The notes under the pieces were generated by a model. That model made no database searches. It saw only the letters and a list, made by a program, of their open reading frames with translations, and was not told the origin of the DNA. The position numbers and the translations under genes were made by a program. 53,273 bases of DNA from a virus: positions 1 to 53,273 of the IMG/VR virus record IMGVR_UViG_3300033553_000194. One strand, written 5' to 3'. How positions within the stretch are numbered: the stretch's first letter is position 1; the number at the start of each line of letters is the position of its first letter. Positions 1-53,273 of the stretch are shown in pieces.

Positions 1-16
1 CCCCCCCCCCCCCCCC
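1..16. repeat. Poly-C run at left end
   Basis: Sixteen C residues open the contig. The right end (53253-53273) is also C on the same strand. A tail added to both 3' ends of a linear molecule would give G at the left end, so two halves of one internal C tract in a circular molecule fits better. The true length cannot be known from an assembly that breaks here. Confidence 0.6.
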
Positions 17-26
17 ATCAAAATAC

Positions 27-257
27 ATGCCACCTTGCGCCTGCTGCTCTCCTGCGGCTGATTTATCTGCCGAGGCTTACGCAACGCTGCGTGTCGCCTA
101 TTTGCTAGCGGTCTCTGTTCGAGATGGGGCAGCAGACGGGGCGCAGATCACCTATTACAGCAATGGTCGTCCTGTTGTTGCGTATCAGGCTGGGTCTGCG
201 TATCGCGTAGGGGATTCAGCGGCGATCATCGCTTCCCGGTTCCAGTGGCAGGATTAA
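27..257 (+). CDS. Small unknown protein, possibly the 3' part of an ORF that crosses the contig ends
   Basis: An open frame of 76 codons follows the left poly-C run. The frame stays open upstream as proline codons. If the ends join, an ATG at 53244 (ATG CAA TTA then C) could start the gene, provided the C tract is of the right length. The protein has a CxCC cluster near its start and an alanine-rich, mixed composition that I do not recognise. It ends tail-to-tail with the repressor, overlapping its last 32 bases. It could also be a chance ORF. No function is proposed. Confidence 0.35.
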   Translation: MPPCACCSPAADLSAEAYATLRVAYLLAVSVRDGAADGAQITYYSNGRPVVAYQAGSAYRVGDSAAIIASRFQWQD

Positions 258-798
258 GCTGGTGCAAATGCTCAGCCCTCGCTTCAGGGGTGTCGTATTC
301 GTCCCAGCCTGGAAGTTCTGGAAGTAATTCGCCCTTTCGGATCAAGCCTTGAACCTCTGTGCTGAGCGGCTCATCAAGGTGCGAGCGATATTCGGAGGGC
401 ACTGAAGCTTGGCCCGATAGTGCAGCGCTCAATCGCGCCTCAAGCGCTGCGCGGCTAGGGTAGGCGATGACTTCCATCGGGACATTTCCGAGGGCAAGCA
501 GCCCCTCTAGCGCACTCAGGATTTGTGCGGCTGTGGCTGATTTGGCCGTGATCGTCCGCGCAGGTTCAGCAGTCGGCGTGTGGTCACCAGGCTTTCGCGG
601 GCCTTTGCCTTCGGCGAGCCAAAGAGCGTTTACGCCATAAATCGAAGCGAACTTAGTAATGTGAGATGTTGCTTTCGCTCCGCCATTCTCGAGTGCGGAT
701 AGCGACGGCTGCTTCATTCCTGCGGATTTAGCAGCCTCTCCTTGAGACAGACCGGCAGCAAGACGAGCATTTTTTAAGCGCTTGGCGAGAGTTTCCAT
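226..798 (-). CDS. CI-like phage repressor (helix-turn-helix)
   Basis: This 190-residue protein has an N-terminal HTH_3/XRE domain at about residues 5-65 (LSQGEAAKSAGMKQPSLSAL is the helix-turn-helix). The rest is an unassigned alanine-rich region. It lacks the Ser-Lys S24 autocleavage domain of lambda CI, so induction may work differently. The start at 798 places the HTH at the N terminus; longer upstream frames run into the operator. It is divergent from the Cro-like gene, with the 16-bp palindromic operator between them. By position and domain it should maintain lysogeny by shutting both early promoters. That role is inferred. Confidence 0.8.
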   Translation of the reverse strand: METLAKRLKNARLAAGLSQGEAAKSAGMKQPSLSALENGGAKATSHITKFASIYGVNALWLAEGKGPRKPGDHTPTAEPARTITAKSATAAQILSALEGLLALGNVPMEVIAYPSRAALEARLSAALSGQASVPSEYRSHLDEPLSTEVQGLIRKGELLPELPGWDEYDTPEARAEHLHQLNPATGTGKR

Positions 799-835
799 TC
801 TCGTATTGTCGTTCCGATGATCATTTGTATTTCTA

Positions 836-863
836 TTGACTTGCTTATAGATATATCTATACT
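836..863 (+). promoter_or_regulatory. Rightward early promoter (PR-like)
   Basis: TTGACT (836-841), a 16-bp spacer and TATACT (858-863) form a sigma70-type promoter reading into the Cro-like gene at 871. The operator at 846-861 sits between and over the two boxes, so a bound repressor would block polymerase. Confidence 0.75.
846..861. promoter_or_regulatory. Operator, perfect 16-bp palindrome (right operator)
   Basis: TATAGATATATCTATA reads the same on both strands. An identical copy lies at 51990-52005 in the leftward promoter and a two-mismatch copy at 52015-52030. One protein, presumably the repressor at 226-798 and/or the Cro-like protein, should bind all three. Confidence 0.8.
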
Positions 864-870
864 TGCGGTC

Positions 871-1068
871 ATGAACTGGAAAAAACTCATCATTGAATTG
901 GCGGAATGGGGCTGGACTCAGGCCGCTATCGCGGACGTTGTGCAGGTTAAGCAACCCACTATTGCCGGCATCCTGGCTGGAGAACATGCCGAAATGCGCT
1001 GGAGTAACGGGGAGCGTCTCCGCAAGCTGCATCTTCGCGAATCACGCAAGCACAAGGCGACCTCCTAA
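871..1068 (+). CDS. Cro-like DNA-binding protein
   Basis: This 65-residue basic protein has a helix-turn-helix near residues 15-40 (WTQAAIADVVQVKQPTIAGI). It is the first gene after the rightward promoter and divergent from the repressor, the usual place of Cro. The ATG at 871 is chosen because it lies just after the -10 box; earlier codons in the frame fall inside the promoter. Its stop overlaps the end of the convergent gene at 1065-1283. Confidence 0.7.
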   Translation: MNWKKLIIELAEWGWTQAAIADVVQVKQPTIAGILAGEHAEMRWSNGERLRKLHLRESRKHKATS

Positions 1069-1283
1069 TGCGCCCGAACCCGGCTCGCCACATGCTCGCG
1101 CATCCGCTCAATCGCGGCGTGTGTTCCGGGCGTTGGCAGTCTGGCCCCAAGCAGCACATCCAGCTCAACGAGCAGCGCCTGCCCAATCTCGGGATGGCGA
1201 ATCACCAGCACATCCAGCAGCAACTGAAATCCGATGTCGATCGCGAGGGCGGCTTCTCCGAAGCTTGTTTCGTGAAAGCTCAC
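1065..1283 (-). CDS. Small unknown protein
   Basis: A GTG start at 1283 is preceded by AGGAG at a good distance. The 72-residue product is rich in Leu, Ala, Ile and Val with regular charged positions (AALAIDIGFQLLLDVLVI), protein-like in composition, and no family is recognised. It lies antisense between the Cro-like gene and the next rightward gene. The plus-strand frame over the same stretch (1068-1331) looks worse and has no clear ribosome site. Confidence 0.5.
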   Translation of the reverse strand: MSFHETSFGEAALAIDIGFQLLLDVLVIRHPEIGQALLVELDVLLGARLPTPGTHAAIERMREHVASRVRAH

Positions 1284-1361
1284 GTCTTTTTCTCCTGCCG
1301 GCGCATTGCCGGCGCTATGCCGAGCCTTTGACTGGCCCGGATTTTTGACAGGAACAGCATC

Positions 1362-1748
1362 ATGAAAACAGATTGCCTTTCTATTCGCGCCATGCGCAAT
1401 GGCCGAACTCAGCCGACGGGGAAGCTTACCGAGCAGATGCGTTTCTACTGCGGAGAGGATCTTCGCGGGGCGATCGCACATGCCGCCATTGAGGCATCTA
1501 AAACAGCCTCCGAAAGCCTCCGAATCGTCGTAGAGACGACCTATTTCGGCCATCTCCATCAATTGCGTCTCGCTGTGTCGAAGTCCGAGCTTGACCCGAT
1601 GTCAGCGCCGACGGTTGCCGTGAGTGAGGCGATAGCGGCATTAGCGTGTGCCGCTGGGATTCCAACGGCTGAGTATGTCGATCAAGTCCTGTCTGAGCAT
1701 GCGTTTGGTGTTTTCCATGCTCAAAGGTTAGCAAGCAAAAACGATTGA
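1362..1748 (+). CDS. Unknown early protein
   Basis: This 128-residue protein has an ATG preceded by AGGAA. The sequence is predicted mostly helical and Ala-rich, with a basic N terminus. I do not recognise a family. It sits between cro and the replication genes where lambdoid phages carry cII-type regulators, but no HTH is evident, so that role is not claimed. Confidence 0.6.
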   Translation: MKTDCLSIRAMRNGRTQPTGKLTEQMRFYCGEDLRGAIAHAAIEASKTASESLRIVVETTYFGHLHQLRLAVSKSELDPMSAPTVAVSEAIAALACAAGIPTAEYVDQVLSEHAFGVFHAQRLASKND

Positions 1749-1792
1749 TTGAAGGGCTTGAATAAGCCCTCCCGATCCTGGATCGCCTAGAC

Positions 1793-2137
1793 ATGACGAA
1801 ACCCATGCCATCAATTTTTGAACAACTTATGTCCTGCGCCGCGCATGCGGCATCCCGAGAGCCAAACCGGCGATGGGTCGGAAGTATTCGTGGCCCCGGT
1901 GTCGTTCAAGGATCGGCGACTGATGAGGTCTTGAAGGTCTTGGCAGGCATTTACCCAGGAACGGCGACGCATAGCGAACTGATGTCAAAGACAGGGTTTG
2001 CGAGAGGGGCGGTGTGCTGGGCGCTTCACTACCTGGCGGAGCGTGAATTGATCAAGGTGTTTGGAGATTCTAGAAACGTTCGCTACCAGCGCTACCAGTC
2101 AATCCCCGGTGCTGAAGTCACGTACACCAACTGTTGA
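1793..2137 (+). CDS. Probable winged-helix DNA-binding protein
   Basis: In this 114-residue protein, residues 45-95 look like a winged helix-turn-helix: a helix, a turn and a recognition helix (TGFARGAVCWALHYLAERE) followed by a basic strand-like wing. It is part of the rightward early operon upstream of the replication genes, so a regulatory role is inferred. The target is unknown. Confidence 0.55.
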   Translation: MTKPMPSIFEQLMSCAAHAASREPNRRWVGSIRGPGVVQGSATDEVLKVLAGIYPGTATHSELMSKTGFARGAVCWALHYLAERELIKVFGDSRNVRYQRYQSIPGAEVTYTNC

Positions 2138-2146
2138 GGCAAAGAC

Positions 2147-2347
2147 ATGACACTAATTCAATTGATCGCAATGACTTCAGGATGGGCGCTCGCGCTCATT
2201 GTAGGAGGGTGTCTGGCCGTCGAAATGTCGATGCGCCTGACCGCCGAGGAGGAAGCAGAAGAGGCCCGCGAGAAGCTTGCAAAACTCACAGCGCCGTACT
2301 GGCCAAGCGAAGAGCTGCGCCAGCAGTTTGAACGCGAGTGTGCGTGA
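2147..2347 (+). CDS. Small membrane protein with charged helix
   Basis: This 66-residue protein has one hydrophobic segment at about residues 8-26, followed by a strongly acidic/basic helix (TAEEEAEEAREKLAKL). GAGG lies upstream of the ATG. Its TGA overlaps the next ATG (TGATG), so the two are probably translationally coupled. No family is recognised. Confidence 0.55.
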   Translation: MTLIQLIAMTSGWALALIVGGCLAVEMSMRLTAEEEAEEAREKLAKLTAPYWPSEELRQQFERECA

Positions 2348-2643
2348 TGCGAACCGCCGTCAGAGAAACATCAATCCGGGCATTTCATGGCCATACAGGA
2401 AAGCTGACGCAGTGTGAGCGAATCCTGGCGCTGATTGATTCGGGCCGTGGCTCGTGGTCGATTGGCGAGGTTGCAGCGGCGCTGGGTATGGAGAAAAGCA
2501 CCGTTTCTGCGCGACTCAATAGCCTGTTGCACGACGGCTTGCTGGTCGAGCGCACAGAACGCAAGGACAAGATTTCAGGCATTACGGTGCGCCCGGTAGG
2601 CCGCCCGCAAGTGCAGGCTGATTTGTTTGGGGGTGTGCAGTGA
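2347..2643 (+). CDS. Winged-helix (MarR/ArsR-like) regulator
   Basis: This 98-residue protein has a clear winged helix at about residues 25-80: SIGEVAAALGMEKSTVSARL is the helix-turn-helix and the following LVERTERKD segment the wing. It starts in a TGATG overlap and ends in a GTGA overlap with the replication gene, so it is expressed with it. It could regulate replication or bind the origin. This is inferred. Confidence 0.65.
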   Translation: MRTAVRETSIRAFHGHTGKLTQCERILALIDSGRGSWSIGEVAAALGMEKSTVSARLNSLLHDGLLVERTERKDKISGITVRPVGRPQVQADLFGGVQ

Positions 2644-3470
2644 ATTACTACCCCTTCCACATTGGCGACTATTTGAGCGCCACCCGGCATTTGAGCTGGG
2701 AAGAGGACGCGGCGTATCGTCGCCTGCTGGATACCTACTACACCAACGAGAAGCCGCTGCCGGTTGAGTTGCGCGCAGTGTGCCGCCTTGTGCTTGCTCA
2801 GACGGAAACGCAGCGAGAGGCCGTCGATGTCGTACTGAATGAGTTCTTTGAACTCACGCCAGACGGCTGGATCAATCATCGCGCAGATGGCGAGATTGAG
2901 AAGATGCAGGCTCTGCAGCAGAAGCAGCGCGACAAAGCAAACAAGCGGTGGCAGAAGCCGCAAGCAGAACACGGCAATGCACCGGGAATGCCGCAGCACG
3001 AAATTGAAGATGCTGCGGCACCAAAAACTTGCGCAGGTGCAATGCCACCAACACCAACACCAACACCAACACCAATACCAATACCATTAAAAGAAGAAGA
3101 ACAAAAGATAGCCTCGCCTGCGGCTCAGCCGTCACCTTCCCCGAAGGCAAAGCGATTTGATCCGCAGGCCCACATCGAAGGCTTGGGCGTGCAGCCCGGC
3201 ATCGTGTCCGATTGGCTGGCGCTGCGGAAGGCGAAGAAGGCGACTGTTACCGAAACCGCCGTGTCTGGCATTGCATCCGAAGCTCTGAAAGCTGGTGTTT
3301 CGCTGGAAGCCGCCTTGGCGACCTGCTGCGCCCGTGGCTGGTCAGGCTTCAAAGCTGAGTGGCTGCTGAACGACAAACAGCGCCAGCAAGGCCCACAAGG
3401 CTCTCCGACGAGCTTCAACAATCGCATTGCCAGCGGCGCTGCGACGATCATGCGAGGGCTTGAGCAATGA
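2640..3470 (+). CDS. Phage replication protein, DUF1376 (YdaU) type
   Basis: This 276-residue protein begins with the DUF1376 block (residues 1-90: YYPFHIGDYLSATRHLSWEE, then RRLLDTYY), typical of phage replication-initiation genes placed before a helicase loader. A Pro-Thr/Pro-Ile linker near residues 138-150 is encoded by a 6-bp CCAACA/CCAATA tandem repeat (about 3049-3087), so its length can vary without losing frame. A C-terminal basic domain (about 170-245) is probably DNA-binding. GTG start, GTGA overlap upstream and ATGA overlap downstream. Confidence 0.75.
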   Translation: MNYYPFHIGDYLSATRHLSWEEDAAYRRLLDTYYTNEKPLPVELRAVCRLVLAQTETQREAVDVVLNEFFELTPDGWINHRADGEIEKMQALQQKQRDKANKRWQKPQAEHGNAPGMPQHEIEDAAAPKTCAGAMPPTPTPTPTPIPIPLKEEEQKIASPAAQPSPSPKAKRFDPQAHIEGLGVQPGIVSDWLALRKAKKATVTETAVSGIASEALKAGVSLEAALATCCARGWSGFKAEWLLNDKQRQQGPQGSPTSFNNRIASGAATIMRGLEQ

Positions 3471-4078
3471 GCCTGCCATCCACGCAACTGACCGAACGCG
3501 CCCCGATGCCCGCCAAGTGGGTGAGCCGCATCTTTGCCGAGCTGCAAGGCAACTACGGCAGCAAGTTTCTGAGCATGTGGGCTACCGGAGAAGTCCTTCC
3601 GAATGGATCTGACGCCGGCCTGTCGATTGCCATGCAGGTGTGGGGCCAGAAGTTGGCCGGGTTCTCAGACAAGCCGGAGGCGATCAAGGCCGTGCTGTCG
3701 AACCTGCCCGCATTCCCGCCGACGCTACCCGAGTTCGTAGCCCTGTGCCGCGCCCAGGCTCAGCAGAAGCCGATTGAAGCCCGCATCGCCTACACGCCGA
3801 CCGCCGAAGAAATGGCGAAGGCGCAAGAGGTGATCGAGAAGGCTTCAGAAAAAGTCAGATCAACGAACGGCGCGCCTGACCCGCTGCGCTGGTGCCGGAA
3901 GCCCGGCAGCCACATTGCTATGGAGGCAATCTTGGATGAAGTGAAGAACAGGAAAAACACGCTGCTGGCCGGCGTGCTGCGCGAGCTGATCGCAGAAGGA
4001 ATTTGCACGCCTGAAGGCAAGCTGCTGCGGATGTGGGTTGATGGTGCGTGGGTGAATTGCGGGAGGGCTGCAGCATGA
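3467..4078 (+). CDS. Lambda P-like replication protein (helicase loader type)
   Basis: This 203-residue protein's N-terminal half resembles the lambda P family: FAELQGNYGSKFLSMW, then an aromatic, Pro-rich block ending in PPTLPEFVALCR. Members recruit the host DnaB helicase to the phage origin. It follows the DUF1376 gene with an ATGA overlap, the same order as O-P in lambda. No ATPase motif is present, so it is not a DnaC-type loader. Confidence 0.65.
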   Translation: MSLPSTQLTERAPMPAKWVSRIFAELQGNYGSKFLSMWATGEVLPNGSDAGLSIAMQVWGQKLAGFSDKPEAIKAVLSNLPAFPPTLPEFVALCRAQAQQKPIEARIAYTPTAEEMAKAQEVIEKASEKVRSTNGAPDPLRWCRKPGSHIAMEAILDEVKNRKNTLLAGVLRELIAEGICTPEGKLLRMWVDGAWVNCGRAAA

Positions 4079-4284
4079 ACGCAAACCAGTCCGCCCAGCA
4101 GTTACGCCTCGCACTGGCCGCGCAGCCAGCAACCGCAAAAGCACTGCAAGCGATCACCGGCATGCCCGAGCGCACGGTGCGCAGCTATCTGCAGATGTTG
4201 AGCCAGTCCCGCCAGATTCGCCCAGCCGGGCGCGCCAAGACCGGCAAGCGAGGAATGAGTTCGATTGTTTGGGGGGCGGTATGA
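4075..4284 (+). CDS. Small helix-turn-helix protein
   Basis: This 69-residue basic protein has an HTH at residues 20-45 (TAKALQAITGMPERTVRSYL). It starts in an ATGA overlap with the P-like gene. Its TGA (4282-4284) overlaps the ATG at 4281 of the overprinted ORF, not the methyltransferase start at 4286. Confidence 0.6.
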   Translation: MNANQSAQQLRLALAAQPATAKALQAITGMPERTVRSYLQMLSQSRQIRPAGRAKTGKRGMSSIVWGAV

Positions 4285-5264
4285 CATGGCTTTACATACC
4301 ATCGAGCTTTGCAGCGGAGTCGGAATGCTGGGCGAAGGACTGCGAGCCGGGCTCAGACACATGGGCATCGAGACTCGCACCGTTTGCCACGTTGAACGGG
4401 AAGCTTACGCAGCCGCGGTACTGGCGGAAAGAATCGAAGAAGGCAGCTTGGATTCGGCTCCTGTCTGGAGCGACCTTTGCACCTTTGACGCTAGAGCATG
4501 GCGTGGAAAAGTGGATTGCGTCGTTGCCGGATTCCCGTGCCAAGACTTGTCCATCGCCGGAAAGCGCGCAGGACTCGACGGAAAGCGTTCCGGCCTCTTC
4601 TTCGAAGTCTGCCGAATCGCAACCGATAGCGGTGCGTATCTCATGTTTCTGGAGAACGTCGGAGGCATCGCTTCTGCCACCGCCTCCGCTATGGACGAAA
4701 CCGAAGGCGAGATTGAAGAGCGCGCCGCTTCCCGCGTCGTGGGAGAACTGGCCGACCTCGGCTGGGATGCGGAATGGTTGCATGTATCTGCGTCCGAAGT
4801 GGGTGCCAGCCATGGCCGAGAACGGTGGTTCTGCGTTGCTTGGAGGATGGGCTACGCCACGAGCGAACGATTCGGAAAAGCGTGGGGATGTGACTCATCG
4901 CCCATTAATGCCGGATCTAGTCGGACAGGCTCAGAACTGGCCGACGCCAATGGCTTCGGATTGCGGATTAAAAGTAACGGAAAACAGCAATCAGGGCGGT
5001 CTGATAAAAGCGAGTTCGGACTTTTCGCGCCAGGGCCCGCCTCTCCCGCGTGGAAACGGATCATCAGCGCATCGCCTTGGTTATCGCCCGCGCTTGAACC
5101 CGATTTTCGGGAGCTGGTTAATGGGCTGGCCTTTGACATGGACGATTGCAGAGCCCAGCGCCTCAAGTGCGTTGGAAACGGAGTTGTGGCGATCCAAGCT
5201 TCAGCATCATTTGTCGTACTTGCTCGACGAGCCGGAATTTTTTACTGATCTGGAGGCAGCATGA
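4281..5264 (+). CDS. Overprinted ORF spanning the methyltransferase gene
   Basis: This 327-codon frame runs across the whole methyltransferase gene in a different phase. It starts with an ATGA overlap to the upstream gene and stops with an ATGA overlap to the downstream gene at 5261, the joining style of the whole operon; the methyltransferase frame fits neither junction. The product is rich in Ser, Trp, Pro, Lys and Arg. The blocks MTWLYIPSS, WIASLPDS, SCFWRTSE, WPTP and LNPIFGSWLMGWPLTWT match, from memory, a recurrent family of unannotated phage proteins that ends in a WLMG(W/F)P..WT motif. No function is known to me. The match was not searched. Confidence 0.55.
   Translation: MTWLYIPSSFAAESECWAKDCEPGSDTWASRLAPFATLNGKLTQPRYWRKESKKAAWIRLLSGATFAPLTLEHGVEKWIASLPDSRAKTCPSPESAQDSTESVPASSSKSAESQPIAVRISCFWRTSEASLLPPPPLWTKPKARLKSAPLPASWENWPTSAGMRNGCMYLRPKWVPAMAENGGSALLGGWATPRANDSEKRGDVTHRPLMPDLVGQAQNWPTPMASDCGLKVTENSNQGGLIKASSDFSRQGPPLPRGNGSSAHRLGYRPRLNPIFGSWLMGWPLTWTIAEPSASSALETELWRSKLQHHLSYLLDEPEFFTDLEAA
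4286..5248 (+). CDS. DNA cytosine-5 methyltransferase
   Basis: This 320-residue protein transfers a methyl group from S-adenosylmethionine to cytosine C5 in phage or host DNA, probably shielding the phage from restriction. Visible motifs: I (IELCSGVG, residues 6-13), IV with the catalytic Cys (GFPCQDLS, Cys85), VI (ENVGG, 123-127), VIII (GASHGRERWF, 173-182) and X (GNGV near 297). The target-recognition part between VIII and IX is short, about 100 residues. The usual catalytic residues are present, so it should be active. A second full-length frame overlaps it. Target sequence not predictable. Confidence 0.88.
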   Translation: MALHTIELCSGVGMLGEGLRAGLRHMGIETRTVCHVEREAYAAAVLAERIEEGSLDSAPVWSDLCTFDARAWRGKVDCVVAGFPCQDLSIAGKRAGLDGKRSGLFFEVCRIATDSGAYLMFLENVGGIASATASAMDETEGEIEERAASRVVGELADLGWDAEWLHVSASEVGASHGRERWFCVAWRMGYATSERFGKAWGCDSSPINAGSSRTGSELADANGFGLRIKSNGKQQSGRSDKSEFGLFAPGPASPAWKRIISASPWLSPALEPDFRELVNGLAFDMDDCRAQRLKCVGNGVVAIQASASFVVLARRAGIFY

Positions 5265-5569
5265 ACACATTTCTACAAATCATGGCCGGGCCTATCCCGA
5301 TGAGTGAAGAGGCTCGACGCGTATCCAGGATTATCAAACACGACATGCCCGGCACTGACAAGCCGCAACACAGCATGCCGAGCAAGTCGACTCAAGACAA
5401 GGTTTTGGCTTGGGCAAAAAAATGTAAGGGTGAATTTATGGCAAAGGAGGCGTCGGAGGGGTCGGGATTTTCAAAGCGCCCGACCTACGAAGCGCTGTAT
5501 CGGATGAAGGATTTTGGGATCGTCGATAGCCGACGAATCGGGAAAATAATCCTGTGGAGGGTGATTTGA
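5261..5569 (+). CDS. Probable small DNA-binding protein
   Basis: This 102-residue basic protein's second half (residues 55-100) looks like a winged helix ending in a basic hairpin (VDSRRIGKIILWRV). Its ATG overlaps the stop of the overprinted ORF (ATGA at 5261-5264). No family recognised. Confidence 0.5.
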   Translation: MNTFLQIMAGPIPMSEEARRVSRIIKHDMPGTDKPQHSMPSKSTQDKVLAWAKKCKGEFMAKEASEGSGFSKRPTYEALYRMKDFGIVDSRRIGKIILWRVI

Positions 5570-5814
5570 CATGCCCGGACTGTTCAAAAATCCACGTCTA
5601 CAGCAAAACTTGCTTGAATTGTTGTGTCCGGCTGGTGACCAGCGCAAGGCCATCAAAGCGTCTGCAAATGTCGATGCTCGGGCTGATTGCGCGTCACAGG
5701 GGCGCGCCGAGCGAGGCCGAGATTCTTGCGGCCTTGGCCTTGACTGCCCAAACAGGACCGGATTCGAAACCGGAAAGCGATCATCCCCGCGCAGCACGCA
5801 CAACGACAAGTTAG
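5566..5814 (+). CDS. Small zinc-ribbon-like phage protein
   Basis: About 82 residues from a TTG start that overlaps the previous stop; GGAGG lies five bases before it (a GTG at 5554 is the alternative). It has a CPDC ... CLNC pair near the N terminus followed by a helical Leu/Arg segment (ARPSKRLQMSMLGLIARH), a pattern I associate with small phage zinc-finger proteins. The later part is low-complexity. It overlaps the frame at 5571-5903. Confidence 0.5.
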   Translation: MTCPDCSKIHVYSKTCLNCCVRLVTSARPSKRLQMSMLGLIARHRGAPSEAEILAALALTAQTGPDSKPESDHPRAARTTTS

Positions 5815-5903
5815 CCGCTGCGGTGAAGTGGCTCAAGTCCCGCGAAGCGTTGCGCCAGCCCGGCGTGCTTGAGCGCTGGCGTGCGATGGGAGAGCGGAAA
5901 TGA
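5571..5903 (+). CDS. Overlapping unknown ORF, coupled to the next gene
   Basis: A 110-codon frame overlaps the zinc-ribbon gene in another phase. Its C-terminal third (NDKLAAAVKWLKSREALR) looks like a real helical protein, and its TGA makes an ATGA overlap with the gene at 5900. The N-terminal part, where the zinc-ribbon frame is better, looks out of phase. Either the true gene starts late (a GTG near 5821), or this is the joined remnant of two genes with a shift between them. Confidence 0.4.
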   Translation: MPGLFKNPRLQQNLLELLCPAGDQRKAIKASANVDARADCASQGRAERGRDSCGLGLDCPNRTGFETGKRSSPRSTHNDKLAAAVKWLKSREALRQPGVLERWRAMGERK

Positions 5904-6109
5904 CGAGCATTAGCGAACGACTCCGAGAGTTCAACGCATGGCGCAGAGGCGTGGATGAGACGCAACCCATGCCAAACCCTGCCGATATTGGCGAGCTGAT
6001 CGATACCGCGGCGGATCGGCTGGAGGTTCTTGAGCGTGAGAGCGTGCAGATTCGTGAGAGGTGGCACGCAGAGCGGCGCAAGCGCGAAGCATTGGAGTGT
6101 GCGAAATGA
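5900..6109 (+). CDS. Small coiled-coil protein
   Basis: A 69-residue, highly charged helical protein with heptad-like spacing in its second half (ADRLEVLERESVQIRERW). ATGA overlaps at both ends tie it into the operon. Function unknown. Confidence 0.55.
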   Translation: MTSISERLREFNAWRRGVDETQPMPNPADIGELIDTAADRLEVLERESVQIRERWHAERRKREALECAK

Positions 6110-6624
6110 GCCGGCTGACGATTTGCAGAACAGAGCGAAGCATGCCGAGCGCAAAAGAGCTTGAAGGCGCGCGCGTCCTGCTGTTTGGAACGCTTGACGG
6201 TGCGACAAAAGAGGATAGATCCGGGTGGCGTCGGTTCTGGAAGCGGGTAACGCGCTTTGAGCCGGGGGAGTTCGTGCAGTTCGACGTGGTGCAGCCAAGA
6301 TCTGGCCCGTTCCATCGGTTCCACATGGCGCTTGAGCAAAGGCTGTTTGACTCGCAAGAGCGGTTCAGCGACTTCGAGCAGTTCCGCTACTGGCTGAAGG
6401 TAGGCGCGGCCTGGGTGACATGGGCGGCTGGCCCAAAAGGCGGAGTGGTGCCGATACCGCGCAGCACGAGTTACGCAAAGGCGGACGAGGATGAGTTCAG
6501 GAAGTTCCACGATCAGGTTATTGGATTCCTTCGTGGACCGCACGCAGCAAAGTATTTATGGCCGCACCTGTCGCCCAGCGCACAGGCCGAAATGATGGAA
6601 AAGGTTTTGGAGATTTTGGAATGA
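6106..6624 (+). CDS. DUF1367-like phage protein
   Basis: This 172-residue protein has the spacing of DUF1367, a family found next to ninG in lambdoid phages: a basic N-terminal block, then FHRFHMALEQRLFD, FRYWLKVGA and a C-terminal helical part. The biochemical role is unknown. ATGA overlaps at both ends. Family assignment is by eye. Confidence 0.6.
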   Translation: MSRLTICRTERSMPSAKELEGARVLLFGTLDGATKEDRSGWRRFWKRVTRFEPGEFVQFDVVQPRSGPFHRFHMALEQRLFDSQERFSDFEQFRYWLKVGAAWVTWAAGPKGGVVPIPRSTSYAKADEDEFRKFHDQVIGFLRGPHAAKYLWPHLSPSAQAEMMEKVLEILE

Positions 6625-6818
6625 GCCCACACGCTGAAAAGATGTACCGCGACACATCGGCGAAGCACGCTAAGCACTCAAACATGGGTGCGCGGCAATT
6701 GTGCTGCCGGTGCAAGACAAACAAGCCGGTAAGTGGGGGTATTCGCAAAGCGCTGCTGCCCGGCGCGATCACGTCTCACAACCCGATGCGATTCACGTGC
6801 GCGGAGTGTCGGAAATGA
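6621..6818 (+). CDS. Small zinc-finger-like protein
   Basis: This 65-residue basic protein has two Cys pairs, CCRC near residue 32 and CAEC near the end, that could bind one zinc. ATGA overlaps on both sides. Similar small proteins are common between replication and ninG genes; role unknown. Confidence 0.6.
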   Translation: MSPHAEKMYRDTSAKHAKHSNMGARQLCCRCKTNKPVSGGIRKALLPGAITSHNPMRFTCAECRK

Positions 6819-6961
6819 TCTTGTCCGAATTCGTCGCCCGCCAGCGCAACGAGCTAGCCAGGTTTGAGGCGCACCAAGAGCGCGCCGGGGTCATCGCTGC
6901 GCAGGACGAGGACGAATGGTTTCAGAGGCTGGCTGAGTTTTTTGAGGATGGTGCGCAATGA
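6815..6961 (+). CDS. Very small acidic helical protein
   Basis: This 48-residue product begins in an ATGA overlap and ends in one. It is rich in Glu, Ala and Arg and predicted helical. No family recognised. The two overlaps are the main support for translation. Confidence 0.5.
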   Translation: MILSEFVARQRNELARFEAHQERAGVIAAQDEDEWFQRLAEFFEDGAQ

Positions 6962-7131
6962 AGAGATCAACGGCAGCAGTTTTGGCGATGGCAATTGTTT
7001 CAAGTCTCGGCGCGGGCCCCTCCCGTTGCATGGCGGCAACTCCTGCGCTTGCCATTAAGCGGTCAGGAAGTCAGAACAAAGGCTCCAAGAAGCGCGCCGC
7101 ATCGGCATGCAAGGCGAAGGGCTGGGCATGA
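6958..7131 (+). CDS. Small exported protein
   Basis: A 57-residue product with a signal-peptide-like N terminus (KR, then an Ala/Val/Leu core to about residue 27, with AxA sites), followed by a short Lys/Ser-rich tail with one Cys. ATGA overlaps at both ends. It would act outside the cytoplasm if made. Function unknown. Confidence 0.5.
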   Translation: MKRSTAAVLAMAIVSSLGAGPSRCMAATPALAIKRSGSQNKGSKKRAASACKAKGWA

Positions 7132-7700
7132 TCAAGCCGATGAAGCCAAAGAAGTGCAAGGCCTGCAGCGCTGTGTTTTTGCCGTCACGCCCAATGCAGG
7201 CCACGTGCCCAACCGTGGATTGTTCTGTCGTCCACGGCAAGGCGCTACAAGCCAAGAAGGCAAAGGCCGAGGCCAAGCAGATACGAGAGCGCATCCAGTT
7301 GATCAAGCCTCGATCGCAACTGGTGAGAGAGGCGCAGGCAGCATTTAACGCGTGGATTCGTGAGCGTGACGCGGATCTGCCGTGCATCAGTTGCGGGCGT
7401 CACCACGGCGGGCAGTGGCACGCTGGGCATTACCTCAGCACAGGGGCCCGGCCTGAACTCAGATTCGAACCGCTGAACGTGTGGAAGCAATGCCAACCCT
7501 GTAACACGCACCTACATGGAAACCTTGTGCTGTACCGGGCGGAGCTGATTCGGCGCGTTGGGATTGAAAAGGTGGAGTGGCTGGAAGGCCCGCACCTGGC
7601 CAAGCAGTGGGGCAGGGAAGAATTGATCGATCTGGCGAAGGAGTGCCGGGCGAATTTGCGCGAGTTGAAGCGTGGCGGGAAATTGGAGGTGGCGGCGTGA
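7128..7700 (+). CDS. ninG: NinG recombination protein (Rap)
   Basis: This 190-residue protein matches lambda NinG/Rap, a structure-specific endonuclease that promotes phage recombination. N-terminal Cys motifs (CKACSAVF, CPTVDC) are followed by a basic helix, then LPCISCGR and the WHAGHYLSTGARPELRFEP block with an HNH-like continuation (QCQPCNTHLHGN). It is the last gene of the rightward early operon. The first 15-bp late element begins 13 bases after its stop. Confidence 0.85.
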   Translation: MIKPMKPKKCKACSAVFLPSRPMQATCPTVDCSVVHGKALQAKKAKAEAKQIRERIQLIKPRSQLVREAQAAFNAWIRERDADLPCISCGRHHGGQWHAGHYLSTGARPELRFEPLNVWKQCQPCNTHLHGNLVLYRAELIRRVGIEKVEWLEGPHLAKQWGREELIDLAKECRANLRELKRGGKLEVAA

Positions 7701-7712
7701 TGGTCGAAGTCC

Positions 7713-7727
7713 GCGCCGTGTATGCCA
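7713..7727 (+). promoter_or_regulatory. Late-promoter-like 15-mer, copy 1
   Basis: GCGCCGTGTATGCCA, 35 bases before the GTG at 7763. It opens the late region (small membrane protein, terminase). Confidence 0.7.
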
Positions 7728-7762
7728 CCCTGCAGCCTGACCAATCAGGCAAGGATGCCGAC

Positions 7763-7930
7763 GTGAACGAAACTAGAAAGGATCTTGTTGGAACGATTTT
7801 GCTTTTGGCAGCAGCCGTCTTGTTTGCCGTGCTTCTTGACGAAAACAATCCTGTTGCGACTATCGTCGGATGCTGCTGCATCGTGTATTTGCAGGCCGTC
7901 ATTCTTTCCCGGACGCTAAAACGATGCTGA
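7763..7930 (+). CDS. Small two-segment membrane protein
   Basis: This 55-residue protein has two hydrophobic segments (about residues 9-25 and 29-47) joined by an acidic turn and ending in a basic tail. The GTG at 7763 is chosen because AAGGA lies seven bases before it and the 15-mer element lies upstream; an in-frame ATG at 7700 would place the element inside the gene. It resembles small holin-like proteins, but the lysis cassette is elsewhere, so no role is assigned. Confidence 0.55.
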   Translation: MNETRKDLVGTILLLAAAVLFAVLLDENNPVATIVGCCCIVYLQAVILSRTLKRC

Positions 7931-8472
7931 CCCCAAAGCAAGAAAACTTTTGCCTTGCGTATCTGGAGACGGGGAACGCTTCTGAGGCTTACCGGCGCGC
8001 TTACTGTGCAGAGAAGATGAAGCCGGAGACGATCAATCGAATGGGCAAGGCGATGATCGATGACCCCAAGATTGCAGCAAGGATTGCGGAACTACGCAAA
8101 CCCGTAGTAGAAAAAGTGCAGATTGGCCTAGAGCGCGTGCTGCAAGAACTCTTCAGGTTATCGACGTTCGACCCGCGCAAACTGCTGAACGATGACGGCA
8201 CACCGAAACCGCTGAATGAGCTGGACGACGATACAGCGGCGGCTATTGGCGGAATGAAGATTCGCACATTCAAGGGTGAGGATGGCGACTCGGCGGTAGT
8301 GACTGAGTACAAGCTCCCTGATAAGGGCGCAAACCTTGATCGGCTTATGAAGCATTTAGGCGGCTACGAGAAAGACAATCGCCAGAAAGCTGACGCTGTG
8401 CTGGCGCTGGTTGAGGCCGTGGCCGGGGCGAATTCTGGCGGGCCTGCGTTCCCGATCGTGCATAACAGGTAA
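7924..8472 (+). CDS. terS: Terminase small subunit
   Basis: This 182-residue protein begins LTPKQENFCLAYLETGNASE and continues AYRRAY, the DNA-binding start of the Terminase_2 family, followed by a helical oligomerisation region. It recognises the packaging site and loads the large subunit. It overlaps the end of the membrane-protein gene by seven bases; terL follows one gene later. Confidence 0.85.
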   Translation: MLTPKQENFCLAYLETGNASEAYRRAYCAEKMKPETINRMGKAMIDDPKIAARIAELRKPVVEKVQIGLERVLQELFRLSTFDPRKLLNDDGTPKPLNELDDDTAAAIGGMKIRTFKGEDGDSAVVTEYKLPDKGANLDRLMKHLGGYEKDNRQKADAVLALVEAVAGANSGGPAFPIVHNR

Positions 8473-8482
8473 GGAGATAGTG

Positions 8483-8701
8483 ATGAAATGGGAACTGATA
8501 GAGACTGCCCCTAAGATGAAGCCTATGTTGGTGACGGATGGAAAGGTTATCGTAGTATTGAAGCGTGGATATTTGGCTGGGAACGACTGGCCTGAGCCGG
8601 TCGGAGTCGGTGGGTGGGAGATGGAATTTGATTTCTGCTGGGAGGACTTGACTCACTGGATGCCGCTGCCAGCATTCCCGCATGAAAACGCAGGGACTTG
8701 A
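8483..8701 (+). CDS. DUF551-like protein
   Basis: This 72-residue protein has the DUF551 pattern: WELIETAPK at the start, a central strand with Lys/Gly, and THWMPLP near the end. AAGGAGAT precedes the ATG. Its end overlaps the start of terL. A second DUF551-like gene lies at 42723-43034. Function unknown. Confidence 0.7.
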   Translation: MKWELIETAPKMKPMLVTDGKVIVVLKRGYLAGNDWPEPVGVGGWEMEFDFCWEDLTHWMPLPAFPHENAGT

Positions 8702-10217
8702 TCCGCGCCTGAACCTTGAGCAGTGGAAAGATCCTCTTTGGCGACTTGAGAATCTGTACTGGATCAAGGACGAGAACGGACGAGAGCTGCGATTCACTTT
8801 AAACAAGTCTCAGAGACGATTGCTTGACGCTTTGTGGCTGCGCAACGTCATCCTCAAGAGCCGGCAGCAGGGGTTCTCTACATTGATCCAGGTGATGATG
8901 CTGGATATGTGTGTGTGGCGACCTAACACGAACGCCGGGATCATCCTGCAAACCATGCCGGACGCGATCAAGCTGTTCCGAGAGAAGATCAAATTCGCCT
9001 ACAACCGACTGCCGGCGCAAATCCGGGCGGCTGTTTCGGTCGTGACAGACAGCAAGACGGAGCTCGTCCTGTCAAATGGATCAAGCCTTCAGGTCGCTAC
9101 GTCGTTGCGATCTGGCACCTATCAATTCGTTCACGTCTCGGAAATGGGCAAGATCGCCCGCAAGTTCCCCGATCGGGCGATTGAAATCGTGACCGGGACA
9201 TTCCCGACTGTTCACCAAGATGGATTCTTGTTTGTCGAGAGTACCGCCGAGGGCAAAGACGGGGTGTTCTTCAAGATCGTTGGCGATGCCCGCAAGCATC
9301 AAGAGAGGGGCGCTAAATTGACCGCACTGGACTTTCGTTTTCACTTCTTCCCGTGGCATGAGGACGCCCGCAACAAGATGGATCCTGCAGGCGTTGAGAT
9401 TACGGCCGAGAACAAGGCGTACTTCAAGAAGCTCTACACCGATCATGGCATTGTCCTGGAGGCCCCACAGCGCGCGTGGTATGCCAAGACAAAACAGGTT
9501 CTTGATACGGCCGGCAAGGATGATGCAATGCGGCGCGAGCATCCAAGCTTTCCGGACGAGGCTTTTGAGGTCGCGGTAGATGGCCAGATATTCGGCCGGC
9601 AAATGGCGCTGCTACGCTCTCAGCATCGCATTACGCAAGTGCCGGCATTGCCCGAGCCCGTCAATACGTTTTGGGACTTGGGCCACAACGACATCAATTC
9701 GATCTGGTTCCACCAATCAGCGCCAGGCGGTGAGCATCGTTTCATTGATTATGAAGAGGGCTTCGCGCTTGGACTGGAGCATTACGTCAAAGAGGTTCGG
9801 GCGCGCGGCTATGTGATGGGCAAATGGGTTCTTCCGCATGATGCGGAGTACAAGAACATCGTCAATAAGAGCCCAAAGGAGCGATTGATCGAGCTGGGCG
9901 TGCCGCCCGTTGATATTGTGATTGTGCCTCGCTGTGAGACAAAGACCGGCGCAATCGAGCAGGCGCGCAAGATGTTGCCGCGCTGTGTGTTTGATGCGGA
10001 GCGCTGCGCGAAAGGTTTGACCCATTTGGACAATTACGTGTGGAAGTGGGACAAGGCAAACGGGTGCTGGCGGCAAGAGCCGTTGCACAACGACGCATCC
10101 AACGGGGCGGACGCGTACATGCAGTTTGCGCAGGCTTGGGACTCAATCCCGGCGGGCGGCGTAAGGCAGCAAACAAAGACGGCCGCGCGCCGTCGTGGGT
10201 CTCCGATGGCGATCTGA
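8682..10217 (+). CDS. terL: Terminase large subunit
   Basis: This 511-residue packaging motor combines ATPase and nuclease. A Walker A variant is at residues 57-67 (ILKSRQQGFST), Walker B with catalytic Glu near 149-157 (FVHVSEMGK), and the RNase-H-fold nuclease begins with the acidic residue in FWDLGHND near 332. A second acidic site is in DAEYKN near 394. Length and motifs fit a P22/headful-type terminase, in line with a circularly permuted genome, though the packaging mode is inferred. It starts inside the end of the DUF551 gene. Confidence 0.9.
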   Translation: MKTQGLDPRLNLEQWKDPLWRLENLYWIKDENGRELRFTLNKSQRRLLDALWLRNVILKSRQQGFSTLIQVMMLDMCVWRPNTNAGIILQTMPDAIKLFREKIKFAYNRLPAQIRAAVSVVTDSKTELVLSNGSSLQVATSLRSGTYQFVHVSEMGKIARKFPDRAIEIVTGTFPTVHQDGFLFVESTAEGKDGVFFKIVGDARKHQERGAKLTALDFRFHFFPWHEDARNKMDPAGVEITAENKAYFKKLYTDHGIVLEAPQRAWYAKTKQVLDTAGKDDAMRREHPSFPDEAFEVAVDGQIFGRQMALLRSQHRITQVPALPEPVNTFWDLGHNDINSIWFHQSAPGGEHRFIDYEEGFALGLEHYVKEVRARGYVMGKWVLPHDAEYKNIVNKSPKERLIELGVPPVDIVIVPRCETKTGAIEQARKMLPRCVFDAERCAKGLTHLDNYVWKWDKANGCWRQEPLHNDASNGADAYMQFAQAWDSIPAGGVRQQTKTAARRRGSPMAI

Positions 10218-10222
10218 TCCTC

Positions 10223-10237
10223 GCGCCGTGTATGGCA
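10223..10237 (+). promoter_or_regulatory. Late-promoter-like 15-mer, copy 2
   Basis: GCGCCGTGTATGGCA, 33 bases before the ATG at 10271, in the short gap between terL and the next gene. Confidence 0.7.
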
Positions 10238-10270
10238 TCGTTCGCTGCAAATCAGCAGTGAGGCCCGCGC

Positions 10271-10711
10271 ATGAGCGTTAGCATCGATACCCGAAAAGCC
10301 CATCTTGTTCGCCAGCATGGCGACATTACGGCGCTCTACACATGGATCAATGACGAGCGATCGCTTGTCTTGATTCCTACATTCCGCAAGTCTGGCTGGT
10401 ACGTTGTTTGCGATTCATCCGCATTCAAGTACGACGACGATGCCTATCTGATGCGTCAGGCGCTTATTGCGTGCGACGTGATGGGGTTCGGCGACTCTCC
10501 GGGAACCGCGTTCCGCATTGCCAAGATCATTGTTGAAGGCCTGCCGGATCTGGTGTTGATGCCGCCGCAACCTAATGACATGGTTGAGGCTGCCGTCAGG
10601 GAATTGCGCAAGCTTGGCGAGATGCGTTGTGTGGATGGCGATGGAAACGTTATTGGCCATGAAAACGTGATGGCCCCATCAACCGCTATTTCAACGGACT
10701 TTACCGTATGA
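10271..10711 (+). CDS. Unknown late protein between terminase and portal
   Basis: This 146-residue protein is mixed alpha/beta, with LVLIPTFRKSGWYVVCDSSA in its first half and a helical second half. No family recognised. It is read from copy 2 of the 15-mer and ends in an ATGA overlap with the portal gene, so it is probably a virion or assembly protein. Confidence 0.6.
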   Translation: MSVSIDTRKAHLVRQHGDITALYTWINDERSLVLIPTFRKSGWYVVCDSSAFKYDDDAYLMRQALIACDVMGFGDSPGTAFRIAKIIVEGLPDLVLMPPQPNDMVEAAVRELRKLGEMRCVDGDGNVIGHENVMAPSTAISTDFTV

Positions 10712-13101
10712 GCCCCGATAATTTCCGTGCGATGCGCAATCGCGCGCCCGGTGATTCGTTCATGTCCGGGCTTGAGCATTCGGCGTCTGCCGAGTTTGAG
10801 ATGCCCGTTGATCCGCTGGATTCGCCTGAAAGCCTTGCTCTGCACAAGAAATTACTTGGCTGGTACTTCATGGAGCGCGACCGTCAGGCCGAGAATCGCC
10901 TGGAGATGGCGACCGACTGTGATTTTTACGACAACCAGCAGTGGGACGAGGACGACGCTCAAGCAGTCCGGGCTCGCGGGCAAATGCCGCTTGTCTATAA
11001 CGAGATTGCCCCGGTAATGGATTGGCTGATCGGCACCGAGCGGCGATCGCGCGTTGATTGGAGCATCCTGCCGCGCACCGAAGATGATGTTGAGAACGCA
11101 TCAATCAAAACCAAGCTGATGAAGTATTTAAGCGACGTGAACAAGATCCAGTTTGTTCGCTCGCAGGCGTTTGAGGATGCGATCAAGGCCGGTGTTGGCT
11201 GGATTGACGACGGCGCGCGCGATGATCCGACGCAGGAAATGGTCTATACCCGCTATGAGGATTGGCGCAATGTGCTGTGGGATTCTGCCGGCTCCTATGA
11301 TCTTGGCCTGAGTGATGCCCGCTACATTTTCCGCTGGCGCGATGTGGATGAAGATGTGGCTGAGATGATGTTCGAAGGCCGTCAGCATCTTATTCGGGAG
11401 GCGATGGAGGATCACGACGCCTTCAGTTCTTCGAGCGACGACGAATTTTCTGGATCGCAATTCGATGCAACAGGGGTTGGGTATGTTGCCAAGGGCTCGG
11501 GCGTGGCGGGCGCGATGGATTCACGCCGCCGCCGTGTCCGGCTGATTGAGGCGCAATTCAAGATCCCCACGCGAATGAAGATTGTCACGAGCGGCATGTT
11601 TAAGGGCTCGATGATCCACCCGAATGACGAGCGGCTTTTGTCGCTGGCCATGCAAGACCGCGCGGACATTATCGACAAGGTAACGATGCGCACGCATTTC
11701 GCGGTGATGACGCAAAAGGGGCTGCTTGCCTTGGCACCGTCAATCTACCGGCACAACCGCTACACGCTGACGCCAATCTGGTGTTATCGCCGTGGTCGTG
11801 ATCGCCTGCCGTATGGCGCGGGTCGTCGGATTCGCGATGGTCAAAAGGATTTGAACAAGCGCGCATCCAAGGCGCTGCACATCTTCAACAGCAACCAGGT
11901 GATTCATGAGACAGGGGCGATTGCCGACCTGGACAAATTCATGGATGAGCTGGGTCGGCCGGATGGCGAGCTTGAGGTAACGGGTGGTGCGCTCTCTGGT
12001 GGCCGCGTGCAGATCCGCCGCGATTCTGAAATGGCGAACGGACAACTTCAGATGATGCAATTGGCTGCGGAGAAGATCCAGCGCAGCGCAGGCGTCAATG
12101 ATGACAACCGTGGCATTCAGACAAACGCATCAAGCGGAGAGGCGATCAAGGCCCGTCAGCAGCAGGGGTCTGTCGTCAATACGCAGTGCTTCGACAATCT
12201 GCGGCTCGCGACTCAGATCAGCGGCGAAAAGCGTTTGAGCGTGGCTGAGCAGTTCATGACCCAGGAGCGGGTTGTGCGCCTGACGGGCAGCAAAGACAGT
12301 ATTGAGTGGGTCAAGATCAATCAACCTGTACAAAACCCGGATGGGTCTGTAAGCATCCTGAACGACATCACGTCGAGTCAGGCTGATTTTGTCGTGGCTG
12401 AGCAGGACTATGCCGGGACGATGCGGCAAGTGATGTTCGAATCGATGTCGGCAATGGCGTCACGGATGCCGCCTGATGTAGCGATGCGGCTCTACATCAT
12501 CGCTATGGACTTCAGCGACATGGCGAACAAGGCCGAGATTGTTGATGCGATGCGCAAGGTGATTGGCGAGCGCGATCCAAACCAAGAGCCGTCGCCCGAA
12601 GAACAGCAGGCCGCACAGCAGGAGGCGCAAGCCAAGCAAGACGCTATGGATATGCAGCGCCAGACCAATGCGGCGATGCTGGCCAAGGCTCAAGGCGAGG
12701 CGCGCAAGATCAACGCGGACGCGGCAAAGGCCGAGTCGGACGTTCAGGGCGGAGGCGAAGGCCTGCAGATCAATGAAATTCGGGCCGCAGCAGATCGCGA
12801 GATTGAGGCCTTATCGGCGAAGCTGCAGGACATGCAGCGCGATTACGCCTCGCAAATACTGACGATCAAGAAGGATAGCGACACTCGACTTGAGATCGCT
12901 CGCATCGATCAGGAGACGAAGCTGCGCGTCGCTGAGATTGAGCGCGTGCACGATCAGCGACTGGTGGCACTGCAAAACAAGATTTCCGTACTGGCCAATG
13001 CGCTCTCATCAAGCCGCGCAGAAGAGGCCGGCGAGCCTGAAACCACGTTTCAACCCGTAGCAACCGACGCCCAGGAAGGCAAAGGAGATTTGAATGTCTG
13101 A
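10708..13101 (+). CDS. Portal protein (P22-like)
   Basis: This 797-residue protein forms the dodecameric ring through which DNA enters and leaves the head. The P22-type portal core spans about residues 40-560 (WDEDDAQAVRARGQMPLVYN, then NEIAPVMDWLIGTERRSR, and the stem region AGVNDDNRGIQTNASSGEAI). A long Gln/Ala/Glu coiled coil follows (about 625-770), matching the extended barrel of P22-type portals. It lies between terminase and scaffold genes. Overlaps: ATGA upstream, eight bases downstream. Confidence 0.88.
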   Translation: MSPDNFRAMRNRAPGDSFMSGLEHSASAEFEMPVDPLDSPESLALHKKLLGWYFMERDRQAENRLEMATDCDFYDNQQWDEDDAQAVRARGQMPLVYNEIAPVMDWLIGTERRSRVDWSILPRTEDDVENASIKTKLMKYLSDVNKIQFVRSQAFEDAIKAGVGWIDDGARDDPTQEMVYTRYEDWRNVLWDSAGSYDLGLSDARYIFRWRDVDEDVAEMMFEGRQHLIREAMEDHDAFSSSSDDEFSGSQFDATGVGYVAKGSGVAGAMDSRRRRVRLIEAQFKIPTRMKIVTSGMFKGSMIHPNDERLLSLAMQDRADIIDKVTMRTHFAVMTQKGLLALAPSIYRHNRYTLTPIWCYRRGRDRLPYGAGRRIRDGQKDLNKRASKALHIFNSNQVIHETGAIADLDKFMDELGRPDGELEVTGGALSGGRVQIRRDSEMANGQLQMMQLAAEKIQRSAGVNDDNRGIQTNASSGEAIKARQQQGSVVNTQCFDNLRLATQISGEKRLSVAEQFMTQERVVRLTGSKDSIEWVKINQPVQNPDGSVSILNDITSSQADFVVAEQDYAGTMRQVMFESMSAMASRMPPDVAMRLYIIAMDFSDMANKAEIVDAMRKVIGERDPNQEPSPEEQQAAQQEAQAKQDAMDMQRQTNAAMLAKAQGEARKINADAAKAESDVQGGGEGLQINEIRAAADREIEALSAKLQDMQRDYASQILTIKKDSDTRLEIARIDQETKLRVAEIERVHDQRLVALQNKISVLANALSSSRAEEAGEPETTFQPVATDAQEGKGDLNV

Positions 13102-13987
13102 ACAACTAGACCCACACCTGTTATCGCTGATGTCAGAAGATGAGCGCGCCGCGCTGCAAGAGCTGCAGGATGACGATGAGGCGATGGAGGCTATCGCTAA
13201 CGCGGACAGCATGAGCGAGGATGAACTGAAAGCCGCGCTGGCTGGCAAAGATGACGACAAGCCCGAGGCCGAAGAAAAGGAATCCAAGGCTGAAGAGCCG
13301 GCTATACAGGCCGCGCCAGAAGCTACGGAGCCCGAAGAAACGTTCCGCCCGGTACTGCGCGCCGACCTTCCAGCTAATGCGACACAGATCCGAGAGCAGC
13401 TTCAAGCGCAGCAGGACGAGAATGAGCGCAAGTTTCGTGAAGGTGACATCGACTTTGACGCCTATAAATCATTCGATCGAAATGCTTCGGCTCAGATCAA
13501 GGAGATTGAGGCGCGTGAGTTGCAGGCCCGAATCTATCAGGACTCCGAGCAGCAAACCGCTACGCAGGAATGGCATTTTACCGTCAAGCAGTTCATGAAG
13601 TCCGCGAAGGCTAGTGATGGCATTGACTACGCGGCCGATCAAACGCTGAATTCAGAGCTCGATATGTTCACCAAGGCGCTCGCCTCAGATCCGAAGAATG
13701 CAGACCGCGACGGTGACTGGTTCTTGAACGAGGCGCATAAGCGCGTTCTGACTTTGCGCGGTATCACGCCAAAAGCAAAGCAGTCGGACATAAAGGCCGA
13801 GGTGAATGCAAGCCGCAAGCCGCCTGTCGCATCGATTCCGAAAAGCATTGGCGATCTTCCAGGCGGTGAGCAAGACATTGGGCAAGGCGAGTTTGCTGCG
13901 GTCGATAAACTTTCTGGCGACGCCTACGAGCGTGCGCTGGCAAAGATGTCGCCAGATCAACGCAATCGCTACCTGGCCGCGTCTTGA
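13094..13987 (+). CDS. Scaffold-like / capsid assembly protein
   Basis: A 297-residue, very acidic, helical protein (N-terminal Asp/Glu-rich, then a coiled-coil region with REQLQAQQDENERKFREGD). It has the composition, length and place (between portal and major capsid protein) of a scaffolding protein that shapes the procapsid and leaves or is cut before packaging. No sequence family is certain. Confidence 0.7.
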   Translation: MSEQLDPHLLSLMSEDERAALQELQDDDEAMEAIANADSMSEDELKAALAGKDDDKPEAEEKESKAEEPAIQAAPEATEPEETFRPVLRADLPANATQIREQLQAQQDENERKFREGDIDFDAYKSFDRNASAQIKEIEARELQARIYQDSEQQTATQEWHFTVKQFMKSAKASDGIDYAADQTLNSELDMFTKALASDPKNADRDGDWFLNEAHKRVLTLRGITPKAKQSDIKAEVNASRKPPVASIPKSIGDLPGGEQDIGQGEFAAVDKLSGDAYERALAKMSPDQRNRYLAAS

Positions 13988-13990
13988 TTC

Positions 13991-14176
13991 ATGGAAACAG
14001 ATCATGACTTCGGGTGCTTGACGCTGGATGTTCGCGCCGGGGAGGTGGTCGTGCTCGACGGCGGGGCGATCACCATTGATGTACTGGAAAAGAGCGGGCG
14101 CACCGCAAGGCTGCGCGTTCATGCGCCACGCTCGATGATGATTGAAAAAAAGGAAACGGTTGAGCCTTCGCGTTAA
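13991..14176 (+). CDS. CsrA-like RNA-binding regulator
   Basis: This 61-residue protein aligns by eye with CsrA/RsmA. After a short leader it has LTLDVRAGEVVVL (cf. LTRRVGETLMIG), GAITIDVLEKSGRTARLRV (cf. VTVTVLGVKGNQVRIGV) and HAPRSMMIEKKE (cf. NAPKEVSVHREE). CsrA dimers bind GGA motifs near ribosome sites and change translation. One copy lies between the scaffold and major capsid genes, so it may tune capsid expression or host carbon-storage control. The N-terminal Arg of the RNA-binding strand is changed (TLDVRAGE), so activity is uncertain. Confidence 0.7.
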   Translation: METDHDFGCLTLDVRAGEVVVLDGGAITIDVLEKSGRTARLRVHAPRSMMIEKKETVEPSR

Positions 14177-14184
14177 TGGCGCTC

Positions 14185-14199
14185 GCGCCGTGCATGCTA
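14185..14199 (+). promoter_or_regulatory. Late-promoter-like 15-mer, copy 3
   Basis: GCGCCGTGCATGCTA, 71 bases before the major capsid gene, the longest leader of the set. Confidence 0.65.
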
Positions 14200-14270
14200 C
14201 AAAGTAACCGCAAGACATTGGTGCGCTGGAGTGCGCCTTGTGAGCAATTCCAACTCTCAAGGAGCATTTT

Positions 14271-15386
14271 ATGGCACGAACTGTTATCGGGGTGAATGAC
14301 CCCAAAGCGGTAAAAAAGTGGAGCGGCGCACTGGCATTTGATGTCAGCGCCATGTCTTTCTTCCAGCGTAAGTTCATGGGTTCTGGATCGGAAGCTTCGA
14401 CCCCGATCCAGATTCACACCGACCTTGAAAGCGACGCTGGCGAGGTCATCAACTATGACCTGGTGGCCGAGCTTCGCATGGAGCCCATCGAAGGCGAGGA
14501 CATTCTTGAAGGTCGCGAAGAAGCTCAGCGCTTCTATACCGACTCGATCTATGTTGATCAGGCTCGCGTTGGTGCAAACACGGGTGGCCGGATGACGCGC
14601 AAGCGCACGCTGCATAACCTGCGGGCTATCGCCAAGCGCCAACAGGCCGCCTGGTGGGCACGTCTGCAAGATGAGCTGATGTTCATCTACCTGTCTGGCG
14701 CGCGCGGCACAAACGCCAATTTCATTACACGCCTCGGCTACCAAGGCCGGGCCGGCAATGCTTTGCGTGCGCCGGATGCTGAGCATCAATTGTTCGGCAA
14801 TGACGCGACTGCGACCGCCAACATCGATTCTGCGGATAAGTTCGGCAAGGCGCTGCTTGATCGTGCAGTGACCCGCGCATCGATGCAGGGCGGCGGTGCT
14901 GACAACGTGGCGAGCATGCAGCCGTGCAAGATCGACGGCGAAGAGTATTTCGTCTGTGTGATGTCACCCCTGCAGGAGAACGATCTGCGCAACGAGCTCG
15001 GCGGCGCTGGCTGGCTGGATCTGCAAAAGGCTGCTGCGGCAGCTGATGGCAAGAACTCAGCCATCTTCAAGAGCGCGCTTGGCATGTATCGCGGCGTGGT
15101 GCTGCATGCCCATCGCAATGTGATCCGCTACAAGGGCGGCGCTGGTAACGCAGTGGATTGCGCTCGCGCGCTGTTCATGGGCGTACAGGCCGGTGTAATG
15201 GCCTACGGCTCTCCTGGTACGAGCTTGCGCTACGACTGGTTTGAAGAGGCCCGCGACAATGGCGACAAGGTTGTTATTTCGTCCAGCTCGATTTTCGGCA
15301 CCAAGAAAACCGGCTTCACGATGGATGACGGCATTGTCAAAGACTTCGGCGTTATGGCGCTGGATACTGCGGCCGCCGTGGTCTAA
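14271..15386 (+). CDS. Major capsid protein (N4-gp56 family)
   Basis: This 371-residue protein matches the N4 gp56-type coat family: an early KKWSGALAFDVSAMSFFQRKF block, then GQ-poor strands with MTRKRTLHNLRAIAKRQQAA, EYFVCVMSPLQENDLRNE and YKGGAGNAVDCARALFMGVQA. It has an AAGGAG ribosome site and its own 15-mer element, as expected for the most abundant virion protein. It is the shell subunit, HK97-like in fold for the family. Confidence 0.88.
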   Translation: MARTVIGVNDPKAVKKWSGALAFDVSAMSFFQRKFMGSGSEASTPIQIHTDLESDAGEVINYDLVAELRMEPIEGEDILEGREEAQRFYTDSIYVDQARVGANTGGRMTRKRTLHNLRAIAKRQQAAWWARLQDELMFIYLSGARGTNANFITRLGYQGRAGNALRAPDAEHQLFGNDATATANIDSADKFGKALLDRAVTRASMQGGGADNVASMQPCKIDGEEYFVCVMSPLQENDLRNELGGAGWLDLQKAAAAADGKNSAIFKSALGMYRGVVLHAHRNVIRYKGGAGNAVDCARALFMGVQAGVMAYGSPGTSLRYDWFEEARDNGDKVVISSSSIFGTKKTGFTMDDGIVKDFGVMALDTAAAVV

Positions 15387-15392
15387 CAGCTA

Positions 15393-15412
15393 ACGGCCCG
15401 CTTCGGCGGGTC
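15393..15412 (+). terminator. Weak stem-loop after the capsid gene
   Basis: CCCGC-TTCG-GCGGG forms a short stem with a stable tetraloop but no T run. It could be an RNA-end stabiliser rather than a terminator. Confidence 0.35.
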
Positions 15413-15427
15413 TTAAAGGAGTAGTAA

Positions 15428-15904
15428 ATGGCTACGATTAAATCAAGTTTTGCCACTGGCCAGCAGGTAGTTCCAACAGGGACGGATGCAGGCCAAGAGG
15501 CTCATGTTCGCGCTGAAATTACACTGGCTGCTGCAATCGCATCCGGTGACGTTTTGGCGTTCCTCCCTCTACCAGCCGGCTACGTGGTAACCGATTGGGC
15601 GCTGGAAAACGACGACTGCGATACGGGCGCGACATTGGCCGGCTCGCTGGGTGTTCTCAATCCGGCTGGCACTGCGATTGATACTGCAGCTGCTAACGGT
15701 GGTGCATGGCTTTCCGCATCAACGGCTCTGCAGGCGGCTGCATTCACGCGCAATAACGCCCAATCTGTCGCTGTTCAGACGGCCGTAGCGCGCATGACGC
15801 CCTCCGCAACTGATCGCACGCTGGCATTTGTGGCTTCGGCTGCTGGTGCTGGTGGCGTTGGTTCCAAGGTGGCGCTGCATGTGTGGTTCAAGCCGGCGCA
15901 GTAA
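15428..15904 (+). CDS. Probable head decoration protein
   Basis: This 158-residue protein is Ala/Gly/Thr/Val-rich with no charged clusters, typical of beta-rich virion surface proteins. It lies directly after the major capsid gene, with AAAGGAG before its ATG. A Rho-independent terminator follows. The decoration role is inferred from place and composition only. Confidence 0.55.
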   Translation: MATIKSSFATGQQVVPTGTDAGQEAHVRAEITLAAAIASGDVLAFLPLPAGYVVTDWALENDDCDTGATLAGSLGVLNPAGTAIDTAAANGGAWLSASTALQAAAFTRNNAQSVAVQTAVARMTPSATDRTLAFVASAAGAGGVGSKVALHVWFKPAQ

Positions 15905-15926
15905 CAGGGTTTTCTCCTGAGCATTG

Positions 15927-15954
15927 GCGGGGTGGCAACGCCCCGCATTTTTTC
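15927..15954 (+). terminator. Rho-independent terminator after capsid genes
   Basis: A GCGGGG / CCCCGC stem (15927-15932 and 15941-15946) with an eight-base loop is followed by ATTTTTTCT. It should reduce read-through from the capsid genes into the connector and tail genes. Confidence 0.75.
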
Positions 15955-15977
15955 TCATTACTTCAAAGGATCTGCGC

Positions 15978-16406
15978 ATGAAGCTGCTGACCACTATCCC
16001 CCCTCGCGCAAACGGCACCGTCATTGCCAGGGTGCCGGGCAACAACACGCCTTACCTGTTTGCTGGCGATGATTTGAGCTGCGATGTTGAGCATGATGCT
16101 GACGCCAAGTATTTGCTCGGTCTAGGGCAGTTCGTCCCGGCCTGCGAAGCAGACTTCAGCAAAGCATCAAGTTTGCTCGATAAGCCTGTTCGTCAGGCCG
16201 AAGAAGATCCCGGCTATGAAATCAAGACTGTGGATTTGGACGACGATGAGGCCGGCGATGCTGCTAGCCCATCGGCTGATTTCGACATCCAAACCGCCGA
16301 CGCAAAGGCGCTGCGCGACTTCATCAAAGCCAAGACAGGCAGTGCTCCGCCCGGCGCTACAGGCCTTGATCGGCTTCGCGCAATTGCTGAGACGGTGGCT
16401 GACTGA
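15978..16406 (+). CDS. Unknown structural-region protein
   Basis: In this 142-residue protein the first 60 residues are strand-rich (TIPPRANGTVIARVPGNNTP). The rest is acidic and ends in a helical SAP/HeH-like segment (ADAKALRDFIKAKTGSAP). AAAGGAT lies upstream. It stops in an ATG overlap with the connector gene. Function unknown. Confidence 0.5.
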   Translation: MKLLTTIPPRANGTVIARVPGNNTPYLFAGDDLSCDVEHDADAKYLLGLGQFVPACEADFSKASSLLDKPVRQAEEDPGYEIKTVDLDDDEAGDAASPSADFDIQTADAKALRDFIKAKTGSAPPGATGLDRLRAIAETVAD

Positions 16407-16744
16407 TGGCCATTACCGGCAATCAGGTAGAGGCTCGGGCGCGGATTGGCCTGAACGATCGGATAGAGCCCTTTGGTTGGGATTCTACGTCGGTAATCCT
16501 TCCTTACTTGAATGCCGGTCTTGAGATGTTGAAAGTTCGTCGACCTGATGTGTTCTTCGGTAATTACACAGCATCTCCGTCGATAGTGACACTAGACGAC
16601 GTGTTGCCTATTGATGATTCCTACCTTCAGCCGCTCGCGGATTATGTCTGCGCACGCTGCAATATGCTCGACGACGAGCAGGCAAGCCAAGCTTTATCGA
16701 ATGGTTTCTTTAGCGCATTCGTAGCGCAAGTAGCGGGAGGCTGA
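16406..16744 (+). CDS. Head-tail adaptor-like protein
   Basis: In this 112-residue protein the pattern GLNDRIEPFGWDSTSVILPYLNAGLEML at about residues 15-42 (shown in parts), followed by a DDSYLQPLADYVCARC helix, resembles small phage adaptor proteins (DUF6682-like) that bind under the portal. Position after the capsid genes agrees. Assignment is by eye. Confidence 0.5.
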   Translation: MAITGNQVEARARIGLNDRIEPFGWDSTSVILPYLNAGLEMLKVRRPDVFFGNYTASPSIVTLDDVLPIDDSYLQPLADYVCARCNMLDDEQASQALSNGFFSAFVAQVAGG

Positions 16745-16766
16745 TGGGGCGCTGTGGAGTTCTTGG

Positions 16767-17378
16767 TTGAATGACTTGGTGCCGGAATTGCCGGGGGCGC
16801 TATTGCCGATGGTTGAGCATGCAACGCGCCGCGCTGCACAAGAGTTTTTCAGACGCTCAAGCGTCTGGAAAGAGGATGTTTCGATTGCCTTGGTGGCAGA
16901 TCAACCGCTTTACCCGATTGTTACATCTACCGGAACCGTGCCGGTATTAGTCGTGAGTGCGTCGATTGCTGACAGGGACGTAGATCCAACGCGCCGTGAT
17001 GAAGACATGATTGGCATGTTCGGCCCAGCGTGGCGCGAGGTGAAGGGCGCGCCAGTCGATCTGTTGCAGACTTCCCCTGATTCGGTGCGCATGTTCCCGA
17101 TGCCGGCGGCGTCTGGTGAGTCGCTGATTGCTTCGGTTTCGGTGACGCCTTCGGATGACGCTACGGGCATTCCTGACGCGCTGGCGATACGTTACCGCGA
17201 CGCGATTGCGGCCGGCGCACTGGCCCGCATGATGCTGAGCGCGAAAAAGCCGTGGAGCGATGACGCCCGCGGGACGATGTACTTGAATAAGTTCGAAGCC
17301 GGTATTGGCAAGGCGCAGAGTGATCGAGCGACAGGCTTCGGTCGTGGCCGCGCCGGCTCTCGTTTGACCTGGTGCTGA
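16767..17378 (+). CDS. Probable tail/connector protein
   Basis: This 203-residue protein has a TTG start, preceded by GGAG seven bases upstream; no ATG is available in the open frame. It has an N-terminal helix rich in Arg (ATRRAAQEFFRRSSVW), central strands and a C-terminal helical bundle. The arrangement resembles podoviral gatekeeper/tail-tube proteins. No firm family. Confidence 0.5.
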   Translation: MNDLVPELPGALLPMVEHATRRAAQEFFRRSSVWKEDVSIALVADQPLYPIVTSTGTVPVLVVSASIADRDVDPTRRDEDMIGMFGPAWREVKGAPVDLLQTSPDSVRMFPMPAASGESLIASVSVTPSDDATGIPDALAIRYRDAIAAGALARMMLSAKKPWSDDARGTMYLNKFEAGIGKAQSDRATGFGRGRAGSRLTWC

Positions 17379-17381
17379 CCG

Positions 17382-19013
17382 ATGCTGATCAAGATTGCAA
17401 ACTTCTCCGGCATCGCGCCGAGGGTATCTGCGCGGCTTCTGCAAGATAATCAGGCTCAAGAGGCGACAAATGTAAGGCTCGCGTCTGGAGAGATTCGACC
17501 TTTGCGTGCGCCGCTCGAGGTTGCCGGCACACTCGTTTCAAATGCGCGCACCATTTACCTTCTGATCGACAAATGGCTGTCATGGCCTTCGCGCGTTAAG
17601 GTCGTGGCATCGCCCATCGCAGATACGGATAGCGAGGGCCGCATTTATTACACGGGCGATGGGTTCCCAAAGAAGACATGGCATGCGAAGGCGACATTCG
17701 GTGCGGAGCCGTACCCGTCCGTCAATTGGCAAGGCTTGGCGGTTCCCGGCTTTGCCTTGGCCGCAACGCTCAGCCCAGCCGTCGGCGTTATCCCGTCAGG
17801 CACTTATGCCTACGTCGCCACGCTGGTCAATCGATTCGGCCCTGCGGCTTCTGGCGTGCTTGAAGAGTCTCGGCCATGCCCTGCAACGCTAATCACTTTC
17901 ACAAGCCCAAGCTCAGTTCAGGTGACGCGCCCAGCGCTGCCGACGACATACGAAGGCCGCCCGGTAGCACTGGCTTATGAGTTCTGGCGGGTGTATCGAT
18001 CAAACGAGCTGGGGCAATATCAGCTCGTGTCCGGCGACATCCCTATTGCGACGACAACGTTTGATGATGTTCTGGCTGCGCCAAAGAGCACGGCACTCCC
18101 AAGCATCAATTGGCATGAGCTGCCAGATGATGCGGGCGGACTGGTTGCAATGGTCAACGGGGTTCTTGCGGCATTCAGGGGGAATGAGGTTCTGTTTTGT
18201 GAACCGTGGTTTCCGCATGCGTGGCCGATTCAGTACCGACAGACTATCCCCGCAAAGATTCTGGCAATTGCTCCGGCAGGCGCTTCGCTAATTGTTCTCA
18301 CGGATGGAACGCCGTACATCATTACCGGCTCACACCCTGATAGCTTCTCGCAAGAGCAGATCAATATCTTCTCCCCGCTCGCCTCGCCTGAGTCTGTCGT
18401 GGCTGATGGGTATAGCGTGATGTACGCTTCTCGCGATGGCATCGCCTCAATTTCATCGACTGGTGCGCATGATCTAGTATCGCGCAGCATGTTCGACATT
18501 GAGGACTGGCGCGACTTGGCCCCGTCAAGCATGGTCGGGACGACTTATTACGGCGGTTATCTGGTCTTCTATGAGGATCATGGCGGATCAGAAATAACCA
18601 AGCGCGCTTTGTGGCTCCAGACCCGAGACAGCCCGACATTGGTTCGGGTTGAGATGGCGGGAGTTGCCGCGCACAAAGAATTCTTCCTGACGGAAACCAA
18701 TAGTATTTTGGAATTCGACGCCAATCCAGTCGCGAAAATGGCGGGCCTTGTTTGGCGTTCAAAGGTTTTTACCGTCCCTGCGCCAAAGAATTTTGGTTGC
18801 GTACAGGTGCAGGCGAGCTTTCCTGGAACGGTCACGGTAAAGATCTTTGCTGATGGCGTGTTGCGTGCGGAGCGGTCGATCACAAGCACGCGTACGGTGA
18901 AGCTGCCGGCCGGATACCTTGCGCGTGATTTTGAGCTTGAGATTTCAGCGGACATTGCGGTGCAATCAGTCTCGATGGCGGTGACGATGACAGAATTGAG
19001 GGTCACGTCATGA
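17382..19013 (+). CDS. Tail structural protein, probably beta-propeller
   Basis: This 543-residue protein begins IKIANFSGIAPRVSARLL, the usual opening of podoviral tail-hub proteins, then has repeated short strand blocks (LIVLTDGTPYIITG, SVMYASRDGIASIS, YLVFYEDH) suggesting a propeller. The C-terminal 90 residues look like a small beta-sandwich. Likely part of the short tail between connector and fibre. ATGA overlap with the fibre gene. Confidence 0.6.
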   Translation: MLIKIANFSGIAPRVSARLLQDNQAQEATNVRLASGEIRPLRAPLEVAGTLVSNARTIYLLIDKWLSWPSRVKVVASPIADTDSEGRIYYTGDGFPKKTWHAKATFGAEPYPSVNWQGLAVPGFALAATLSPAVGVIPSGTYAYVATLVNRFGPAASGVLEESRPCPATLITFTSPSSVQVTRPALPTTYEGRPVALAYEFWRVYRSNELGQYQLVSGDIPIATTTFDDVLAAPKSTALPSINWHELPDDAGGLVAMVNGVLAAFRGNEVLFCEPWFPHAWPIQYRQTIPAKILAIAPAGASLIVLTDGTPYIITGSHPDSFSQEQINIFSPLASPESVVADGYSVMYASRDGIASISSTGAHDLVSRSMFDIEDWRDLAPSSMVGTTYYGGYLVFYEDHGGSEITKRALWLQTRDSPTLVRVEMAGVAAHKEFFLTETNSILEFDANPVAKMAGLVWRSKVFTVPAPKNFGCVQVQASFPGTVTVKIFADGVLRAERSITSTRTVKLPAGYLARDFELEISADIAVQSVSMAVTMTELRVTS

Positions 19014-22000
19014 GTCGCCTTACGTCAATTCCAGAGCCGGGCGACGATGGGCGATCACTCCAGCGTACAACAAAGGCGCTCAAGCAAAACGTCGAGGTTA
19101 TTACCGGGCAGCGTGGCAACAAACTATACGGCCTGCCGGTCAATACAAGCATCCTTGCGATTATCACGAAGCTGAACGAAGTCATTCAGCGCCTACAGGG
19201 CGGCGAATCAGGCAGCGCAGGCGGATCGGTTCCGTTTGCACTCTTGCCGGAAGGCATTGCGCAGCTGCCCGGCATGCAGGACATTCCTGCCGGGTACGAT
19301 ACTCCGGGCATCAAAGCGGCTGGCGGCATTGTTGCGGTCGATGACGCAACAGCCATTACGGCCCCGCCCGGCAGCCCGCCTCCTGGCGGAGAAAACTATC
19401 TAGCGGTGTTCGACAAGGCCACAAAGAAGATGGCGGCTTGGGACGCAGCAGCCGGGCACTACACATTTGCCGTTTCAGCAGCCGACATCGCCGGCCGGAT
19501 CGCCGAGGCCAATGCGCCGCAGACGATGCTCGATGCCATTGTTGATCTGGACGCGGGGATTCTTGCGGAAGAAACGGCCCGCATCGGCGCAGACGCCACG
19601 CTGCAAATCCGGGCAACTGCGCTTGAGACGAGCGTCAATCACGCGACTACAGGTCTGCCCGCAACTTACGCCAAGGTGGCGGCTGAAGAAACGGCCCGCG
19701 CCAATGCTGATTCAGCGCTTGCTACACGCGCAACGAGTCTTGAGGCAACGGTTAATCACAGTACGACTGGCGTTGCGGCCTCTTACGCGCGCATCACTGC
19801 CGAGGAAACTGCTCGCACGAATGCTGATTCAGCACTGGCTTCACGTGCTACGGCTCTCGAAGCCTCCGCTACGGGCGGCGGCAACTTGATCCCTGACGCG
19901 GGGTTTGAGGCAGGCATTGGGCCTGCTGTATTAGGCGGGAAGTCAGTCCCTGCAGATCCGACTCTGAACTTCGGCGTCAATTATGTGGGCGATCCGTATC
20001 ACCCGCCCGGCATGAATAGTATTGGTGGGAACCGTCCGGGGACATGTACCGGAACGCAAGACTTAATCATCAGTGCGTATATCCCGGTAGAGCCCTCTGC
20101 GCGCTATTGCGTCTCTGGATGGCTGGCAAATCATCGTGGGCAGGCTGATATTGCGATGTTCTTTGCCGACTCATCGCAGGTTTACATCAGCGAAGTCCAT
20201 TCGCCGGTTGTGACTGAGGCGACGAATGGGGGGTCTAACCTAGCTGGCTTTCAGCGTACAAGTGTTTTTGTGGTCTCTCCGGCAAACGCCCGCTACGTCA
20301 GAGTATTTTTCAGGATGTATCCGGTTGTTGGTCTGGTTGATCATTATGCGTGGCTCGTCCGCCCAATGCTTGAGCGTGCCAGCGCAGCGCAAACGCAGCC
20401 CTCGCCGTGGTCGGCTGGGGCTGTTGGCGCCTATGCCCGCATTTCATCCGCCGAGACGGCCATTGCGACGGAGACGAGCGCCCGCGCAACGGCGGTGAGT
20501 CAGGTCGCAGCCCGGCTCAATGACGGTGGAGACATCAAGACGGCGATTGTGCAGACGCAGACCACCGCGAATGCGACGGCGGCGGGGCTTGCGAGTACCT
20601 ACAGCCTAACGCTCTCTGCTGGCGGTGCCATAAGCGGGATCAAGGCCTTCAACGATGGTTCGACAAGTGCGTTACGCATCACGGGCGATCAGGTATCGAT
20701 CACGCCCGGAAACCTCGTTATTGACGACGGGTTCTACTCCCCGCAATGGTGGTCTGGCGGGTGGGTGGCTGGAGGCAATGCAACATGGCCTACCAACTTT
20801 ACTCCGCAGGATGGTGACGGGCTGTCGCAGCCAAAGCGGTTTTTATGGATTAGCCCGGGGGCGTTTGCTGCGATAGCGGGAAAGACTGTTGCGGCTGAGC
20901 CTGGGGCCGCATATCGAGTCCGCTTGCGCATTTATAGATCGGAAGATTTTACGGGGAATATTTTTGCGGGCATGCACATCCCTGGTGTGGTGTGGGCCAT
21001 GCCCGGCCCAGTGGTTTCAAATGCCTGGGATGGCGGGATGGCCCACCTGAGCAACTTGGAGGGCTTGGGTAGTTGGCAAACCTATGCCGGAATTTACACA
21101 ACGTCGTCGGCACATTCATACCTTCAAACGCGTATTGATGCAGAGGTCTTGACCGGGTTCGTCGGGATTTACCTAGAGTGCGTTCGCGCTACTGGTGCAA
21201 GCTTGATCGTCGACGGTGAAGTCACCGCCACAAAGCTTGCCGTAGCATCCGTCAGCACCGCAGCGTTGCAGGCTGGAGCAGCAACTTTCGACAAGATTTC
21301 GGTGGCATCGCTCGGCGCGATCAGCGCCAATCTCGGGTCGATTATTACAGCGTCTATTGATCTGGCTGGCGGTAGTGGCTGGCAGTACATCCGCACCGCG
21401 AGCAAGTGGTGGGGTGATGGCGTTAATGGCTGGATCAGCGCAGCCCGCCCCGAGAATGGCAGCTACTTCCAAGAGTTCCGAGCGTCCTCCGGCAATTCCC
21501 TGATTCTGGAGCAGAAGTCCGGTGGGCCGGACTTCGGCGGTACTTACTACAACCTACAGCTTGTCGACCCGAATGGGCTGACTAGGCTGCACATCAATCC
21601 GGCTGCGTCGATCTGCACAATCCGTGGTCGCATTGAGGCAGATGAGGGGTATTTTTCCGGGACGCTCAACGCGCCCAGCGGCACATTCGGCACGATCACT
21701 GCCGGCTATATGCAAAATTCAGGCAATACATGCTCCCTGAATTTGAACGCTAGTGGCACAACGCCGCTGCTGCGTGCAGGCTCACGAGACTTGATCCTTG
21801 CGAGCGGCAAGACGCAATTTCAGAACGAAATCTGGTCGCAGTGGGTGATTTTAAATAAGTCCATTCTCACGCTTGATCCGGGAGGTGGCGGATTTTATAC
21901 ATATGAAGGGGCCGTCTCTCATGAGTTTGACTTGGGGGCTAATTTCGACGTAGGCGCACTCGGATCGCAAACCTTCACGACTCGTGTGTGGGGTTATACC

Positions 22001-22225
22001 GCCACATGGAATCAGTATACAACTAAGCGTATAGGCGTTTCAGGGACTGTGCGGTACATGATGCCGCCAGCGTCAGGAGGGTCTTGGTCGACTTGCCGTC
22101 TAGTGGTCTCTGTGAGTATTGCACTTTTTAATTCAGACGGCTCTGCGGTAGCAGTAGGGGTAGTTATGGGATATGACAACTTTGTTGTTGACCAACTTGG
22201 TATTGCAGTTGCGGGGTTATCCTAA
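19010..22225 (+). CDS. Tail fibre / central tip protein
   Basis: This 1071-residue protein starts with a short virion-binding region. Residues about 185-290 contain three similar 39-residue coiled-coil repeats (EETARxxADxxLxxRAxxLE). A beta-sandwich domain follows (about 295-470), then another coiled coil, a second carbohydrate-binding-like domain and a C-terminal strand-rich end. The family resembles lambda J/DUF1983 tip fibres, which bind the host surface. It is followed by the chaperone gene with a TAATG overlap. Confidence 0.75.
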   Translation: MSRLTSIPEPGDDGRSLQRTTKALKQNVEVITGQRGNKLYGLPVNTSILAIITKLNEVIQRLQGGESGSAGGSVPFALLPEGIAQLPGMQDIPAGYDTPGIKAAGGIVAVDDATAITAPPGSPPPGGENYLAVFDKATKKMAAWDAAAGHYTFAVSAADIAGRIAEANAPQTMLDAIVDLDAGILAEETARIGADATLQIRATALETSVNHATTGLPATYAKVAAEETARANADSALATRATSLEATVNHSTTGVAASYARITAEETARTNADSALASRATALEASATGGGNLIPDAGFEAGIGPAVLGGKSVPADPTLNFGVNYVGDPYHPPGMNSIGGNRPGTCTGTQDLIISAYIPVEPSARYCVSGWLANHRGQADIAMFFADSSQVYISEVHSPVVTEATNGGSNLAGFQRTSVFVVSPANARYVRVFFRMYPVVGLVDHYAWLVRPMLERASAAQTQPSPWSAGAVGAYARISSAETAIATETSARATAVSQVAARLNDGGDIKTAIVQTQTTANATAAGLASTYSLTLSAGGAISGIKAFNDGSTSALRITGDQVSITPGNLVIDDGFYSPQWWSGGWVAGGNATWPTNFTPQDGDGLSQPKRFLWISPGAFAAIAGKTVAAEPGAAYRVRLRIYRSEDFTGNIFAGMHIPGVVWAMPGPVVSNAWDGGMAHLSNLEGLGSWQTYAGIYTTSSAHSYLQTRIDAEVLTGFVGIYLECVRATGASLIVDGEVTATKLAVASVSTAALQAGAATFDKISVASLGAISANLGSIITASIDLAGGSGWQYIRTASKWWGDGVNGWISAARPENGSYFQEFRASSGNSLILEQKSGGPDFGGTYYNLQLVDPNGLTRLHINPAASICTIRGRIEADEGYFSGTLNAPSGTFGTITAGYMQNSGNTCSLNLNASGTTPLLRAGSRDLILASGKTQFQNEIWSQWVILNKSILTLDPGGGGFYTYEGAVSHEFDLGANFDVGALGSQTFTTRVWGYTATWNQYTTKRIGVSGTVRYMMPPASGGSWSTCRLVVSVSIALFNSDGSAVAVGVVMGYDNFVVDQLGIAVAGLS

Positions 22226-22721
22226 TGACCATCAAATACAAAATTGATTCAGAAGGTGTTCTGGTCGGGTTCGTTCGCGCATTGCCCGGCTGCGTTTTAG
22301 ATCACCCAGAATTGTATGTTGTAGAGCCTCCCCCAGAAGCTCCTACCGGAAAAGTCGCCGTGTGGGATGGCTCACAGTGGGGAATTGAAGACGCAAAGCC
22401 TTACGTTGCGCCTGAGCCACCCAGCGCCCCAGCGCCCCAGCGCCAACACAAGCGGAAGTTATCGCCTCCTATACCGCTGCGCTGGATCAATTCATCGACG
22501 CCAAGGCGCGCGAGCGTCAGTACGACAATCGAATGACGTGTGCGATGCGGGCAGGTTACCCCGGCCCGTTTCAGGCAGAGGGCATCGCCTTCGGGACTTG
22601 GATGGATTCGTGCTATGAGGCGGGTTATGCGCTAATGGCTGATGTTCTTGCGGGCGTGAAGCCCATGCCGACCGTCGAAGCGATGCTCGCGAGCATGCCG
22701 GCGATGGCTTGGCCGGAATGA
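22225..22721 (+). pseudogene. Tail fibre assembly chaperone, out of frame at an 8-bp repeat
   Basis: The N-terminal part (22225 to about 22440) is a small strand-rich domain followed by a Pro-rich hinge. The C-terminal part, in another frame, reads EVIASYTAALDQFIDAKARE and continues to NRMTCAMRAGYPGPFQAEG ... to the stop at 22721, as in phage tail-assembly chaperones placed after fibre genes. The two halves are split by three perfect copies of CCCAGCGC (22420-22443). Removing one copy restores a single frame of about 162 codons. As written, the first frame stops at 22536. Mutation, phase variation and assembly error are all possible. Confidence 0.75.
22420..22443 (+). repeat. Octanucleotide tandem repeat, 3 copies
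   Basis: CCCAGCGC repeated three times without mismatch. Since 8 is not a multiple of 3, each gain or loss moves the chaperone frame; 2 or 5 copies give the open frame. Confidence 0.9.
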
Positions 22722-22810
22722 GCCACGTAAGGGCAGTTCTTTTCACGCGACAAGAGACGACGCGCGGCGGAGTCAGTTAAGCGGATCTTCAGAAACCCTA
22801 GCTAGTCGTC

Positions 22811-22825
22811 GCGCCGTGTATGGCA
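22811..22825 (+). promoter_or_regulatory. Late-promoter-like 15-mer, copy 4
   Basis: GCGCCGTGTATGGCA, 39 bases before the ATG at 22865. It opens the ejection-protein block. Confidence 0.7.
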
Positions 22826-22864
22826 GCCTACAAGTGCTATGCGAAATCGATCGTCGAGGGGTGT

Positions 22865-24010
22865 ATGAATAAACGGAAACTTGCTGAGATTGTCCGAAAA
22901 GAAGGAGTCCGTGAGTCTCCACGAGACACGGTTCTTGCCCATATTCGACCAGATGAAGCTGAGCTGTTAAAAAAGCTTGGCGGGTCTGGCCGTATTTTGT
23001 CTACGGGACTACCCTCGTTTGACGATAGCGGCGATAGTGGGGACGGTAGCGACAGTGGTGGCGACGGCGACGATAGTGGTGCCGATAGCGACGGCAGCGA
23101 GGGAAATAGCGACGGTAGTAGTGGAAATAGCGGCGATGGAGATAGCAACGGCGGCCCGAGCGACGCAGACGGAAATCCTAACGGCGACGGCCCGGATGGC
23201 ACGGGGAATAATAGCAATTCAGCAGGGGGTGGATCTACATCTGGACAGAGCAGCGACGGGCAAAATAGCAACGGCCCGAATGGCGAGCCCAGTACCGCGC
23301 AACAAGAAGCGTTTAACGCAGAAGTTGACGCGGCCATCAATAACAATGCCCCAACATCTTTCGATACGTCTCCAGAGCAAGAATCCCAAAACGAGGCCAC
23401 GGCAGCACATGGGAATAACACTGATACCAGCACGGCAATGGGACAGGCGACACAAGACGCCATAACTGCTGCTCTCAGCAACCCTACGGCATATTCGCAT
23501 GCTTTTGGTGTTGAGGCTCCTGTGTCAATGTTTTCGTCCACGCCAACTTTCTCTCAGGTCGCGAAAGCGGTTGGTATGCCAACGGTTAGCTTTGCTCTAG
23601 CGGCCTTGACTAACAATCCGATTGGAATGGCCACGAGTGTTACAAAGGGGGCCTCGAATATGGCCTCATTGATGGGAACGCAGACGGTGGGCCATAACAC
23701 AGCCGCGCAAGCCGCCCTCAGTGCTAACGATGCAGCCAATAATTCAACCAGCAATTCGACCAATGGAGTCGGAACGGGTGCTGGAGCAAATTCCGGGGCA
23801 AATACTGGAGCAGGGAGCGGAGAGAATTCCGGAGGGGATTCCAGTTTTGAGAGCAGCCCGGATGTGAGCAGTGGGGCTACGAGAAACTCGCCAGCAGACG
23901 TTGCGTCAACCATTGGCGTAATCAATCCGCAAACAGAAAGCCGCATAACGCCTCCGTTAGCAAGACTTGGAACATTCCCAATGGCAGAACAATTATGGTG
24001 GAGATCTTGA
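22865..24010 (+). CDS. Probable internal virion (ejection) protein, low-complexity
   Basis: In this 381-residue protein, a basic N terminus (residues 1-40) is followed by about 110 residues almost wholly Ser, Asp, Gly and Asn, then Ala/Asn/Thr-rich sequence with a more hydrophobic stretch near 230-270 (SFALAALTNNPIGMATSV). The ATG at 22865 has GAGGGG before it. Low-complexity, flexible proteins in this position, before the giant polyvalent gene, are usually ejected with DNA. Function inferred from place. Confidence 0.5.
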   Translation: MNKRKLAEIVRKEGVRESPRDTVLAHIRPDEAELLKKLGGSGRILSTGLPSFDDSGDSGDGSDSGGDGDDSGADSDGSEGNSDGSSGNSGDGDSNGGPSDADGNPNGDGPDGTGNNSNSAGGGSTSGQSSDGQNSNGPNGEPSTAQQEAFNAEVDAAINNNAPTSFDTSPEQESQNEATAAHGNNTDTSTAMGQATQDAITAALSNPTAYSHAFGVEAPVSMFSSTPTFSQVAKAVGMPTVSFALAALTNNPIGMATSVTKGASNMASLMGTQTVGHNTAAQAALSANDAANNSTSNSTNGVGTGAGANSGANTGAGSGENSGGDSSFESSPDVSSGATRNSPADVASTIGVINPQTESRITPPLARLGTFPMAEQLWWRS

Positions 24011-25182
24011 TGAACGACATCATGGCAACAAGCAATCCAATCGACCAGCCAGACAAGCCTGCGCCATCTCTCAATGGCAATGATCCGTGGCCGGCGTCTG
24101 ACCCGTTCGGGCCGACGCTGACAACTGGCATGGGTATGGACGAATCAACCGGCATGCCGCTTGGGCAGCCTTCCACGCAGGGCTATCAGGGTCACGGCGC
24201 AACACCGCCTCCGGGCGTCTCAATTGGTGGAGGTGCGGAAGCTACGCCACCTTCAGCCAGAACCGTAACAGGCCGGCGCAATATGCGTACCGGGCTCACA
24301 AACGCCGAGATTGCGCAGCGCGGGATTGGAATGCTGCCGCTTGGCACAACGGCATCTGCCACGGCAATGAGCGGGGCGGGATCGTCTCCGGTCGGGATAA
24401 ACAACCAGGTCGCCGATAACAACCTTGGGTATCGACTGAATCAGGCTTCACTGGCGCAGCCGGCCATTGTCAATACGATGGAGCTTGGCAGCGATGCGGC
24501 GAGTTTGCAGATGCGGCAGTCTGAGATGGCGGCGGCGGCGGCTGACGGGCAGCGCCAGACTTACGCACTTCAATGGGATCCCGTAACAAAAAAATTCATC
24601 AGCGAAGCAGATAGCTACGGCAGCGAAGCAGATCAGGCGGAGTCTGCTGCGAAGGCTGGGTCTGCTGCAGACCTGGCAGAGAATCAGGCGCGCGAAGGTA
24701 GCGCGAGAAGTATGGCTGCGATGGGCATCAATCCAAACAGCGGACGATTCGTTGGGTTGCAAGACTCAATCGGGATTCAGGGCGCAGCCAATAAAGCCGC
24801 AATGATGACGGCCGCAGCAAACGAGCGAAAAGACAAGGGTATTTCATTGCGCCAGGCAGCAACCCAGCTCGGGAGTACGGCGCTCAATAACGCCAACAAT
24901 ACCGCGACAATTGCGTCGAGCCTTGGGACGAGCGCGACCAATTCAGCGAACGCTGGCGTATCTGACCTTCTCAATACGTCGGCAATGGTTGGACAAGGGT
25001 TTAACGCACAGCAAAACGCCCAGGCTACAGCGCAAGGCGCTTCGGATAATGCTGCATCAAGATCCTTGTCGAGCGAGCGCTACGACGCTGCGAAAGCGGA
25101 AGCAGACGCAGCAAGAGAGACGCAGCAATGGGTATCTGGTGCGCAGGCAGCCGGATCCATCATTTCAAGCCTTTGGGGGTAA
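24010..25182 (+). CDS. Probable internal virion (ejection) protein
   Basis: A 390-residue Ala/Ser/Gln/Asn-rich protein, disordered at first and then long helices (residues about 145-385) with few large hydrophobic residues. It starts in a TGATG overlap. It resembles podoviral ejection proteins in composition and place. No enzymatic motif seen. Confidence 0.5.
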   Translation: MNDIMATSNPIDQPDKPAPSLNGNDPWPASDPFGPTLTTGMGMDESTGMPLGQPSTQGYQGHGATPPPGVSIGGGAEATPPSARTVTGRRNMRTGLTNAEIAQRGIGMLPLGTTASATAMSGAGSSPVGINNQVADNNLGYRLNQASLAQPAIVNTMELGSDAASLQMRQSEMAAAAADGQRQTYALQWDPVTKKFISEADSYGSEADQAESAAKAGSAADLAENQAREGSARSMAAMGINPNSGRFVGLQDSIGIQGAANKAAMMTAAANERKDKGISLRQAATQLGSTALNNANNTATIASSLGTSATNSANAGVSDLLNTSAMVGQGFNAQQNAQATAQGASDNAASRSLSSERYDAAKAEADAARETQQWVSGAQAAGSIISSLWG

Positions 25183-25188
25183 TCGAAT

Positions 25189-26385
25189 ATGGGTAAGAAC
25201 ACAGCGAACATTGTCGCGGCGCTTGGTGCTGGCATTTTGGGTTATCAGCAACAGCAAAAAATCAATGAGCAGATCGCCGCTTCAAAAGAAGATCGCGCAG
25301 CAAAGCAGGAAGATCGTGCCTACGCGAAGCAGCTGCGCGAGACTGAGCAGGCCTATCGCAGCGAGAAGCAGGCTGTTGCGCAGCAGTTTACGCAGCAGGC
25401 GGCGGCTGCGGGGGATGACGAAAACGCCAAACGTAAAATTTCGATGACGATGTATGAAAACCTTGGCTTGCTCGATGCGAAATATGGAAAGGCTGGAATC
25501 GCTGACTTGGAGGCGGCACGCAAAACAAGGGACACAATGAAGGCAGAGGGCGAACTTGACGCCTACGGCCATTACTTGACGACCGGCGATATGGACGGAG
25601 CTATTGCAAGATTTAACTCAGTCGGCAGCAAGAAGGTCGCGAAAGCGAATGCAGTTGATGACGTAGATCCTGTCACCGGAACCAAGTTCAAGCGGATGGA
25701 GGGCGAGTTTGAGGACGGTTCTAAGTTTGGTTATAACCCGCTGGTTGCTGCGCGCCAGCTCGGCGGGGTTGCTGGAATGATGCGAGAGGCCAAGGAGGCG
25801 CAAGCCAAGCAAGAGGGCGTCGCAGCAGAAGATCGAGCTCAAGGAAGGCAGCTCGCGCTAGTTGAGGCGCAAGGCAAGAACGCTGCACGCGTGGCCGGAA
25901 TTGGTGCTTCGAACGGGGCGCAGTCTGTTGCGCTGCAGCGCGATCAATTCAATCTCGCCAAAGAGGATCGAGAAAAGCTGACAGGGCTACAGACCGAGTA
26001 CGCGGCCGCTCAAGAGGCGGGCGATGACGCCAAGGCAAAGAAAGTTTTCACGCGGATTCAGATCGCGACCGGGCAGCTTGGGAAGGACAAGCAAACAGAA
26101 ATCAAAGTCGACAAAGATGGCGGGCTTGGGTTTGTGGTCAATGGCGTTCCTTACTACAAGGGCCAGGATGACAAAGAGGCGCGGCCGCTGCTGCCGCAGT
26201 CTAGCGGTGGGCCTGCAGAGAAGGGAAGGACTTCTTCGGGCGGGGGTGTAATGGGGATTGATATGATTCTTAACAACGCAAAACTCGCCGTTGGTCGCGG
26301 AGATGTGACTCCCGCTCAGGCTAACGCCGAGCTAGAGAAGCTTTATGCAAAGAACGGTATGAAGTTTACGCCTCTAAAATTCTAG
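25189..26385 (+). CDS. Probable internal virion (ejection) protein, coiled coil
   Basis: This 398-residue protein starts with a short hydrophobic segment (IVAALGAGILGYQQ), then long charged coiled coils (EDRAAKQEDRAYAKQLRETE). A central region near 150-190 may be a small domain. The C terminus is Lys-rich. It ends just before copy 5 of the 15-mer. It is likely to be ejected with the two genes before it and the polyvalent protein after. Confidence 0.5.
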   Translation: MGKNTANIVAALGAGILGYQQQQKINEQIAASKEDRAAKQEDRAYAKQLRETEQAYRSEKQAVAQQFTQQAAAAGDDENAKRKISMTMYENLGLLDAKYGKAGIADLEAARKTRDTMKAEGELDAYGHYLTTGDMDGAIARFNSVGSKKVAKANAVDDVDPVTGTKFKRMEGEFEDGSKFGYNPLVAARQLGGVAGMMREAKEAQAKQEGVAAEDRAQGRQLALVEAQGKNAARVAGIGASNGAQSVALQRDQFNLAKEDREKLTGLQTEYAAAQEAGDDAKAKKVFTRIQIATGQLGKDKQTEIKVDKDGGLGFVVNGVPYYKGQDDKEARPLLPQSSGGPAEKGRTSSGGGVMGIDMILNNAKLAVGRGDVTPAQANAELEKLYAKNGMKFTPLKF

Positions 26386-26388
26386 GCC

Positions 26389-26403
26389 GCGCCGTGCATG
26401 GCA
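26389..26403 (+). promoter_or_regulatory. Late-promoter-like 15-mer, copy 5
   Basis: GCGCCGTGCATGGCA, 33 bases before the chosen ATG (26437) of the polyvalent gene. An upstream in-frame ATG at 26398 lies inside the element, which argues against it as the start. Confidence 0.7.
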
Positions 26404-26436
26404 CGCTTGTCGTATTCAATATGCGCGGGCGCTGCC

Positions 26437-29400
26437 ATGGCTGACATCAAGACGGATGGACTTCCTAGCTGGATGATTGGCGGGGGGGATGAATCCCCGT
26501 CCGCACAAATCCCTTCCGATGATCTGCCAGCATGGATGAAAGAGGGCGATCCTTTTTCCGTCCGTGCGGCACGCGCGCTAGGGCTCGAGACGAACCCGGA
26601 AAAGCGTGAGCAAAACAAGCAAGAGACGGAAAAGAAATTCGCACAAGAGAGAGGCTTACGCGCGCAGCGCAGCTTTGCGGATAACGTCTTTCGTGTTGAG
26701 CAAGACTCCGGCCTAGTAAATCCTTTTATCATCGATACGCAAGACAAGGCCCGTGATCTTGGCTTGAATCTGGCTAAGGGTGTTGTCGCAGTCCCTGAAA
26801 CCGTGGTCGGCGTTGGAAATATCGTAAGCGGCGGGCATGTTGGGAAAGCTGTTGAGGATTCCGGAGTCAGATTCAAGGATGCGAAGGACTTTATTGGCGG
26901 GTTTCATTCTGACAGATACAAGAGCGCCGAGCAGGAGATAGGCCAAGCGCAAGGCTTTCTGAACTCACTTGAAGCGCTCGGGAAGAATCCACATAACCTG
27001 ATGGGAAGGGTTGTTGAATCCGTTCCTTCTATGGGGCTTGGCGGCGCAGTGTCGAAAGTCTTGCCTGTTGGCTCGGCAGTAGTTGCGGCGGCGGCAGGAG
27101 AGGGCATTGTCGGCGGGGGCTCGGCAGCAGAAGGCTTTCGGCAAGAAAGCGTAGATAAGTTGATCACCGGGAAGCAGGCCGCAGCCTCTGTGTTTTCAGG
27201 AATGGGAACGGCTCTGTTTTCACTGTTGGGCGGGAAGGCTGCTGCGAAGCTTGGAATCGACGACCTAGACACTGTACTGGCGAGCAAGGCGGGTTCTGAA
27301 ATTGTCGAGGCGATGACGCCGGCAGCAAATAAGGCCGTTGGGCTTAAGTTCCTCAAAGGGTTTGTATCAGAGGGGTTGCTTGAGGAAATGCCGCAGAGCA
27401 TGCAAGAGCGCATGTTTGCAAACTATGGCAACGGGAAACCCTTGTTTGAAGGCGTACCAGAATCGGCCGCTGAGGGCTTGCTGACTGGTGGGGTAATGGG
27501 CGGCAGTTTTAGTGCGACTCATAAAGGAGGGCATGCAGAGCAATCGGCAACCGATCTAACTGCACCGGTACAACAAACCCAATCTACCTCTCCAAATTGG
27601 ACTGATCCCATTCTTGGAGCAAACAATGCCAGCACACAGCCTACAGCCGCAGGACAGCCCGCAGCACCTTCCGTTGTGGCTGCGCAAAGCAGTCAAAGCC
27701 AAAGCGGTGTCATACCAGGAGGCGCAACAAATCCAGGGCTTCGCGATGATGACGGAACCGGGCTATCTGATCCAGTTGCCGCCGGAGCTAGCGCAAGCGG
27801 AGCAGAATCTTTGGTTGCTGGAGGCAATGACGCCCAGCAAACGCAGGCAGTAAAGCCGCTGAACTGGTTTTCGTTCCTGAAAGAGAAGGGCGTCAATCCT
27901 GCTGCGCTGAAGACAGGTACGGAGCAGCATGCCGCGTTGAAAGAGGAATACACGGCACTGAAGGCGACCCCGCAGGCGGCCATGATCGCTGCAGCAGAAT
28001 CGCAGCAGACCGGCGAAGATCCGCAGTTGAACGCGGCGCGCGATCAGATTGCGCAGTCTGGCGAAGTCTCTGCCGTGAAGATGGCGAACGAGCTTGGCGT
28101 GTCGCGCGAAGAGGCGGGCGGGTTGATCGAAAAGATTACCGGCAAGCCCGCAATCGAAGCGATCGGAAAACAGGCGGACGGGATTGAGACGCCAGACGGG
28201 CGCATGCTGGTCGCGCCGAAGCCTACCGCGCTTGATGATCTAGAGTCGCAGGTTGATCAAATGCTGGAACAGGTAAAAAGCCCGCCGGCCATCACAGGGC
28301 AAGTTGCGCCTGCTGTAGATCAAGTTCCTGCAAGCATTGAGAGCGCCGTACAGGCCTCACAAGCGATTGCAGCGACGAAGAAGGCTCGCGCTACCCCCGA
28401 CGACTTGCTTGGCTTCCTGAACGCAAGTGGAGGCGTCAGTATGGGGCTGAAGAACGACATCGATGGAGATGCAAGAGGCCGTCCTGGACTGTTCCGCGCA
28501 AACGGCCTTAACGTCGATGAGATTGGCGCGAAGATGGTCGAGCAGGGGTATATCACCCCTGATCAAGCTACTGATCAAAACGAAGTGCTAGACCACCTTC
28601 GGCGTGCTGTTGGCGGAGAGCGCATCATGACTGCACAGGGAATGCAGAACGCACAGGCACGCGAGGAAGAATTGAAACATCGCGCCGGTCTTGTTGAACA
28701 GGCGGGCGCGTTAGGTATCAACCATCGCAGCAAGAGCATCGACCAGCTTGAATCAGCGATTGATGCACACGCGCAGAAGGTTGGCGCTATCGAAAGCATG
28801 AGCGACGCTGAGCTTGCTGATGCAATCAAGGCTGCGACGGCCGAGAAGAAAAAGGGCAAGACGTTCAAGAATCAGCGCGAGTGGCAGAACCTGACGGATG
28901 AGAAGGCAAAGCGGCAGGCGCTGGCGCTGGTGGCGAAGCGCGAAGCATCAGAAGCAAAGCGATTGGCGAATCTTGCGGCAGAGCAAGAAGAACTCATGCA
29001 AGCAGTTGAACGGTTTGCCGCTGAGTTTGGATCGGAATCGGAAGGTGTTCGCTGGGCGATGGAGCGCGCTGGGCGTATTGAAAATGAAGCTGATGCAGGC
29101 ATGCGAAAATCGGGCTATGCTGCATTGTCGCGAACGATCAACAGTGGACTTGATGAACGCCAGGCTGAAGCCGCGCGTATCGATAAAATCATAGAGGATT
29201 CATTTAATGAAGATACCCACCCCAGACTTCAGCAAGATAATCTCCCCGGAGACGAGGGCGATGTTGGACAAGTTCACGCCGGAGCAGCGTCAGAAGGTAA
29301 CTCAGTTGGCGGCGGATATGATCGTAACCAAGGCGATCAAAGCTTCAGCCTTGAATCGCACGACGTTTCAGGATTAAAAGCCAAGACTGAGCGCGAGGGC

Positions 29401-32400
29401 GATCAAGCCCTTGCCGACAAAGCGACCGCCGACGCGCAACGCGAAGGCTTCACACTAGCCCCGCAGGCCGCGCAAGAGAGCAGGAGCGCAGGCACTGCCG
29501 ATATGTTTGGTGGCCCAAGCGTGGCGGATTACCAGGCCTCGCAGCAAGCCAAGCAGAAGACCGCAGGCCAACAGGGTGGGCCTGATCTGTTCAGCGAGCC
29601 CGCGCAATCAAATAACGATCAAGAAGCGAAACCCGCACAGGGCAAGGATTCTGGCGAATCTGTTGCAGAAAAAGCGCGGGCGGATCAAGAAAGCGACGTG
29701 TCGCAAAAAGCCGAAAAAGTAAGCACATCCGCCGAGCCGGTACAGAATCCTGCGCAATCTATGCAGGTCAGCGCGAAGATCGAAGACGCTGGCGATCAGC
29801 TTCACTGGAATCGAAAGAATCCTTGGCGCGGTGGCGGATTGAAGTTTGAAGACTTGGTCGACAAGAATGACACCATGCGCGTGAAGCTCACGACCAAAGG
29901 AAAGGTATGGGCAAAACCAGATTGGGCCGGGTGGGTCAAAGGGCTTGAGCAGTACGACGACAATACACGCGAGGCCATGACCATTGCCGGGCGACTGGCG
30001 AAGAATGTCTATGATGCAATCCCCGCTTCTCCGAATACAAAGGATGACGAGTCGCTACGCCGTTATATCGAAACGGTCACGCAGATCAAAGAGGCGACAG
30101 AGCAATTCCTGAACGACCCGGACGGCGTAAAGAAGATGCTCGTCGAGACGTTCGCGGGAAGCAATGATTCTTTGCGTCGATTCACAGAAGGCGTGAAGCA
30201 GGCCAAACATCCAATCTTTGCTGCGGTATTCCCGGATCAGGCGGGCGGCGCAAAGTGGGTACAAGGAACTGAATCCCATCGGCGCGGCGTACTGGCTGGC
30301 AAGGCTGTTGGCGCTATGCAATGGAACAACCGAGACTATGCCAAAGCAAAACAGGACATCGATGCAAACGGCTGGCCGGCGAAGCGTGAGGCGTGGCAGC
30401 GCCAAGGGCTGAAGATCATTTCGCGTGATGATGTGCGCGCTGCAGTGGGGAATACTTCACAAGGGCGATACCTTCCGGGTTTGCGCTACCCTGGCGGACG
30501 TTGGGAGGGCGTGACAAAAGACTCTGTTGATACGCGCGCAGAGGCGCAGGTGATCGCTGATCAAGCGCAGGCGGCTTTGCCTGAGTTCCGTTTGATTGGA
30601 AAGACCGGGCGCATTATTGGTGATTACAAGACAGAGGCCGCGGCGATTGAATCGGCTCGCGCGACAACTGCGAAACAAGGCGGGCGCGACGAGAAAGAGG
30701 CGAGCGAAGTCTGGACGCTAGACACCGCAAAGCGGATCGGCGCAGAGCGCAGGCCGCACGGAAAGAACGTCAGCAGCGACGAGCTGAAAGAGGCGTTTGG
30801 CTTTCGCGGGGTGAACTTCGGCAAGTGGGTTCCACAAGATGAGCGCCAGAAGCACTTGAACCATGCGCACGATTCATTTAGCGACTTGGCAGAACTTCTT
30901 GGCGTTCCGCCAAAGGCGTTGAGCTTGAACGGTATGCTTGGCATTGCTTTTGGTGCGCAAGGTAGCGGCGGCGGAACGGCGGCTCATTTTGTACCGGGCG
31001 TGAATGAAATCAACCTGACGCGCACAAGCGGGGTCGGCTCTTTGTCCCACGAATGGGCGCATGCAATGGATCACTATTTTGGGGTTCAGGCAGGGCTCGA
31101 GCGTGATGCAGATCCATTCGTTTCGGAACTCGCCAGCCGGCATGAGCGCCGATGGCCAGCAGGGGCCGAGATTCGGCCCGAAATCCGCGAAGCATTTGTG
31201 TCGCTGAACAAATCATTGAAGGAGCGGATCGAGACGCCGGCAGAAACTGACGCGCGCAAGCGTGATCAAGTGGCGCGTGCGCGCAAAGGTCTTGATTCGT
31301 TCATCGAGCGCCACGGTCTAGACGGGAAGATCAGTGCGGAGGTTATGGCGCAGTTGCGGGCGGGCGTGGCCGGGGAGAACGTCAAACTCGACAACAGTTC
31401 TCGCAAGCGCTACCCGGAAACGGTCGGCGCAATCGTCAAAAATGTTGGCGAAGAAGCCGGCTTTGGCAAGGACGACATTCAGTCATTGGATGCTGTTGTG
31501 GGCATGGTGAAAATGACGCTGGATAGCCTGAAGACGGACGCCGGGTCAGGCCGGGCCATCCACACGCAGTTCTACAAGGCGCTTCAAGGAATTCAGAACG
31601 ATAGCAAGAAGAAGCAGAACGGAAAGGATTACTGGACGCAGCCGACAGAGATGTTTGCCCGCGCCTTTGAGGCGTATGCGTTCGACAAGCTGCTTCAGAG
31701 CGAAAGCCGGAATGATTACCTGGTGAGCGACAACCGTTCAGATGAAGACGCGCCACACGGTGATGAACGTCTTGCGATTGGACAGGCGTTTGATACGTTG
31801 GTGGCGGGGATTCAGACAAAAGAAACCGAAAGCGGCGTAACCATGGCCATGCGCACACGCGATTACCCGCGAGCTGGCCGCGCCTTGTTCATGGGCGAAT
31901 CCGGGAAGCTTGAAACAAAGAAGATCAGCACAGAGGACGTGCGCGCAGCAATCACGCCGCTAGTTCGTTCGGCCAAGAACCTTCCGCCGCTGCAGGTCTA
32001 TAAATCCACCGAACAACTCAAGAAAGGTGATGAGGTTGATCAGGCGGCTTATGCGTGGATGAAGGACCGTAACGGGCTGGACAGCATGCCGGCGCTGATG
32101 AGCAACGGGCGGATTTACATATTCGCAGACAGCCTTTCGAGTATCGACCAAGCTCGTGAAGCGATCCTTCACGAAGGACTGCATTACGGCTTGCGCGGGA
32201 TCATGGATTCCGATACCCGCGATGCGCTGATGCTGCAGATCAGGCAGGCAAACCCTGGCATCGCTAAAGCTGCGCGTGAATTTCTGATCGAGAATGAAGA
32301 CGCCAGCGAAGTAGAAGCTATTGAAGAAGTGATAGCCGAGTGGTCGCAGAACAACGAGATGTCGAATCTGAAGGGCTGGGCAAAGATTGTTGCGACGGTT

Positions 32401-35400
32401 CGTTCGTGGCTGCGCAAGCAGGGCTTTGTACGAAGCTGGTCTGATAACGACATTCGCCAACTGCTGATTGATGCGCAAGACTACTGGCTACGCGCGCCGA
32501 AGAACGGCTATGCCAAGGCCGTGCAGGCGGGCACGCGGGCAATGGCGGGAAATGAGAATAGCGGCTATTCTGATGAAGAGGCGGCATTCTTCGCATCGCA
32601 AGGAATTGAGGTAAATCGTGGAAAAACAAATGACGCTGGCAGAGATGCGAGCAGTGGAAGCCGCGCACCAGGAGGCAATAGCGAACGGTTACAAGGCGAA
32701 GCCGGCTTCACAAATCTTGCGGGAGAACCCGCAGCTCCCGCCTGGCTCGATTCAAGTATTGCAGTATCTGGCGTCACTGGAGCGCCAACCGTCCTATATC
32801 GAGGCGGTGGAAGAAAACTAGCTGCGTCTGATTTTGACAGTGGGCTAGGCCGATCCACCGGGCTTAATACTGCGCATTTTGGAGTGTGGCTTACAACAGA
32901 CGGGAACGAGGCGCGCGGGTATGGCGAGATTGTTGAGCGCTTCCATCTCGACGTTCGCAACCCCAAGCGATACGGCGCGGAAGGCCCACCGGCGGTAGGC
33001 TCTCCGCAAGAGGCGCGGGCGCTTGTTGCGAAGCTCAAGGCCGCCGGCTTTGATGGTATTCGCATTGATTACACCGAAGTCGGCGGTGCGGTTCATTACG
33101 TTGCTTTCAGCTCTGAGCAGATCATTCGGCCCAAAGACGACGGCAAGACGCGCGCAATGCGCAACTACACGCCGGATGAGCAAGCATTCCGCCAAAAGGC
33201 TGGCATTGGCGCACGTCCGACGATGATTCAGAAGCTGCGCCGCTGGGGCGATGGTGTTCGCGATTCAATGAGCTGGGACGCATTCCGGCAAGGGGCGCTT
33301 GACCAGTTCCACGGTATCGCATTGGCCGAGGCGCGCACGGTTGGCGCACTTCCGGTAGAGCAATCAGCCTATGTTACGGCCCGCCTGGCTACCGGCGCAT
33401 CGTCTGTAATGCGTGGGCTGTTGATGCACGGACAGGCAAAGTGGGCGAGCAACGGGCAGCACCTGGAGAAGATCGACGGAACCAAGGGCTTGCTTGACAT
33501 CCTGAAGCCGGTCGAGGGGCAGCTTGACGATTGGCTTGGCTGGATGGTGGCAAACCGCGCCAATCGCCTGATGTCTGAAGGGAAAGAAAATAACTTCACG
33601 GCTGACGACATCAAGGCCGGCCTTGCGCTAGCCAACGGTAGAGAAGCTGAATTCAAGGCCGTGGCCAACGAGTTCGCAGCCTTCAAGCGAAGCGTGCTGG
33701 ACATTTCCGAGCAGGCCGGATTGATTGATCCCGCAGGTCGCCGCTTGTGGGATCACGCCGATTGGATTCCTTTCTATCGCCAGATGGAAAATGACACGGC
33801 CAAGGCCCCAGGCGGGAAGCGCGGATTGTCGAAGCAGTCTTCCGGAATTCGCCAGCTAAAGGGCGGCGAGTCGGCTATGAATGATCCACTGGAAAATATT
33901 TTGATGAACTTCCAGCACTTGATTGACGCAAGCCTGAAGAACAACGCAATGCGCAAGGTCGTCAAGAATCTGGATGGCTCTGACATTATGGAGTCGGTCG
34001 GGTATGGCATGCAGGGCGTGATGATTCCGCGCGACCAGGTTGAAAAGCAACTGATCGCCGCGGGCACGCCGCAGCAAATGATTGATGCAATGCCGCCGGA
34101 AGCGTTTGAAGGCCTGGCTAAGATGTGGGCACTGCACGCGCCAGAAGGTAAGGACATCGTTCGTGTGATGGATGACGGGAAGCCGCATTTCTACCGCGTG
34201 AATGATCCGCTGCTATTGCGCGCCGTCACCAGCTTTGAGCCAATCAATTTTCCAGGCCTTGGAACGGCACGCGCATTCAAGCGGTTGCTGACTCGTTCTG
34301 TTACGGCTACACCGGCATTCATGGCGAGAAACTTTATCCGTGACTCGGCGTCGACCGCAATCATCAGCCGCGATCGGACTGTGGTTCTCGGCGCAATGCG
34401 CGGGATGATGAAGAGCTATAAGGAAGAGGGTGGATTCGAGGATATGCTTTTTGCTGGGGCTTCGTTTGCTGGCGGGCAGTCTGAGGGTGCAGACCCCGAG
34501 TCGACCGCGATTGCAATGCGCCGCGCGCTGCGTGAAAAAGGTTTCTCGGCCTCGTCTGCGGATGAGTTCATGGCTTCGCTGATCGATACCCCGATGAAGA
34601 TGTGGGAGAAGTACAAACACATCTCTGATTCAATCGAGAACGCAAACCGCGAGGCGGTCTATGAAGCGGCAGAGAAGGCAGGAAAGAGCAAGACTTCGGC
34701 CGCATTTGAGGCGAAAGACTTGATGGACTTCAGCTTGCGTGGATCGTGGGCTGGCTATCAAATCCTGGCGGACGTTACACCATTCTTGAATGCCCGTGTG
34801 CAAGGCCTCTACCGGCTTGGGCGTAGCGACCCGAAGCAGATCGCTTTGCGATCGGCAATGATGCTAGTTCTTCCGTCAATCATGATTGCGCTGGCCAACG
34901 CTGGAGATAGCGATTACGAGGAATTGCCGGACTGGGAAAAGGACACTTACTGGCACATCTTTGTAGGCGGTAAGCACTTCCGCATTCCCAAGCCTTTCGA
35001 GGTTGGCGTGATATTTGCGACAATCCCGGAGCGCATGACGCGCACAATGCTGGGGAATGATTCGCCAAAGAAACTGGCCTCTCGCGTGTGGTTTAATATC
35101 GCCGATCAATTCAATCTCGCGCAGTGGCCTCAATTCGCAAAGCCAGCGCTCGAGGTATGGGCAAATGAGGACGGATTCAGGAAGTCCCCGATTGAGAACC
35201 AGAGCGACGAAGGCAAGCTGCCGAGCATGCGCTCCAGCTACTACACCAGCGACACGATGAAGGCGCTCGCAGGGATAGTCCCAGGGGTATCGGATGCGAC
35301 GGGCTTGAGCCCGAAGCGATTGGAATACCTGTGGAACGGTTATCTTGGTTCTGTTGGGGCTACCGCGCTAGGGGTTTCTGATTTTGTGGTTCGTCGCGCA

Positions 35401-35811
35401 CAAGGGGTTCCGTATCGAGAGACAATGCGACTGGATGAATATCCGTTGCTCGGAGTGTTCTATCGCGAGAATCCTGCAAAGAACTCTGAGTTTGTAGAAG
35501 AGCTTTATAAGATGGCAAACGAATCCGCGCAGATTAAGCGCTCCGTGGATGCTGCAAGAAAGGCCGGTGACCATGAGCGTTCTGATCAGATGAAATCCGA
35601 TAATTTGGAGAAGATGAGAGTCGGAAAGGCTATGCAAGATGGAGCCAAGAAGATGACTGGCTACGGCAAGAAGATCGCGCATATCCGCCAGGATTCAAGC
35701 ATGACGCCAGAGCAGAAGCGCGAAGCGATCGACGAAACGCTCACTGCGCGTAATCGGCGTGCAGCAGAAATTGCAAAGCGCGGAATTGGAGCTTGGGGCG
35801 GGTCGATTTAG
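26437..35811 (+). CDS. Giant polyvalent virion protein with ADP-ribosyltransferase-like and zincin-like domains
   Basis: A protein of 3124 residues, presumably packaged and injected with the DNA. Order of parts: an N-terminal region with Ala/Gly-rich hydrophobic stretches (about 190-290); coiled coils (750-920); a disordered linker (920-1120); an LPD1-type domain with zincin motif HEWAHAMDHYF (about 1450-1560) and its MFARAFEAY continuation; a second zincin-like motif HEGLH near 1910; an ADP-ribosyltransferase-like segment (about 2113-2230, LYRGGG, STGLN, AFSSEQI); and a long C-terminal LPD38-like region (about 2600-3020). These are the marks of polyvalent proteins thought to act on host targets or defences at entry. 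Three small ORFs lie nested in its linkers. Confidence 0.85.
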   Translation: MADIKTDGLPSWMIGGGDESPSAQIPSDDLPAWMKEGDPFSVRAARALGLETNPEKREQNKQETEKKFAQERGLRAQRSFADNVFRVEQDSGLVNPFIIDTQDKARDLGLNLAKGVVAVPETVVGVGNIVSGGHVGKAVEDSGVRFKDAKDFIGGFHSDRYKSAEQEIGQAQGFLNSLEALGKNPHNLMGRVVESVPSMGLGGAVSKVLPVGSAVVAAAAGEGIVGGGSAAEGFRQESVDKLITGKQAAASVFSGMGTALFSLLGGKAAAKLGIDDLDTVLASKAGSEIVEAMTPAANKAVGLKFLKGFVSEGLLEEMPQSMQERMFANYGNGKPLFEGVPESAAEGLLTGGVMGGSFSATHKGGHAEQSATDLTAPVQQTQSTSPNWTDPILGANNASTQPTAAGQPAAPSVVAAQSSQSQSGVIPGGATNPGLRDDDGTGLSDPVAAGASASGAESLVAGGNDAQQTQAVKPLNWFSFLKEKGVNPAALKTGTEQHAALKEEYTALKATPQAAMIAAAESQQTGEDPQLNAARDQIAQSGEVSAVKMANELGVSREEAGGLIEKITGKPAIEAIGKQADGIETPDGRMLVAPKPTALDDLESQVDQMLEQVKSPPAITGQVAPAVDQVPASIESAVQASQAIAATKKARATPDDLLGFLNASGGVSMGLKNDIDGDARGRPGLFRANGLNVDEIGAKMVEQGYITPDQATDQNEVLDHLRRAVGGERIMTAQGMQNAQAREEELKHRAGLVEQAGALGINHRSKSIDQLESAIDAHAQKVGAIESMSDAELADAIKAATAEKKKGKTFKNQREWQNLTDEKAKRQALALVAKREASEAKRLANLAAEQEELMQAVERFAAEFGSESEGVRWAMERAGRIENEADAGMRKSGYAALSRTINSGLDERQAEAARIDKIIEDSFNEDTHPRLQQDNLPGDEGDVGQVHAGAASEGNSVGGGYDRNQGDQSFSLESHDVSGLKAKTEREGDQALADKATADAQREGFTLAPQAAQESRSAGTADMFGGPSVADYQASQQAKQKTAGQQGGPDLFSEPAQSNNDQEAKPAQGKDSGESVAEKARADQESDVSQKAEKVSTSAEPVQNPAQSMQVSAKIEDAGDQLHWNRKNPWRGGGLKFEDLVDKNDTMRVKLTTKGKVWAKPDWAGWVKGLEQYDDNTREAMTIAGRLAKNVYDAIPASPNTKDDESLRRYIETVTQIKEATEQFLNDPDGVKKMLVETFAGSNDSLRRFTEGVKQAKHPIFAAVFPDQAGGAKWVQGTESHRRGVLAGKAVGAMQWNNRDYAKAKQDIDANGWPAKREAWQRQGLKIISRDDVRAAVGNTSQGRYLPGLRYPGGRWEGVTKDSVDTRAEAQVIADQAQAALPEFRLIGKTGRIIGDYKTEAAAIESARATTAKQGGRDEKEASEVWTLDTAKRIGAERRPHGKNVSSDELKEAFGFRGVNFGKWVPQDERQKHLNHAHDSFSDLAELLGVPPKALSLNGMLGIAFGAQGSGGGTAAHFVPGVNEINLTRTSGVGSLSHEWAHAMDHYFGVQAGLERDADPFVSELASRHERRWPAGAEIRPEIREAFVSLNKSLKERIETPAETDARKRDQVARARKGLDSFIERHGLDGKISAEVMAQLRAGVAGENVKLDNSSRKRYPETVGAIVKNVGEEAGFGKDDIQSLDAVVGMVKMTLDSLKTDAGSGRAIHTQFYKALQGIQNDSKKKQNGKDYWTQPTEMFARAFEAYAFDKLLQSESRNDYLVSDNRSDEDAPHGDERLAIGQAFDTLVAGIQTKETESGVTMAMRTRDYPRAGRALFMGESGKLETKKISTEDVRAAITPLVRSAKNLPPLQVYKSTEQLKKGDEVDQAAYAWMKDRNGLDSMPALMSNGRIYIFADSLSSIDQAREAILHEGLHYGLRGIMDSDTRDALMLQIRQANPGIAKAAREFLIENEDASEVEAIEEVIAEWSQNNEMSNLKGWAKIVATVRSWLRKQGFVRSWSDNDIRQLLIDAQDYWLRAPKNGYAKAVQAGTRAMAGNENSGYSDEEAAFFASQGIEVNRGKTNDAGRDASSGSRAPGGNSERLQGEAGFTNLAGEPAAPAWLDSSIAVSGVTGAPTVLYRGGGRKLAASDFDSGLGRSTGLNTAHFGVWLTTDGNEARGYGEIVERFHLDVRNPKRYGAEGPPAVGSPQEARALVAKLKAAGFDGIRIDYTEVGGAVHYVAFSSEQIIRPKDDGKTRAMRNYTPDEQAFRQKAGIGARPTMIQKLRRWGDGVRDSMSWDAFRQGALDQFHGIALAEARTVGALPVEQSAYVTARLATGASSVMRGLLMHGQAKWASNGQHLEKIDGTKGLLDILKPVEGQLDDWLGWMVANRANRLMSEGKENNFTADDIKAGLALANGREAEFKAVANEFAAFKRSVLDISEQAGLIDPAGRRLWDHADWIPFYRQMENDTAKAPGGKRGLSKQSSGIRQLKGGESAMNDPLENILMNFQHLIDASLKNNAMRKVVKNLDGSDIMESVGYGMQGVMIPRDQVEKQLIAAGTPQQMIDAMPPEAFEGLAKMWALHAPEGKDIVRVMDDGKPHFYRVNDPLLLRAVTSFEPINFPGLGTARAFKRLLTRSVTATPAFMARNFIRDSASTAIISRDRTVVLGAMRGMMKSYKEEGGFEDMLFAGASFAGGQSEGADPESTAIAMRRALREKGFSASSADEFMASLIDTPMKMWEKYKHISDSIENANREAVYEAAEKAGKSKTSAAFEAKDLMDFSLRGSWAGYQILADVTPFLNARVQGLYRLGRSDPKQIALRSAMMLVLPSIMIALANAGDSDYEELPDWEKDTYWHIFVGGKHFRIPKPFEVGVIFATIPERMTRTMLGNDSPKKLASRVWFNIADQFNLAQWPQFAKPALEVWANEDGFRKSPIENQSDEGKLPSMRSSYYTSDTMKALAGIVPGVSDATGLSPKRLEYLWNGYLGSVGATALGVSDFVVRRAQGVPYRETMRLDEYPLLGVFYRENPAKNSEFVEELYKMANESAQIKRSVDAARKAGDHERSDQMKSDNLEKMRVGKAMQDGAKKMTGYGKKIAHIRQDSSMTPEQKREAIDETLTARNRRAAEIAKRGIGAWGGSI
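27626..27853 (+). CDS. Nested small ORF in the polyvalent gene (1)
   Basis: This 75-residue ORF lies in the +1 frame, with GGAG six bases before the ATG. The product is a plausible folded protein (LPLWLRKAVKAKAVSYQEAQ, then YLIQLPPELAQAEQNLWLLE), whereas the host frame here is a Gly/Ala/Ser/Gln linker. Possibly a separate gene overprinted in the linker. Function unknown. Confidence 0.45.
   Translation: MPAHSLQPQDSPQHLPLWLRKAVKAKAVSYQEAQQIQGFAMMTEPGYLIQLPPELAQAEQNLWLLEAMTPSKRRQ
29207..29377 (+). CDS. Nested small ORF in the polyvalent gene (2)
   Basis: This 56-residue ORF lies in the +1 frame, with AGAGGA eight bases before the ATG. It reads as a compact helical protein (DFSKIISPETRAMLDKFTPE, then QRQKVTQLAADMIVTKAIKA). 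The host frame here is Gly/Asp-rich linker. It is the best supported of the three nested ORFs. Confidence 0.5.
   Translation: MKIPTPDFSKIISPETRAMLDKFTPEQRQKVTQLAADMIVTKAIKASALNRTTFQD
32618..32821 (+). CDS. Nested small ORF in the polyvalent gene (3)
   Basis: This 67-residue ORF lies in the +1 frame from a GTG preceded by TGAGGT. It reads as a helical protein (MTLAEMRAVEAAHQEAIANG, then LPPGSIQVLQYLASLE). It ends a few codons into the ADP-ribosyltransferase-like segment; the host frame before that is a Gly/Ser/Ala linker. Confidence 0.45.
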   Translation: MEKQMTLAEMRAVEAAHQEAIANGYKAKPASQILRENPQLPPGSIQVLQYLASLERQPSYIEAVEEN

Positions 35812-36026
35812 CCGAAGATTCGGGGCCCTAGATCGGCACCGACTTCGACGATTACGCCGATTGCTGCCAAGCAAAAAAGCAGGCCGAAGAAGCGATCTTC
35901 AGACCAGCGATCAATGCGGGAATGAAGTGCTACGCCTGCGCCGATCAGAAGCGCGCCGAGCAGGAAAGACCACTGCAGCGATAGAATTCCGGCTACGACA
36001 AGCAGGAGAACGATTGCGAATTGCAT
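35808..36026 (-). CDS. Small hydrophobic membrane protein
   Basis: A 72-residue protein that is nearly all membrane: hydrophobic stretches at about 3-32 and 48-65, joined by a charged loop (SRIDRWSEDR). It is the last gene of the leftward lysis cassette and overlaps the end of the polyvalent gene by four bases, tail-to-tail. Could be an antiholin or accessory holin; not shown. Confidence 0.55.
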   Translation of the reverse strand: MQFAIVLLLVVAGILSLQWSFLLGALLIGAGVALHSRIDRWSEDRFFGLLFCLAAIGVIVEVGADLGPRIFG

Positions 36027-36076
36027 GCCGAAAGTATGTGGCGCGATCCAGAATCAAGCAAGGGCGTGAATAGGGG

Positions 36077-36178
36077 TTACTTGCGGGGCGGATTGGCGCG
36101 AGCTTCACGCAAGCGCTGTGCTTCGCGCAAGATCCAAGCGAAGCGATTGCCGTCTGTCTTAGGGTTGTATTCGGTCAT
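36077..36178 (-). CDS. Very small protein after Rz1
   Basis: A 33-residue, charged helical product (TEYNPKTDGNRFAWILREAQ then an Arg-rich end). Its ATG overlaps the stop of Rz1 (ATGA), the joining style of this cassette. Function unknown. Confidence 0.5.
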   Translation of the reverse strand: MTEYNPKTDGNRFAWILREAQRLREARANPPRK

Positions 36179-36417
36179 TTACAGCCCGCCATTTGTGTTT
36201 TTAACTCGCCGACGTAGCCTTTGGCCGCGTTCAAGTCTTGCAGAAGCGCTCTGCTTGCGCCTTGCTCGCCAGGATATTCGCCGAATCCAAATCGGTAGTC
36301 GGGCGATGCTGGCACAGGGCCAAGACACGGCACCGACACAGGAACTTCCACGCGTACCGTCTTGGGATTGCACGCCGGCAAGGTAAGTAGCAGGCAGGCC
36401 ATCAGGACATATCTCAC
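36175..36417 (-). CDS. Rz1: Rz1-like outer-membrane spanin lipoprotein
   Basis: An 80-residue protein with a lipoprotein signal: a short hydrophobic stretch ending in the lipobox LPAC. A Pro/Val-rich mature part follows (VEVPVSVPCLGPVP). It would sit in the outer membrane and pair with Rz to fuse the membranes at lysis. The GTG at 36417 is chosen because it makes a GTGA overlap with the Rz stop. Unlike lambda, it follows Rz rather than lying inside it. Confidence 0.75.
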   Translation of the reverse strand: MRYVLMACLLLTLPACNPKTVRVEVPVSVPCLGPVPASPDYRFGFGEYPGEQGASRALLQDLNAAKGYVGELKTQMAGCK

Positions 36418-36782
36418 AGCCGCCCCCACGCTTCTTTGAGGTTGTCCGCGCAATTGCCCTGCAGCTTGCCTATCCAATCGTCGCGCTTCTTAGCGGCATT
36501 GCGCTGGGCGATCGCATCCTTTTCGGCGCGCTGGCGGGCTGTGTTCGCCGCATCTGCGGCGGTGCGTAGTTGGGCAACTGCTGAATTCTGCTGCTCGATG
36601 GAAAGCTCCAGCTCGTGAATGCGCTCAACCTTTTTCGTGGCGTCACGCAAATGGTCGCGCTCCAGCCGCCAGCCATTGATGACGGCCCCGGCTCCGGCCG
36701 CCAGTAGCAGCACCAGCAGCACGCCGACCACGCGCGCGGCGATCATGTACGGGTTTGGAATTGTCGGGAAAGGGTAGTTCAT
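36414..36782 (-). CDS. Rz: Rz-like inner-membrane spanin
   Basis: This 122-residue protein has one N-terminal membrane segment (about residues 14-35, VVGVLLVLLLAAGAGAVI) and a periplasmic coiled coil (ATKKVERIHELELSIEQQNS onward) with a Cys near the end. That is the i-spanin plan. ATGA overlap with the gene before. Confidence 0.8.
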   Translation of the reverse strand: MNYPFPTIPNPYMIAARVVGVLLVLLLAAGAGAVINGWRLERDHLRDATKKVERIHELELSIEQQNSAVAQLRTAADAANTARQRAEKDAIAQRNAAKKRDDWIGKLQGNCADNLKEAWGRL

Positions 36783-36955
36783 GATTTACCTTCTATTGCC
36801 TTCCCGATCCAGCCGAGGACGATGCCGATAATCAACGTCCATACTGCGATGTAGTCTTTCCACGGCAGCGCGCCAGTAATCACGCCGTAGCCTGTGACGA
36901 TCAGCAGCGAAACGATGATCGCGCCAGCAGCCCAAAGGATGAATTTCAGAATCAT
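36779..36955 (-). CDS. Small two-segment membrane protein in the lysis cassette
   Basis: This 58-residue protein has hydrophobic segments at about 3-25 and 36-51 separated by LPWKDY, with a short basic tail. It overlaps the DUF5675 gene by four bases and Rz by four bases. A second holin or antiholin is likely by place and shape, unproven. Confidence 0.6.
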   Translation of the reverse strand: MILKFILWAAGAIIVSLLIVTGYGVITGALPWKDYIAVWTLIIGIVLGWIGKAIEGKS

Positions 36956-37410
36956 GGCGCGTCCTTTATCTCGATGAATAAACGTCCCTTCGCCAAGTCT
37001 GCGCGGGCCTCTGCGTTGAATCGTTCGATTGCGCGCCGGGATTCGGCGACGCCGGTTTCCGTTCCGCGCAAGCCGAGGATCAGGCAGCCTTCGGTATCGT
37101 CTGCATCGGTGCCGGAATGGATGCGAATTCCCTGAAATCCACTCTTGCCGTCCACCCGGCGCAGCTCCAGCACGTTCTTTTTGAAGCGCGGGCTGTACGT
37201 GTCCAGCACTTGATACCGCCCTGCCGGAATCGCCGTTACGCCGGGGATCTTCCCTTGACAAGTGGTCTGCGTGCAGTTGGTCAGCGTGCGCACAGGGTCT
37301 TCGACCGTGGCGTAGTTGTTGGTGCCTGTAACCAGAAGGCCGAGGGTGAAGGCAATGGCTGCGACCCATGTCGTCGGCTTGCGCATCAGGCTATAGGTTG
37401 TGTCAGCCAT
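36952..37410 (-). CDS. DUF5675-like lysis-cassette protein, possible wall-active enzyme
   Basis: This 152-residue protein has one weakly hydrophobic N-terminal segment (about 13-29, WVAAIAFTLGLLVTG), like a signal-anchor-release sequence. The rest matches DUF5675: IPAGRYQVLDTYSPRF, then IRIHSGTDADDTEGCLILG. The His ... Gly-Cys pattern recalls L,D-transpeptidase (YkuD) active sites. No lysozyme, amidase or transglycosylase occurs elsewhere in the window, and this gene takes the endolysin position between holin and spanins. Wall-cutting activity is an inference. Confidence 0.65.
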   Translation of the reverse strand: MADTTYSLMRKPTTWVAAIAFTLGLLVTGTNNYATVEDPVRTLTNCTQTTCQGKIPGVTAIPAGRYQVLDTYSPRFKKNVLELRRVDGKSGFQGIRIHSGTDADDTEGCLILGLRGTETGVAESRRAIERFNAEARADLAKGRLFIEIKDAP

Positions 37411-37687
37411 CCTGATCAACCATTCGGCTTTTTTGCCACGCTGACCATGCCTGAACACACACCCCGATAAATCCAAGAATCCCAGCTGTTGCCCCTGAAT
37501 GAGCATCCATCCATGACACAAGACCCAATGCGTAGCCGCCGAGATAGCCTGTCGATGCAACCCAAATTGATCGGCCGAGCGGCTCCCCAATATCGTGACG
37601 GTGCCGCCATATGAAAGTAAGTAGGAGTGCGATTGATACGCCGGCTATTGCAAGCATCAAGCGAACTCTGGATATTTTTTCACTCAT
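37403..37687 (-). CDS. Holin
   Basis: This 94-residue protein has a membrane segment at about 8-25, a second weaker one at 40-57 and a third at 66-83, with a charged tail (AWQKSRMVDQDG). First gene of the leftward lysis cassette, 35 bases after copy 6 of the 15-mer. The pattern fits class I/II holins, which make membrane holes at lysis. The start at 37687 is chosen over 37732 because the longer version would include the promoter element. Confidence 0.7.
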   Translation of the reverse strand: MSEKISRVRLMLAIAGVSIALLLTFIWRHRHDIGEPLGRSIWVASTGYLGGYALGLVSWMDAHSGATAGILGFIGVCVQAWSAWQKSRMVDQDG

Positions 37688-37722
37688 GCGCGCGGCGCTC
37701 CCTGTCATTGTTGACGGGAGGG

Positions 37723-37737
37723 TGGCATACACGGCGC
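37723..37737 (-). promoter_or_regulatory. Late-promoter-like 15-mer, copy 6 (minus)
   Basis: GCGCCGTGTATGCCA on the minus strand, 35 bases before the holin start. Just after the terminator of the SGNH gene, so lysis genes have their own start. Confidence 0.75.
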
Positions 37738-37775
37738 GTGCGACTGGAGCCTATCATTCAAAAATTTGTGGGCGT

Positions 37776-37801
37776 AAAAAAGCCCGCGTGTGGCGGGCTT
37801 T
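37776..37801 (-). terminator. Rho-independent terminator after the SGNH gene
   Basis: AGCCCGC/GCGGGCT stem (37781-37787, 37793-37799) followed on the minus strand by TTTTTT. Separates the appendage gene from the lysis cassette. Confidence 0.8.
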
Positions 37802-37829
37802 GTTCAATCGTTGTTAAGAGGGGTTGGAC

Positions 37830-39317
37830 TCATCGTTCCGACGCTAGAGCCACGGCTGCAGCGATAACGCCGCTGGCAACAGTCTGGCCTGCCGGGTTAA
37901 GGTGCTTGCCGTCACCACTATTAAATGCAGGCAACAACTGCGCAACGTTCGCCGGATCTGAACAGGCGGTGGAAATATCCGCCTTGACAATACCGGGCAA
38001 CGCCATCCCCCATGCGTTTTGTGCGACACGCAACACCTCTTGCGGAGCAGTGAGGTCAGAGGCAGGCATCAACGTAACGAGGATCGGGGTGGTCCCGTAT
38101 TTACGGCAAACCTCAACATCCGCTACAACCCTTGCACGCATCGCCGAGAAACCTGCCGCGCTCAAATCCCCATCATTGCCCGAGCCCAGCAGGATCAGCG
38201 CAAACCTTGGCAGAATCAGCGGGATGGTCGTGCTAATCTGATTCATAGAGGTGATTGAGTTTTGGCCGGACTGTGCAGCCACGTAGGGTGAAACCTTGAG
38301 ATAAGCGGTGGACAGCAATGCTGCGGCTTTAAATACCATGCCGTAGGTGTTCGCCTCTGCCGCGTAGGCCGCCAGCGTCGAGCCACCAAATGCGGCGAGC
38401 GTGTAGCTCGGCACGTCAAACGTCCAGATCGCGCCAGATGGGCAAATCAACTGCCCCGCCGTCAGTGCAATGCCTGTGGTGTCTGCGATAATTCCGCCAG
38501 CGAATCCAGACTTGTAAATCTGTCCAGTTTCTGCAGCAAACGCGGTTAGCTCCCCTGCGCCGGGGTTAAGCGCACAGCCGGAGCCCGCGAAATAACTGCG
38601 GAAGTACGCATAAGTTCCGAAGCCGGCTGGCGGGGTGTAAAGATCACTGAGCACCTGTGTGATAACAGATTGCGGAGAAGTTCCTACGGCGATTGGAAGC
38701 GCAACGGTGGAAGCACCTACACATGTTGCTGCTGTCCACGTCAGCGCGGCCCCGTTGTCTCCGTCTGTGTTGCCCGTGGCGATCTTCATCCCGCCAAGCG
38801 TACTGGCGGTTGCTGTACCATTCTCGTAGATGGCTCGCAACCCCGTCGCTCCTGCTGGCACAGGGTGCTGATTGGCAATGGTGACGTTGTTGGTGCCTGC
38901 AGCAAATGGCGGGGATGTGTGGATGCGGTGCGCCGATGCAAACCGGGTGGGCGTCTCGTAAATCACACCCCCGCCCGCCGTTAATTCAATCCCCCCGGAG
39001 AGAGTCTTGTCGTAAGTCACGTTTCGCCCGCCGCGCGCACGGCACTGGATCATGCCGTCTCCAGACAGATACCGCACACGCACACGCAGGTCATCGCCGG
39101 GCTCAGCATAGCCAATGTCCGCCCAATCCTCCCCTATAATCGTTGCCTCTTTGACGAGCGTCCATTCGGCTCCGGATCCAACCTCGAGCGCCACAGTTAC
39201 GCTGGTTCCGCTCCTCAGCCAGCCCTGAACTAGATGGCCGTCAAGATACGGCTCAAAGTCGGCAGTCTTTCCGACCGCAACGTTTCCGATGATTCGTGTG
39301 CGCTGATTGATGTCCAT
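37830..39317 (-). CDS. SGNH-hydrolase appendage (tailspike-like) protein
   Basis: This 495-residue protein's N-terminal beta-rich part (1-230) would attach to the virion or bind sugar. The C-terminal half has SGNH/GDSL hydrolase blocks: FGGST near 311 (nucleophile Ser; the usual Asp of GDS is Gly), GSGND near 378, and DGKHLNP near 471 (Asp...His). Such phage enzymes remove acetyl or other ester groups from capsule or O-antigen. It is read leftward from its own 15-mer element, apart from the main fibre gene, as host-range modules often are. Confidence 0.75.
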   Translation of the reverse strand: MDINQRTRIIGNVAVGKTADFEPYLDGHLVQGWLRSGTSVTVALEVGSGAEWTLVKEATIIGEDWADIGYAEPGDDLRVRVRYLSGDGMIQCRARGGRNVTYDKTLSGGIELTAGGGVIYETPTRFASAHRIHTSPPFAAGTNNVTIANQHPVPAGATGLRAIYENGTATASTLGGMKIATGNTDGDNGAALTWTAATCVGASTVALPIAVGTSPQSVITQVLSDLYTPPAGFGTYAYFRSYFAGSGCALNPGAGELTAFAAETGQIYKSGFAGGIIADTTGIALTAGQLICPSGAIWTFDVPSYTLAAFGGSTLAAYAAEANTYGMVFKAAALLSTAYLKVSPYVAAQSGQNSITSMNQISTTIPLILPRFALILLGSGNDGDLSAAGFSAMRARVVADVEVCRKYGTTPILVTLMPASDLTAPQEVLRVAQNAWGMALPGIVKADISTACSDPANVAQLLPAFNSGDGKHLNPAGQTVASGVIAAAVALASER

Positions 39318-39348
39318 GTCCGAGGCTCCTGAAAAGATACTCAGAGCC

Positions 39349-39363
39349 TGACATACACGGCGC
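39349..39363 (-). promoter_or_regulatory. Late-promoter-like 15-mer, copy 7 (minus)
   Basis: GCGCCGTGTATGTCA on the minus strand, 31 bases before the SGNH gene start. Confidence 0.75.
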
Positions 39364-39375
39364 AGGAGGCGATCG

Positions 39376-39440
39376 GCTTATTTGCGCAATTCCATACTTG
39401 CGGAATTGATGGCTTGCGCAATTTCGTGAGTGCGTAACCA
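39376..39440. repeat. Iterated TTGCG/CGCAA sequence cluster, par region (a)
   Basis: TTGCGCAATT, CTTGCGGAATT and CTTGCGCAATTTCG with GTGCGTAA recur within 65 bases at the 3' end of the small partner gene. Related clusters lie at 39625-39690 and 40254-40300. A centromere-like (parS) or operator role is possible. Confidence 0.45.
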
Positions 39441-39626
39441 CGTATCAAAGGACGCCACCAGAATCTCCTGATGGCTAAGCCCGGTATCGATGGCGGCTAG
39501 GCGCATGGCAATGTAGCGTGTTCCGTCCAGCTTTACTGTGACAGCCTTAGCCCCGCGCTTTGTTGTGGCCTGCACTGCCTTTTTAACGAGCCCGCCCATG
39601 CCCGGAAGTTGCTGCTGCCTGCTCAT
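39378..39626 (-). CDS. Small partition partner (ParB-like) protein
   Basis: This 82-residue basic protein has KRGAKAVTVKLDGTRYIAMR, which looks like a ribbon-helix-helix strand, then helices. It follows parA with an ATGA overlap, as small DNA-binding partners do in type Ib partition cassettes. The family is inferred from context and shape. Confidence 0.55.
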   Translation of the reverse strand: MSRQQQLPGMGGLVKKAVQATTKRGAKAVTVKLDGTRYIAMRLAAIDTGLSHQEILVASFDTWLRTHEIAQAINSASMELRK

Positions 39627-40254
39627 TTGCGCAACTCCGCGCCTGCGCACTTGCCCAATTGCGAAATCACGTAATCCCGCAAATGCCCAACTTCGACGGC
39701 TGACTTGCTGCATGCGTCAATCTCCTGTGCGGTGCGGCCGTCGATCATGCTGGCCTGGTAGTCAATGCGGTGATGTAGGATGACGGGCGCAACGGTTCCA
39801 TGCTGGGAAAGTTCGATAGCAGCGGCTCCGGTAAGCCTGGCTCGCGGTGTTGCGCCATTTATCACAAACAGCATGCGCTTTGATTCGGCCTCGATCAGAT
39901 CCACGGTCGCGCCGACTGCGCGCAGATCGTGTGGGCTTGGTCGGGTTGGAACGATCACCAGATCCGCCACGCGGATTGCTTTACGGATGTCAGACGTGAC
40001 GGCGGGCGGCGTGTCAATAATCAGGTATCGATACCCGCGCGAAGCAATGCGCTGAACGTCCTTGTCGATGTCGGACAGATCGGCGCTAAACAATACCGGC
40101 GCTTCATTCTGTCGGGCGTGAAACCAGTCTGTCAGACTGGCTTGCGGGTATGTGTCGATGATCGCCCCCCTTCGCCCAGCGCTACCGATAGATGCCCGGC
40201 AATGGTTGTCTTCCCGACGCCGCCCTTTCTGGATGCCACAACAATGATTTTCAC
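39623..40254 (-). pseudogene. parA: ParA-type partition ATPase, frameshifted
   Basis: GTG start at 40254. The first frame carries the deviant Walker A, KGGVGKTT, near residue 10 and runs to a run of six G (40165-40170 on the plus strand as C). The rest continues in the -1 frame as GAIIDTYPQASLTDWF, then YLIIDTPPAV (Walker B-like) to the stop at 39623. Joined, it is a normal small ParA/Soj-type ATPase of about 210 residues. One extra G would restore the frame. The break may be an assembly error, a true mutation or, less likely, -1 frameshifting. Confidence 0.75.
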
Positions 40255-40300
40255 AATTGCCCCTTTGCGTAAGCGCGTGATTGCGTAGGTGCGTAGTGTG
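40254..40300. repeat. Iterated GCGTA repeats upstream of parA
   Basis: TTGCGTAAGCGCGTGATTGC then GTAGGTGCGTAG: three GCGTA units at about 10-17-base spacing directly upstream of the parA start. Placement fits an operator/centromere for the partition pair. Confidence 0.45.
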
Positions 40301-40396
40301 TCGGCGTTGATAGGCTGATGCGAGGGCAGGAAAGGGCCCTCGAAAAGACTGCGGCCCCACACCGTTTCCGATGCAGGGCCGCTGATGCCGGTTATG

Positions 40397-40404
40397 TTAT
40401 CCGG
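40397..40404 (-). other. Possible integrase arm-type site, left of tRNA
   Basis: TTATCCGG is the complement of the CCGGATAA repeated at 40821-40838. A single left-arm copy on the other side of the tRNA gene from the main group. Confidence 0.4.
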
Positions 40405-40448
40405 CCTGGACTTGTTTGCTCGCCTCCCGGCAAAAGCGCCAGCATGTT

Positions 40449-40524
40449 TGGAGCGGGAAGCCGGGTTCGAACCGGCGACAGTCAGTTTGGAAAACTGAAG
40501 CTCTACCAACTGAGCTATTCCCGC
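40449..40524 (-). tRNA. tRNA-Gly (anticodon UCC)
   Basis: All arms fold: acceptor GCGGGAA/TTCCCGC, D stem GCTC/GAGC, anticodon stem TCAGT/ACTGA with loop TTTCCAA (anticodon TCC), T arm GCCGG-TTCGAAC-CCGGC, and a coded 3' CCA. Complete and apparently functional. It lies between integrase arm-type repeats, so it is probably also the attachment core: the phage would enter a host tRNA-Gly and carry a full copy. Confidence 0.92.
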
Positions 40525-40889
40525 GTTTAGGCTGTGGGCGGCCGAGAACCCCCGACCCTACGCCGTTGCCGCGTTTGACCAGCGAATGAACTCTAGCACA
40601 CGAATCGACCGGACAAGAAAAACCGGACAAGAAACAGGATAAATTCCTTGTCCGGTTGGTGTCAAGCCTTGCGGCTACAGGCTTGGAGCTGGTTTTTACA
40701 CCTCGCCGTGGAAGGTGCGGTGCATATCTGCCGAAGTCCATTTACGTCCAGAATGCCTTGCTGCTACACTAGCTGAGCGGGTTTTGACGTCCGGGAAAAT
40801 CTGGATTTGTCCATCTGCAGCCGGATAAAAACCGGATAAAAACTGGACAAGAATCGGGCGGCTCGGCGTTGTCCGGTCAGGTGCACGAC
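40525..40889. other. attP arm region between tRNA-Gly and integrase
   Basis: No gene is seen here. Two direct copies of ACCGGACAAGAAA (40608-40620, 40622-40634), an inverted TTGTCCGGT (40648-40656), two CCGGATAAAA-type copies (40821-40840), CTGGACAAGAA (about 40843-40853) and another TTGTCCGGT (40869-40877) mark repeated binding sites for the integrase and its directionality factor. Confidence 0.7.
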
Positions 40890-42071
40890 ATGCCATCACT
40901 GAACGACACAAAATGCAGGCAGGCCAAGGCTACAGACAAGCCATACCAGTTACAAGACGGCGGAGGGCTATATCTTGAGGTCAGGCCAAGCGGAAAGAAG
41001 ACGTGGCGCTATCGTTATTGGCTGAATGACAAAGACGGACGGCTGACGATTGGCGACTATCCGCGCGTATCTCTTCAGGACGCCAGGAGAGCCGCAGAGG
41101 ATGCGCGGGTGATGTGCCGTGAAGGAAAGAGCCCGGCAATAGCAAAGCGGATCGAGAAGCTGACGGCCTTGGTGACTTCTGACGGAACGTTTGAATCCGT
41201 GGCGCGCGAATGGATCGAGAAGAAGACGCCTACCTGGTCGCAGCGGTACAGGAAGGAAACCGTCACGATTCTGGAAGGCAACATCTTCCCGCCCCTGGGC
41301 AGCATTCCGATTGCCGAGATTAAGCCGGCTACGCTGCTTGGCGTGCTGAAGATCATGGAGGCACGCGGCGCAGCCACCTACGCGAACATAGCGCGCAGCC
41401 GATGCTCGGCGGTGTTCCGCTACGCAGTGCAGAACCTGTATTGCGAGAGCGACCCGGCTGCGATGCTAACGGGCGCAATCATCAAGGGTAAAGAGAATGG
41501 CGCGCGGCCAATGTCCCGCGAGGTGATTGCAGGCCTGAAGACGCGGATCACGAACTACAGCGGAAACCACACAACCATCATTGCGTTTTGGATGCTCCTA
41601 TTGACGTTTGTTCGCACGATTGAGCTACGCCGGGCCGAGTGGGCGGACGTTGATCTTGACGGGGCCCTATGGACGATCCCTGCCGATAAAATGAAGATGC
41701 GGCGGATTCACCTTGTCCCACTCTCGCGCCAGATGGTTGAGCACTTGCGATACCTGAAGCGGATCAGCGGAGGCGGGCGGCTGTTATTCCCGCACCTTCG
41801 CCGGCCTGATGAAATGATGAGCGTCGACGTGATCAACTCGGCACTGAAGACAATGGGCTACGCGCCCGGGGAGTGGTCCGCCCATGATTTTAGGGCTACG
41901 GCCAGCACGCATCTGCATGAGCTAGGCTACCCCACTGAGCACATCGAAATGCAGCTTGCGCACGCCGATGGAACGGTTAGAGGTATCTACAACCACGCCA
42001 AGTACCTGCCGGATCGGCGGGTGATGATGCAAGCCTGGGCGGACTGGATTGATGGGCTGTCTGTCCAATAA
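40890..42071 (+). CDS. int: P4-type tyrosine integrase
   Basis: This 393-residue protein has an N-terminal DUF4102/arm-binding domain (DTKCRQAKATDKPYQLQDGG, GLYLEVRPSGKKTWRYRY), a core-binding domain (about 100-190), and a catalytic domain with Arg in FVRTIELRRAEW (near 241), HxxR in AHDFRATAS (near 332) and the Tyr in YNHAKY (near 367). It catalyses integration and excision at attP. The ATG at 40890 is preceded by AGGTG. No sign of an integron-integrase-specific insertion, but this was judged only by eye. Confidence 0.9.
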   Translation: MPSLNDTKCRQAKATDKPYQLQDGGGLYLEVRPSGKKTWRYRYWLNDKDGRLTIGDYPRVSLQDARRAAEDARVMCREGKSPAIAKRIEKLTALVTSDGTFESVAREWIEKKTPTWSQRYRKETVTILEGNIFPPLGSIPIAEIKPATLLGVLKIMEARGAATYANIARSRCSAVFRYAVQNLYCESDPAAMLTGAIIKGKENGARPMSREVIAGLKTRITNYSGNHTTIIAFWMLLLTFVRTIELRRAEWADVDLDGALWTIPADKMKMRRIHLVPLSRQMVEHLRYLKRISGGGRLLFPHLRRPDEMMSVDVINSALKTMGYAPGEWSAHDFRATASTHLHELGYPTEHIEMQLAHADGTVRGIYNHAKYLPDRRVMMQAWADWIDGLSVQ

Positions 42072-42097
42072 AACCACCCACAGTGGTTTTATTGGAC
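42063..42097. terminator. Bidirectional terminator / hairpin after integrase
   Basis: A perfect 15-bp inverted repeat (42063-42077 and 42083-42097, loop CCACA) begins inside the last codons of int. It should stop int transcripts and the opposing leftward operon. Its right half GTTTTATTGGAC recurs at 43096-43107. Confidence 0.65.
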
Positions 42098-42116
42098 TCT
42101 TCGGGGTCTAAACCTT

Positions 42117-42123
42117 GTTAGGC
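42117..42123 (+). other. attC-type core site at the array end
   Basis: GTTAGGC fits GTTRRRY. No matching RYYYAAC partner is visible to the left; the integrase gene and its hairpin lie there. It looks like the truncated last site of the array. The TTA supplies the stop codon of the minus gene 42118-42297. Confidence 0.5.
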
Positions 42124-42297
42124 GTCAATGACCGGCATGTTTGCCCGCTTGATTTCCTCTGCCTCTTCTACGTCCCAAAGTATGCCGGTCAGTGCGTCAA
42201 TCACCATGTTCGGCGGGGCGGTGCAAATGCACGCCAATGTCGAGCACAAGTGACTCACCGTTCTGTATTCGCGTTTCTGTTCTGCCGCTGTTGCCAT
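42118..42297 (-). CDS. Unknown small protein, cassette-borne
   Basis: This 59-residue protein (AEQKREYRTVSHLCSTLACI, then acidic EEAEEIKRANMPVIDA) has AAGGA before the ATG. The stop TAA lies inside the attC core GCCTAAC. Start lies 19 bases after the attC site at 42317-42373 when read on the minus strand. No family recognised. Confidence 0.6.
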   Translation of the reverse strand: MATAAEQKREYRTVSHLCSTLACICTAPPNMVIDALTGILWDVEEAEEIKRANMPVIDA

Positions 42298-42316
42298 ATC
42301 TATCCTTTCTGTGTCC

Positions 42317-42373
42317 GCCTAACCCGTCGCTCAACCGGACTCCGTACCGGAGCCGGTTAGCTTTGCGTTAGGT
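42317..42373 (+). repeat. attC site (integron recombination site) B
   Basis: GCCTAAC ... GTTAGGT, 57 bp. Inner arms GCTCAACCGG and CCGGTTAGC pair with one unpaired C on the left arm, and CTCCG/CGGAG forms the top stem. Core boxes, spacer sizes and the extra base match integron attC (59-be) sites, with the plus strand as canonical top strand. Confidence 0.85.
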
Positions 42374-42556
42374 ATTCTCGCCGCCATTAATCAACGCATC
42401 AATTTGGCGCTGGCTCCAGCGTGATGACCGGCCTATTTTAACCGGCTTCGGAAATAGGTCCTTGTTTATCAGCGCATAAATAGTGCTCTTTCCGAGAAGA
42501 GTTTGGCGCTGTACGTCAGTTATTTTGATGAGTGTGTCGATCAGGATTGGTTGCAC
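42368..42556 (-). CDS. AlpA-like excisionase / regulator
   Basis: This 62-residue AlpA/MerR-type winged helix reads LIKITDVQRQTLLGKSTIYA, then FPKPVKIGRSSRW and RQIDALI. AlpA proteins act as recombination directionality factors or activate excision. It is the likely partner of the integrase at 40890. Its stop TAA lies in the attC core ACCTAAC. Confidence 0.8.
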   Translation of the reverse strand: MQPILIDTLIKITDVQRQTLLGKSTIYALINKDLFPKPVKIGRSSRWSQRQIDALINGGENT

Positions 42557-42726
42557 TTCATCGCCTCGCTTTCACATGCTAATCGAAGTCGCTCTAAATC
42601 TCTCAGCTTTGCGTCAAATGGTTTTCGCTCCTTAGATCCGTCAGGAATGAAACTTGTAAAGGTTGCAACGTGCCAGCGCAGTTCAGTTAGTAATTCTGCG
42701 GTGCGTTTGTATTTGTCTTTTGTCAT
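42541..42726 (-). CDS. Small charged unknown protein
   Basis: A 61-residue basic helical protein (RTAELLTELRWHVATFTSFI, then PFDAKLRDLERLRLA). It overlaps the gene before by four bases and the AlpA-like gene by 16. No family recognised. Confidence 0.55.
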   Translation of the reverse strand: MTKDKYKRTAELLTELRWHVATFTSFIPDGSKERKPFDAKLRDLERLRLACESEAMKCNQS

Positions 42727-43034
42727 AAATCCTCCGTCTTCGGGGCTTCTGGCATGGGCATCCAGTGATTCACGAGGCTGCTTTCGTATTCAGCTACATT
42801 TAACCATCGTCCTGTTGAGTAAAGACGAGCGACTTCAACAATCCCGCCGTTATTCACAATCACCCATTTATCCTTCGGAGCGCTCGCAATATCCTGCCAC
42901 TGCGTCATCGCCCGCAACCGGTCAATCTCGCCTAATAGTGCGGCGCGCTCGTGGCTTTCTGTTCCCGGCGTGCCGACGTAAATCGGGTCAATCGCTATGC
43001 GCAGGCTGGCTTCTAACTCTTTTGTTAATGTCAT
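42723..43034 (-). CDS. DUF551-like protein
   Basis: A 103-residue protein with a coiled N terminus (ELEASLRIAIDPIYVGTPGT) followed by a DUF551 domain (WQDIASAPKDKWVIV ... VNHWMPMPEAP). Second DUF551 gene of the phage. First gene of a three-gene segment between two attC-type sites. Confidence 0.7.
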   Translation of the reverse strand: MTLTKELEASLRIAIDPIYVGTPGTESHERAALLGEIDRLRAMTQWQDIASAPKDKWVIVNNGGIVEVARLYSTGRWLNVAEYESSLVNHWMPMPEAPKTEDL

Positions 43035-43054
43035 TTCAATACCATTTCTTCCGG

Positions 43055-43132
43055 GTTGAACCCGAATTATTGATCCAATAATCCATGTTTGGATGTTTTA
43101 TTGGACGGATTGGTTACGAAGATACGTTAGGC
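43055..43132 (+). repeat. attC-like site C, degenerate
   Basis: Ends in a good GTTAGGC core (43126-43132); the left partner GTTGAAC has one mismatch to RYYYAAC. The inner stem CCAATAATCCA / TGGATGTTTTATTGG is imperfect. Likely an old or longer attC; less sure than the other sites. Confidence 0.5.
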
Positions 43133-43306
43133 ACTCGCCAGTTTTCCGATGAGCGCCACAACAAAGTACAGCGCCACAATCACAGTCAGCACTTCGTATC
43201 GCGCCCGGCTCTTGCCTGCTGAGTATCCTTTTGCCCACTCGCGCGTTATAGCGTCTGGCGCAGCAAATACTCTCAGGCTATCGGTCAATCGTTCAAAGTC
43301 TGGCAT
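43127..43306 (-). CDS. Small membrane protein, cassette-borne
   Basis: This 59-residue protein has a charged N terminus (PDFERLTDSLRVFAAPDAIT), then one membrane segment near 39-55 (VLTVIVALYFVVALIG). AAGGAG precedes the ATG. The stop TAA lies in the attC core GCCTAAC. Bounded by attC D upstream and attC C downstream. No family recognised. Confidence 0.65.
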   Translation of the reverse strand: MPDFERLTDSLRVFAAPDAITREWAKGYSAGKSRARYEVLTVIVALYFVVALIGKLASA

Positions 43307-43328
43307 TTCATTCTCCTTGTAAATTCCA

Positions 43329-43387
43329 GCCTAACAAATCCTTCCAGCGAACCGGCTGAAGCCGGCCGCTGAAGTCACGCGTTAGCC
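43329..43387 (+). repeat. attC site D
   Basis: GCCTAAC ... GTTAGCC, 59 bp. Arms CTTCCAGCG and CGCTGAAG pair with an extra C on the left arm; ACCGGC/GCCGG forms the top stem. The left arm AACAAATCCTTCCAGCG and right arm GCTGAAGTCACGCGTTAG parallel the class 1 integron aadA-type site, which fixes the plus strand as top. Confidence 0.9.
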
Positions 43388-43675
43388 GTCAATGTAGTCG
43401 CGCACTTCGCTATCACGCACCCGCTCGCGGCACACTGAGATAGCCTTGTCGCGCTCGTCCTTTTCATCACGGTCTAGCGTTTCAGCCTTCCGTGCTAGGT
43501 AACTCACCGCTTCCATGTAGGTGCGGAAGTATTTAAAAACCAGATGGCTTGTGCTTACGCTCCAGAGTGTCACCATCGGCTCTGCATCCTTCTCTTTCAG
43601 CATGTTGTCTGCCATCTCTCGGGCAGTAATCAACTGGTCGTAGCTGAGTGTCTTCAGGTATTCCTTGATGCTCAT
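43382..43675 (-). CDS. Unknown protein, cassette-borne
   Basis: A 97-residue charged helical protein (IKEYLKTLSYDQLITAREMA, later DEKDERDKAISVCRERVRDS). AAGGGGA precedes the ATG. Bounded by attC E upstream and attC D downstream; its stop TAA is inside the core of D. No family recognised. Confidence 0.65.
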   Translation of the reverse strand: MSIKEYLKTLSYDQLITAREMADNMLKEKDAEPMVTLWSVSTSHLVFKYFRTYMEAVSYLARKAETLDRDEKDERDKAISVCRERVRDSEVRDYIDG

Positions 43676-43689
43676 TTTGTCCCCTTTCC

Positions 43690-43747
43690 GGCTAACCCGG
43701 CACTTGAGCGGGACCGCTTTCAGCGGCCCCTCAGTTCTGCGTTAGGC
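43690..43747 (+). repeat. attC site E
   Basis: GGCTAAC ... GTTAGGC, 58 bp. Arms ACTTGAG and CTCAGT pair with one extra T on the left; CCGC-TTTCA-GCGG caps the stem. The DUF3310 gene reads into this site from the right and takes its last seven codons from it. Confidence 0.85.
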
Positions 43748-43986
43748 GTCGCGTCTTCTGTCAGCTCCAAATAAATCTGAAGAGTGTGCATCGCCTTCTT
43801 GATGTCAAGACGCCCGCCCTTGTCCTCTTCGCGGGCTAGGTACGCAATGACAGTGCCCTTTACAAAGCCTTTTAATTCTTCCGGCGTCATCCACTTACTA
43901 AGAACCTCCCATGGCTGATAGTTTCCAAGCTTCTTGTAATGGTCTCCGCCCTCTTGTGTTTCAAGCGCCGATGTTTTATTGCTCAT
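43720..43986 (-). CDS. DUF3310 phage protein
   Basis: This 88-residue protein has the DUF3310 pattern: GGDHYKKLGNYQPWEVLSKW, then GFVKGTVIAYLARE and DIKKAMHTL. It is found with nucleotide-metabolism and recombination genes in many phages; role unknown. Its C-terminal residues NAELRGR are encoded by attC E, so the gene was extended or cut by that recombination site. Confidence 0.8.
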   Translation of the reverse strand: MSNKTSALETQEGGDHYKKLGNYQPWEVLSKWMTPEELKGFVKGTVIAYLAREEDKGGRLDIKKAMHTLQIYLELTEDATPNAELRGR

Positions 43987-44110
43987 TCCTCTTTCCTTTC
44001 TGTGGCCGCCAGTTGGTGTTTCGTGATGGTGTCGCGATGCACGTCATACAGCGAAGCACACGATGAACAGAGTTTTTGTGGCTTGCGTTGCAGTTATGGC
44101 ACGTTTTCAT
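43976..44110 (-). CDS. Small zinc-ribbon-like protein
   Basis: This 44-residue basic protein has CHNC near residue 4 and CMTC near residue 21, a likely zinc site. Starts in a TGATG overlap with the gene before; overlaps the start of the DUF3310 gene by 11 bases. Confidence 0.5.
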   Translation of the reverse strand: MKTCHNCNASHKNSVHRVLRCMTCIATPSRNTNWRPQKGKRNEQ

Positions 44111-44454
44111 CACATCGCCCTGCCAATCTCAACCGCCACATCTACAGCAGCGGACTGCCATGCTGCGGTTTTGGATGGGTGGTCTGCGAATGATTCCTCC
44201 ATGTAATAGCCACCATCTGACGACAGTTCGCAGCACACAAATTTATATTCGTGATTTTGAATTGATGAAATCCCCAACTCCGCGCACATCACTGCGCACT
44301 GGCTTCGGCCTGCTTCTGTGTCGGCTAGAGGATTCCACAGGCCGAACTCCGGACGATGCAGACCGACTGCTCCGCCATCACTGTGTTCGCTGTAGCAGGT
44401 ATATGCAATCCCGCAAGACTTAGCCGCGAGGGTGAGTTTTTCTTGGTTGGTCAT
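44110..44454 (-). CDS. Unknown early protein
   Basis: A 114-residue mixed alpha/beta protein with His and Cys scattered through it (YTCYSEHSDGGAVGLHRPEF). ATGA overlap at its start, TGATG at its end. No family recognised. Confidence 0.55.
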   Translation of the reverse strand: MTNQEKLTLAAKSCGIAYTCYSEHSDGGAVGLHRPEFGLWNPLADTEAGRSQCAVMCAELGISSIQNHEYKFVCCELSSDGGYYMEESFADHPSKTAAWQSAAVDVAVEIGRAM

Positions 44455-44591
44455 TTCTTCATCCTTTTCCATACTGCACGTTCAAACCCACCCGAGTTTT
44501 CCGGCAAGTGCGGGAACTTAGCTCGCACATGGGCCTTCGCTGAAATCATCGCGGCTGATCTGTTGTTGCTGTATCCATAATCGCAAGGCAT
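44451..44591 (-). CDS. Very small basic protein
   Basis: 46 residues, basic, starting in a TGATG overlap and ending in an ATGA overlap. The longer frame upstream is out of phase with the operon and is not used. Function unknown. Confidence 0.5.
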   Translation of the reverse strand: MPCDYGYSNNRSAAMISAKAHVRAKFPHLPENSGGFERAVWKRMKK

Positions 44592-44974
44592 CACTTCTTC
44601 CTTTCGCGGATAAGGTCTGCCACATGTTGCATTCCGTTGGCGTGATCTTTTGAGAACGGATTCCGTGTGAAGCATAAACTCAAGCAAGCTTCAGTTTCAT
44701 CCGCTACAGCCTTGTCGATTGCGGCTTGGAGTTCGGTTGGCTCCGATCCCTGATTGATGAACGAAAACGCATCTGAGCGGGATATGTCGCCTTCTTCGCA
44801 CTCAGAGGCGTTTGTGAGCAACAGGTTAGCAATGATGTTGTGGGCTGATTCGTGGTACACCTGCGCATCCGCCAGCTTGCGCTGCGTGGCTGCGAGTTCA
44901 GATTCAAGTTCTGCGATACGCTTACACTTCGCCTGATTGTGTTCAAGCACGTACTCCATCGTGTCCACGTTCAT
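44591..44974 (-). CDS. Coiled-coil early protein, paralogue of 45192-45656
   Basis: In this 127-residue protein, residues 20-85 (AELESELAATQRKLADAQVY, then SAHNIIANLLLTNASECEEG) match the middle of the protein at 45192-45656. A duplicated domain in the leftward operon. ATGA overlap at its start. Role unknown. Confidence 0.6.
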   Translation of the reverse strand: MNVDTMEYVLEHNQAKCKRIAELESELAATQRKLADAQVYHESAHNIIANLLLTNASECEEGDISRSDAFSFINQGSEPTELQAAIDKAVADETEACLSLCFTRNPFSKDHANGMQHVADLIRERKK

Positions 44975-45162
44975 GTCGCACCTCCCTTAATCGCTACGAT
45001 GGCTTCGCATCCGCTGTGGTAGTTCTTCGGCTTCTGCACACCCTTCCACGCGTCATCCCCATTTAGCGCGCTGGTGGCTCGTGCAGCTATCCACGCATCG
45101 CGCAGGCTGGCGCTGGTGCTGCCACTGGCGACACGCGCAATGTGGTCAAGCGCATCTCGCAT
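44971..45162 (-). CDS. Small unknown protein
   Basis: A 63-residue, Ala/Ser-rich helical protein (DALDHIARVASGSTSASLRD). Overlaps the next gene by four bases. No family recognised. Confidence 0.5.
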   Translation of the reverse strand: MRDALDHIARVASGSTSASLRDAWIAARATSALNGDDAWKGVQKPKNYHSGCEAIVAIKGGAT

Positions 45163-45191
45163 ATTTCGCAGTTCTGTTTCGTTTGGTGTGG

Positions 45192-45656
45192 TTATTTCAG
45201 CCTCCTGATTGCTTGAACAAACTCACCATCTCCCAATGCGCCAAGCTCCAATAGCCTTGCAATCACTCGTTCCCGCTCTGCCGCCAGTAAGGCGGTGAGG
45301 GCTTCGGGTTCGTGCTGTTGGTTGATGAACGTGAATGCTTCGGCGCGGCAAATATCCCCTTCTTCTTTGGAGTCAGATACGTTTGTTAGCAGTAGATTTG
45401 CGATTAGGTCGTGCGCCTTTTCACAGTAGGCTTCCGCCTCCGCCAGCTTGCGCTGTGTGGCTGCGAGTTCGTCATTAAGCGGCCAAGCATCTAAGATTTC
45501 ATCGCCGACATACTCAAGCAGTGGATTCCCGTTATCGAAGTCGTAATACGCTCCATCAATCGCAGCCACCACGCTGAAAACAATGTCTCGCTCCCCGTCC
45601 CAGTTCGATACGTGACGAACGGCGTGCGTTGGCGATTCTGGAAGTTTGAAATTCAT
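45192..45656 (-). CDS. Coiled-coil early protein
   Basis: This 154-residue protein has an N-terminal strand-rich part (HAVRHVSNWDGERDIVFSVV), then the duplicated coiled-coil block (DELAATQRKLAEAEAYCEKA, HDLIANLLLTNVSDSKEEGD). The start at 45656 makes a TGATG overlap with the gene before. Role unknown. Confidence 0.6.
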   Translation of the reverse strand: MNFKLPESPTHAVRHVSNWDGERDIVFSVVAAIDGAYYDFDNGNPLLEYVGDEILDAWPLNDELAATQRKLAEAEAYCEKAHDLIANLLLTNVSDSKEEGDICRAEAFTFINQQHEPEALTALLAAERERVIARLLELGALGDGEFVQAIRRLK

Positions 45657-46348
45657 CACACTTCTCCCCTGATTGCTGCGAGTGCTTCTTTTGATAAAGA
45701 TATGGGGCACGGAAATAGTTGGGCTATTTCCTCAAGCGCATCCGTCGCTATCTTGAGATGGGCGCGGAGTTGGTCTCGCTCTAATGTCAGTGCGTCATAG
45801 TCGTGGTCGTATTGCGCCACCATCAAATCCAACTCAGCCACCTTCGCCAGCGCGGCATGGAGCTGGGGTGCGGGGACGAGCGGAATGTCGTGATAGGTGT
45901 CTTCCTCGGGCGACACAGTAGGAAACGTCAAATCTCGTTGATCGTTTTTACGTAGCCCATTCCACCACAACACCAGATCCACGCTCACCGCCTCAATGGC
46001 AGCGAGTTTTGCGCGGAGTTGGTCGTGTGCAATCCCGACTTTCACCATACGCTCAAATTCGAGCCGGGCTACGATTACAACATTGCAATCGTCGGGGTAC
46101 GAATACAGATCCTCCCCATCCTCCCAGCTGAGGAGTTTTGCTGTTGATTCCTCGCGCCCTTCCTGCCGGGCTGCTTCGAGTGCGGCTTTGTCGTCGAGCG
46201 GCTTGTTTAGGAAAACGTCAGGTTCCCGGTTCCAATCATCGTATGTACCTGATCCAGGCTCCCCGTAATAGAGTCGTTGATCATTTAGATCTCGGTTCGA
46301 CCACTCGCAAAAATAGCCGAAGGGCTCAATCTTCTTTGTGTCAGTCAT
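45656..46348 (-). CDS. Unknown early protein
   Basis: A 230-residue protein: an acidic aromatic N-terminal part (FGYFCEWSNRDLNDQRLYYG) and two coiled stretches (about 95-125 and 165-215). ATGA overlap with the upstream gene. Similar N-terminal blocks occur in phage proteins of unknown function. Confidence 0.6.
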   Translation of the reverse strand: MTDTKKIEPFGYFCEWSNRDLNDQRLYYGEPGSGTYDDWNREPDVFLNKPLDDKAALEAARQEGREESTAKLLSWEDGEDLYSYPDDCNVVIVARLEFERMVKVGIAHDQLRAKLAAIEAVSVDLVLWWNGLRKNDQRDLTFPTVSPEEDTYHDIPLVPAPQLHAALAKVAELDLMVAQYDHDYDALTLERDQLRAHLKIATDALEEIAQLFPCPISLSKEALAAIRGEV

Positions 46349-46956
46349 TTTGTTTCCTTAACTTGCCATGGTGCAGTTCCATTGCACATTTTGATAAACA
46401 TCTCTTTTTGTGCATCCCCAGCACCATCCCACGCAGCCTCCCTCGCAGCCCTCGCACCATCCCACGCAGCATCCCACGCAGCATCCCACGCAGCCTCCCT
46501 CGCAGCCCTCACACCATCCCACGCCGCAGCCCACGCAGCATCCCTCGCAGCCTCCCTCGCAGCCCTCGCACCATCCCACGCAGCATCCCCAGCACCATCC
46601 CACGCAGCACCTAGCTCACTGCGTGACGCTAAACCGTTCGCGAAACGTTCAGCCACATCGTTGCAGTGTTTTACGAGGGGATCGGGACTTAAATGCTCAA
46701 CCTGCCGTGCGCACCAGACGGCAAACAGCCTGCGATCACGATCTGTGGCATTGCTCGCCCGTAGCGCCCACAGCGCATCATCAAGGCCATTCGTTTCAAG
46801 GATGGATAACAGGCTGATTGGTTCTGCATAAGCGAATCGGATATAGGTTTCTCGCTCAGGGTCGAACGGAACACCCTTTAGTGCAGATACGACTTTGTTG
46901 TAACCGCTGATGCAGGCTTGGTGTTTTCGTAAGGCTTTTGGTGTTGTTGTAATCAT
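46345..46956 (-). CDS. Protein with Ala/Trp/Asp tandem repeats
   Basis: In this 203-residue protein, residues 1-112 are an ordinary alpha-helical domain (FAYAEPISLLSILETNGLDD, LFAVWCARQVEHL). Residues 115-185 are short repeats of AAWDAAWDGARAAREAA type, predicted as one long helix. The DNA of this part (about 46425-46610) is a tandem repeat in multiples of three. ATGA overlaps at both ends. Function unknown. Confidence 0.6.
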   Translation of the reverse strand: MITTTPKALRKHQACISGYNKVVSALKGVPFDPERETYIRFAYAEPISLLSILETNGLDDALWALRASNATDRDRRLFAVWCARQVEHLSPDPLVKHCNDVAERFANGLASRSELGAAWDGAGDAAWDGARAAREAARDAAWAAAWDGVRAAREAAWDAAWDAAWDGARAAREAAWDGAGDAQKEMFIKMCNGTAPWQVKETK

Positions 46957-47468
46957 TTTGTTTCCTTCCTTGCTGCGACGGATTTATCTATCAGCTCAAG
47001 GCGCACACAAGCCGGAGTATTAATCACAAGCTCATTGGTATTCACCTCGAAAAACAAATTAGGATCTTCGTGTAGAACAACGAACAATCGTTCAACATCC
47101 TTCTCCGCAGCAGCGAGGCGTCCCGTGTATTTCACCACCTCGTCATTCATGTTGGCGGTAATGTCCAGTACCTTCTCTTTCGCAGCAGCGAGTTTGGCAG
47201 TTTGCTTTTCATACGCATCCAGCAACTCTCCCGGCGACTCAAAGCCTGCAGCCTTACACGCCTGATAATCTGCGCGGTGCATCTCTAGCTCAGAGGGTTG
47301 GCCGTCTGTGCGCTCGTATTTGACAAGCTTGGCTTGCAGCTCTTCCAAATCAGCGAGTAGGGCGGGAATGTACGCACTGAGAGCATCTGCCTTATCCAAG
47401 CAAAACCTATAATTGTCGCAGACAGCTAGCGCCCGCAGATCGTCGAGTATTTCAGGTGTTGTTTTCAT
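46953..47468 (-). CDS. Coiled-coil early protein
   Basis: A 171-residue mostly helical protein with coiled coils at about 35-55 and 80-125 (EKQTAKLAAAKEKVLDITAN). ATGA overlaps at both ends. No family recognised. Confidence 0.55.
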   Translation of the reverse strand: MKTTPEILDDLRALAVCDNYRFCLDKADALSAYIPALLADLEELQAKLVKYERTDGQPSELEMHRADYQACKAAGFESPGELLDAYEKQTAKLAAAKEKVLDITANMNDEVVKYTGRLAAAEKDVERLFVVLHEDPNLFFEVNTNELVINTPACVRLELIDKSVAARKETK

Positions 47469-47854
47469 TGCTGCGATCCATTCTTCACGTCGGAGAGGGC
47501 TGATTTAACAAAAACGCGCCACGGCTCGTCTGAAGGTTCTCTGCTATTTGCATCCGCAAGTTTTATCGCCCGCACTAACACGCCCTGCCGGCGCTCAAGC
47601 TCCGCAATCCGCGCCTGCAACTGAGCAACTTCTGGCGATGGCTGCGGGGCGGTGAATAGGATGCGGCGGTCGTTAGCCCATTCCGATCGTAAGTATGTAA
47701 TGTGATCTGTCTCTCTCCACTGATCCCGTTTGTCCCCTTTCACCTGATACACCGGATCACACCCATCGCTGGTCGCGTCGATGATGGCACCGACAATATG
47801 GGGGTGAAGCTTTTCGCCGTAATATTCCAGAACTCCACAAATCTTTTCACGCAC
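47465..47854 (-). CDS. Unknown early protein
   Basis: A 129-residue protein; GTG start at 47854 overlapping the end of the gene before. First half compact (GVLEYYGEKLHPHIVGAIID), second half a short coiled coil (VAQLQARIAELERRQGVLVR). Role unknown. Confidence 0.5.
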   Translation of the reverse strand: MREKICGVLEYYGEKLHPHIVGAIIDATSDGCDPVYQVKGDKRDQWRETDHITYLRSEWANDRRILFTAPQPSPEVAQLQARIAELERRQGVLVRAIKLADANSREPSDEPWRVFVKSALSDVKNGSQQ

Positions 47855-48260
47855 AATTAACCCCTTCTTGTCTGCATTTAAGCCATTTCGCCAAATCGTT
47901 ATGTCCGCGCTCTTCAATCGAAGCCGAAGCGCGACGGAAGAAATCATCGAACCCTTCTGCAAAAGCAATCAGCCCCGCTAGCTCTTCACCGTTCGCGCCA
48001 ATCTTTCCCGTCGATTCGAACCGGTCACGCAGGTTTGCGCAGGCGATGTAACCAAGCTCTGCGGCGTTCTCAGCCTGAATGCGGCTACGCTTTGACGAGT
48101 AAGCCCCAGCGAATGCCAGAAAGTGCGATGACTGATACAGGATCGCCCAATCTCTTTGCTCTGCCTGACCAGTCCGTATGCGTTCGATGGACTGGTGCAA
48201 GCGCAAGCTGTTCGGGTTGACCCTCGTCTTGACGATTGTCGGGATGGCGCAGCGGCTCAT
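47847..48260 (-). CDS. Unknown protein after the exonuclease
   Basis: A 137-residue helical protein (SIERIRTGQAEQRDWAILYQ, later LAGLIAFAEGFDDFFRRASA). ATGA overlap with the exonuclease gene. Probably linked to recombination by place only. Confidence 0.55.
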   Translation of the reverse strand: MSRCAIPTIVKTRVNPNSLRLHQSIERIRTGQAEQRDWAILYQSSHFLAFAGAYSSKRSRIQAENAAELGYIACANLRDRFESTGKIGANGEELAGLIAFAEGFDDFFRRASASIEERGHNDLAKWLKCRQEGVNCA

Positions 48261-49933
48261 GCCGCCTCCTGCTCGAAATAATCAGGCACGCTCAAAACGT
48301 GCGCGGCGATGGCGTTGCAGATTGCGCGCAAGTCGCTGGCGCGGTACAGGATCGCGGCCCGGTCTTTTCCTACGGGCTCAAATCCGAGCCTGGAGAGTGA
48401 TTCGCGGGTGACGCTGACGATGCTCAGGCGTGAGTTGATCTGTCCGAGGGTGATGCGTGCGGAGGTGTCGACTGCCGCCTGAATGTGCGGAGCTGTGGCA
48501 GGGTTTCCGAGTAGTCTCGCCGCTACATCCGGGGCAATAGGTTGCGCTGAGCTGGCCTGCTGTTTGGCGCGCTCTTCTTCGATGCGCGCGCTTGCCGAGG
48601 CTTTGGCGTCTTCCTCTGCGCGGATCTTGTTGCGCAATTCTTCCTCTTTCGCCAGCGTCTCAACCTTGTGGGCTGCAATCCGGTTTGCAATGATCGCTGA
48701 AAGATCGTCCGTCGCTTTCATGACAAGCGTGGCTTTGTCGGCAAACAGGAAATCAAAGCCTTCGCCCATTGTGGCGATGATGTTCAGATTGGCGTTGATC
48801 CGTCCGACTGATTCATTGGCCTTGATCTTCGCGCTGGCAAGCTCCGTAGAAATCTTGTCCTTCATCGAGTCGAGCGACTTCAGGCCTTTGATCACGCCGG
48901 CAAAGTCTGCAGCCTGGTTCGTGAAGAACTCGCACTTCAGCTCAAACACGTGCGAGGCCAGTGCGCGGGTGGCGTCCATCACCATCTGCATGCGGCGATT
49001 TTCTTTTTCGCTCTTCACCAGCTTTTCCAAACTCAGGCGATTGCTGCGCGCCAGATCCTTGAGCGTGGCTTTCAGCATGCGCATGGTGTCGATGCACTCA
49101 ACCTGCGCCAGCGCGGCAGATTCGGCGGCGTCCAGCATTTCCTCTGCCTTGCTCAGGGCCTTTATTGCTGATTCGCAGTCTGCAAAATCCTGATCGTTCT
49201 CGGGCTTCTTGTTGATGCGGGCAACGAAGGATTGCAGCGCGGCTTCGAACTTCAGCAGGTTGTCGGTAACGGCAAGCGAGCCGGTGACCTGAACGAACAC
49301 AGAGGGCAGGGTTTCTACCGGCGCGGCGACGATTTGCGGGGCAGTAGCCTGCGGGACGAATTCAGCCAGATCGACAGCAAATTGCTTCCAGCCGGCGATC
49401 AGCGCGGCGCGGCGCTCGGGCTTCGATGCGTACCAGATCCATGTGCAGTTTTCTTCTGTGCCGTCAGACACCATAAACAAGGTGCGGGCTGCGCCAGAGA
49501 CAAGCATCTGATGCTCCGCCTGCGGCCAGTGCGTGTCCGGAAGGTCATTGTGTTCGCTGATGTAGGTGGCCAGCCAGCCGGCGAACAGCTTGTGTTCACA
49601 ATTCACGTCCTCGGCCATCGTCAGGCCATCGAATGAGGCCAGTAGCGGCAGGCCTTCAATCTCGGCCGCGCCAGTGCAGGGATAGAGTTCTTCGCCGATG
49701 ATGCCTTCGGCAATCGGGCGGGCACCGGCTTCTGAGGCGTGGCCACGATCAAATAAGGCTTGCGTGGCCGGGGCAATGTCGGCGGTGATGCCGGTCTTCT
49801 TCATCGCCAGCAGGTCGCCGCGTTTCTGGTATTTCGACAGGCCCATCATGGCCGGCGCTTCGCTGGCGGTGAAGTGCTGGAGGCGAGTGGCCAGCCATTC
49901 CGGCGAGCCCTGAACGAGATTGAAGATTTTCAT
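48257..49933 (-). CDS. YqaJ/lambda-exonuclease-type recombination nuclease, extended
   Basis: A 558-residue protein. Residues 1-200 form a YqaJ viral recombinase domain: QGSPEWLATRLQHFTASEAP, catalytic Asp102 in ASFDGL, and Glu113-x-Lys115 in CEHK. It chews 5' strands at double-strand ends to give 3' tails for the annealase encoded just before it. Residues 210-470 are an unusual extra helical region (coiled coil to about 460) followed by a small C-terminal domain, so the protein is more than twice the length of lambda exonuclease. Confidence 0.85.
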   Translation of the reverse strand: MKIFNLVQGSPEWLATRLQHFTASEAPAMMGLSKYQKRGDLLAMKKTGITADIAPATQALFDRGHASEAGARPIAEGIIGEELYPCTGAAEIEGLPLLASFDGLTMAEDVNCEHKLFAGWLATYISEHNDLPDTHWPQAEHQMLVSGAARTLFMVSDGTEENCTWIWYASKPERRAALIAGWKQFAVDLAEFVPQATAPQIVAAPVETLPSVFVQVTGSLAVTDNLLKFEAALQSFVARINKKPENDQDFADCESAIKALSKAEEMLDAAESAALAQVECIDTMRMLKATLKDLARSNRLSLEKLVKSEKENRRMQMVMDATRALASHVFELKCEFFTNQAADFAGVIKGLKSLDSMKDKISTELASAKIKANESVGRINANLNIIATMGEGFDFLFADKATLVMKATDDLSAIIANRIAAHKVETLAKEEELRNKIRAEEDAKASASARIEEERAKQQASSAQPIAPDVAARLLGNPATAPHIQAAVDTSARITLGQINSRLSIVSVTRESLSRLGFEPVGKDRAAILYRASDLRAICNAIAAHVLSVPDYFEQEAA

Positions 49934-49934
49934 G

Positions 49935-50801
49935 TTATTGCTCCTGATCCATTGCAGAAACGAATTCGGCGTGTTCGCCCATTGCGTCGGCGGGTTGTTG
50001 TTCAGTGGTGATCGGCTTGATTGCGCGGATCGTGGCTTGCTGTGCGGGGCTCAGATTGAAGCGGCTTGAAACCATATTGATGATGTGATCAGGGTTTGAT
50101 TTCCCCTCGTTAATCTTCGCTTGCCAGACGTCCTTGTTTGCTGCCATCTGTGCTTCCGTGTAGTCGGGAAAGATCACTTTGGCCTGGCGGCTGCTGACGA
50201 CTTCGGCGCGGCCCATGTCGCGTTCTGTGATGCGCTCGGCTTCGTCCTCGTCGTAGATGCCGACAAAGCCAAAGGCGAGGCGGGATGTCTGGATCATGGT
50301 TTTGTGGCGCAGGAAGCGCTTGGTGTGGGACTGCCAAGGGCCGTCGATTTGGTAGCCGTTGTTGCCTTTGAACGGCTCACGATAGACTTCATCTAGATAT
50401 TCGCGGATCACAATTGGGCGGCTGCGATCCTTGCGGTACATCACGCACTCCATCCACTCCGGGGCGTCTGTGCGCGCTCCTGGCATGCGAATCATTTTTT
50501 CTGATTGGCGGAACTCCATGCCGTCAAATTGCTGGTTCTCGTTGATGATGCGCGACCAGCCATCAACACCGACTACCGGAACAATGCCATTCTTCTTGTC
50601 CGGGAAGGCGTAGATTTCCTTTGTCCAAGGATTCAGCCCATACTGATTCGATACAACAAGCAAGGCCGACATTTGCGCGTCTGTGACGTCGCCCTTGAAC
50701 GCGGTTGCTTTCAGTACGACCATCAGCTCATGCGCTTCGCTGCCTTCCACGCCCAGCTTAGCCGCCAGCGTTCCGACTTGCTTCAATACGATATTGCTCA
50801 T
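49935..50801 (-). CDS. bet: Bet/RecT-type single-strand annealing protein
   Basis: This 288-residue protein matches the lambda beta family: LLVVSNQYGLNPWTKEIYAF, then VPVVGVDGWSRIINEN, GPWQSHTKRFLRHKTMIQTSR. It anneals complementary single strands in phage recombination with the neighbouring exonuclease. The ATG at 50801 makes an ATGA overlap with the gene before; the exonuclease starts one base after its stop. Confidence 0.9.
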   Translation of the reverse strand: MSNIVLKQVGTLAAKLGVEGSEAHELMVVLKATAFKGDVTDAQMSALLVVSNQYGLNPWTKEIYAFPDKKNGIVPVVGVDGWSRIINENQQFDGMEFRQSEKMIRMPGARTDAPEWMECVMYRKDRSRPIVIREYLDEVYREPFKGNNGYQIDGPWQSHTKRFLRHKTMIQTSRLAFGFVGIYDEDEAERITERDMGRAEVVSSRQAKVIFPDYTEAQMAANKDVWQAKINEGKSNPDHIINMVSSRFNLSPAQQATIRAIKPITTEQQPADAMGEHAEFVSAMDQEQ

Positions 50802-51013
50802 TTGCCAAACTCCTTGTTTGCCGCGAACTCGGCATCTGCCTCGTCGCATGTGTCTAAAATTTCTTGCGCCAACTGGCGAGCCAGCCGTGTGTTCCAGTCG
50901 CCGCCCTGCACTGACAGGCTTCCGTTGTGCGACATGATCTGAATTCGTGGATCAATCCCCCTGCTGACGATGCAGCATTCGGTCGTCCAGCCATCTAGGC
51001 CTTTGATACTCAT
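50798..51013 (-). CDS. Small unknown protein before bet
   Basis: A 71-residue protein with strands (WTTECCIVSRGIDPRIQIMS) then an acidic helix (RLARQLAQEILDTCDEADAE). ATGA overlaps at both ends. Function unknown. Confidence 0.55.
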   Translation of the reverse strand: MSIKGLDGWTTECCIVSRGIDPRIQIMSHNGSLSVQGGDWNTRLARQLAQEILDTCDEADAEFAANKEFGK

Positions 51014-51210
51014 TTGGCGGCCAGAAACGAGTCTGGAACGCCGTAGCAGCTCTGCGCCTTTGCGCACGCTTCCTCGACTCGAGTAAGGATGTGCTGGCGC
51101 AACTCGGCTTGCTCGGCCTCGCTGCGCACCTCGTCCTCAAAGCTCATGCGTCCGGCGATCCCGATCAGCATGAAGATGATTGCGACGGCCCAAAAGTCTT
51201 TGGTTCGCAT
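51010..51210 (-). CDS. Small membrane-anchored protein
   Basis: A 66-residue protein with one N-terminal membrane segment (WAVAIIFMLIGIAG, about 7-20) and a charged helix with two Cys. TGATG overlap upstream and ATGA downstream. Function unknown. Confidence 0.55.
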   Translation of the reverse strand: MRTKDFWAVAIIFMLIGIAGRMSFEDEVRSEAEQAELRQHILTRVEEACAKAQSCYGVPDSFLAAK

Positions 51211-51632
51211 CAGAAGAGTCTCCATTTCAGAGAAGCTCCGACAAACCAGGTTGTGTTCTTGCCGAAGGCAGGGGCGGTGATGATGTCGACGCTCAGATCG
51301 TCCGTGCCGATGTTGATCGTCGGTGCTGCGATTACCGGGCTGTTGTAGCCGGTAGCGGCTGCAACCATGATCCCGGCGCGCAGATACTTCATCTGCAACG
51401 GACGGTATGCGTAGCCCGCATAAAACGTGTCTTTGTCGTAGCTGTTGCGGTAGTAGCCAGCAATCAAACCGCCATCGCCTAACGTGTGCTCGATGCCAAG
51501 GCCGTGATTTGCTTCGTTCCATTTCTCTGAACGATTGCCGTGGTAACTGACGCCGTGCGTGGTGATGTAGGTGTCTGCGCTGGCTGTTGATGCACAGGCA
51601 AGCAGCGCAAAGGCGAATAGAGCGCGTTTCAT
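51210..51632 (-). CDS. Outer-membrane beta-barrel-like exported protein
   Basis: In this 140-residue protein, a signal peptide (KRALFAFALLACASTASA, cut after the AxA) is followed by alternating strands ending in an aromatic residue (VGASLKWRLF), the usual beta-barrel C terminus. Repeated G-Y-Y and G-Y-A-Y turns support this. An early phage gene for a host surface protein could block further infection or alter the envelope; inferred. Size is close to small eight-strand barrels. Confidence 0.65.
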   Translation of the reverse strand: MKRALFAFALLACASTASADTYITTHGVSYHGNRSEKWNEANHGLGIEHTLGDGGLIAGYYRNSYDKDTFYAGYAYRPLQMKYLRAGIMVAAATGYNSPVIAAPTINIGTDDLSVDIITAPAFGKNTTWFVGASLKWRLF

Positions 51633-51796
51633 TTCGGCATTCCCTTCATGGCTTCTGGATCGCCACGACGAAAGCCGAGGCTGATCATTGCTTTAAGCTC
51701 TTCGCAGGCTTGGCAGCAATTGCTGTTGCGGGCGGCTTCAAACTTTGCGCAGATTGCGCAGGGCCTGTCTTTTGCGATTTCGGTCATGTAGCCCAT
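51629..51796 (-). CDS. Small zinc-finger-like protein
   Basis: This 55-residue protein has CAIC near residue 13 and CCQAC near 27, a likely zinc site, and a basic tail. ATGA overlap with the barrel gene. A second ATG at 51787 is possible. Confidence 0.5.
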   Translation of the reverse strand: MGYMTEIAKDRPCAICAKFEAARNSNCCQACEELKAMISLGFRRGDPEAMKGMPK

Positions 51797-51798
51797 GA

Positions 51799-51930
51799 TC
51801 AAGACCCCATCAGGTCAAGAATTGACGGGAGCGCGTCAGGCGCGGCGGCGGGCAGCAGGGAAGGGCGGCGCAGCTCAGTCCCAATCAGCGCCAGCTCTTC
51901 CAGAAATTCTTTCAGTGCATCTACGGTCAT
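51799..51930 (-). CDS. First small gene of the leftward operon
   Basis: A 43-residue product: an amphipathic helix (VDALKEFLEELALIGTELRR) and a Pro/Ala-rich end. GGAGGA precedes the ATG. First gene after the leftward promoter, where lambda has N; no Arg-rich antiterminator motif is seen. Confidence 0.5.
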   Translation of the reverse strand: MTVDALKEFLEELALIGTELRRPSLLPAAAPDALPSILDLMGS

Positions 51931-51987
51931 TTCGTCCTCCAGTCTGCAAAGCCCTTGCGGGTTCGTGTAAGTGCTGCTGATGGAGTG

Positions 51988-52016
51988 ACTATAGATATAT
52001 CTATATATTGTGTCAA
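51988..52016 (-). promoter_or_regulatory. Leftward early promoter (PL-like)
   Basis: On the minus strand TTGACA (52016-52011), a 17-bp spacer and TATAGT (51993-51988) make a near-consensus sigma70 promoter. The spacer and -10 box are covered by the palindromic operator. It should drive the leftward operon. Confidence 0.8.
51990..52005. promoter_or_regulatory. Operator, perfect 16-bp palindrome (left operator 1)
   Basis: Identical to the right operator at 846-861. Lies in the spacer and -10 box of the leftward promoter. Confidence 0.8.
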
Positions 52017-52030
52017 TAGATTTATCTATA
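52015..52030. promoter_or_regulatory. Operator, imperfect copy (left operator 2)
   Basis: AATAGATTTATCTATA differs at two positions from the perfect operator. Centre lies 25 bp from operator 1, so cooperative binding on one DNA face is possible. Confidence 0.65.
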
Positions 52031-52085
52031 TATTTTTACAAGACAATCCATCTTTGCCCGTGTGGCTGATTTTCTGGAGATTTTC

Positions 52086-52325
52086 GTGTCTTGGATCGAC
52101 CCTTATACGTTCTCTGAAGTCGACGCAGGGGACGGGTTTTTCATCATTGCAGTGATCCTGCTTGTTGTTCTTGTAGAGGCCTATAAGAAAGGAATTAAGC
52201 GATTCCTAATCACCTTGGCGGCGATGTCTGCGGTCGGTGTGGCGATAGCGGTCTTCCCTTTGATTGGGTTGATCCTGGCGGCAGCCGCCCTCTTGCTGTT
52301 CTTGATTGGGATGGTATTGGCGTAA
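52086..52325 (+). CDS. Immunity-region membrane protein
   Basis: A 79-residue protein; GTG start preceded by TGGAGA (a GTG at 52062 is possible). Two or three membrane segments (about 16-30, 40-55, 58-78) after an acidic N terminus. Divergent from the leftward promoter, with an operator in between. Possibly an exclusion protein expressed in lysogens, like rex genes; not shown. Confidence 0.55.
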   Translation: MSWIDPYTFSEVDAGDGFFIIAVILLVVLVEAYKKGIKRFLITLAAMSAVGVAIAVFPLIGLILAAAALLLFLIGMVLA

Positions 52326-52347
52326 AAAAGCCCGCACTCAGCGGGCT
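52324..52347 (-). terminator. Rho-independent terminator
   Basis: AGCCCGC/GCGGGCT stem (52329-52335, 52341-52347) followed on the minus strand by TTTTTT. Ends the leftward two-gene unit 52754-52370; it also overlaps the end of the plus-strand gene. Confidence 0.8.
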
Positions 52348-52369
52348 CGTTGATGCAATAGCGATGGGC

Positions 52370-52624
52370 CTATCTTTGTCTTGGGTCTGGTTTGGGTTTG
52401 GTAAGCTTTTGGATCATTAGAACGTTTACTGCTATGACTGCAAGCAGTGTCATCGATCCAAACCCTGCCGCCTCGCCAAGCCCCGCGACAATAGAGGATG
52501 TGAGCAAGGTTAGTGCTATGGAGACCGCGGGGAATGATCGGGTTTTTAAGTGAAACAGCGCCACAATCACAAACACCGGAAGCGAATAACCAAGGCCTAA
52601 AGCAAAGTCGTTGATTAGCAGCAT
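52370..52624 (-). CDS. Small polytopic membrane protein
   Basis: An 84-residue protein with three hydrophobic segments (SLPVFVIVALFHL, VSIALTLLTSSIVAGLG, MTLLAVIAVNVLMI) and a Pro/Lys-rich tail. Starts right after the YHYH-type gene, so the two are probably one unit. Lysogenic conversion or exclusion are possible roles; unknown. Confidence 0.55.
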   Translation of the reverse strand: MLLINDFALGLGYSLPVFVIVALFHLKTRSFPAVSIALTLLTSSIVAGLGEAAGFGSMTLLAVIAVNVLMIQKLTKPKPDPRQR

Positions 52625-52625
52625 A

Positions 52626-52754
52626 TCAGTGACAGTGCCATCCGCCGGTCTTGTGGTTGACGTGGCAGCCTTGTGAATCGGTGCCGCCAGAGTGCGCCCA
52701 GGCTGCGGCGCTGCTGAGGATTGCAAGGACGATGATTGCGGTGATGCGCTTCAT
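52626..52754 (-). CDS. YHYH-type small exported protein
   Basis: A 42-residue protein with a signal peptide (RITAIIVLAILSSAAAWA) and a mature peptide HSGGTDSQGCHVNHKTGGWH ending in CH, the pattern of bacterial YHYH-domain proteins. The His/Cys cluster suggests metal binding in the periplasm. Too short to be the usual full protein: only the YHYH unit is present. Function unknown. Confidence 0.65.
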   Translation of the reverse strand: MKRITAIIVLAILSSAAAWAHSGGTDSQGCHVNHKTGGWHCH

Positions 52755-52814
52755 GGTGTTAGCTCCGTGGTTAAAATTCAATTTGGTTAGTGTTTGCGTG
52801 GAAAGCGGTCTCGC

Positions 52815-53057
52815 TCAGCTCCAGCCGAGGCGTCTTAAAATCCGCTGAGCCGCCGACTTGGCTAGCGAACGATCACGGCGCGGAATTCCTGCGGCAGACT
52901 CATAAACCACATCGCCGCCGAGCGTAAGCGCTAAAACAATCCCGTCGCCCCCTCCTGACTCAATGACGCGCTTTGCATGGTTGAGTAAAAACACAGCTTC
53001 GCCCGCGTCGTTCGGACTGGCGAGCGACGGCCTTAACATCCTGATTACTTCTCCCAC
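52815..53057 (-). CDS. Unknown immunity-region protein
   Basis: An 80-residue alpha/beta protein: helices (AVFLLNHAKRVIES), a strand pair (IVLALTLGGDVVYES) and a basic C terminus (RDRSLAKSAAQRILRRLGW). Upstream lies an iterated TTTGACA region. No family recognised. Confidence 0.5.
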   Translation of the reverse strand: MGEVIRMLRPSLASPNDAGEAVFLLNHAKRVIESGGGDGIVLALTLGGDVVYESAAGIPRRDRSLAKSAAQRILRRLGWS

Positions 53058-53136
53058 AATACGTTACCGAGCCTGTTGTTCATGCGACCATAATCCATTG
53101 AGATAGTGTTTCGCACTAGAGGACAAAAGGGCAGTA

Positions 53137-53204
53137 TTTGACAAAATCTACAAATTCGACAAAATCGGTTTGACATTTATCAATCTGTCCAAATTTGACG
53201 ATTG
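53137..53204 (+). repeat. Iterated TTTGACA-type direct repeats
   Basis: TTTGACAAAATC (53137), TTCGACAAAATC (53155), TTTGACATTTATC (53169) and TTTGACGATTG (53194) recur in an AT-rich gap between the gene at 52815 and the right end. They look like operator or iteron sites. No gene is seen from 53058 to 53243. Confidence 0.6.
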
Positions 53205-53252
53205 TTGTCTTTTATGGAGTCGTGAGTCATCTAGGCTCTGCGCATGCAATTA

Positions 53253-53273
53253 CCCCCCCCCCCCCCCCCCCCC
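53253..53273. repeat. Poly-C run at right end
   Basis: Twenty-one C residues. They follow ATGCAATTA at 53244, so a start codon directly precedes the run. See the left end for the joined reading. Confidence 0.6.

Follow-up and report, generated by a model that had tools for sequence, protein, structure and literature searches.

A phage C5-cytosine DNA methyltransferase probably encoded as two subunits in two overlapping reading frames

Long overlapping genes on the same strand are rare and are often suspected of being annotation noise. In the C5-methyltransferase M.EcoHK31I, the β gene lies inside the α gene in another reading frame. M.EcoHK31I consists of two polypeptides (Lee, Kam and Shaw 1995, as cited in PMC3404938): the larger chain contains motifs I–VIII, motif X and the predicted recognition domain, which leaves motif IX alone to the smaller polypeptide (PMC3404938). 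In M.AquI, also a two-subunit C5-methyltransferase, the catalytic motifs are on one chain and the distal recognition region is on the small subunit together with motifs IX and X (PMC3404938). Such split enzymes are a known exception to the presence of motif IX and the recognition domain in a single chain (PMC3404938).

The stretch of DNA analysed here (the window) is a complete virus record of 53,273 bases, IMGVR_UViG_3300033553_000194. A primosomal protein is encoded upstream of the methyltransferase gene, and homologues of NinB, NinG, the large terminase and the portal are encoded downstream, which places the locus in the replication/recombination region of a tailed phage. The same DNA is open in two frames, A (320 aa) and B (327 aa), B being one base out of phase with A (Table 1). 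An earlier reading of the sequence only had described the second frame as open for 327 codons over the methyltransferase DNA, and had attributed ATGA overlaps with the adjacent genes to this frame alone. Both ORFs were found exactly as described, with ATGA at 4281–4284 and at 5261–5264, and frame A makes neither junction.

Table 1 Features of the two-frame locus (positions in the window)
Feature	Position	Strand	Basis
Frame A, putative α subunit: C5-cytosine methyltransferase large domain with motifs I–VIII and X	4286..5248	+	PF00145, AF2
Frame B, putative β subunit: overprinted +1 frame with xPTP (probable target-recognition) modules and motif IX	4281..5264	+	Open ORF, selection tests, motif IX profile
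Region N: catalytic half of frame A (motifs I–VIII), with the N-half of frame B out of phase	4286..4843	+	A dominant; B weaker yet selected
Frame B module 1 (WATPRANDSEKRGDVTHRPLMPDLVGQAQN)	4848..4937	+	Aligned B proteins; sharing and shuffling of modules between phages
Frame B module 2 (WPTPMASDCG...)	4938..5084	+	Aligned B proteins; hhalign to in-frame actinophage modules, prob 98.9
Motif IX, frame B (PRLNPIFGSWLMGWPLTWTI)	5088..5147	+	Actinophage-trained profile
Motif X, frame A (LKCVGNGVVAIQAS...)	5162..5233	+	Actinophage-trained profile; AF2 pLDDT
Dual start: B ATG (ATGA over the upstream stop) 5 nt before the A ATG	4281..4290	+	Sequence; start positions in relatives
ATGA junction shared by the stop of B and the start of the following gene (5261–5569)	5261..5264	+	Sequence

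Frame A showed the AdoMet-binding and catalytic motifs of a C5-cytosine DNA methyltransferase (FPCQ, ENV and motif VIII) as well as its fold. A Pfam search matched residues 4–192 to PF00145 (E=1.2e-27), and the frame also matched the PHROG profile phrog_29583. The earlier statement that this frame has every catalytic motif was right for motifs I–VIII and X, FPCQ and ENV included, but motif IX is absent from A, which does not combine motif IX and a recognition domain in one chain as monomeric enzymes do. An AF2 model built from 41 sequences was confident at residues 1–186 and about 287–316, with a pLDDT of about 94 at residues 301–310 (motif X), while residues 192–244 and 269–285 were disordered, with pLDDT <50. 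The model aligned to M.HhaI (VIA Z 20.2, 206 residues). Together, the confidence profile and this alignment indicate that A has the large domain without a folded recognition domain; in the model, the predicted disorder is located where the DNA-recognition domain should be.

Frame B matched PHROG profiles including phrog_1008 and phrog_27243, with two matches labelled DNA methyltransferase, and had no match in Pfam or NCBIfam; distant B proteins searched against Pfam gave nothing useful. The blocks WIASLPDS, WPTP and LNPxFxxWLMGWPxxWT, which the sequence-only reading had linked to unannotated phage proteins, do recur in the aligned B proteins of relatives. The sole match of frame B in a PDB profile search, to the MS2 coat protein (E=0.004), looked like chance and was discarded. 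When modelled alone with AF2, frame B was predicted poorly (mean pLDDT 58.8) and no folded small domain was obtained. A chain needing its partner in order to fold could be expected to behave in this way; this was not counted as evidence. In most lineages, conservation of the N-half of B (M-x-W-L-Y-x-P...WIASLxxSRA...FWRTSxASLL) goes far beyond frame A, and this half matches no recognised domain. The C-half of B contains xPTP modules of about 30–45 aa, with 1–7 per protein in most loci, occurring in varying orders and common to several phages (six of our loci, for example). Such shuffling suggests changing specificities, possibly with several per enzyme.

The order of these elements in actinophages provided the key to reading frame B. 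In many relatives of Mycobacterium phage Babsiella gp54, a single frame runs from the catalytic domain through xPTP (W/L-P-T-P) modules and the LMGWP motif to motif X, and the distance from the LMGWP motif to motif X is 87 nt in most of the single-frame enzymes. This order is that of the canonical recognition region, motif IX and motif X. In other actinophages (e.g. Mycobacterium phage Firecracker gp6/gp5) the catalytic frame is cut short by an early stop, and a second frame holds the modules together with motifs IX and X. The window has its modules and motif IX in frame B, and motifs I–VIII and X in frame A. In pairwise hhalign comparisons, the E-values of which are not database-scale, the modules and motif IX of the B C-halves aligned with the in-frame C-half of the actinophage enzymes (prob 98.9), the C-halves of A aligned with it at motif X (prob 97.0), and the third frame gave no match (0.1). 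Short profiles for motifs IX and X, trained only on single-frame actinophage enzymes, were then scored on the 148 loci where both frames are intact. The motif IX profile scored best in frame B at 148/148 loci; the motif X profile scored best in frame A at 144, had no match at the remaining 4 and was never best in B. For the window itself, motif IX reached 21.4 bits in frame B against -2.8 in frame A, with no match in the third frame, and motif X gave 9.6 bits in frame A with no match in the other two. Based on this homology, we propose that the C-half of B probably represents the part of the same methyltransferase that holds target recognition and motif IX, moved to a new frame, and that B would not be a protein of separate function. 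Babsiella gp54 is itself a mosaic of the two arrangements (L029:1932-3779): its early modules are in the +1 frame, annotated as gp55, and the catalytic frame holds the later ones along with motifs IX and X.

Compared with M.EcoHK31I as described in PMC3404938, the locus is alike in having a large chain with motifs I–VIII and X and in placing motif IX on a second polypeptide. The putative second polypeptide is likewise encoded in another frame over the first gene. It differs in that the xPTP modules, assigned by homology to the in-frame actinophage modules, are on B and not on the large chain, and in that B begins upstream of A and covers it completely, whereas the second polypeptide of M.EcoHK31I is the shorter one. 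The locus resembles M.AquI in that the chain with the catalytic motifs is separate from the one with the distal recognition region and motif IX, but motif X stays on A instead of accompanying motif IX; the split actinophage loci L024 (Firecracker), L197 and L199 are closer to M.AquI than the window is. The single-chain actinophage enzymes, Babsiella gp54 and its relatives (four loci), have the same catalytic domain, xPTP modules and motifs IX and X as the window, but hold the modules and both motifs in the catalytic frame, some with early modules in frame B. In Firecracker, where gp6 and gp5 are both annotated as ‘DNA methylase’, the second frame, which bears the modules and motif IX, likewise overlaps the catalytic gene; unlike in the window, the overlap is short, gp5 also has motif X and the catalytic frame ends early.

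Two viral scans, one scan of bacterial genomes and phage records yielded about 175 loci. The arrangement was found in well over a hundred other phages and bacterial genomes (beta- and alphaproteobacterial, verrucomicrobial and others). Both frames carry both halves at 113 of the about 175 loci, and a further 38, mostly from Rhodobacterales, in which B has a start of its own (e.g. MAWCHVPG), have a complete A and the C-half of B; at about 16 loci the halves are joined in other combinations. The B ATG precedes the A start by 5 nt in 62 loci and by 2 nt in 42, and the B start shows the conserved motif M-x-W-[LCH]. Many Rhodobacterales genomes (L129-L177) contain closely related copies of the pair with strong conservation of frame B. 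Relatives with an intact A and stops throughout B, which would have spoken against an overprinted pair, were not seen among those sampled; as the loci were mostly chosen by similarity to B, the frequency of A without B cannot be read from them. In a few distant relatives, Mycobacterium phage Nitzel among them, the stops are confined to the N-half of B.

Selection on each frame was assessed by shuffling the synonymous codons of A within the gene, which keeps its protein and codon composition exactly. Under these permutations frame B of the window acquired a mean of 5.3 stops and none of the 200 permutations left it stop-free, while the third frame, with 15 stops observed vs 12.7 expected, was about as expected. 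Similarity of the B frame to window B exceeded the permutation null in 26 loci (z 2.8 to 22, the window compared with itself included). Since the effect in close relatives is partly due to shared ancestry, 62 distant loci were scored against profiles for which window kin were the sole training set, using 40 permutations each and permuting B codons for the tests of A. All permutations were beaten by the catalytic half of A at 62/62 loci, by the C-half of B at 62/62, by the C-half of A at 60/62 and by the N-half of B at 48/62. Median scores against the null were 126 vs 24 bits (A N-half), 70 vs 19 (A C-half), 92 vs 7 (B C-half) and 57 vs 23 (B N-half). These reciprocal permutations show that each frame is conserved beyond what the other imposes.

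Regional tests showed that the dominant frame changes near motif VIII, from A upstream to B downstream. Between Rhodobacterales pairs, changes nonsynonymous in A and synonymous in B numbered 2573 vs 882 of the reverse type in region C, and 614 vs 2510 in region N. In region N of the window kin, A-synonymous changes that create stops in B are avoided: their relative rate is 0.04-0.18, and the control frame gives 0.41. Pairwise NN/NS ratios were dropped as proof of constraint on the N-half of B: the third-frame control revealed a strong codon-position asymmetry, and the ratios were not relied on because codon positions 1 and 2 differ in constraint. With selection found on both frames, the two probably constitute an overprinted same-strand gene pair. 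The sequence-only reading had proposed such a pair, both members being kept, and had suggested searching with both translations and measuring synonymous constraint per frame; the permutation tests, the avoidance of B stops and the conservation of the B start 5 or 2 nt upstream of that of A support the pair.

The explanation that we consider likely is a C5-cytosine DNA methyltransferase of two subunits, both encoded by a single segment of DNA in two overlapping frames, with an assembly like that of M.EcoHK31I. The α subunit (A) would bind AdoMet and perform catalysis via motifs I–VIII and would also contribute motif X, having an out-of-phase disordered linker in place of the recognition domain, and the C-half of the β subunit (B) would provide the xPTP target-recognition modules and motif IX. 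Ribosomes are proposed to initiate at either of the two start codons 5 nt apart, so that both chains could be made from one mRNA, and the two chains would then assemble into one active enzyme, as in M.EcoHK31I. An ancestral enzyme with a single chain, of which forms are still present in actinophages, may have given rise to the arrangement through frame changes. Several observations count against this two-subunit reading. The AF2 prediction for B on its own yielded no folded small domain. The N-half of B is conserved and has no known domain, and it is not obviously needed by a β subunit. Moreover, the about 16 relatives with halves fused otherwise would be odd for an obligate pair.

Among the alternatives, B might be a genuine overprinted protein with an independent function, such as anti-restriction or regulation, and not a methyltransferase subunit. 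The conservation of its N-half beyond A in 48 of the 62 distant loci, its own conserved start and its lack of a Pfam domain are in line with this; we nevertheless regard it as unlikely, given that the C-half of B shares homology with the region of single-frame methyltransferases that holds the recognition modules and motif IX, and that exactly this region is the one missing from A. We give still less credence to ribosomal frameshifting, by which the catalytic half of A would be joined to the recognition region of B and translation would return to A for motif X, producing one chain. The single-chain order does exist in actinophages and some relatives have the catalytic half and the C-half of B in one ORF, but two shifts in opposite senses would be needed, and neither the conservation of the B N-half and B start nor the open, conserved A frame across the recognition region would be explained. 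Lastly, long spurious ORFs do occur in high-GC genomes and pairwise NN/NS ratios alone are ambiguous, but that B is a by-product of conserved A residues and GC-rich codon use, which leave a long open +1 frame, is very improbable and was rejected on the permutation tests (window and 62 distant loci), as B is lost even when A and its codon usage are preserved exactly, the third frame shows no such effect on stops and A-synonymous changes creating B stops are avoided.

The overlap described here is essentially complete, covering all of frame A, and recurrent, and its functional reading is backed by single-frame relatives. Under the two-subunit interpretation, many of the phage proteins called ‘hypothetical’ in which xPTP and LMGWP motifs occur are likely to be methyltransferase β subunits, and annotating one frame per locus would discard half an enzyme. 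Enzymes in one frame, split enzymes and fully overlapped ones form a natural series in which the passage of a protein domain from one reading frame to another can be studied. The open-access literature searched did not describe such an arrangement in phages, which is weak evidence of novelty.

In relatives, the joining of the halves was associated with G tracts. A tract of at least 7 G after the catalytic half was present at 13/16 of the differently joined loci vs 10/148 of the in-phase loci (Fisher p about 9e-11); the window has no such tract in this region. Within one sequence context, 8 G keep the halves in phase, 7 or 10 G join the catalytic half to the C-half of B, and 6 or 9 G join the N-half of B to the C-half of A. 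This pattern looks like slipped-strand phase variation, and homopolymer assembly error is a possible source of the differences in tract length. Tentatively, these loci may belong to a widespread phage and prophage family of two-subunit methyltransferases whose coding sequence lies nearly entirely in two overlapping frames, and in some members of which slippage at a G6–G10 tract where the halves meet would act as a three-state phase switch. The three states would be A and B both intact, the catalytic half with the recognition half of B, and the N-half of B with motif X, the catalytic half being truncated. Poly-G tracts of 7-10 were seen at the half junction of fourteen loci, and at these the tract length sets which halves are fused. 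A separate pattern scan of G tracts found n=8 in most matches, with n=9 and 10 also present.

Follow-up and report, generated by a model that had tools for sequence, protein, structure and literature searches.

The gene directly behind the tail fibre gene of a temperate P22-like phage is probably present in this record as an OFF allele made by slippage, with a tail-fibre-assembly-type product and a lesion that would be reversible in principle. In this gene (22225–22721), a linker rich in proline and alanine would connect a variable N-terminal part to a conserved C-terminal domain of four helices. The linker contains an 8-bp repeat, at which slipped-strand mispairing would have given rise to a three-copy allele, in which the shifted frame would cut the protein after its N-terminal part (OFF). 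Losing one copy by the same slippage would restore a protein of 162 aa. On a conservative reading, the slippage-made OFF allele may or may not revert. We infer all three elements of this account, namely slippage as the origin, reversibility and the role in fibre assembly.

All coordinates refer to the window, by which we mean the whole stretch of 53,273 nt that was analysed. The record encodes P22-type portal and Phage_capsid_3 proteins, RecT, a YqaJ nuclease and an integrase, and we therefore assign it to a temperate P22-like podovirus. The closest relative of the capsid is found in a Giesbergeria anulus prophage (66% identity), and this prophage has the joined form of the interrupted gene.

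Reading frames and tail-fibre context

The features on which the argument draws are the following.

19010–22225, plus strand: tail fibre / tail protein gene of 1071 aa, ending in a TAA that has one base in common with ATG 22225
22225–22536, plus strand: interrupted gene as sequenced, N-terminal part with an out-of-frame tail, 103 aa; stop TGA 22534–22536
22420–22443, plus strand: octamer tract (CCCAGCGC)x3, perfect copies in the proline/alanine-rich linker
22444–22721, plus strand: conserved C-terminal helical domain (C-domain), in frame -1 with respect to the N-terminal part (tblastn, relatives, AlphaFold2)
22479–22485, plus strand: GCGCTGG, exact inverted complement of the CCAGCGC in all three octamers
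22533–22721, plus strand: possible restart ORF of 62 aa, with an ATG that overlaps the stop of the 103-aa frame (ATGA)

The original prediction held that three perfect octamer copies at 22420–22443 break the frame of this gene and that two copies would give one continuous frame to 22721. Both statements were confirmed by the tract itself and by the positions of the stops. The frame of the N-terminal part ends at TGA 22534–22536 after 103 aa. The second frame, which lies at -1 relative to the first, is closed upstream by TGA 22413–22415 and open to TGA 22719–22721, and the two frames overlap from 22416 to 22533. Counting to the stops for one, two, three, four and five copies affords products of 125, 162, 103, 133 and 170 aa, respectively; the frames join only with two (or five) copies, and the two-copy product of 162 aa ends at 22721. 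By log-odds of codon usage, the first frame scores better until about 22440 and the second from there on. Codon usage thus switches frame at the tract and, like the relatives described below, supports the joined frame as the norm.

The 1071-aa gene upstream matches a PHROG tail protein (E 5.5e-4), and in tblastn it hits phage proteins annotated as tail and central fibre. For the N-terminal part of the interrupted gene itself, no homologue is convincing; its weak matches are phrog_7703 (E 0.008) and phrog_1807, a tail fiber protein (E 0.15). In 21 of the 22 relatives of the C-domain, a long ORF sits directly upstream with a spacing of a few bases. Ten such ORFs were scanned against Pfam and PHROGs: nine match tail fibre, tail spike or tail collar families, and the tenth (locus L018) contains BNR-type repeats. 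Matches to PHROG "tail fiber assembly" families are seen for several of the relatives, the best of them with E 5e-15. The members of PHROG 105, 188, 35518 and 7290 (tail fibre assembly) likewise stand directly after the fibre, and several relatives of the same architecture match these families; unlike those members, the pieces from the window match neither these families nor Pfam significantly. Since Pfam gives these pieces nothing and PHROGs give weak hits at most, the chaperone label is taken from the relatives. The label is reasonable but indirect, and the likeliest role is one in fibre assembly. The gene named a tail chaperone in the original prediction does follow a tail fibre and does have relatives that match assembly families, and the chaperone itself stays a putative one. 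Directly after the interrupted gene, a 396-aa ORF (22820–24010) contains a long low-complexity region rich in Asp, Ser, Gly and Asn.

The C-terminal domain and its relatives

In tblastn searches the C-domain matched Aminobacter phage Erebus (E 4e-13), Sinorhizobium phage phi2LM21 and others. We ran a profile of the domain over about 1,590 prokaryote genomes, and one further locus came from IMG/VR; the set of relatives, which includes both of these phages, numbers 22. The original prediction had proposed a comparison with relatives as a check on the joined frame, and the joined form turned up in all 22: in each, one uninterrupted frame encodes the C-domain together with a variable N-terminal part, and no stop falls inside the domain. 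The open frame around the C-domain spans 142–259 aa in the other records versus 101 aa in the window, and the relatives' proteins measure 114–201 aa, as compared with 162 aa for the two-copy form. That the joined frame is the normal form of the gene is well supported. The closest C-domain homologues are only about 51% identical, and the recent history of the tract is therefore untraceable.

AlphaFold2 models the C-domain as a confident four-helix bundle (pLDDT 97.2), in which helix 1 (residues 3–23 of the C-terminal piece) starts right behind the tract and upstream of ATG 22533. A fold search of the PDB returned no solved structure that resembles the domain, and in BFVD it shares its fold with unnamed phage proteins only. 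A Pfam search of the window's two pieces gave zero matches. The helical C-domain adjoining tail fibres (window 22444–22718, loci L015–L040) has no Pfam family.

On two rival readings, both frames would be translated from the sequence as it stands. The C-domain could be a separate gene with its own start, as it is in two phages, Mano and RHph_X2_26, where this start lies upstream of the domain. In Achromobacter phage Mano (L005:2796–3279), the two overlapping genes Mano_015 and Mano_016, a short ORF and the C-domain, are read in different frames from starts of their own, and in the window a stop and a start overlap as ATGA at 22533. However, the C-domain frame of the window offers no ATG, GTG or TTG ahead of helix 1, and a restart at ATG 22533 would leave out helix 1 together with the most conserved residues, the D..A....YD motif; we regard two separate genes as highly improbable. 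Since such a product would lack helix 1 as well as the D, A and Y-D positions that are conserved, the three-copy allele is expected from the model to be null for the C-domain. Programmed -1 ribosomal frameshifting, known from other phage tail genes, could join the frames across 22416–22533 in the direction that is needed, and the RNA around the tract (22400–22540) folds somewhat better than shuffled sequences (z -2.6). Yet the overlap lacks an X_XXY_YYZ slippery heptamer, slippage on CCC-C proline codons would be +1 and hence in the wrong direction, and none of the 22 relatives uses frameshifting, all being joined in one frame; this mechanism, too, has very little probability.

Origin of the octamer tract

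Several observations indicate that the tract did not assemble by chance. None of 300 order-2 Markov simulations of the window gave a tract with at least three perfect copies at a period of 8–12; among synonymous recodings of the 103-aa frame, 0.01% held such an array (period 7–10); and a scan of about 135 kb of relatives' DNA found zero such arrays (period 5–30). We therefore consider the tract a real structure. The lone octamer CCCAGCGC is not rare in the window (10 hits against 4.7 expected), the exact 24-mer of the tract occurs once in the whole record, and the window contains no second tract of such type besides 22420–22443. The base that follows, 22444, is the first of a partial fourth copy. 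The unusual part is the tandem array rather than the single octamer, and slippage or duplication explains this array best. Tandem duplication by slippage is the usual origin of such arrays. Each octamer can pair with GCGCTGG at 22479–22485, and the resulting hairpin might favour slippage.

A precedent for the gain and loss of whole units is the 4-bp CTGG repeat in lacI of Pseudomonas putida, which is an insertion/deletion hotspot (PMC3485313). The octamer tract is like this hotspot in being a short tandem array of a kind that gains and loses whole units both ways (PMC3485313); it differs in that the lacI repeat has a 4-bp unit, resides in a bacterial gene and comes with no claim of adaptive switching.

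The window contains two further arrays of other types. A CACCAA hexamer array (3046–3086; five perfect copies, 6.8 in total) in a replication-type ORF (2640–3470) encodes an in-frame PTPTPTP linker, and a changed length would not shift the frame. A 57-bp tandem array (46412–46608; 3.5 copies, 90% alike) in a minus-strand ORF (46345–46956) is also in frame (19 codons) and encodes AWDGA/AAREA-type repeats.

If the real molecule had two copies, the gene would be intact and the third copy an assembly or sequencing error. Assemblies are known to go wrong at tandem repeats, and artificial-looking poly-C runs stand at both ends of the record. On the other hand, a 24-bp tract is short relative to ordinary reads, and the remainder of the record looks accurate, as exemplified by an ORF of 3137 aa and by portal and capsid genes that are intact. 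An error of this kind seems quite unlikely to us. The poly-C runs themselves (1–16, 16 C; 53253–53273, 21 C) are probably library or assembly artefacts and not genome ends.

Given a slippage-made OFF allele, a one-off and possibly dead mutation fits the data equally well as a switch. Given the integrase gene and the tRNA-Gly close to it, the contig could also be a decayed prophage, in which case the lesion would be irrelevant. This tRNA-Gly (TCC) is complete (40449–40524), lies just upstream of the integrase gene (40869–42071) and likely marks the attachment site or is a carried tRNA.

Possible phase variation and its implications

The tract has several properties of a phase-variable locus: it is a perfect tandem repeat inside an ORF, its unit is not divisible by three, it is present in three copies, and one copy number (two) would give a full-length, homologue-like protein. 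It is not kept in homologues, a property that is usual but not strictly required. A true contingency locus would be one in which selection keeps the tract and a mixture of ON (two or five copies) and OFF (one, three or four copies) forms varies adsorption or host range. Three copies of an 8-bp unit just reach the cut-off in use for detecting phase-variable tracts of 6–9 bp units (PMC5953494), the linker around the tract tolerates changes in length, no other tract of its type occurs in the window, and phages with receptor-binding proteins that are switched by slippage do exist, namely Fletchervirus (PMC8713573, PMC8766974). Against this stand the genes of 21 relatives, which contain no repeat of three copies at a period of 6–20, and the linker of locus L040, which has no comparable tract either. 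Moreover, three copies are the fewest that are usually accepted for a phase-variable tract of 6–9 bp units and imply modest switching rates, and the single domain match in the record points to a single assembly gene, such that the phage may be non-infective when OFF. As none of the relatives examined carries a comparable tract, this is not a conserved contingency locus, and selection for switching strikes us as doubtful.

The comparison with known systems leads to a similar picture. Like the simple-sequence contingency loci of Neisseria and Haemophilus, the tract is a non-triplet tandem unit in an ORF whose copy number sets the frame (PMC5953494); unlike them, it has the minimum copy number only and is absent from relatives. 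With the Campylobacter Fletchervirus phages it shares a phage host-recognition gene for which switching by slippage is proposed (PMC8713573, PMC8766974). There, the receptor-binding proteins themselves switch, as demonstrated experimentally, whereas here an octamer in a putative assembly gene would be what switches. By analogy with the slippage precedent, the published cut-offs and Fletchervirus, the proposed octamer switch is plausible.

The claim that the tract works as an ON/OFF switch found no backing in our searches: neither a two-copy allele nor a near relative came to light, and the relatives' genes are free of a comparable tract. An exact search of IMG/VR with the 3' flank of the tract returned no other record, hence no second allele. 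IMG/VR searches with both pieces of the gene, the fibre, the portal, the capsid and a further tail gene gave no relative near enough for a comparison of the tract, and comparison with phage records at the DNA level gave no match. A literature search on octanucleotide phase variation yielded one incidental paper. We rate as unlikely the proposal that octanucleotide slippage in a temperate P22-like phage turns tail-fibre assembly on and off through the chaperone and not the fibre, and that populations would mix fibre-complete particles with fibre-deficient or altered ones.

As a by-product, this analysis describes a helical domain that is conserved in genes adjoining tail fibres and that Pfam lacks. 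If the two copy numbers do not coexist, the slippage-made OFF allele would be one more slippage frameshift, and mainly a reason for care when genes and host range are called from one metagenomic contig. If both coexist, an octanucleotide switch at the level of the chaperone would join the few known cases in which phages vary host recognition by slippage.

Follow-up and report, generated by a model that had tools for sequence, protein, structure and literature searches.

A Phage Early Operon Carrying Integron attC Sites, Inverted Cassette Genes, and No Integron Integrase

Bacterial integrons are stores of adaptive cassettes, and the phage described here probably carries a comparable platform that has inverted cassettes and no integron integrase of its own, with the integron integrase IntI acting in trans. 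The window, meaning the whole stretch of DNA analyzed, is a metagenomic virus record from IMG/VR (53,273 bp) whose genes include those for terminase, portal, head, RecE, and RecT proteins. Its leftward early operon has, at the 3' end, an array built around three imperfect palindromes, which are real attC sites, though their recombination by IntI has not been shown. Phage genes enclose the array within a single operon, with int and AlpA to one side of it and DUF3310, RecE, and RecT to the other. The first-pass annotation was thus right to place an integron-type attC array, unaccompanied by intI, in the early operon of a phage. What it missed is that the array consists of compact cassettes in which the gene is inverted relative to attC. 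The features are as follows.

40869..42071, + strand: P4-type tyrosine integrase, not IntI (PF13356, PF22022, PF00589; no TIGR02249 match in the record)
42063..42097, + strand: long hairpin in the interval from int to the attI-like site, probable terminator (sequence, self-inverse match, fold)
42106..42123, + strand: attI-like simple site GTCTAAACCTTGTTAGGC, left end of the array (motif GTCTA-N6-GTTAG; crossover G/TTAGGC after 42117, the slash marking the cut)
42118..42297, - strand: cassette A gene (ORFa), 59 aa, unknown, inverted (cassette 42118-42367; TAA stop in R core)
42317..42373, + strand: attC1 (covariance model R1, 42.4 bits on +, 16.5 on -)
42368..42556, - strand: AlpA-like regulator/excisionase, probably phage backbone (PF05930, 3e-7)
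42541..43034, - strand: 61-aa ORF and DUF551 protein, between attC1 and the 43126 core (PF04448, 3e-4)
43126..43132, + strand: GTTAGGC core, cassette edge without a recognizable attC (no model match with filters off)
43127..43306, - strand: cassette B gene, 59-aa probable membrane protein, inverted (cassette 43127-43381; stop in core)
43329..43387, + strand: attC2 (42.9 bits on +, 6.7 on -)
43382..43675, - strand: cassette C gene, phrog_10878 family, inverted (cassette 43382-43741; PHROG 5e-16; stop in attC2 R')
43690..43747, + strand: attC3, right end of the array (35.5 bits on +, no match on -)
43720..43986, - strand: DUF3310 protein, flanking operon gene (PF11753, 1.1e-7)

Two further observations concern the wider locus. 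A ParA-like gene and a tRNA gene (- strand) lie beside the integrase at 39623-40524, a possible attachment or partition region. At 46345-46956 (- strand), a 203-aa phrog_18326 protein contains many near-repeats of the AWDGARAAREAAWDAA type.

Identity of the attC and attI-like sites

Are the palindromes attC sites? The three sites and their cores were present at 42317-42373, 43329-43387, and 43690-43747, as originally reported, and the covariance check that had been suggested for them was carried out with a model built for the purpose (CM R1). It was trained on 12 attCs from class 1 integrons on plasmids, with long variable loops trimmed and the structure set by hand, and was searched against 431 kb made up of the window and 42 phage loci. 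Within the window it matched exactly these three sites, with E values over the 431 kb of 1.2e-8, 8.7e-9, and 1.2e-6 for attC1, attC2, and attC3, respectively; the best unrelated match reached 15.8 bits. In the plasmid control, known attCs were recovered in the expected orientation and opposite-strand echoes were weak (12.8 to 15.8 bits). An Rfam scan gave no match to an attC family. P12002L was not matched by CM R1 either, so the model misses divergent attCs.

The sites also meet the test of folded structure: the central spacer is unpaired, and one arm, the left on the + strand, bears extra-helical bases (35 to 43 bits with the model, and DNA folds). These bases number two per site, not the single one first claimed, and their offsets are identical to those in the aadA1, VIM-1, and dfrB1 attCs. 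When held against the core consensus RYYYAAC/GTTRRRY, attC1 matches fully, while attC2 (GTTAGCC) and attC3 (GGCTAAC) each have one deviating base. The DNA fold of attC1 gave a z score of -5.3 on the - strand. Taken by itself, a generic hairpin score stands out only moderately, with some shuffles of the window reaching 26 to 34, and a plain hairpin-plus-core score is not decisive without further evidence. The significance resides in the full attC pattern.

Could the hairpins instead be transcription terminators or RNA elements without a role in recombination? They do lie between genes of one operon, and a terminator-like hairpin (42063-42097) adjoins the array. However, their extra-helical bases, spacers, and cores fit the attCs used by IntI at 35 to 43 bits and in one polarity, no T tracts follow the stems, and blocks of homology between phages stop at recombination cores, leaving this reading very improbable. 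As attC sites, the three lie within 1.4 kb with no IntI in the record (which may be incomplete), and so satisfy the definition of a CALIN.

A fourth, degenerate attC had been proposed at 43055-43132. It cannot be upheld as an attC, having no match to the model even with filters off, but its GTTAGGC core does serve as a cassette edge, and the stop of the gene at 43127-43306 falls exactly in that core (43126-43132). Two hairpins in the window, at 42063-42123 and 43069-43132, contain TTTTATTGGAC followed by GTTAGGC exactly 19 bases on; the TTTTATTGGAC-19 nt-GTTAGGC stretches are at 42087 and 43097, both at cassette edges.

The lone core at 42117, previously regarded as the end of the array, is indeed at the array end, but it is more aptly seen as belonging to an attI-like site (42106-42123) with the motif GTCTA-AACCTT-GTTAGGC. 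In an initial 3.3 Mb of loci, searched on both strands, GTCTA-N6-GTTAG occurred nine times, and all nine occurrences were at integron-array ends. About three occurrences would be expected by chance (ten fixed bases, even composition), and the motif was spotted by inspection and counted afterwards, so the count is not blind. In the genomes behind L150, L151/L148, and L152, the motif separates intI from the cassettes, and in L146 and L148 it is ahead of the attCs; in three phages (L055, L057, and L077) and the window, it lies 200 to 570 bp before the first attC. A tenth occurrence (GTCTA-N6-GTTAGGC), found later in L161 at about 5678-5695, is at the end of a gene with TAA in the core, and no attC was found near it by CM R1. 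The upstream gene in L161 has its first 17 residues in common with the membrane protein of the window. In the phage arrays of L101, L130, and L083, the first core resembles attI1 by eye. The motif is therefore shared with the attI positions of real integrons; there are no data on attI function of the window site.

Inverted cassettes and their genes

attC sites are directional, and CM R1 places all three window attCs on the + strand. Every gene of the array is on the - strand, opposite to this polarity, and the genes with homologues, encoding AlpA, DUF551, phrog_10878, and DUF3310 proteins, are all on that strand too. The window thus does not meet the test for canonical cassettes, in which the gene runs along the attC polarity. 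Four genes, namely ORFa, AlpA, and those of the membrane protein and the phrog_10878 family, have their TAA stops inside crossover cores, and in the three single-gene cassettes the gene starts right behind an attC with its own ribosome-binding site. At the right end, attC3 sequence encodes the C terminus of the overlapping DUF3310 ORF.

How might such a platform work? The leftward early operon ends, on its 3' side, in an attI-like site and the attC-flanked single-gene cassettes next to it. Each cassette gene reads in the direction of the phage operon, towards the attI-like site, with its TAA formed by the crossover core. IntI acting in trans, most likely supplied by a proteobacterial host that carries an integron, would catalyze cassette insertion and removal at G/TTRRRY cores. 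New cassettes would then join the tail of the operon, where they would be transcribed by the phage without disrupting anything upstream. Which way the array grows, and what the phage gains from it, are inferences. IntI selectivity for the bottom strand fixes cassette orientation for expression from Pc (PMC8946536), from which it can be inferred that inverted cassettes would be silent in a bacterial integron. attC folding is favored with the bottom strand on the lagging-strand template (PMC8946536); by inference, the reactive strand would be the lagging template if the gene were codirectional with replication.

What do the cassettes carry? AlpA-like, DUF551, and membrane proteins had been listed as cargo. 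ORFa, the membrane-protein gene, and the phrog_10878 gene do occupy clean single-gene cassettes, but AlpA and DUF551 need not be cargo. Among relatives of the integrase, AlpA is convergent with int and mostly directly behind it, so AlpA is probably phage backbone. No known function is assigned to the window cassette genes. ORFa had no family match in profile searches, and neither it nor the cassette C gene had relatives among the viral contigs searched. phrog_10878 relatives do include gene 35 of phage N15 (PHROG profile, tblastn). A fold of the cassette C protein predicted without an alignment was useless (pLDDT of 48.7). Comparing cassette content in related phages, as had been recommended, yielded no variant of the window phage, but it did yield relatives of cassette B, whose protein has homologues in the L083 array (43% identity), L160 (72%), and L163 (43%). 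The L160 homologue (5001-5300; 72% at the amino acid level) is in what appears by eye to be a normal-orientation cassette, with a long attC missed by CM R1.

The contig L164 encodes a DUF3310 protein 89% identical to that of the window. DNA homology between the two runs as far as 43754, leaving about 10 bp to the array edge, and beyond the equivalent position L164 has other phage genes instead of the array. Joining the flanks of the array would yield a slightly shorter DUF3310 protein. Insertion of the whole array as one event at the 3' end of DUF3310 was considered and rejected; the AlpA gene inside the array argues for several events.

Recurrence and mobility in other viral arrays

Phage-embedded attC arrays had been thought rare. 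They are not very rare: dozens of IMG/VR contigs have multi-attC arrays, and a report on phage CALINs appeared in 2023 (PMC9892861). The arrays were surveyed by three pattern scans of viral contigs followed by CM R1. Short-attC patterns and a class 1-trained model bias this procedure, and its frequencies are not estimates of prevalence. Terminase was found in 14 of 28 records. The contigs L071 and L088, whose arrays are clearly of bacterial type, were excluded when the first gene sets were compiled.

Inversion proved to be widespread. In the first survey, 81 ORFs opposite to attC (three of them from the window) matched 46 PHROG and 10 Pfam families, while the 60 on the same strand as attC matched none. 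The second gave 31 PHROG families for 30 opposite-strand ORFs and none for 24 same-strand ORFs. For cassettes common to several contigs, the best-conserved stop-free frame is mostly on the opposite strand, with L068/L138 as an exception. Judged by summed ORF length, inversion holds for 30 of 38 viral records and for none of five plasmid controls. This measure is noisy and misreads the window, which has a spurious long + ORF. The length of the longest ORF was abandoned as sole evidence of orientation, being noisy in GC-rich DNA, and was replaced by profile matches and protein conservation. The cargo of inverted arrays includes DNA methyltransferases, Acb2/Tad1 hairpin proteins (three members), Lar restriction alleviation proteins, RNA ligase, HD phosphohydrolase, and HNH endonuclease. 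As counterpoints to the proposed platform, TJE1, L107, and L122 are viral arrays in normal orientation, as are the bacterial-looking L071 and L088, and the cassette B family occurs in the apparently normal-orientation cassette of L160. The 55-kb record IMGVR_UViG_3300038549_000019 (L083) contains one attC array twice (14320-17227 and 49630-52537), probably a repeated end.

Do such cassettes move? Between the contigs L124 and L125, identity is 99.6% over 6,184 bp and 100% over the following 812 bp, and L124 differs by one extra 534-bp cassette with an inverted HNH endonuclease gene (phrog_1571). Both edges of this cassette are in GTTAGGC, cut as G/TTAGGC, and the empty version in L125 reads ..CATGCGTTAGGCGTCAGGC. 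The junction has 9 bp in common (GCGTTAGGC), so microhomology recombination is not strictly excluded. For several other shared cassettes (L057/L077, L101/L130, and L056/L124), homology ends no more than 10 bp from a core. No cassette variants were found of the window phage itself, and its mobility is therefore supported by analogy only.

Might the array be a passive relic, taken from a chromosomal integron of a host by illegitimate recombination and now immobile? The record has no intI, the core at 43055-43132 has lost its attC, the R cores of attC2 and attC3 are one base off the consensus, and, as mentioned, the window phage lacks known cassette variants. Bacterial cassettes, however, would carry the normal orientation, whereas the array genes are all inverted and codirectional with the phage operon. 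One cassette gene, moreover, is a member of a phage family (phrog_10878), many phages as well as phage H101 show this arrangement, and an exact cassette indel separates L124 from L125. A relic is accordingly unlikely. Nor is bacterial contamination or a chimeric contig at all credible as an explanation. It is true that the record is metagenomic and that IMG/VR includes bacterial-looking integrons (L071 and L088), but the array is bounded on both sides by phage genes in one operon, and an isolated, sequenced phage, H101, has the identical layout.

Phages thus appear to swap small genes, some of them for counter-defense, via a borrowed integron system. It is possible, though only tentatively proposed, that many unrelated phages have their own attI site and an inverted, counter-defense-rich pool of cassettes, moved by host IntI and kept functionally separate through inversion. 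If so, a phage cassette in a bacterial integron would face against Pc and be silent, a bacterial cassette in a phage would be antisense to the phage operon, and host integrons would be a shared recombination machine for the exchange of phage counter-defense genes, of which methyltransferases, Acb2/Tad1, Lar, and similar proteins are the examples seen in such arrays. The orientation rule may then tell phage from bacterial cassettes, and cassette position may be a route to new anti-defense genes.

Source of the integrase and relation to known integrons

Which recombinase acts on the array? No match to TIGR02249 was found in the record, in line with the original statement that it has no integron integrase, and the window fails the test for a complete integron, which requires intI in cis. 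Profile matches likewise bear out the identification of the neighboring recombinase as a P4-type phage integrase. Might this enzyme have been adapted to recombine attC sites? It is the sole recombinase beside the attI-like site, and its stop codon is 46 bp from the core. Yet it has no similarity to TIGR02249, and its relatives are in loci without any attC, so that such an adaptation is extremely doubtful.

Supply of IntI in trans by a host is instead inferred, with no host of the window phage known. TIGR02249 scored above the cutoff in only two of 38 virus records (L088 and L066), both in ordinary orientation, and IntI was above the cutoff in five of seven bacterial genomes carrying attC1-like half-sites; viruses poor in IntI and half-site bacteria that bear it fit a host-supplied enzyme. 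In L066 (11124-12075), a viral contig, an attC pair lies beside an intI split over two frames. A contig of MAG SZAS-112 (L142, JAFECB010000008.1), which is one of those five genomes, has an inverted-looking attC array with phrog_2201 and phrog_1273 at 2394-3773, and the same genome encodes an intact IntI with a window-like attI motif; the array is possibly a prophage beside its integrase donor. A search of the genome contigs for RecE returned no match, leaving the host of the window phage unidentified.

CALINs in bacteriophages had already been reported (Qi et al. 2023, PMC9892861), with attCs of H101 and TJE1 that recombine with IntI1. In the portion of that paper available, the two arrays are described as typical bacterial cassette arrays, and neither inversion of genes relative to attC nor attI-like sites at CALIN ends are reported. 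Like the window, the isolated Pseudoalteromonas phage H101 (PH101) has an attC cluster without intI; CM R1 finds its four attCs on the + strand (27.8 to 33.0 bits), and its annotated genes are on the - strand. Unlike the window, TJE1 is in normal orientation by CM R1. The combination of inverted architecture and an attI-like site appears to be new among phage CALINs, as far as the open-license PMC subset of the literature goes.

With the integrons of environmental proteobacteria (Simplicispira, Methylophilus, and MAG SZAS-112), the window shares GTCTA-N6-GTTAG at the array end. In those three the motif is about 180 to 225 bp from the start of intI, whereas in the window it adjoins the P4-type phage integrase. 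With class 1 mobile and sedentary chromosomal integrons, it shares the structure of the attCs (R'', L'', L', R', and two extra-helical bases), an attI-like site, one-gene cassettes, and the G/TTRRRY crossover. Unlike them, it is without intI, is situated within a phage operon, and has no identified Pc promoter; and while their genes are directed away from attI, those of the window run towards the attI-like site.
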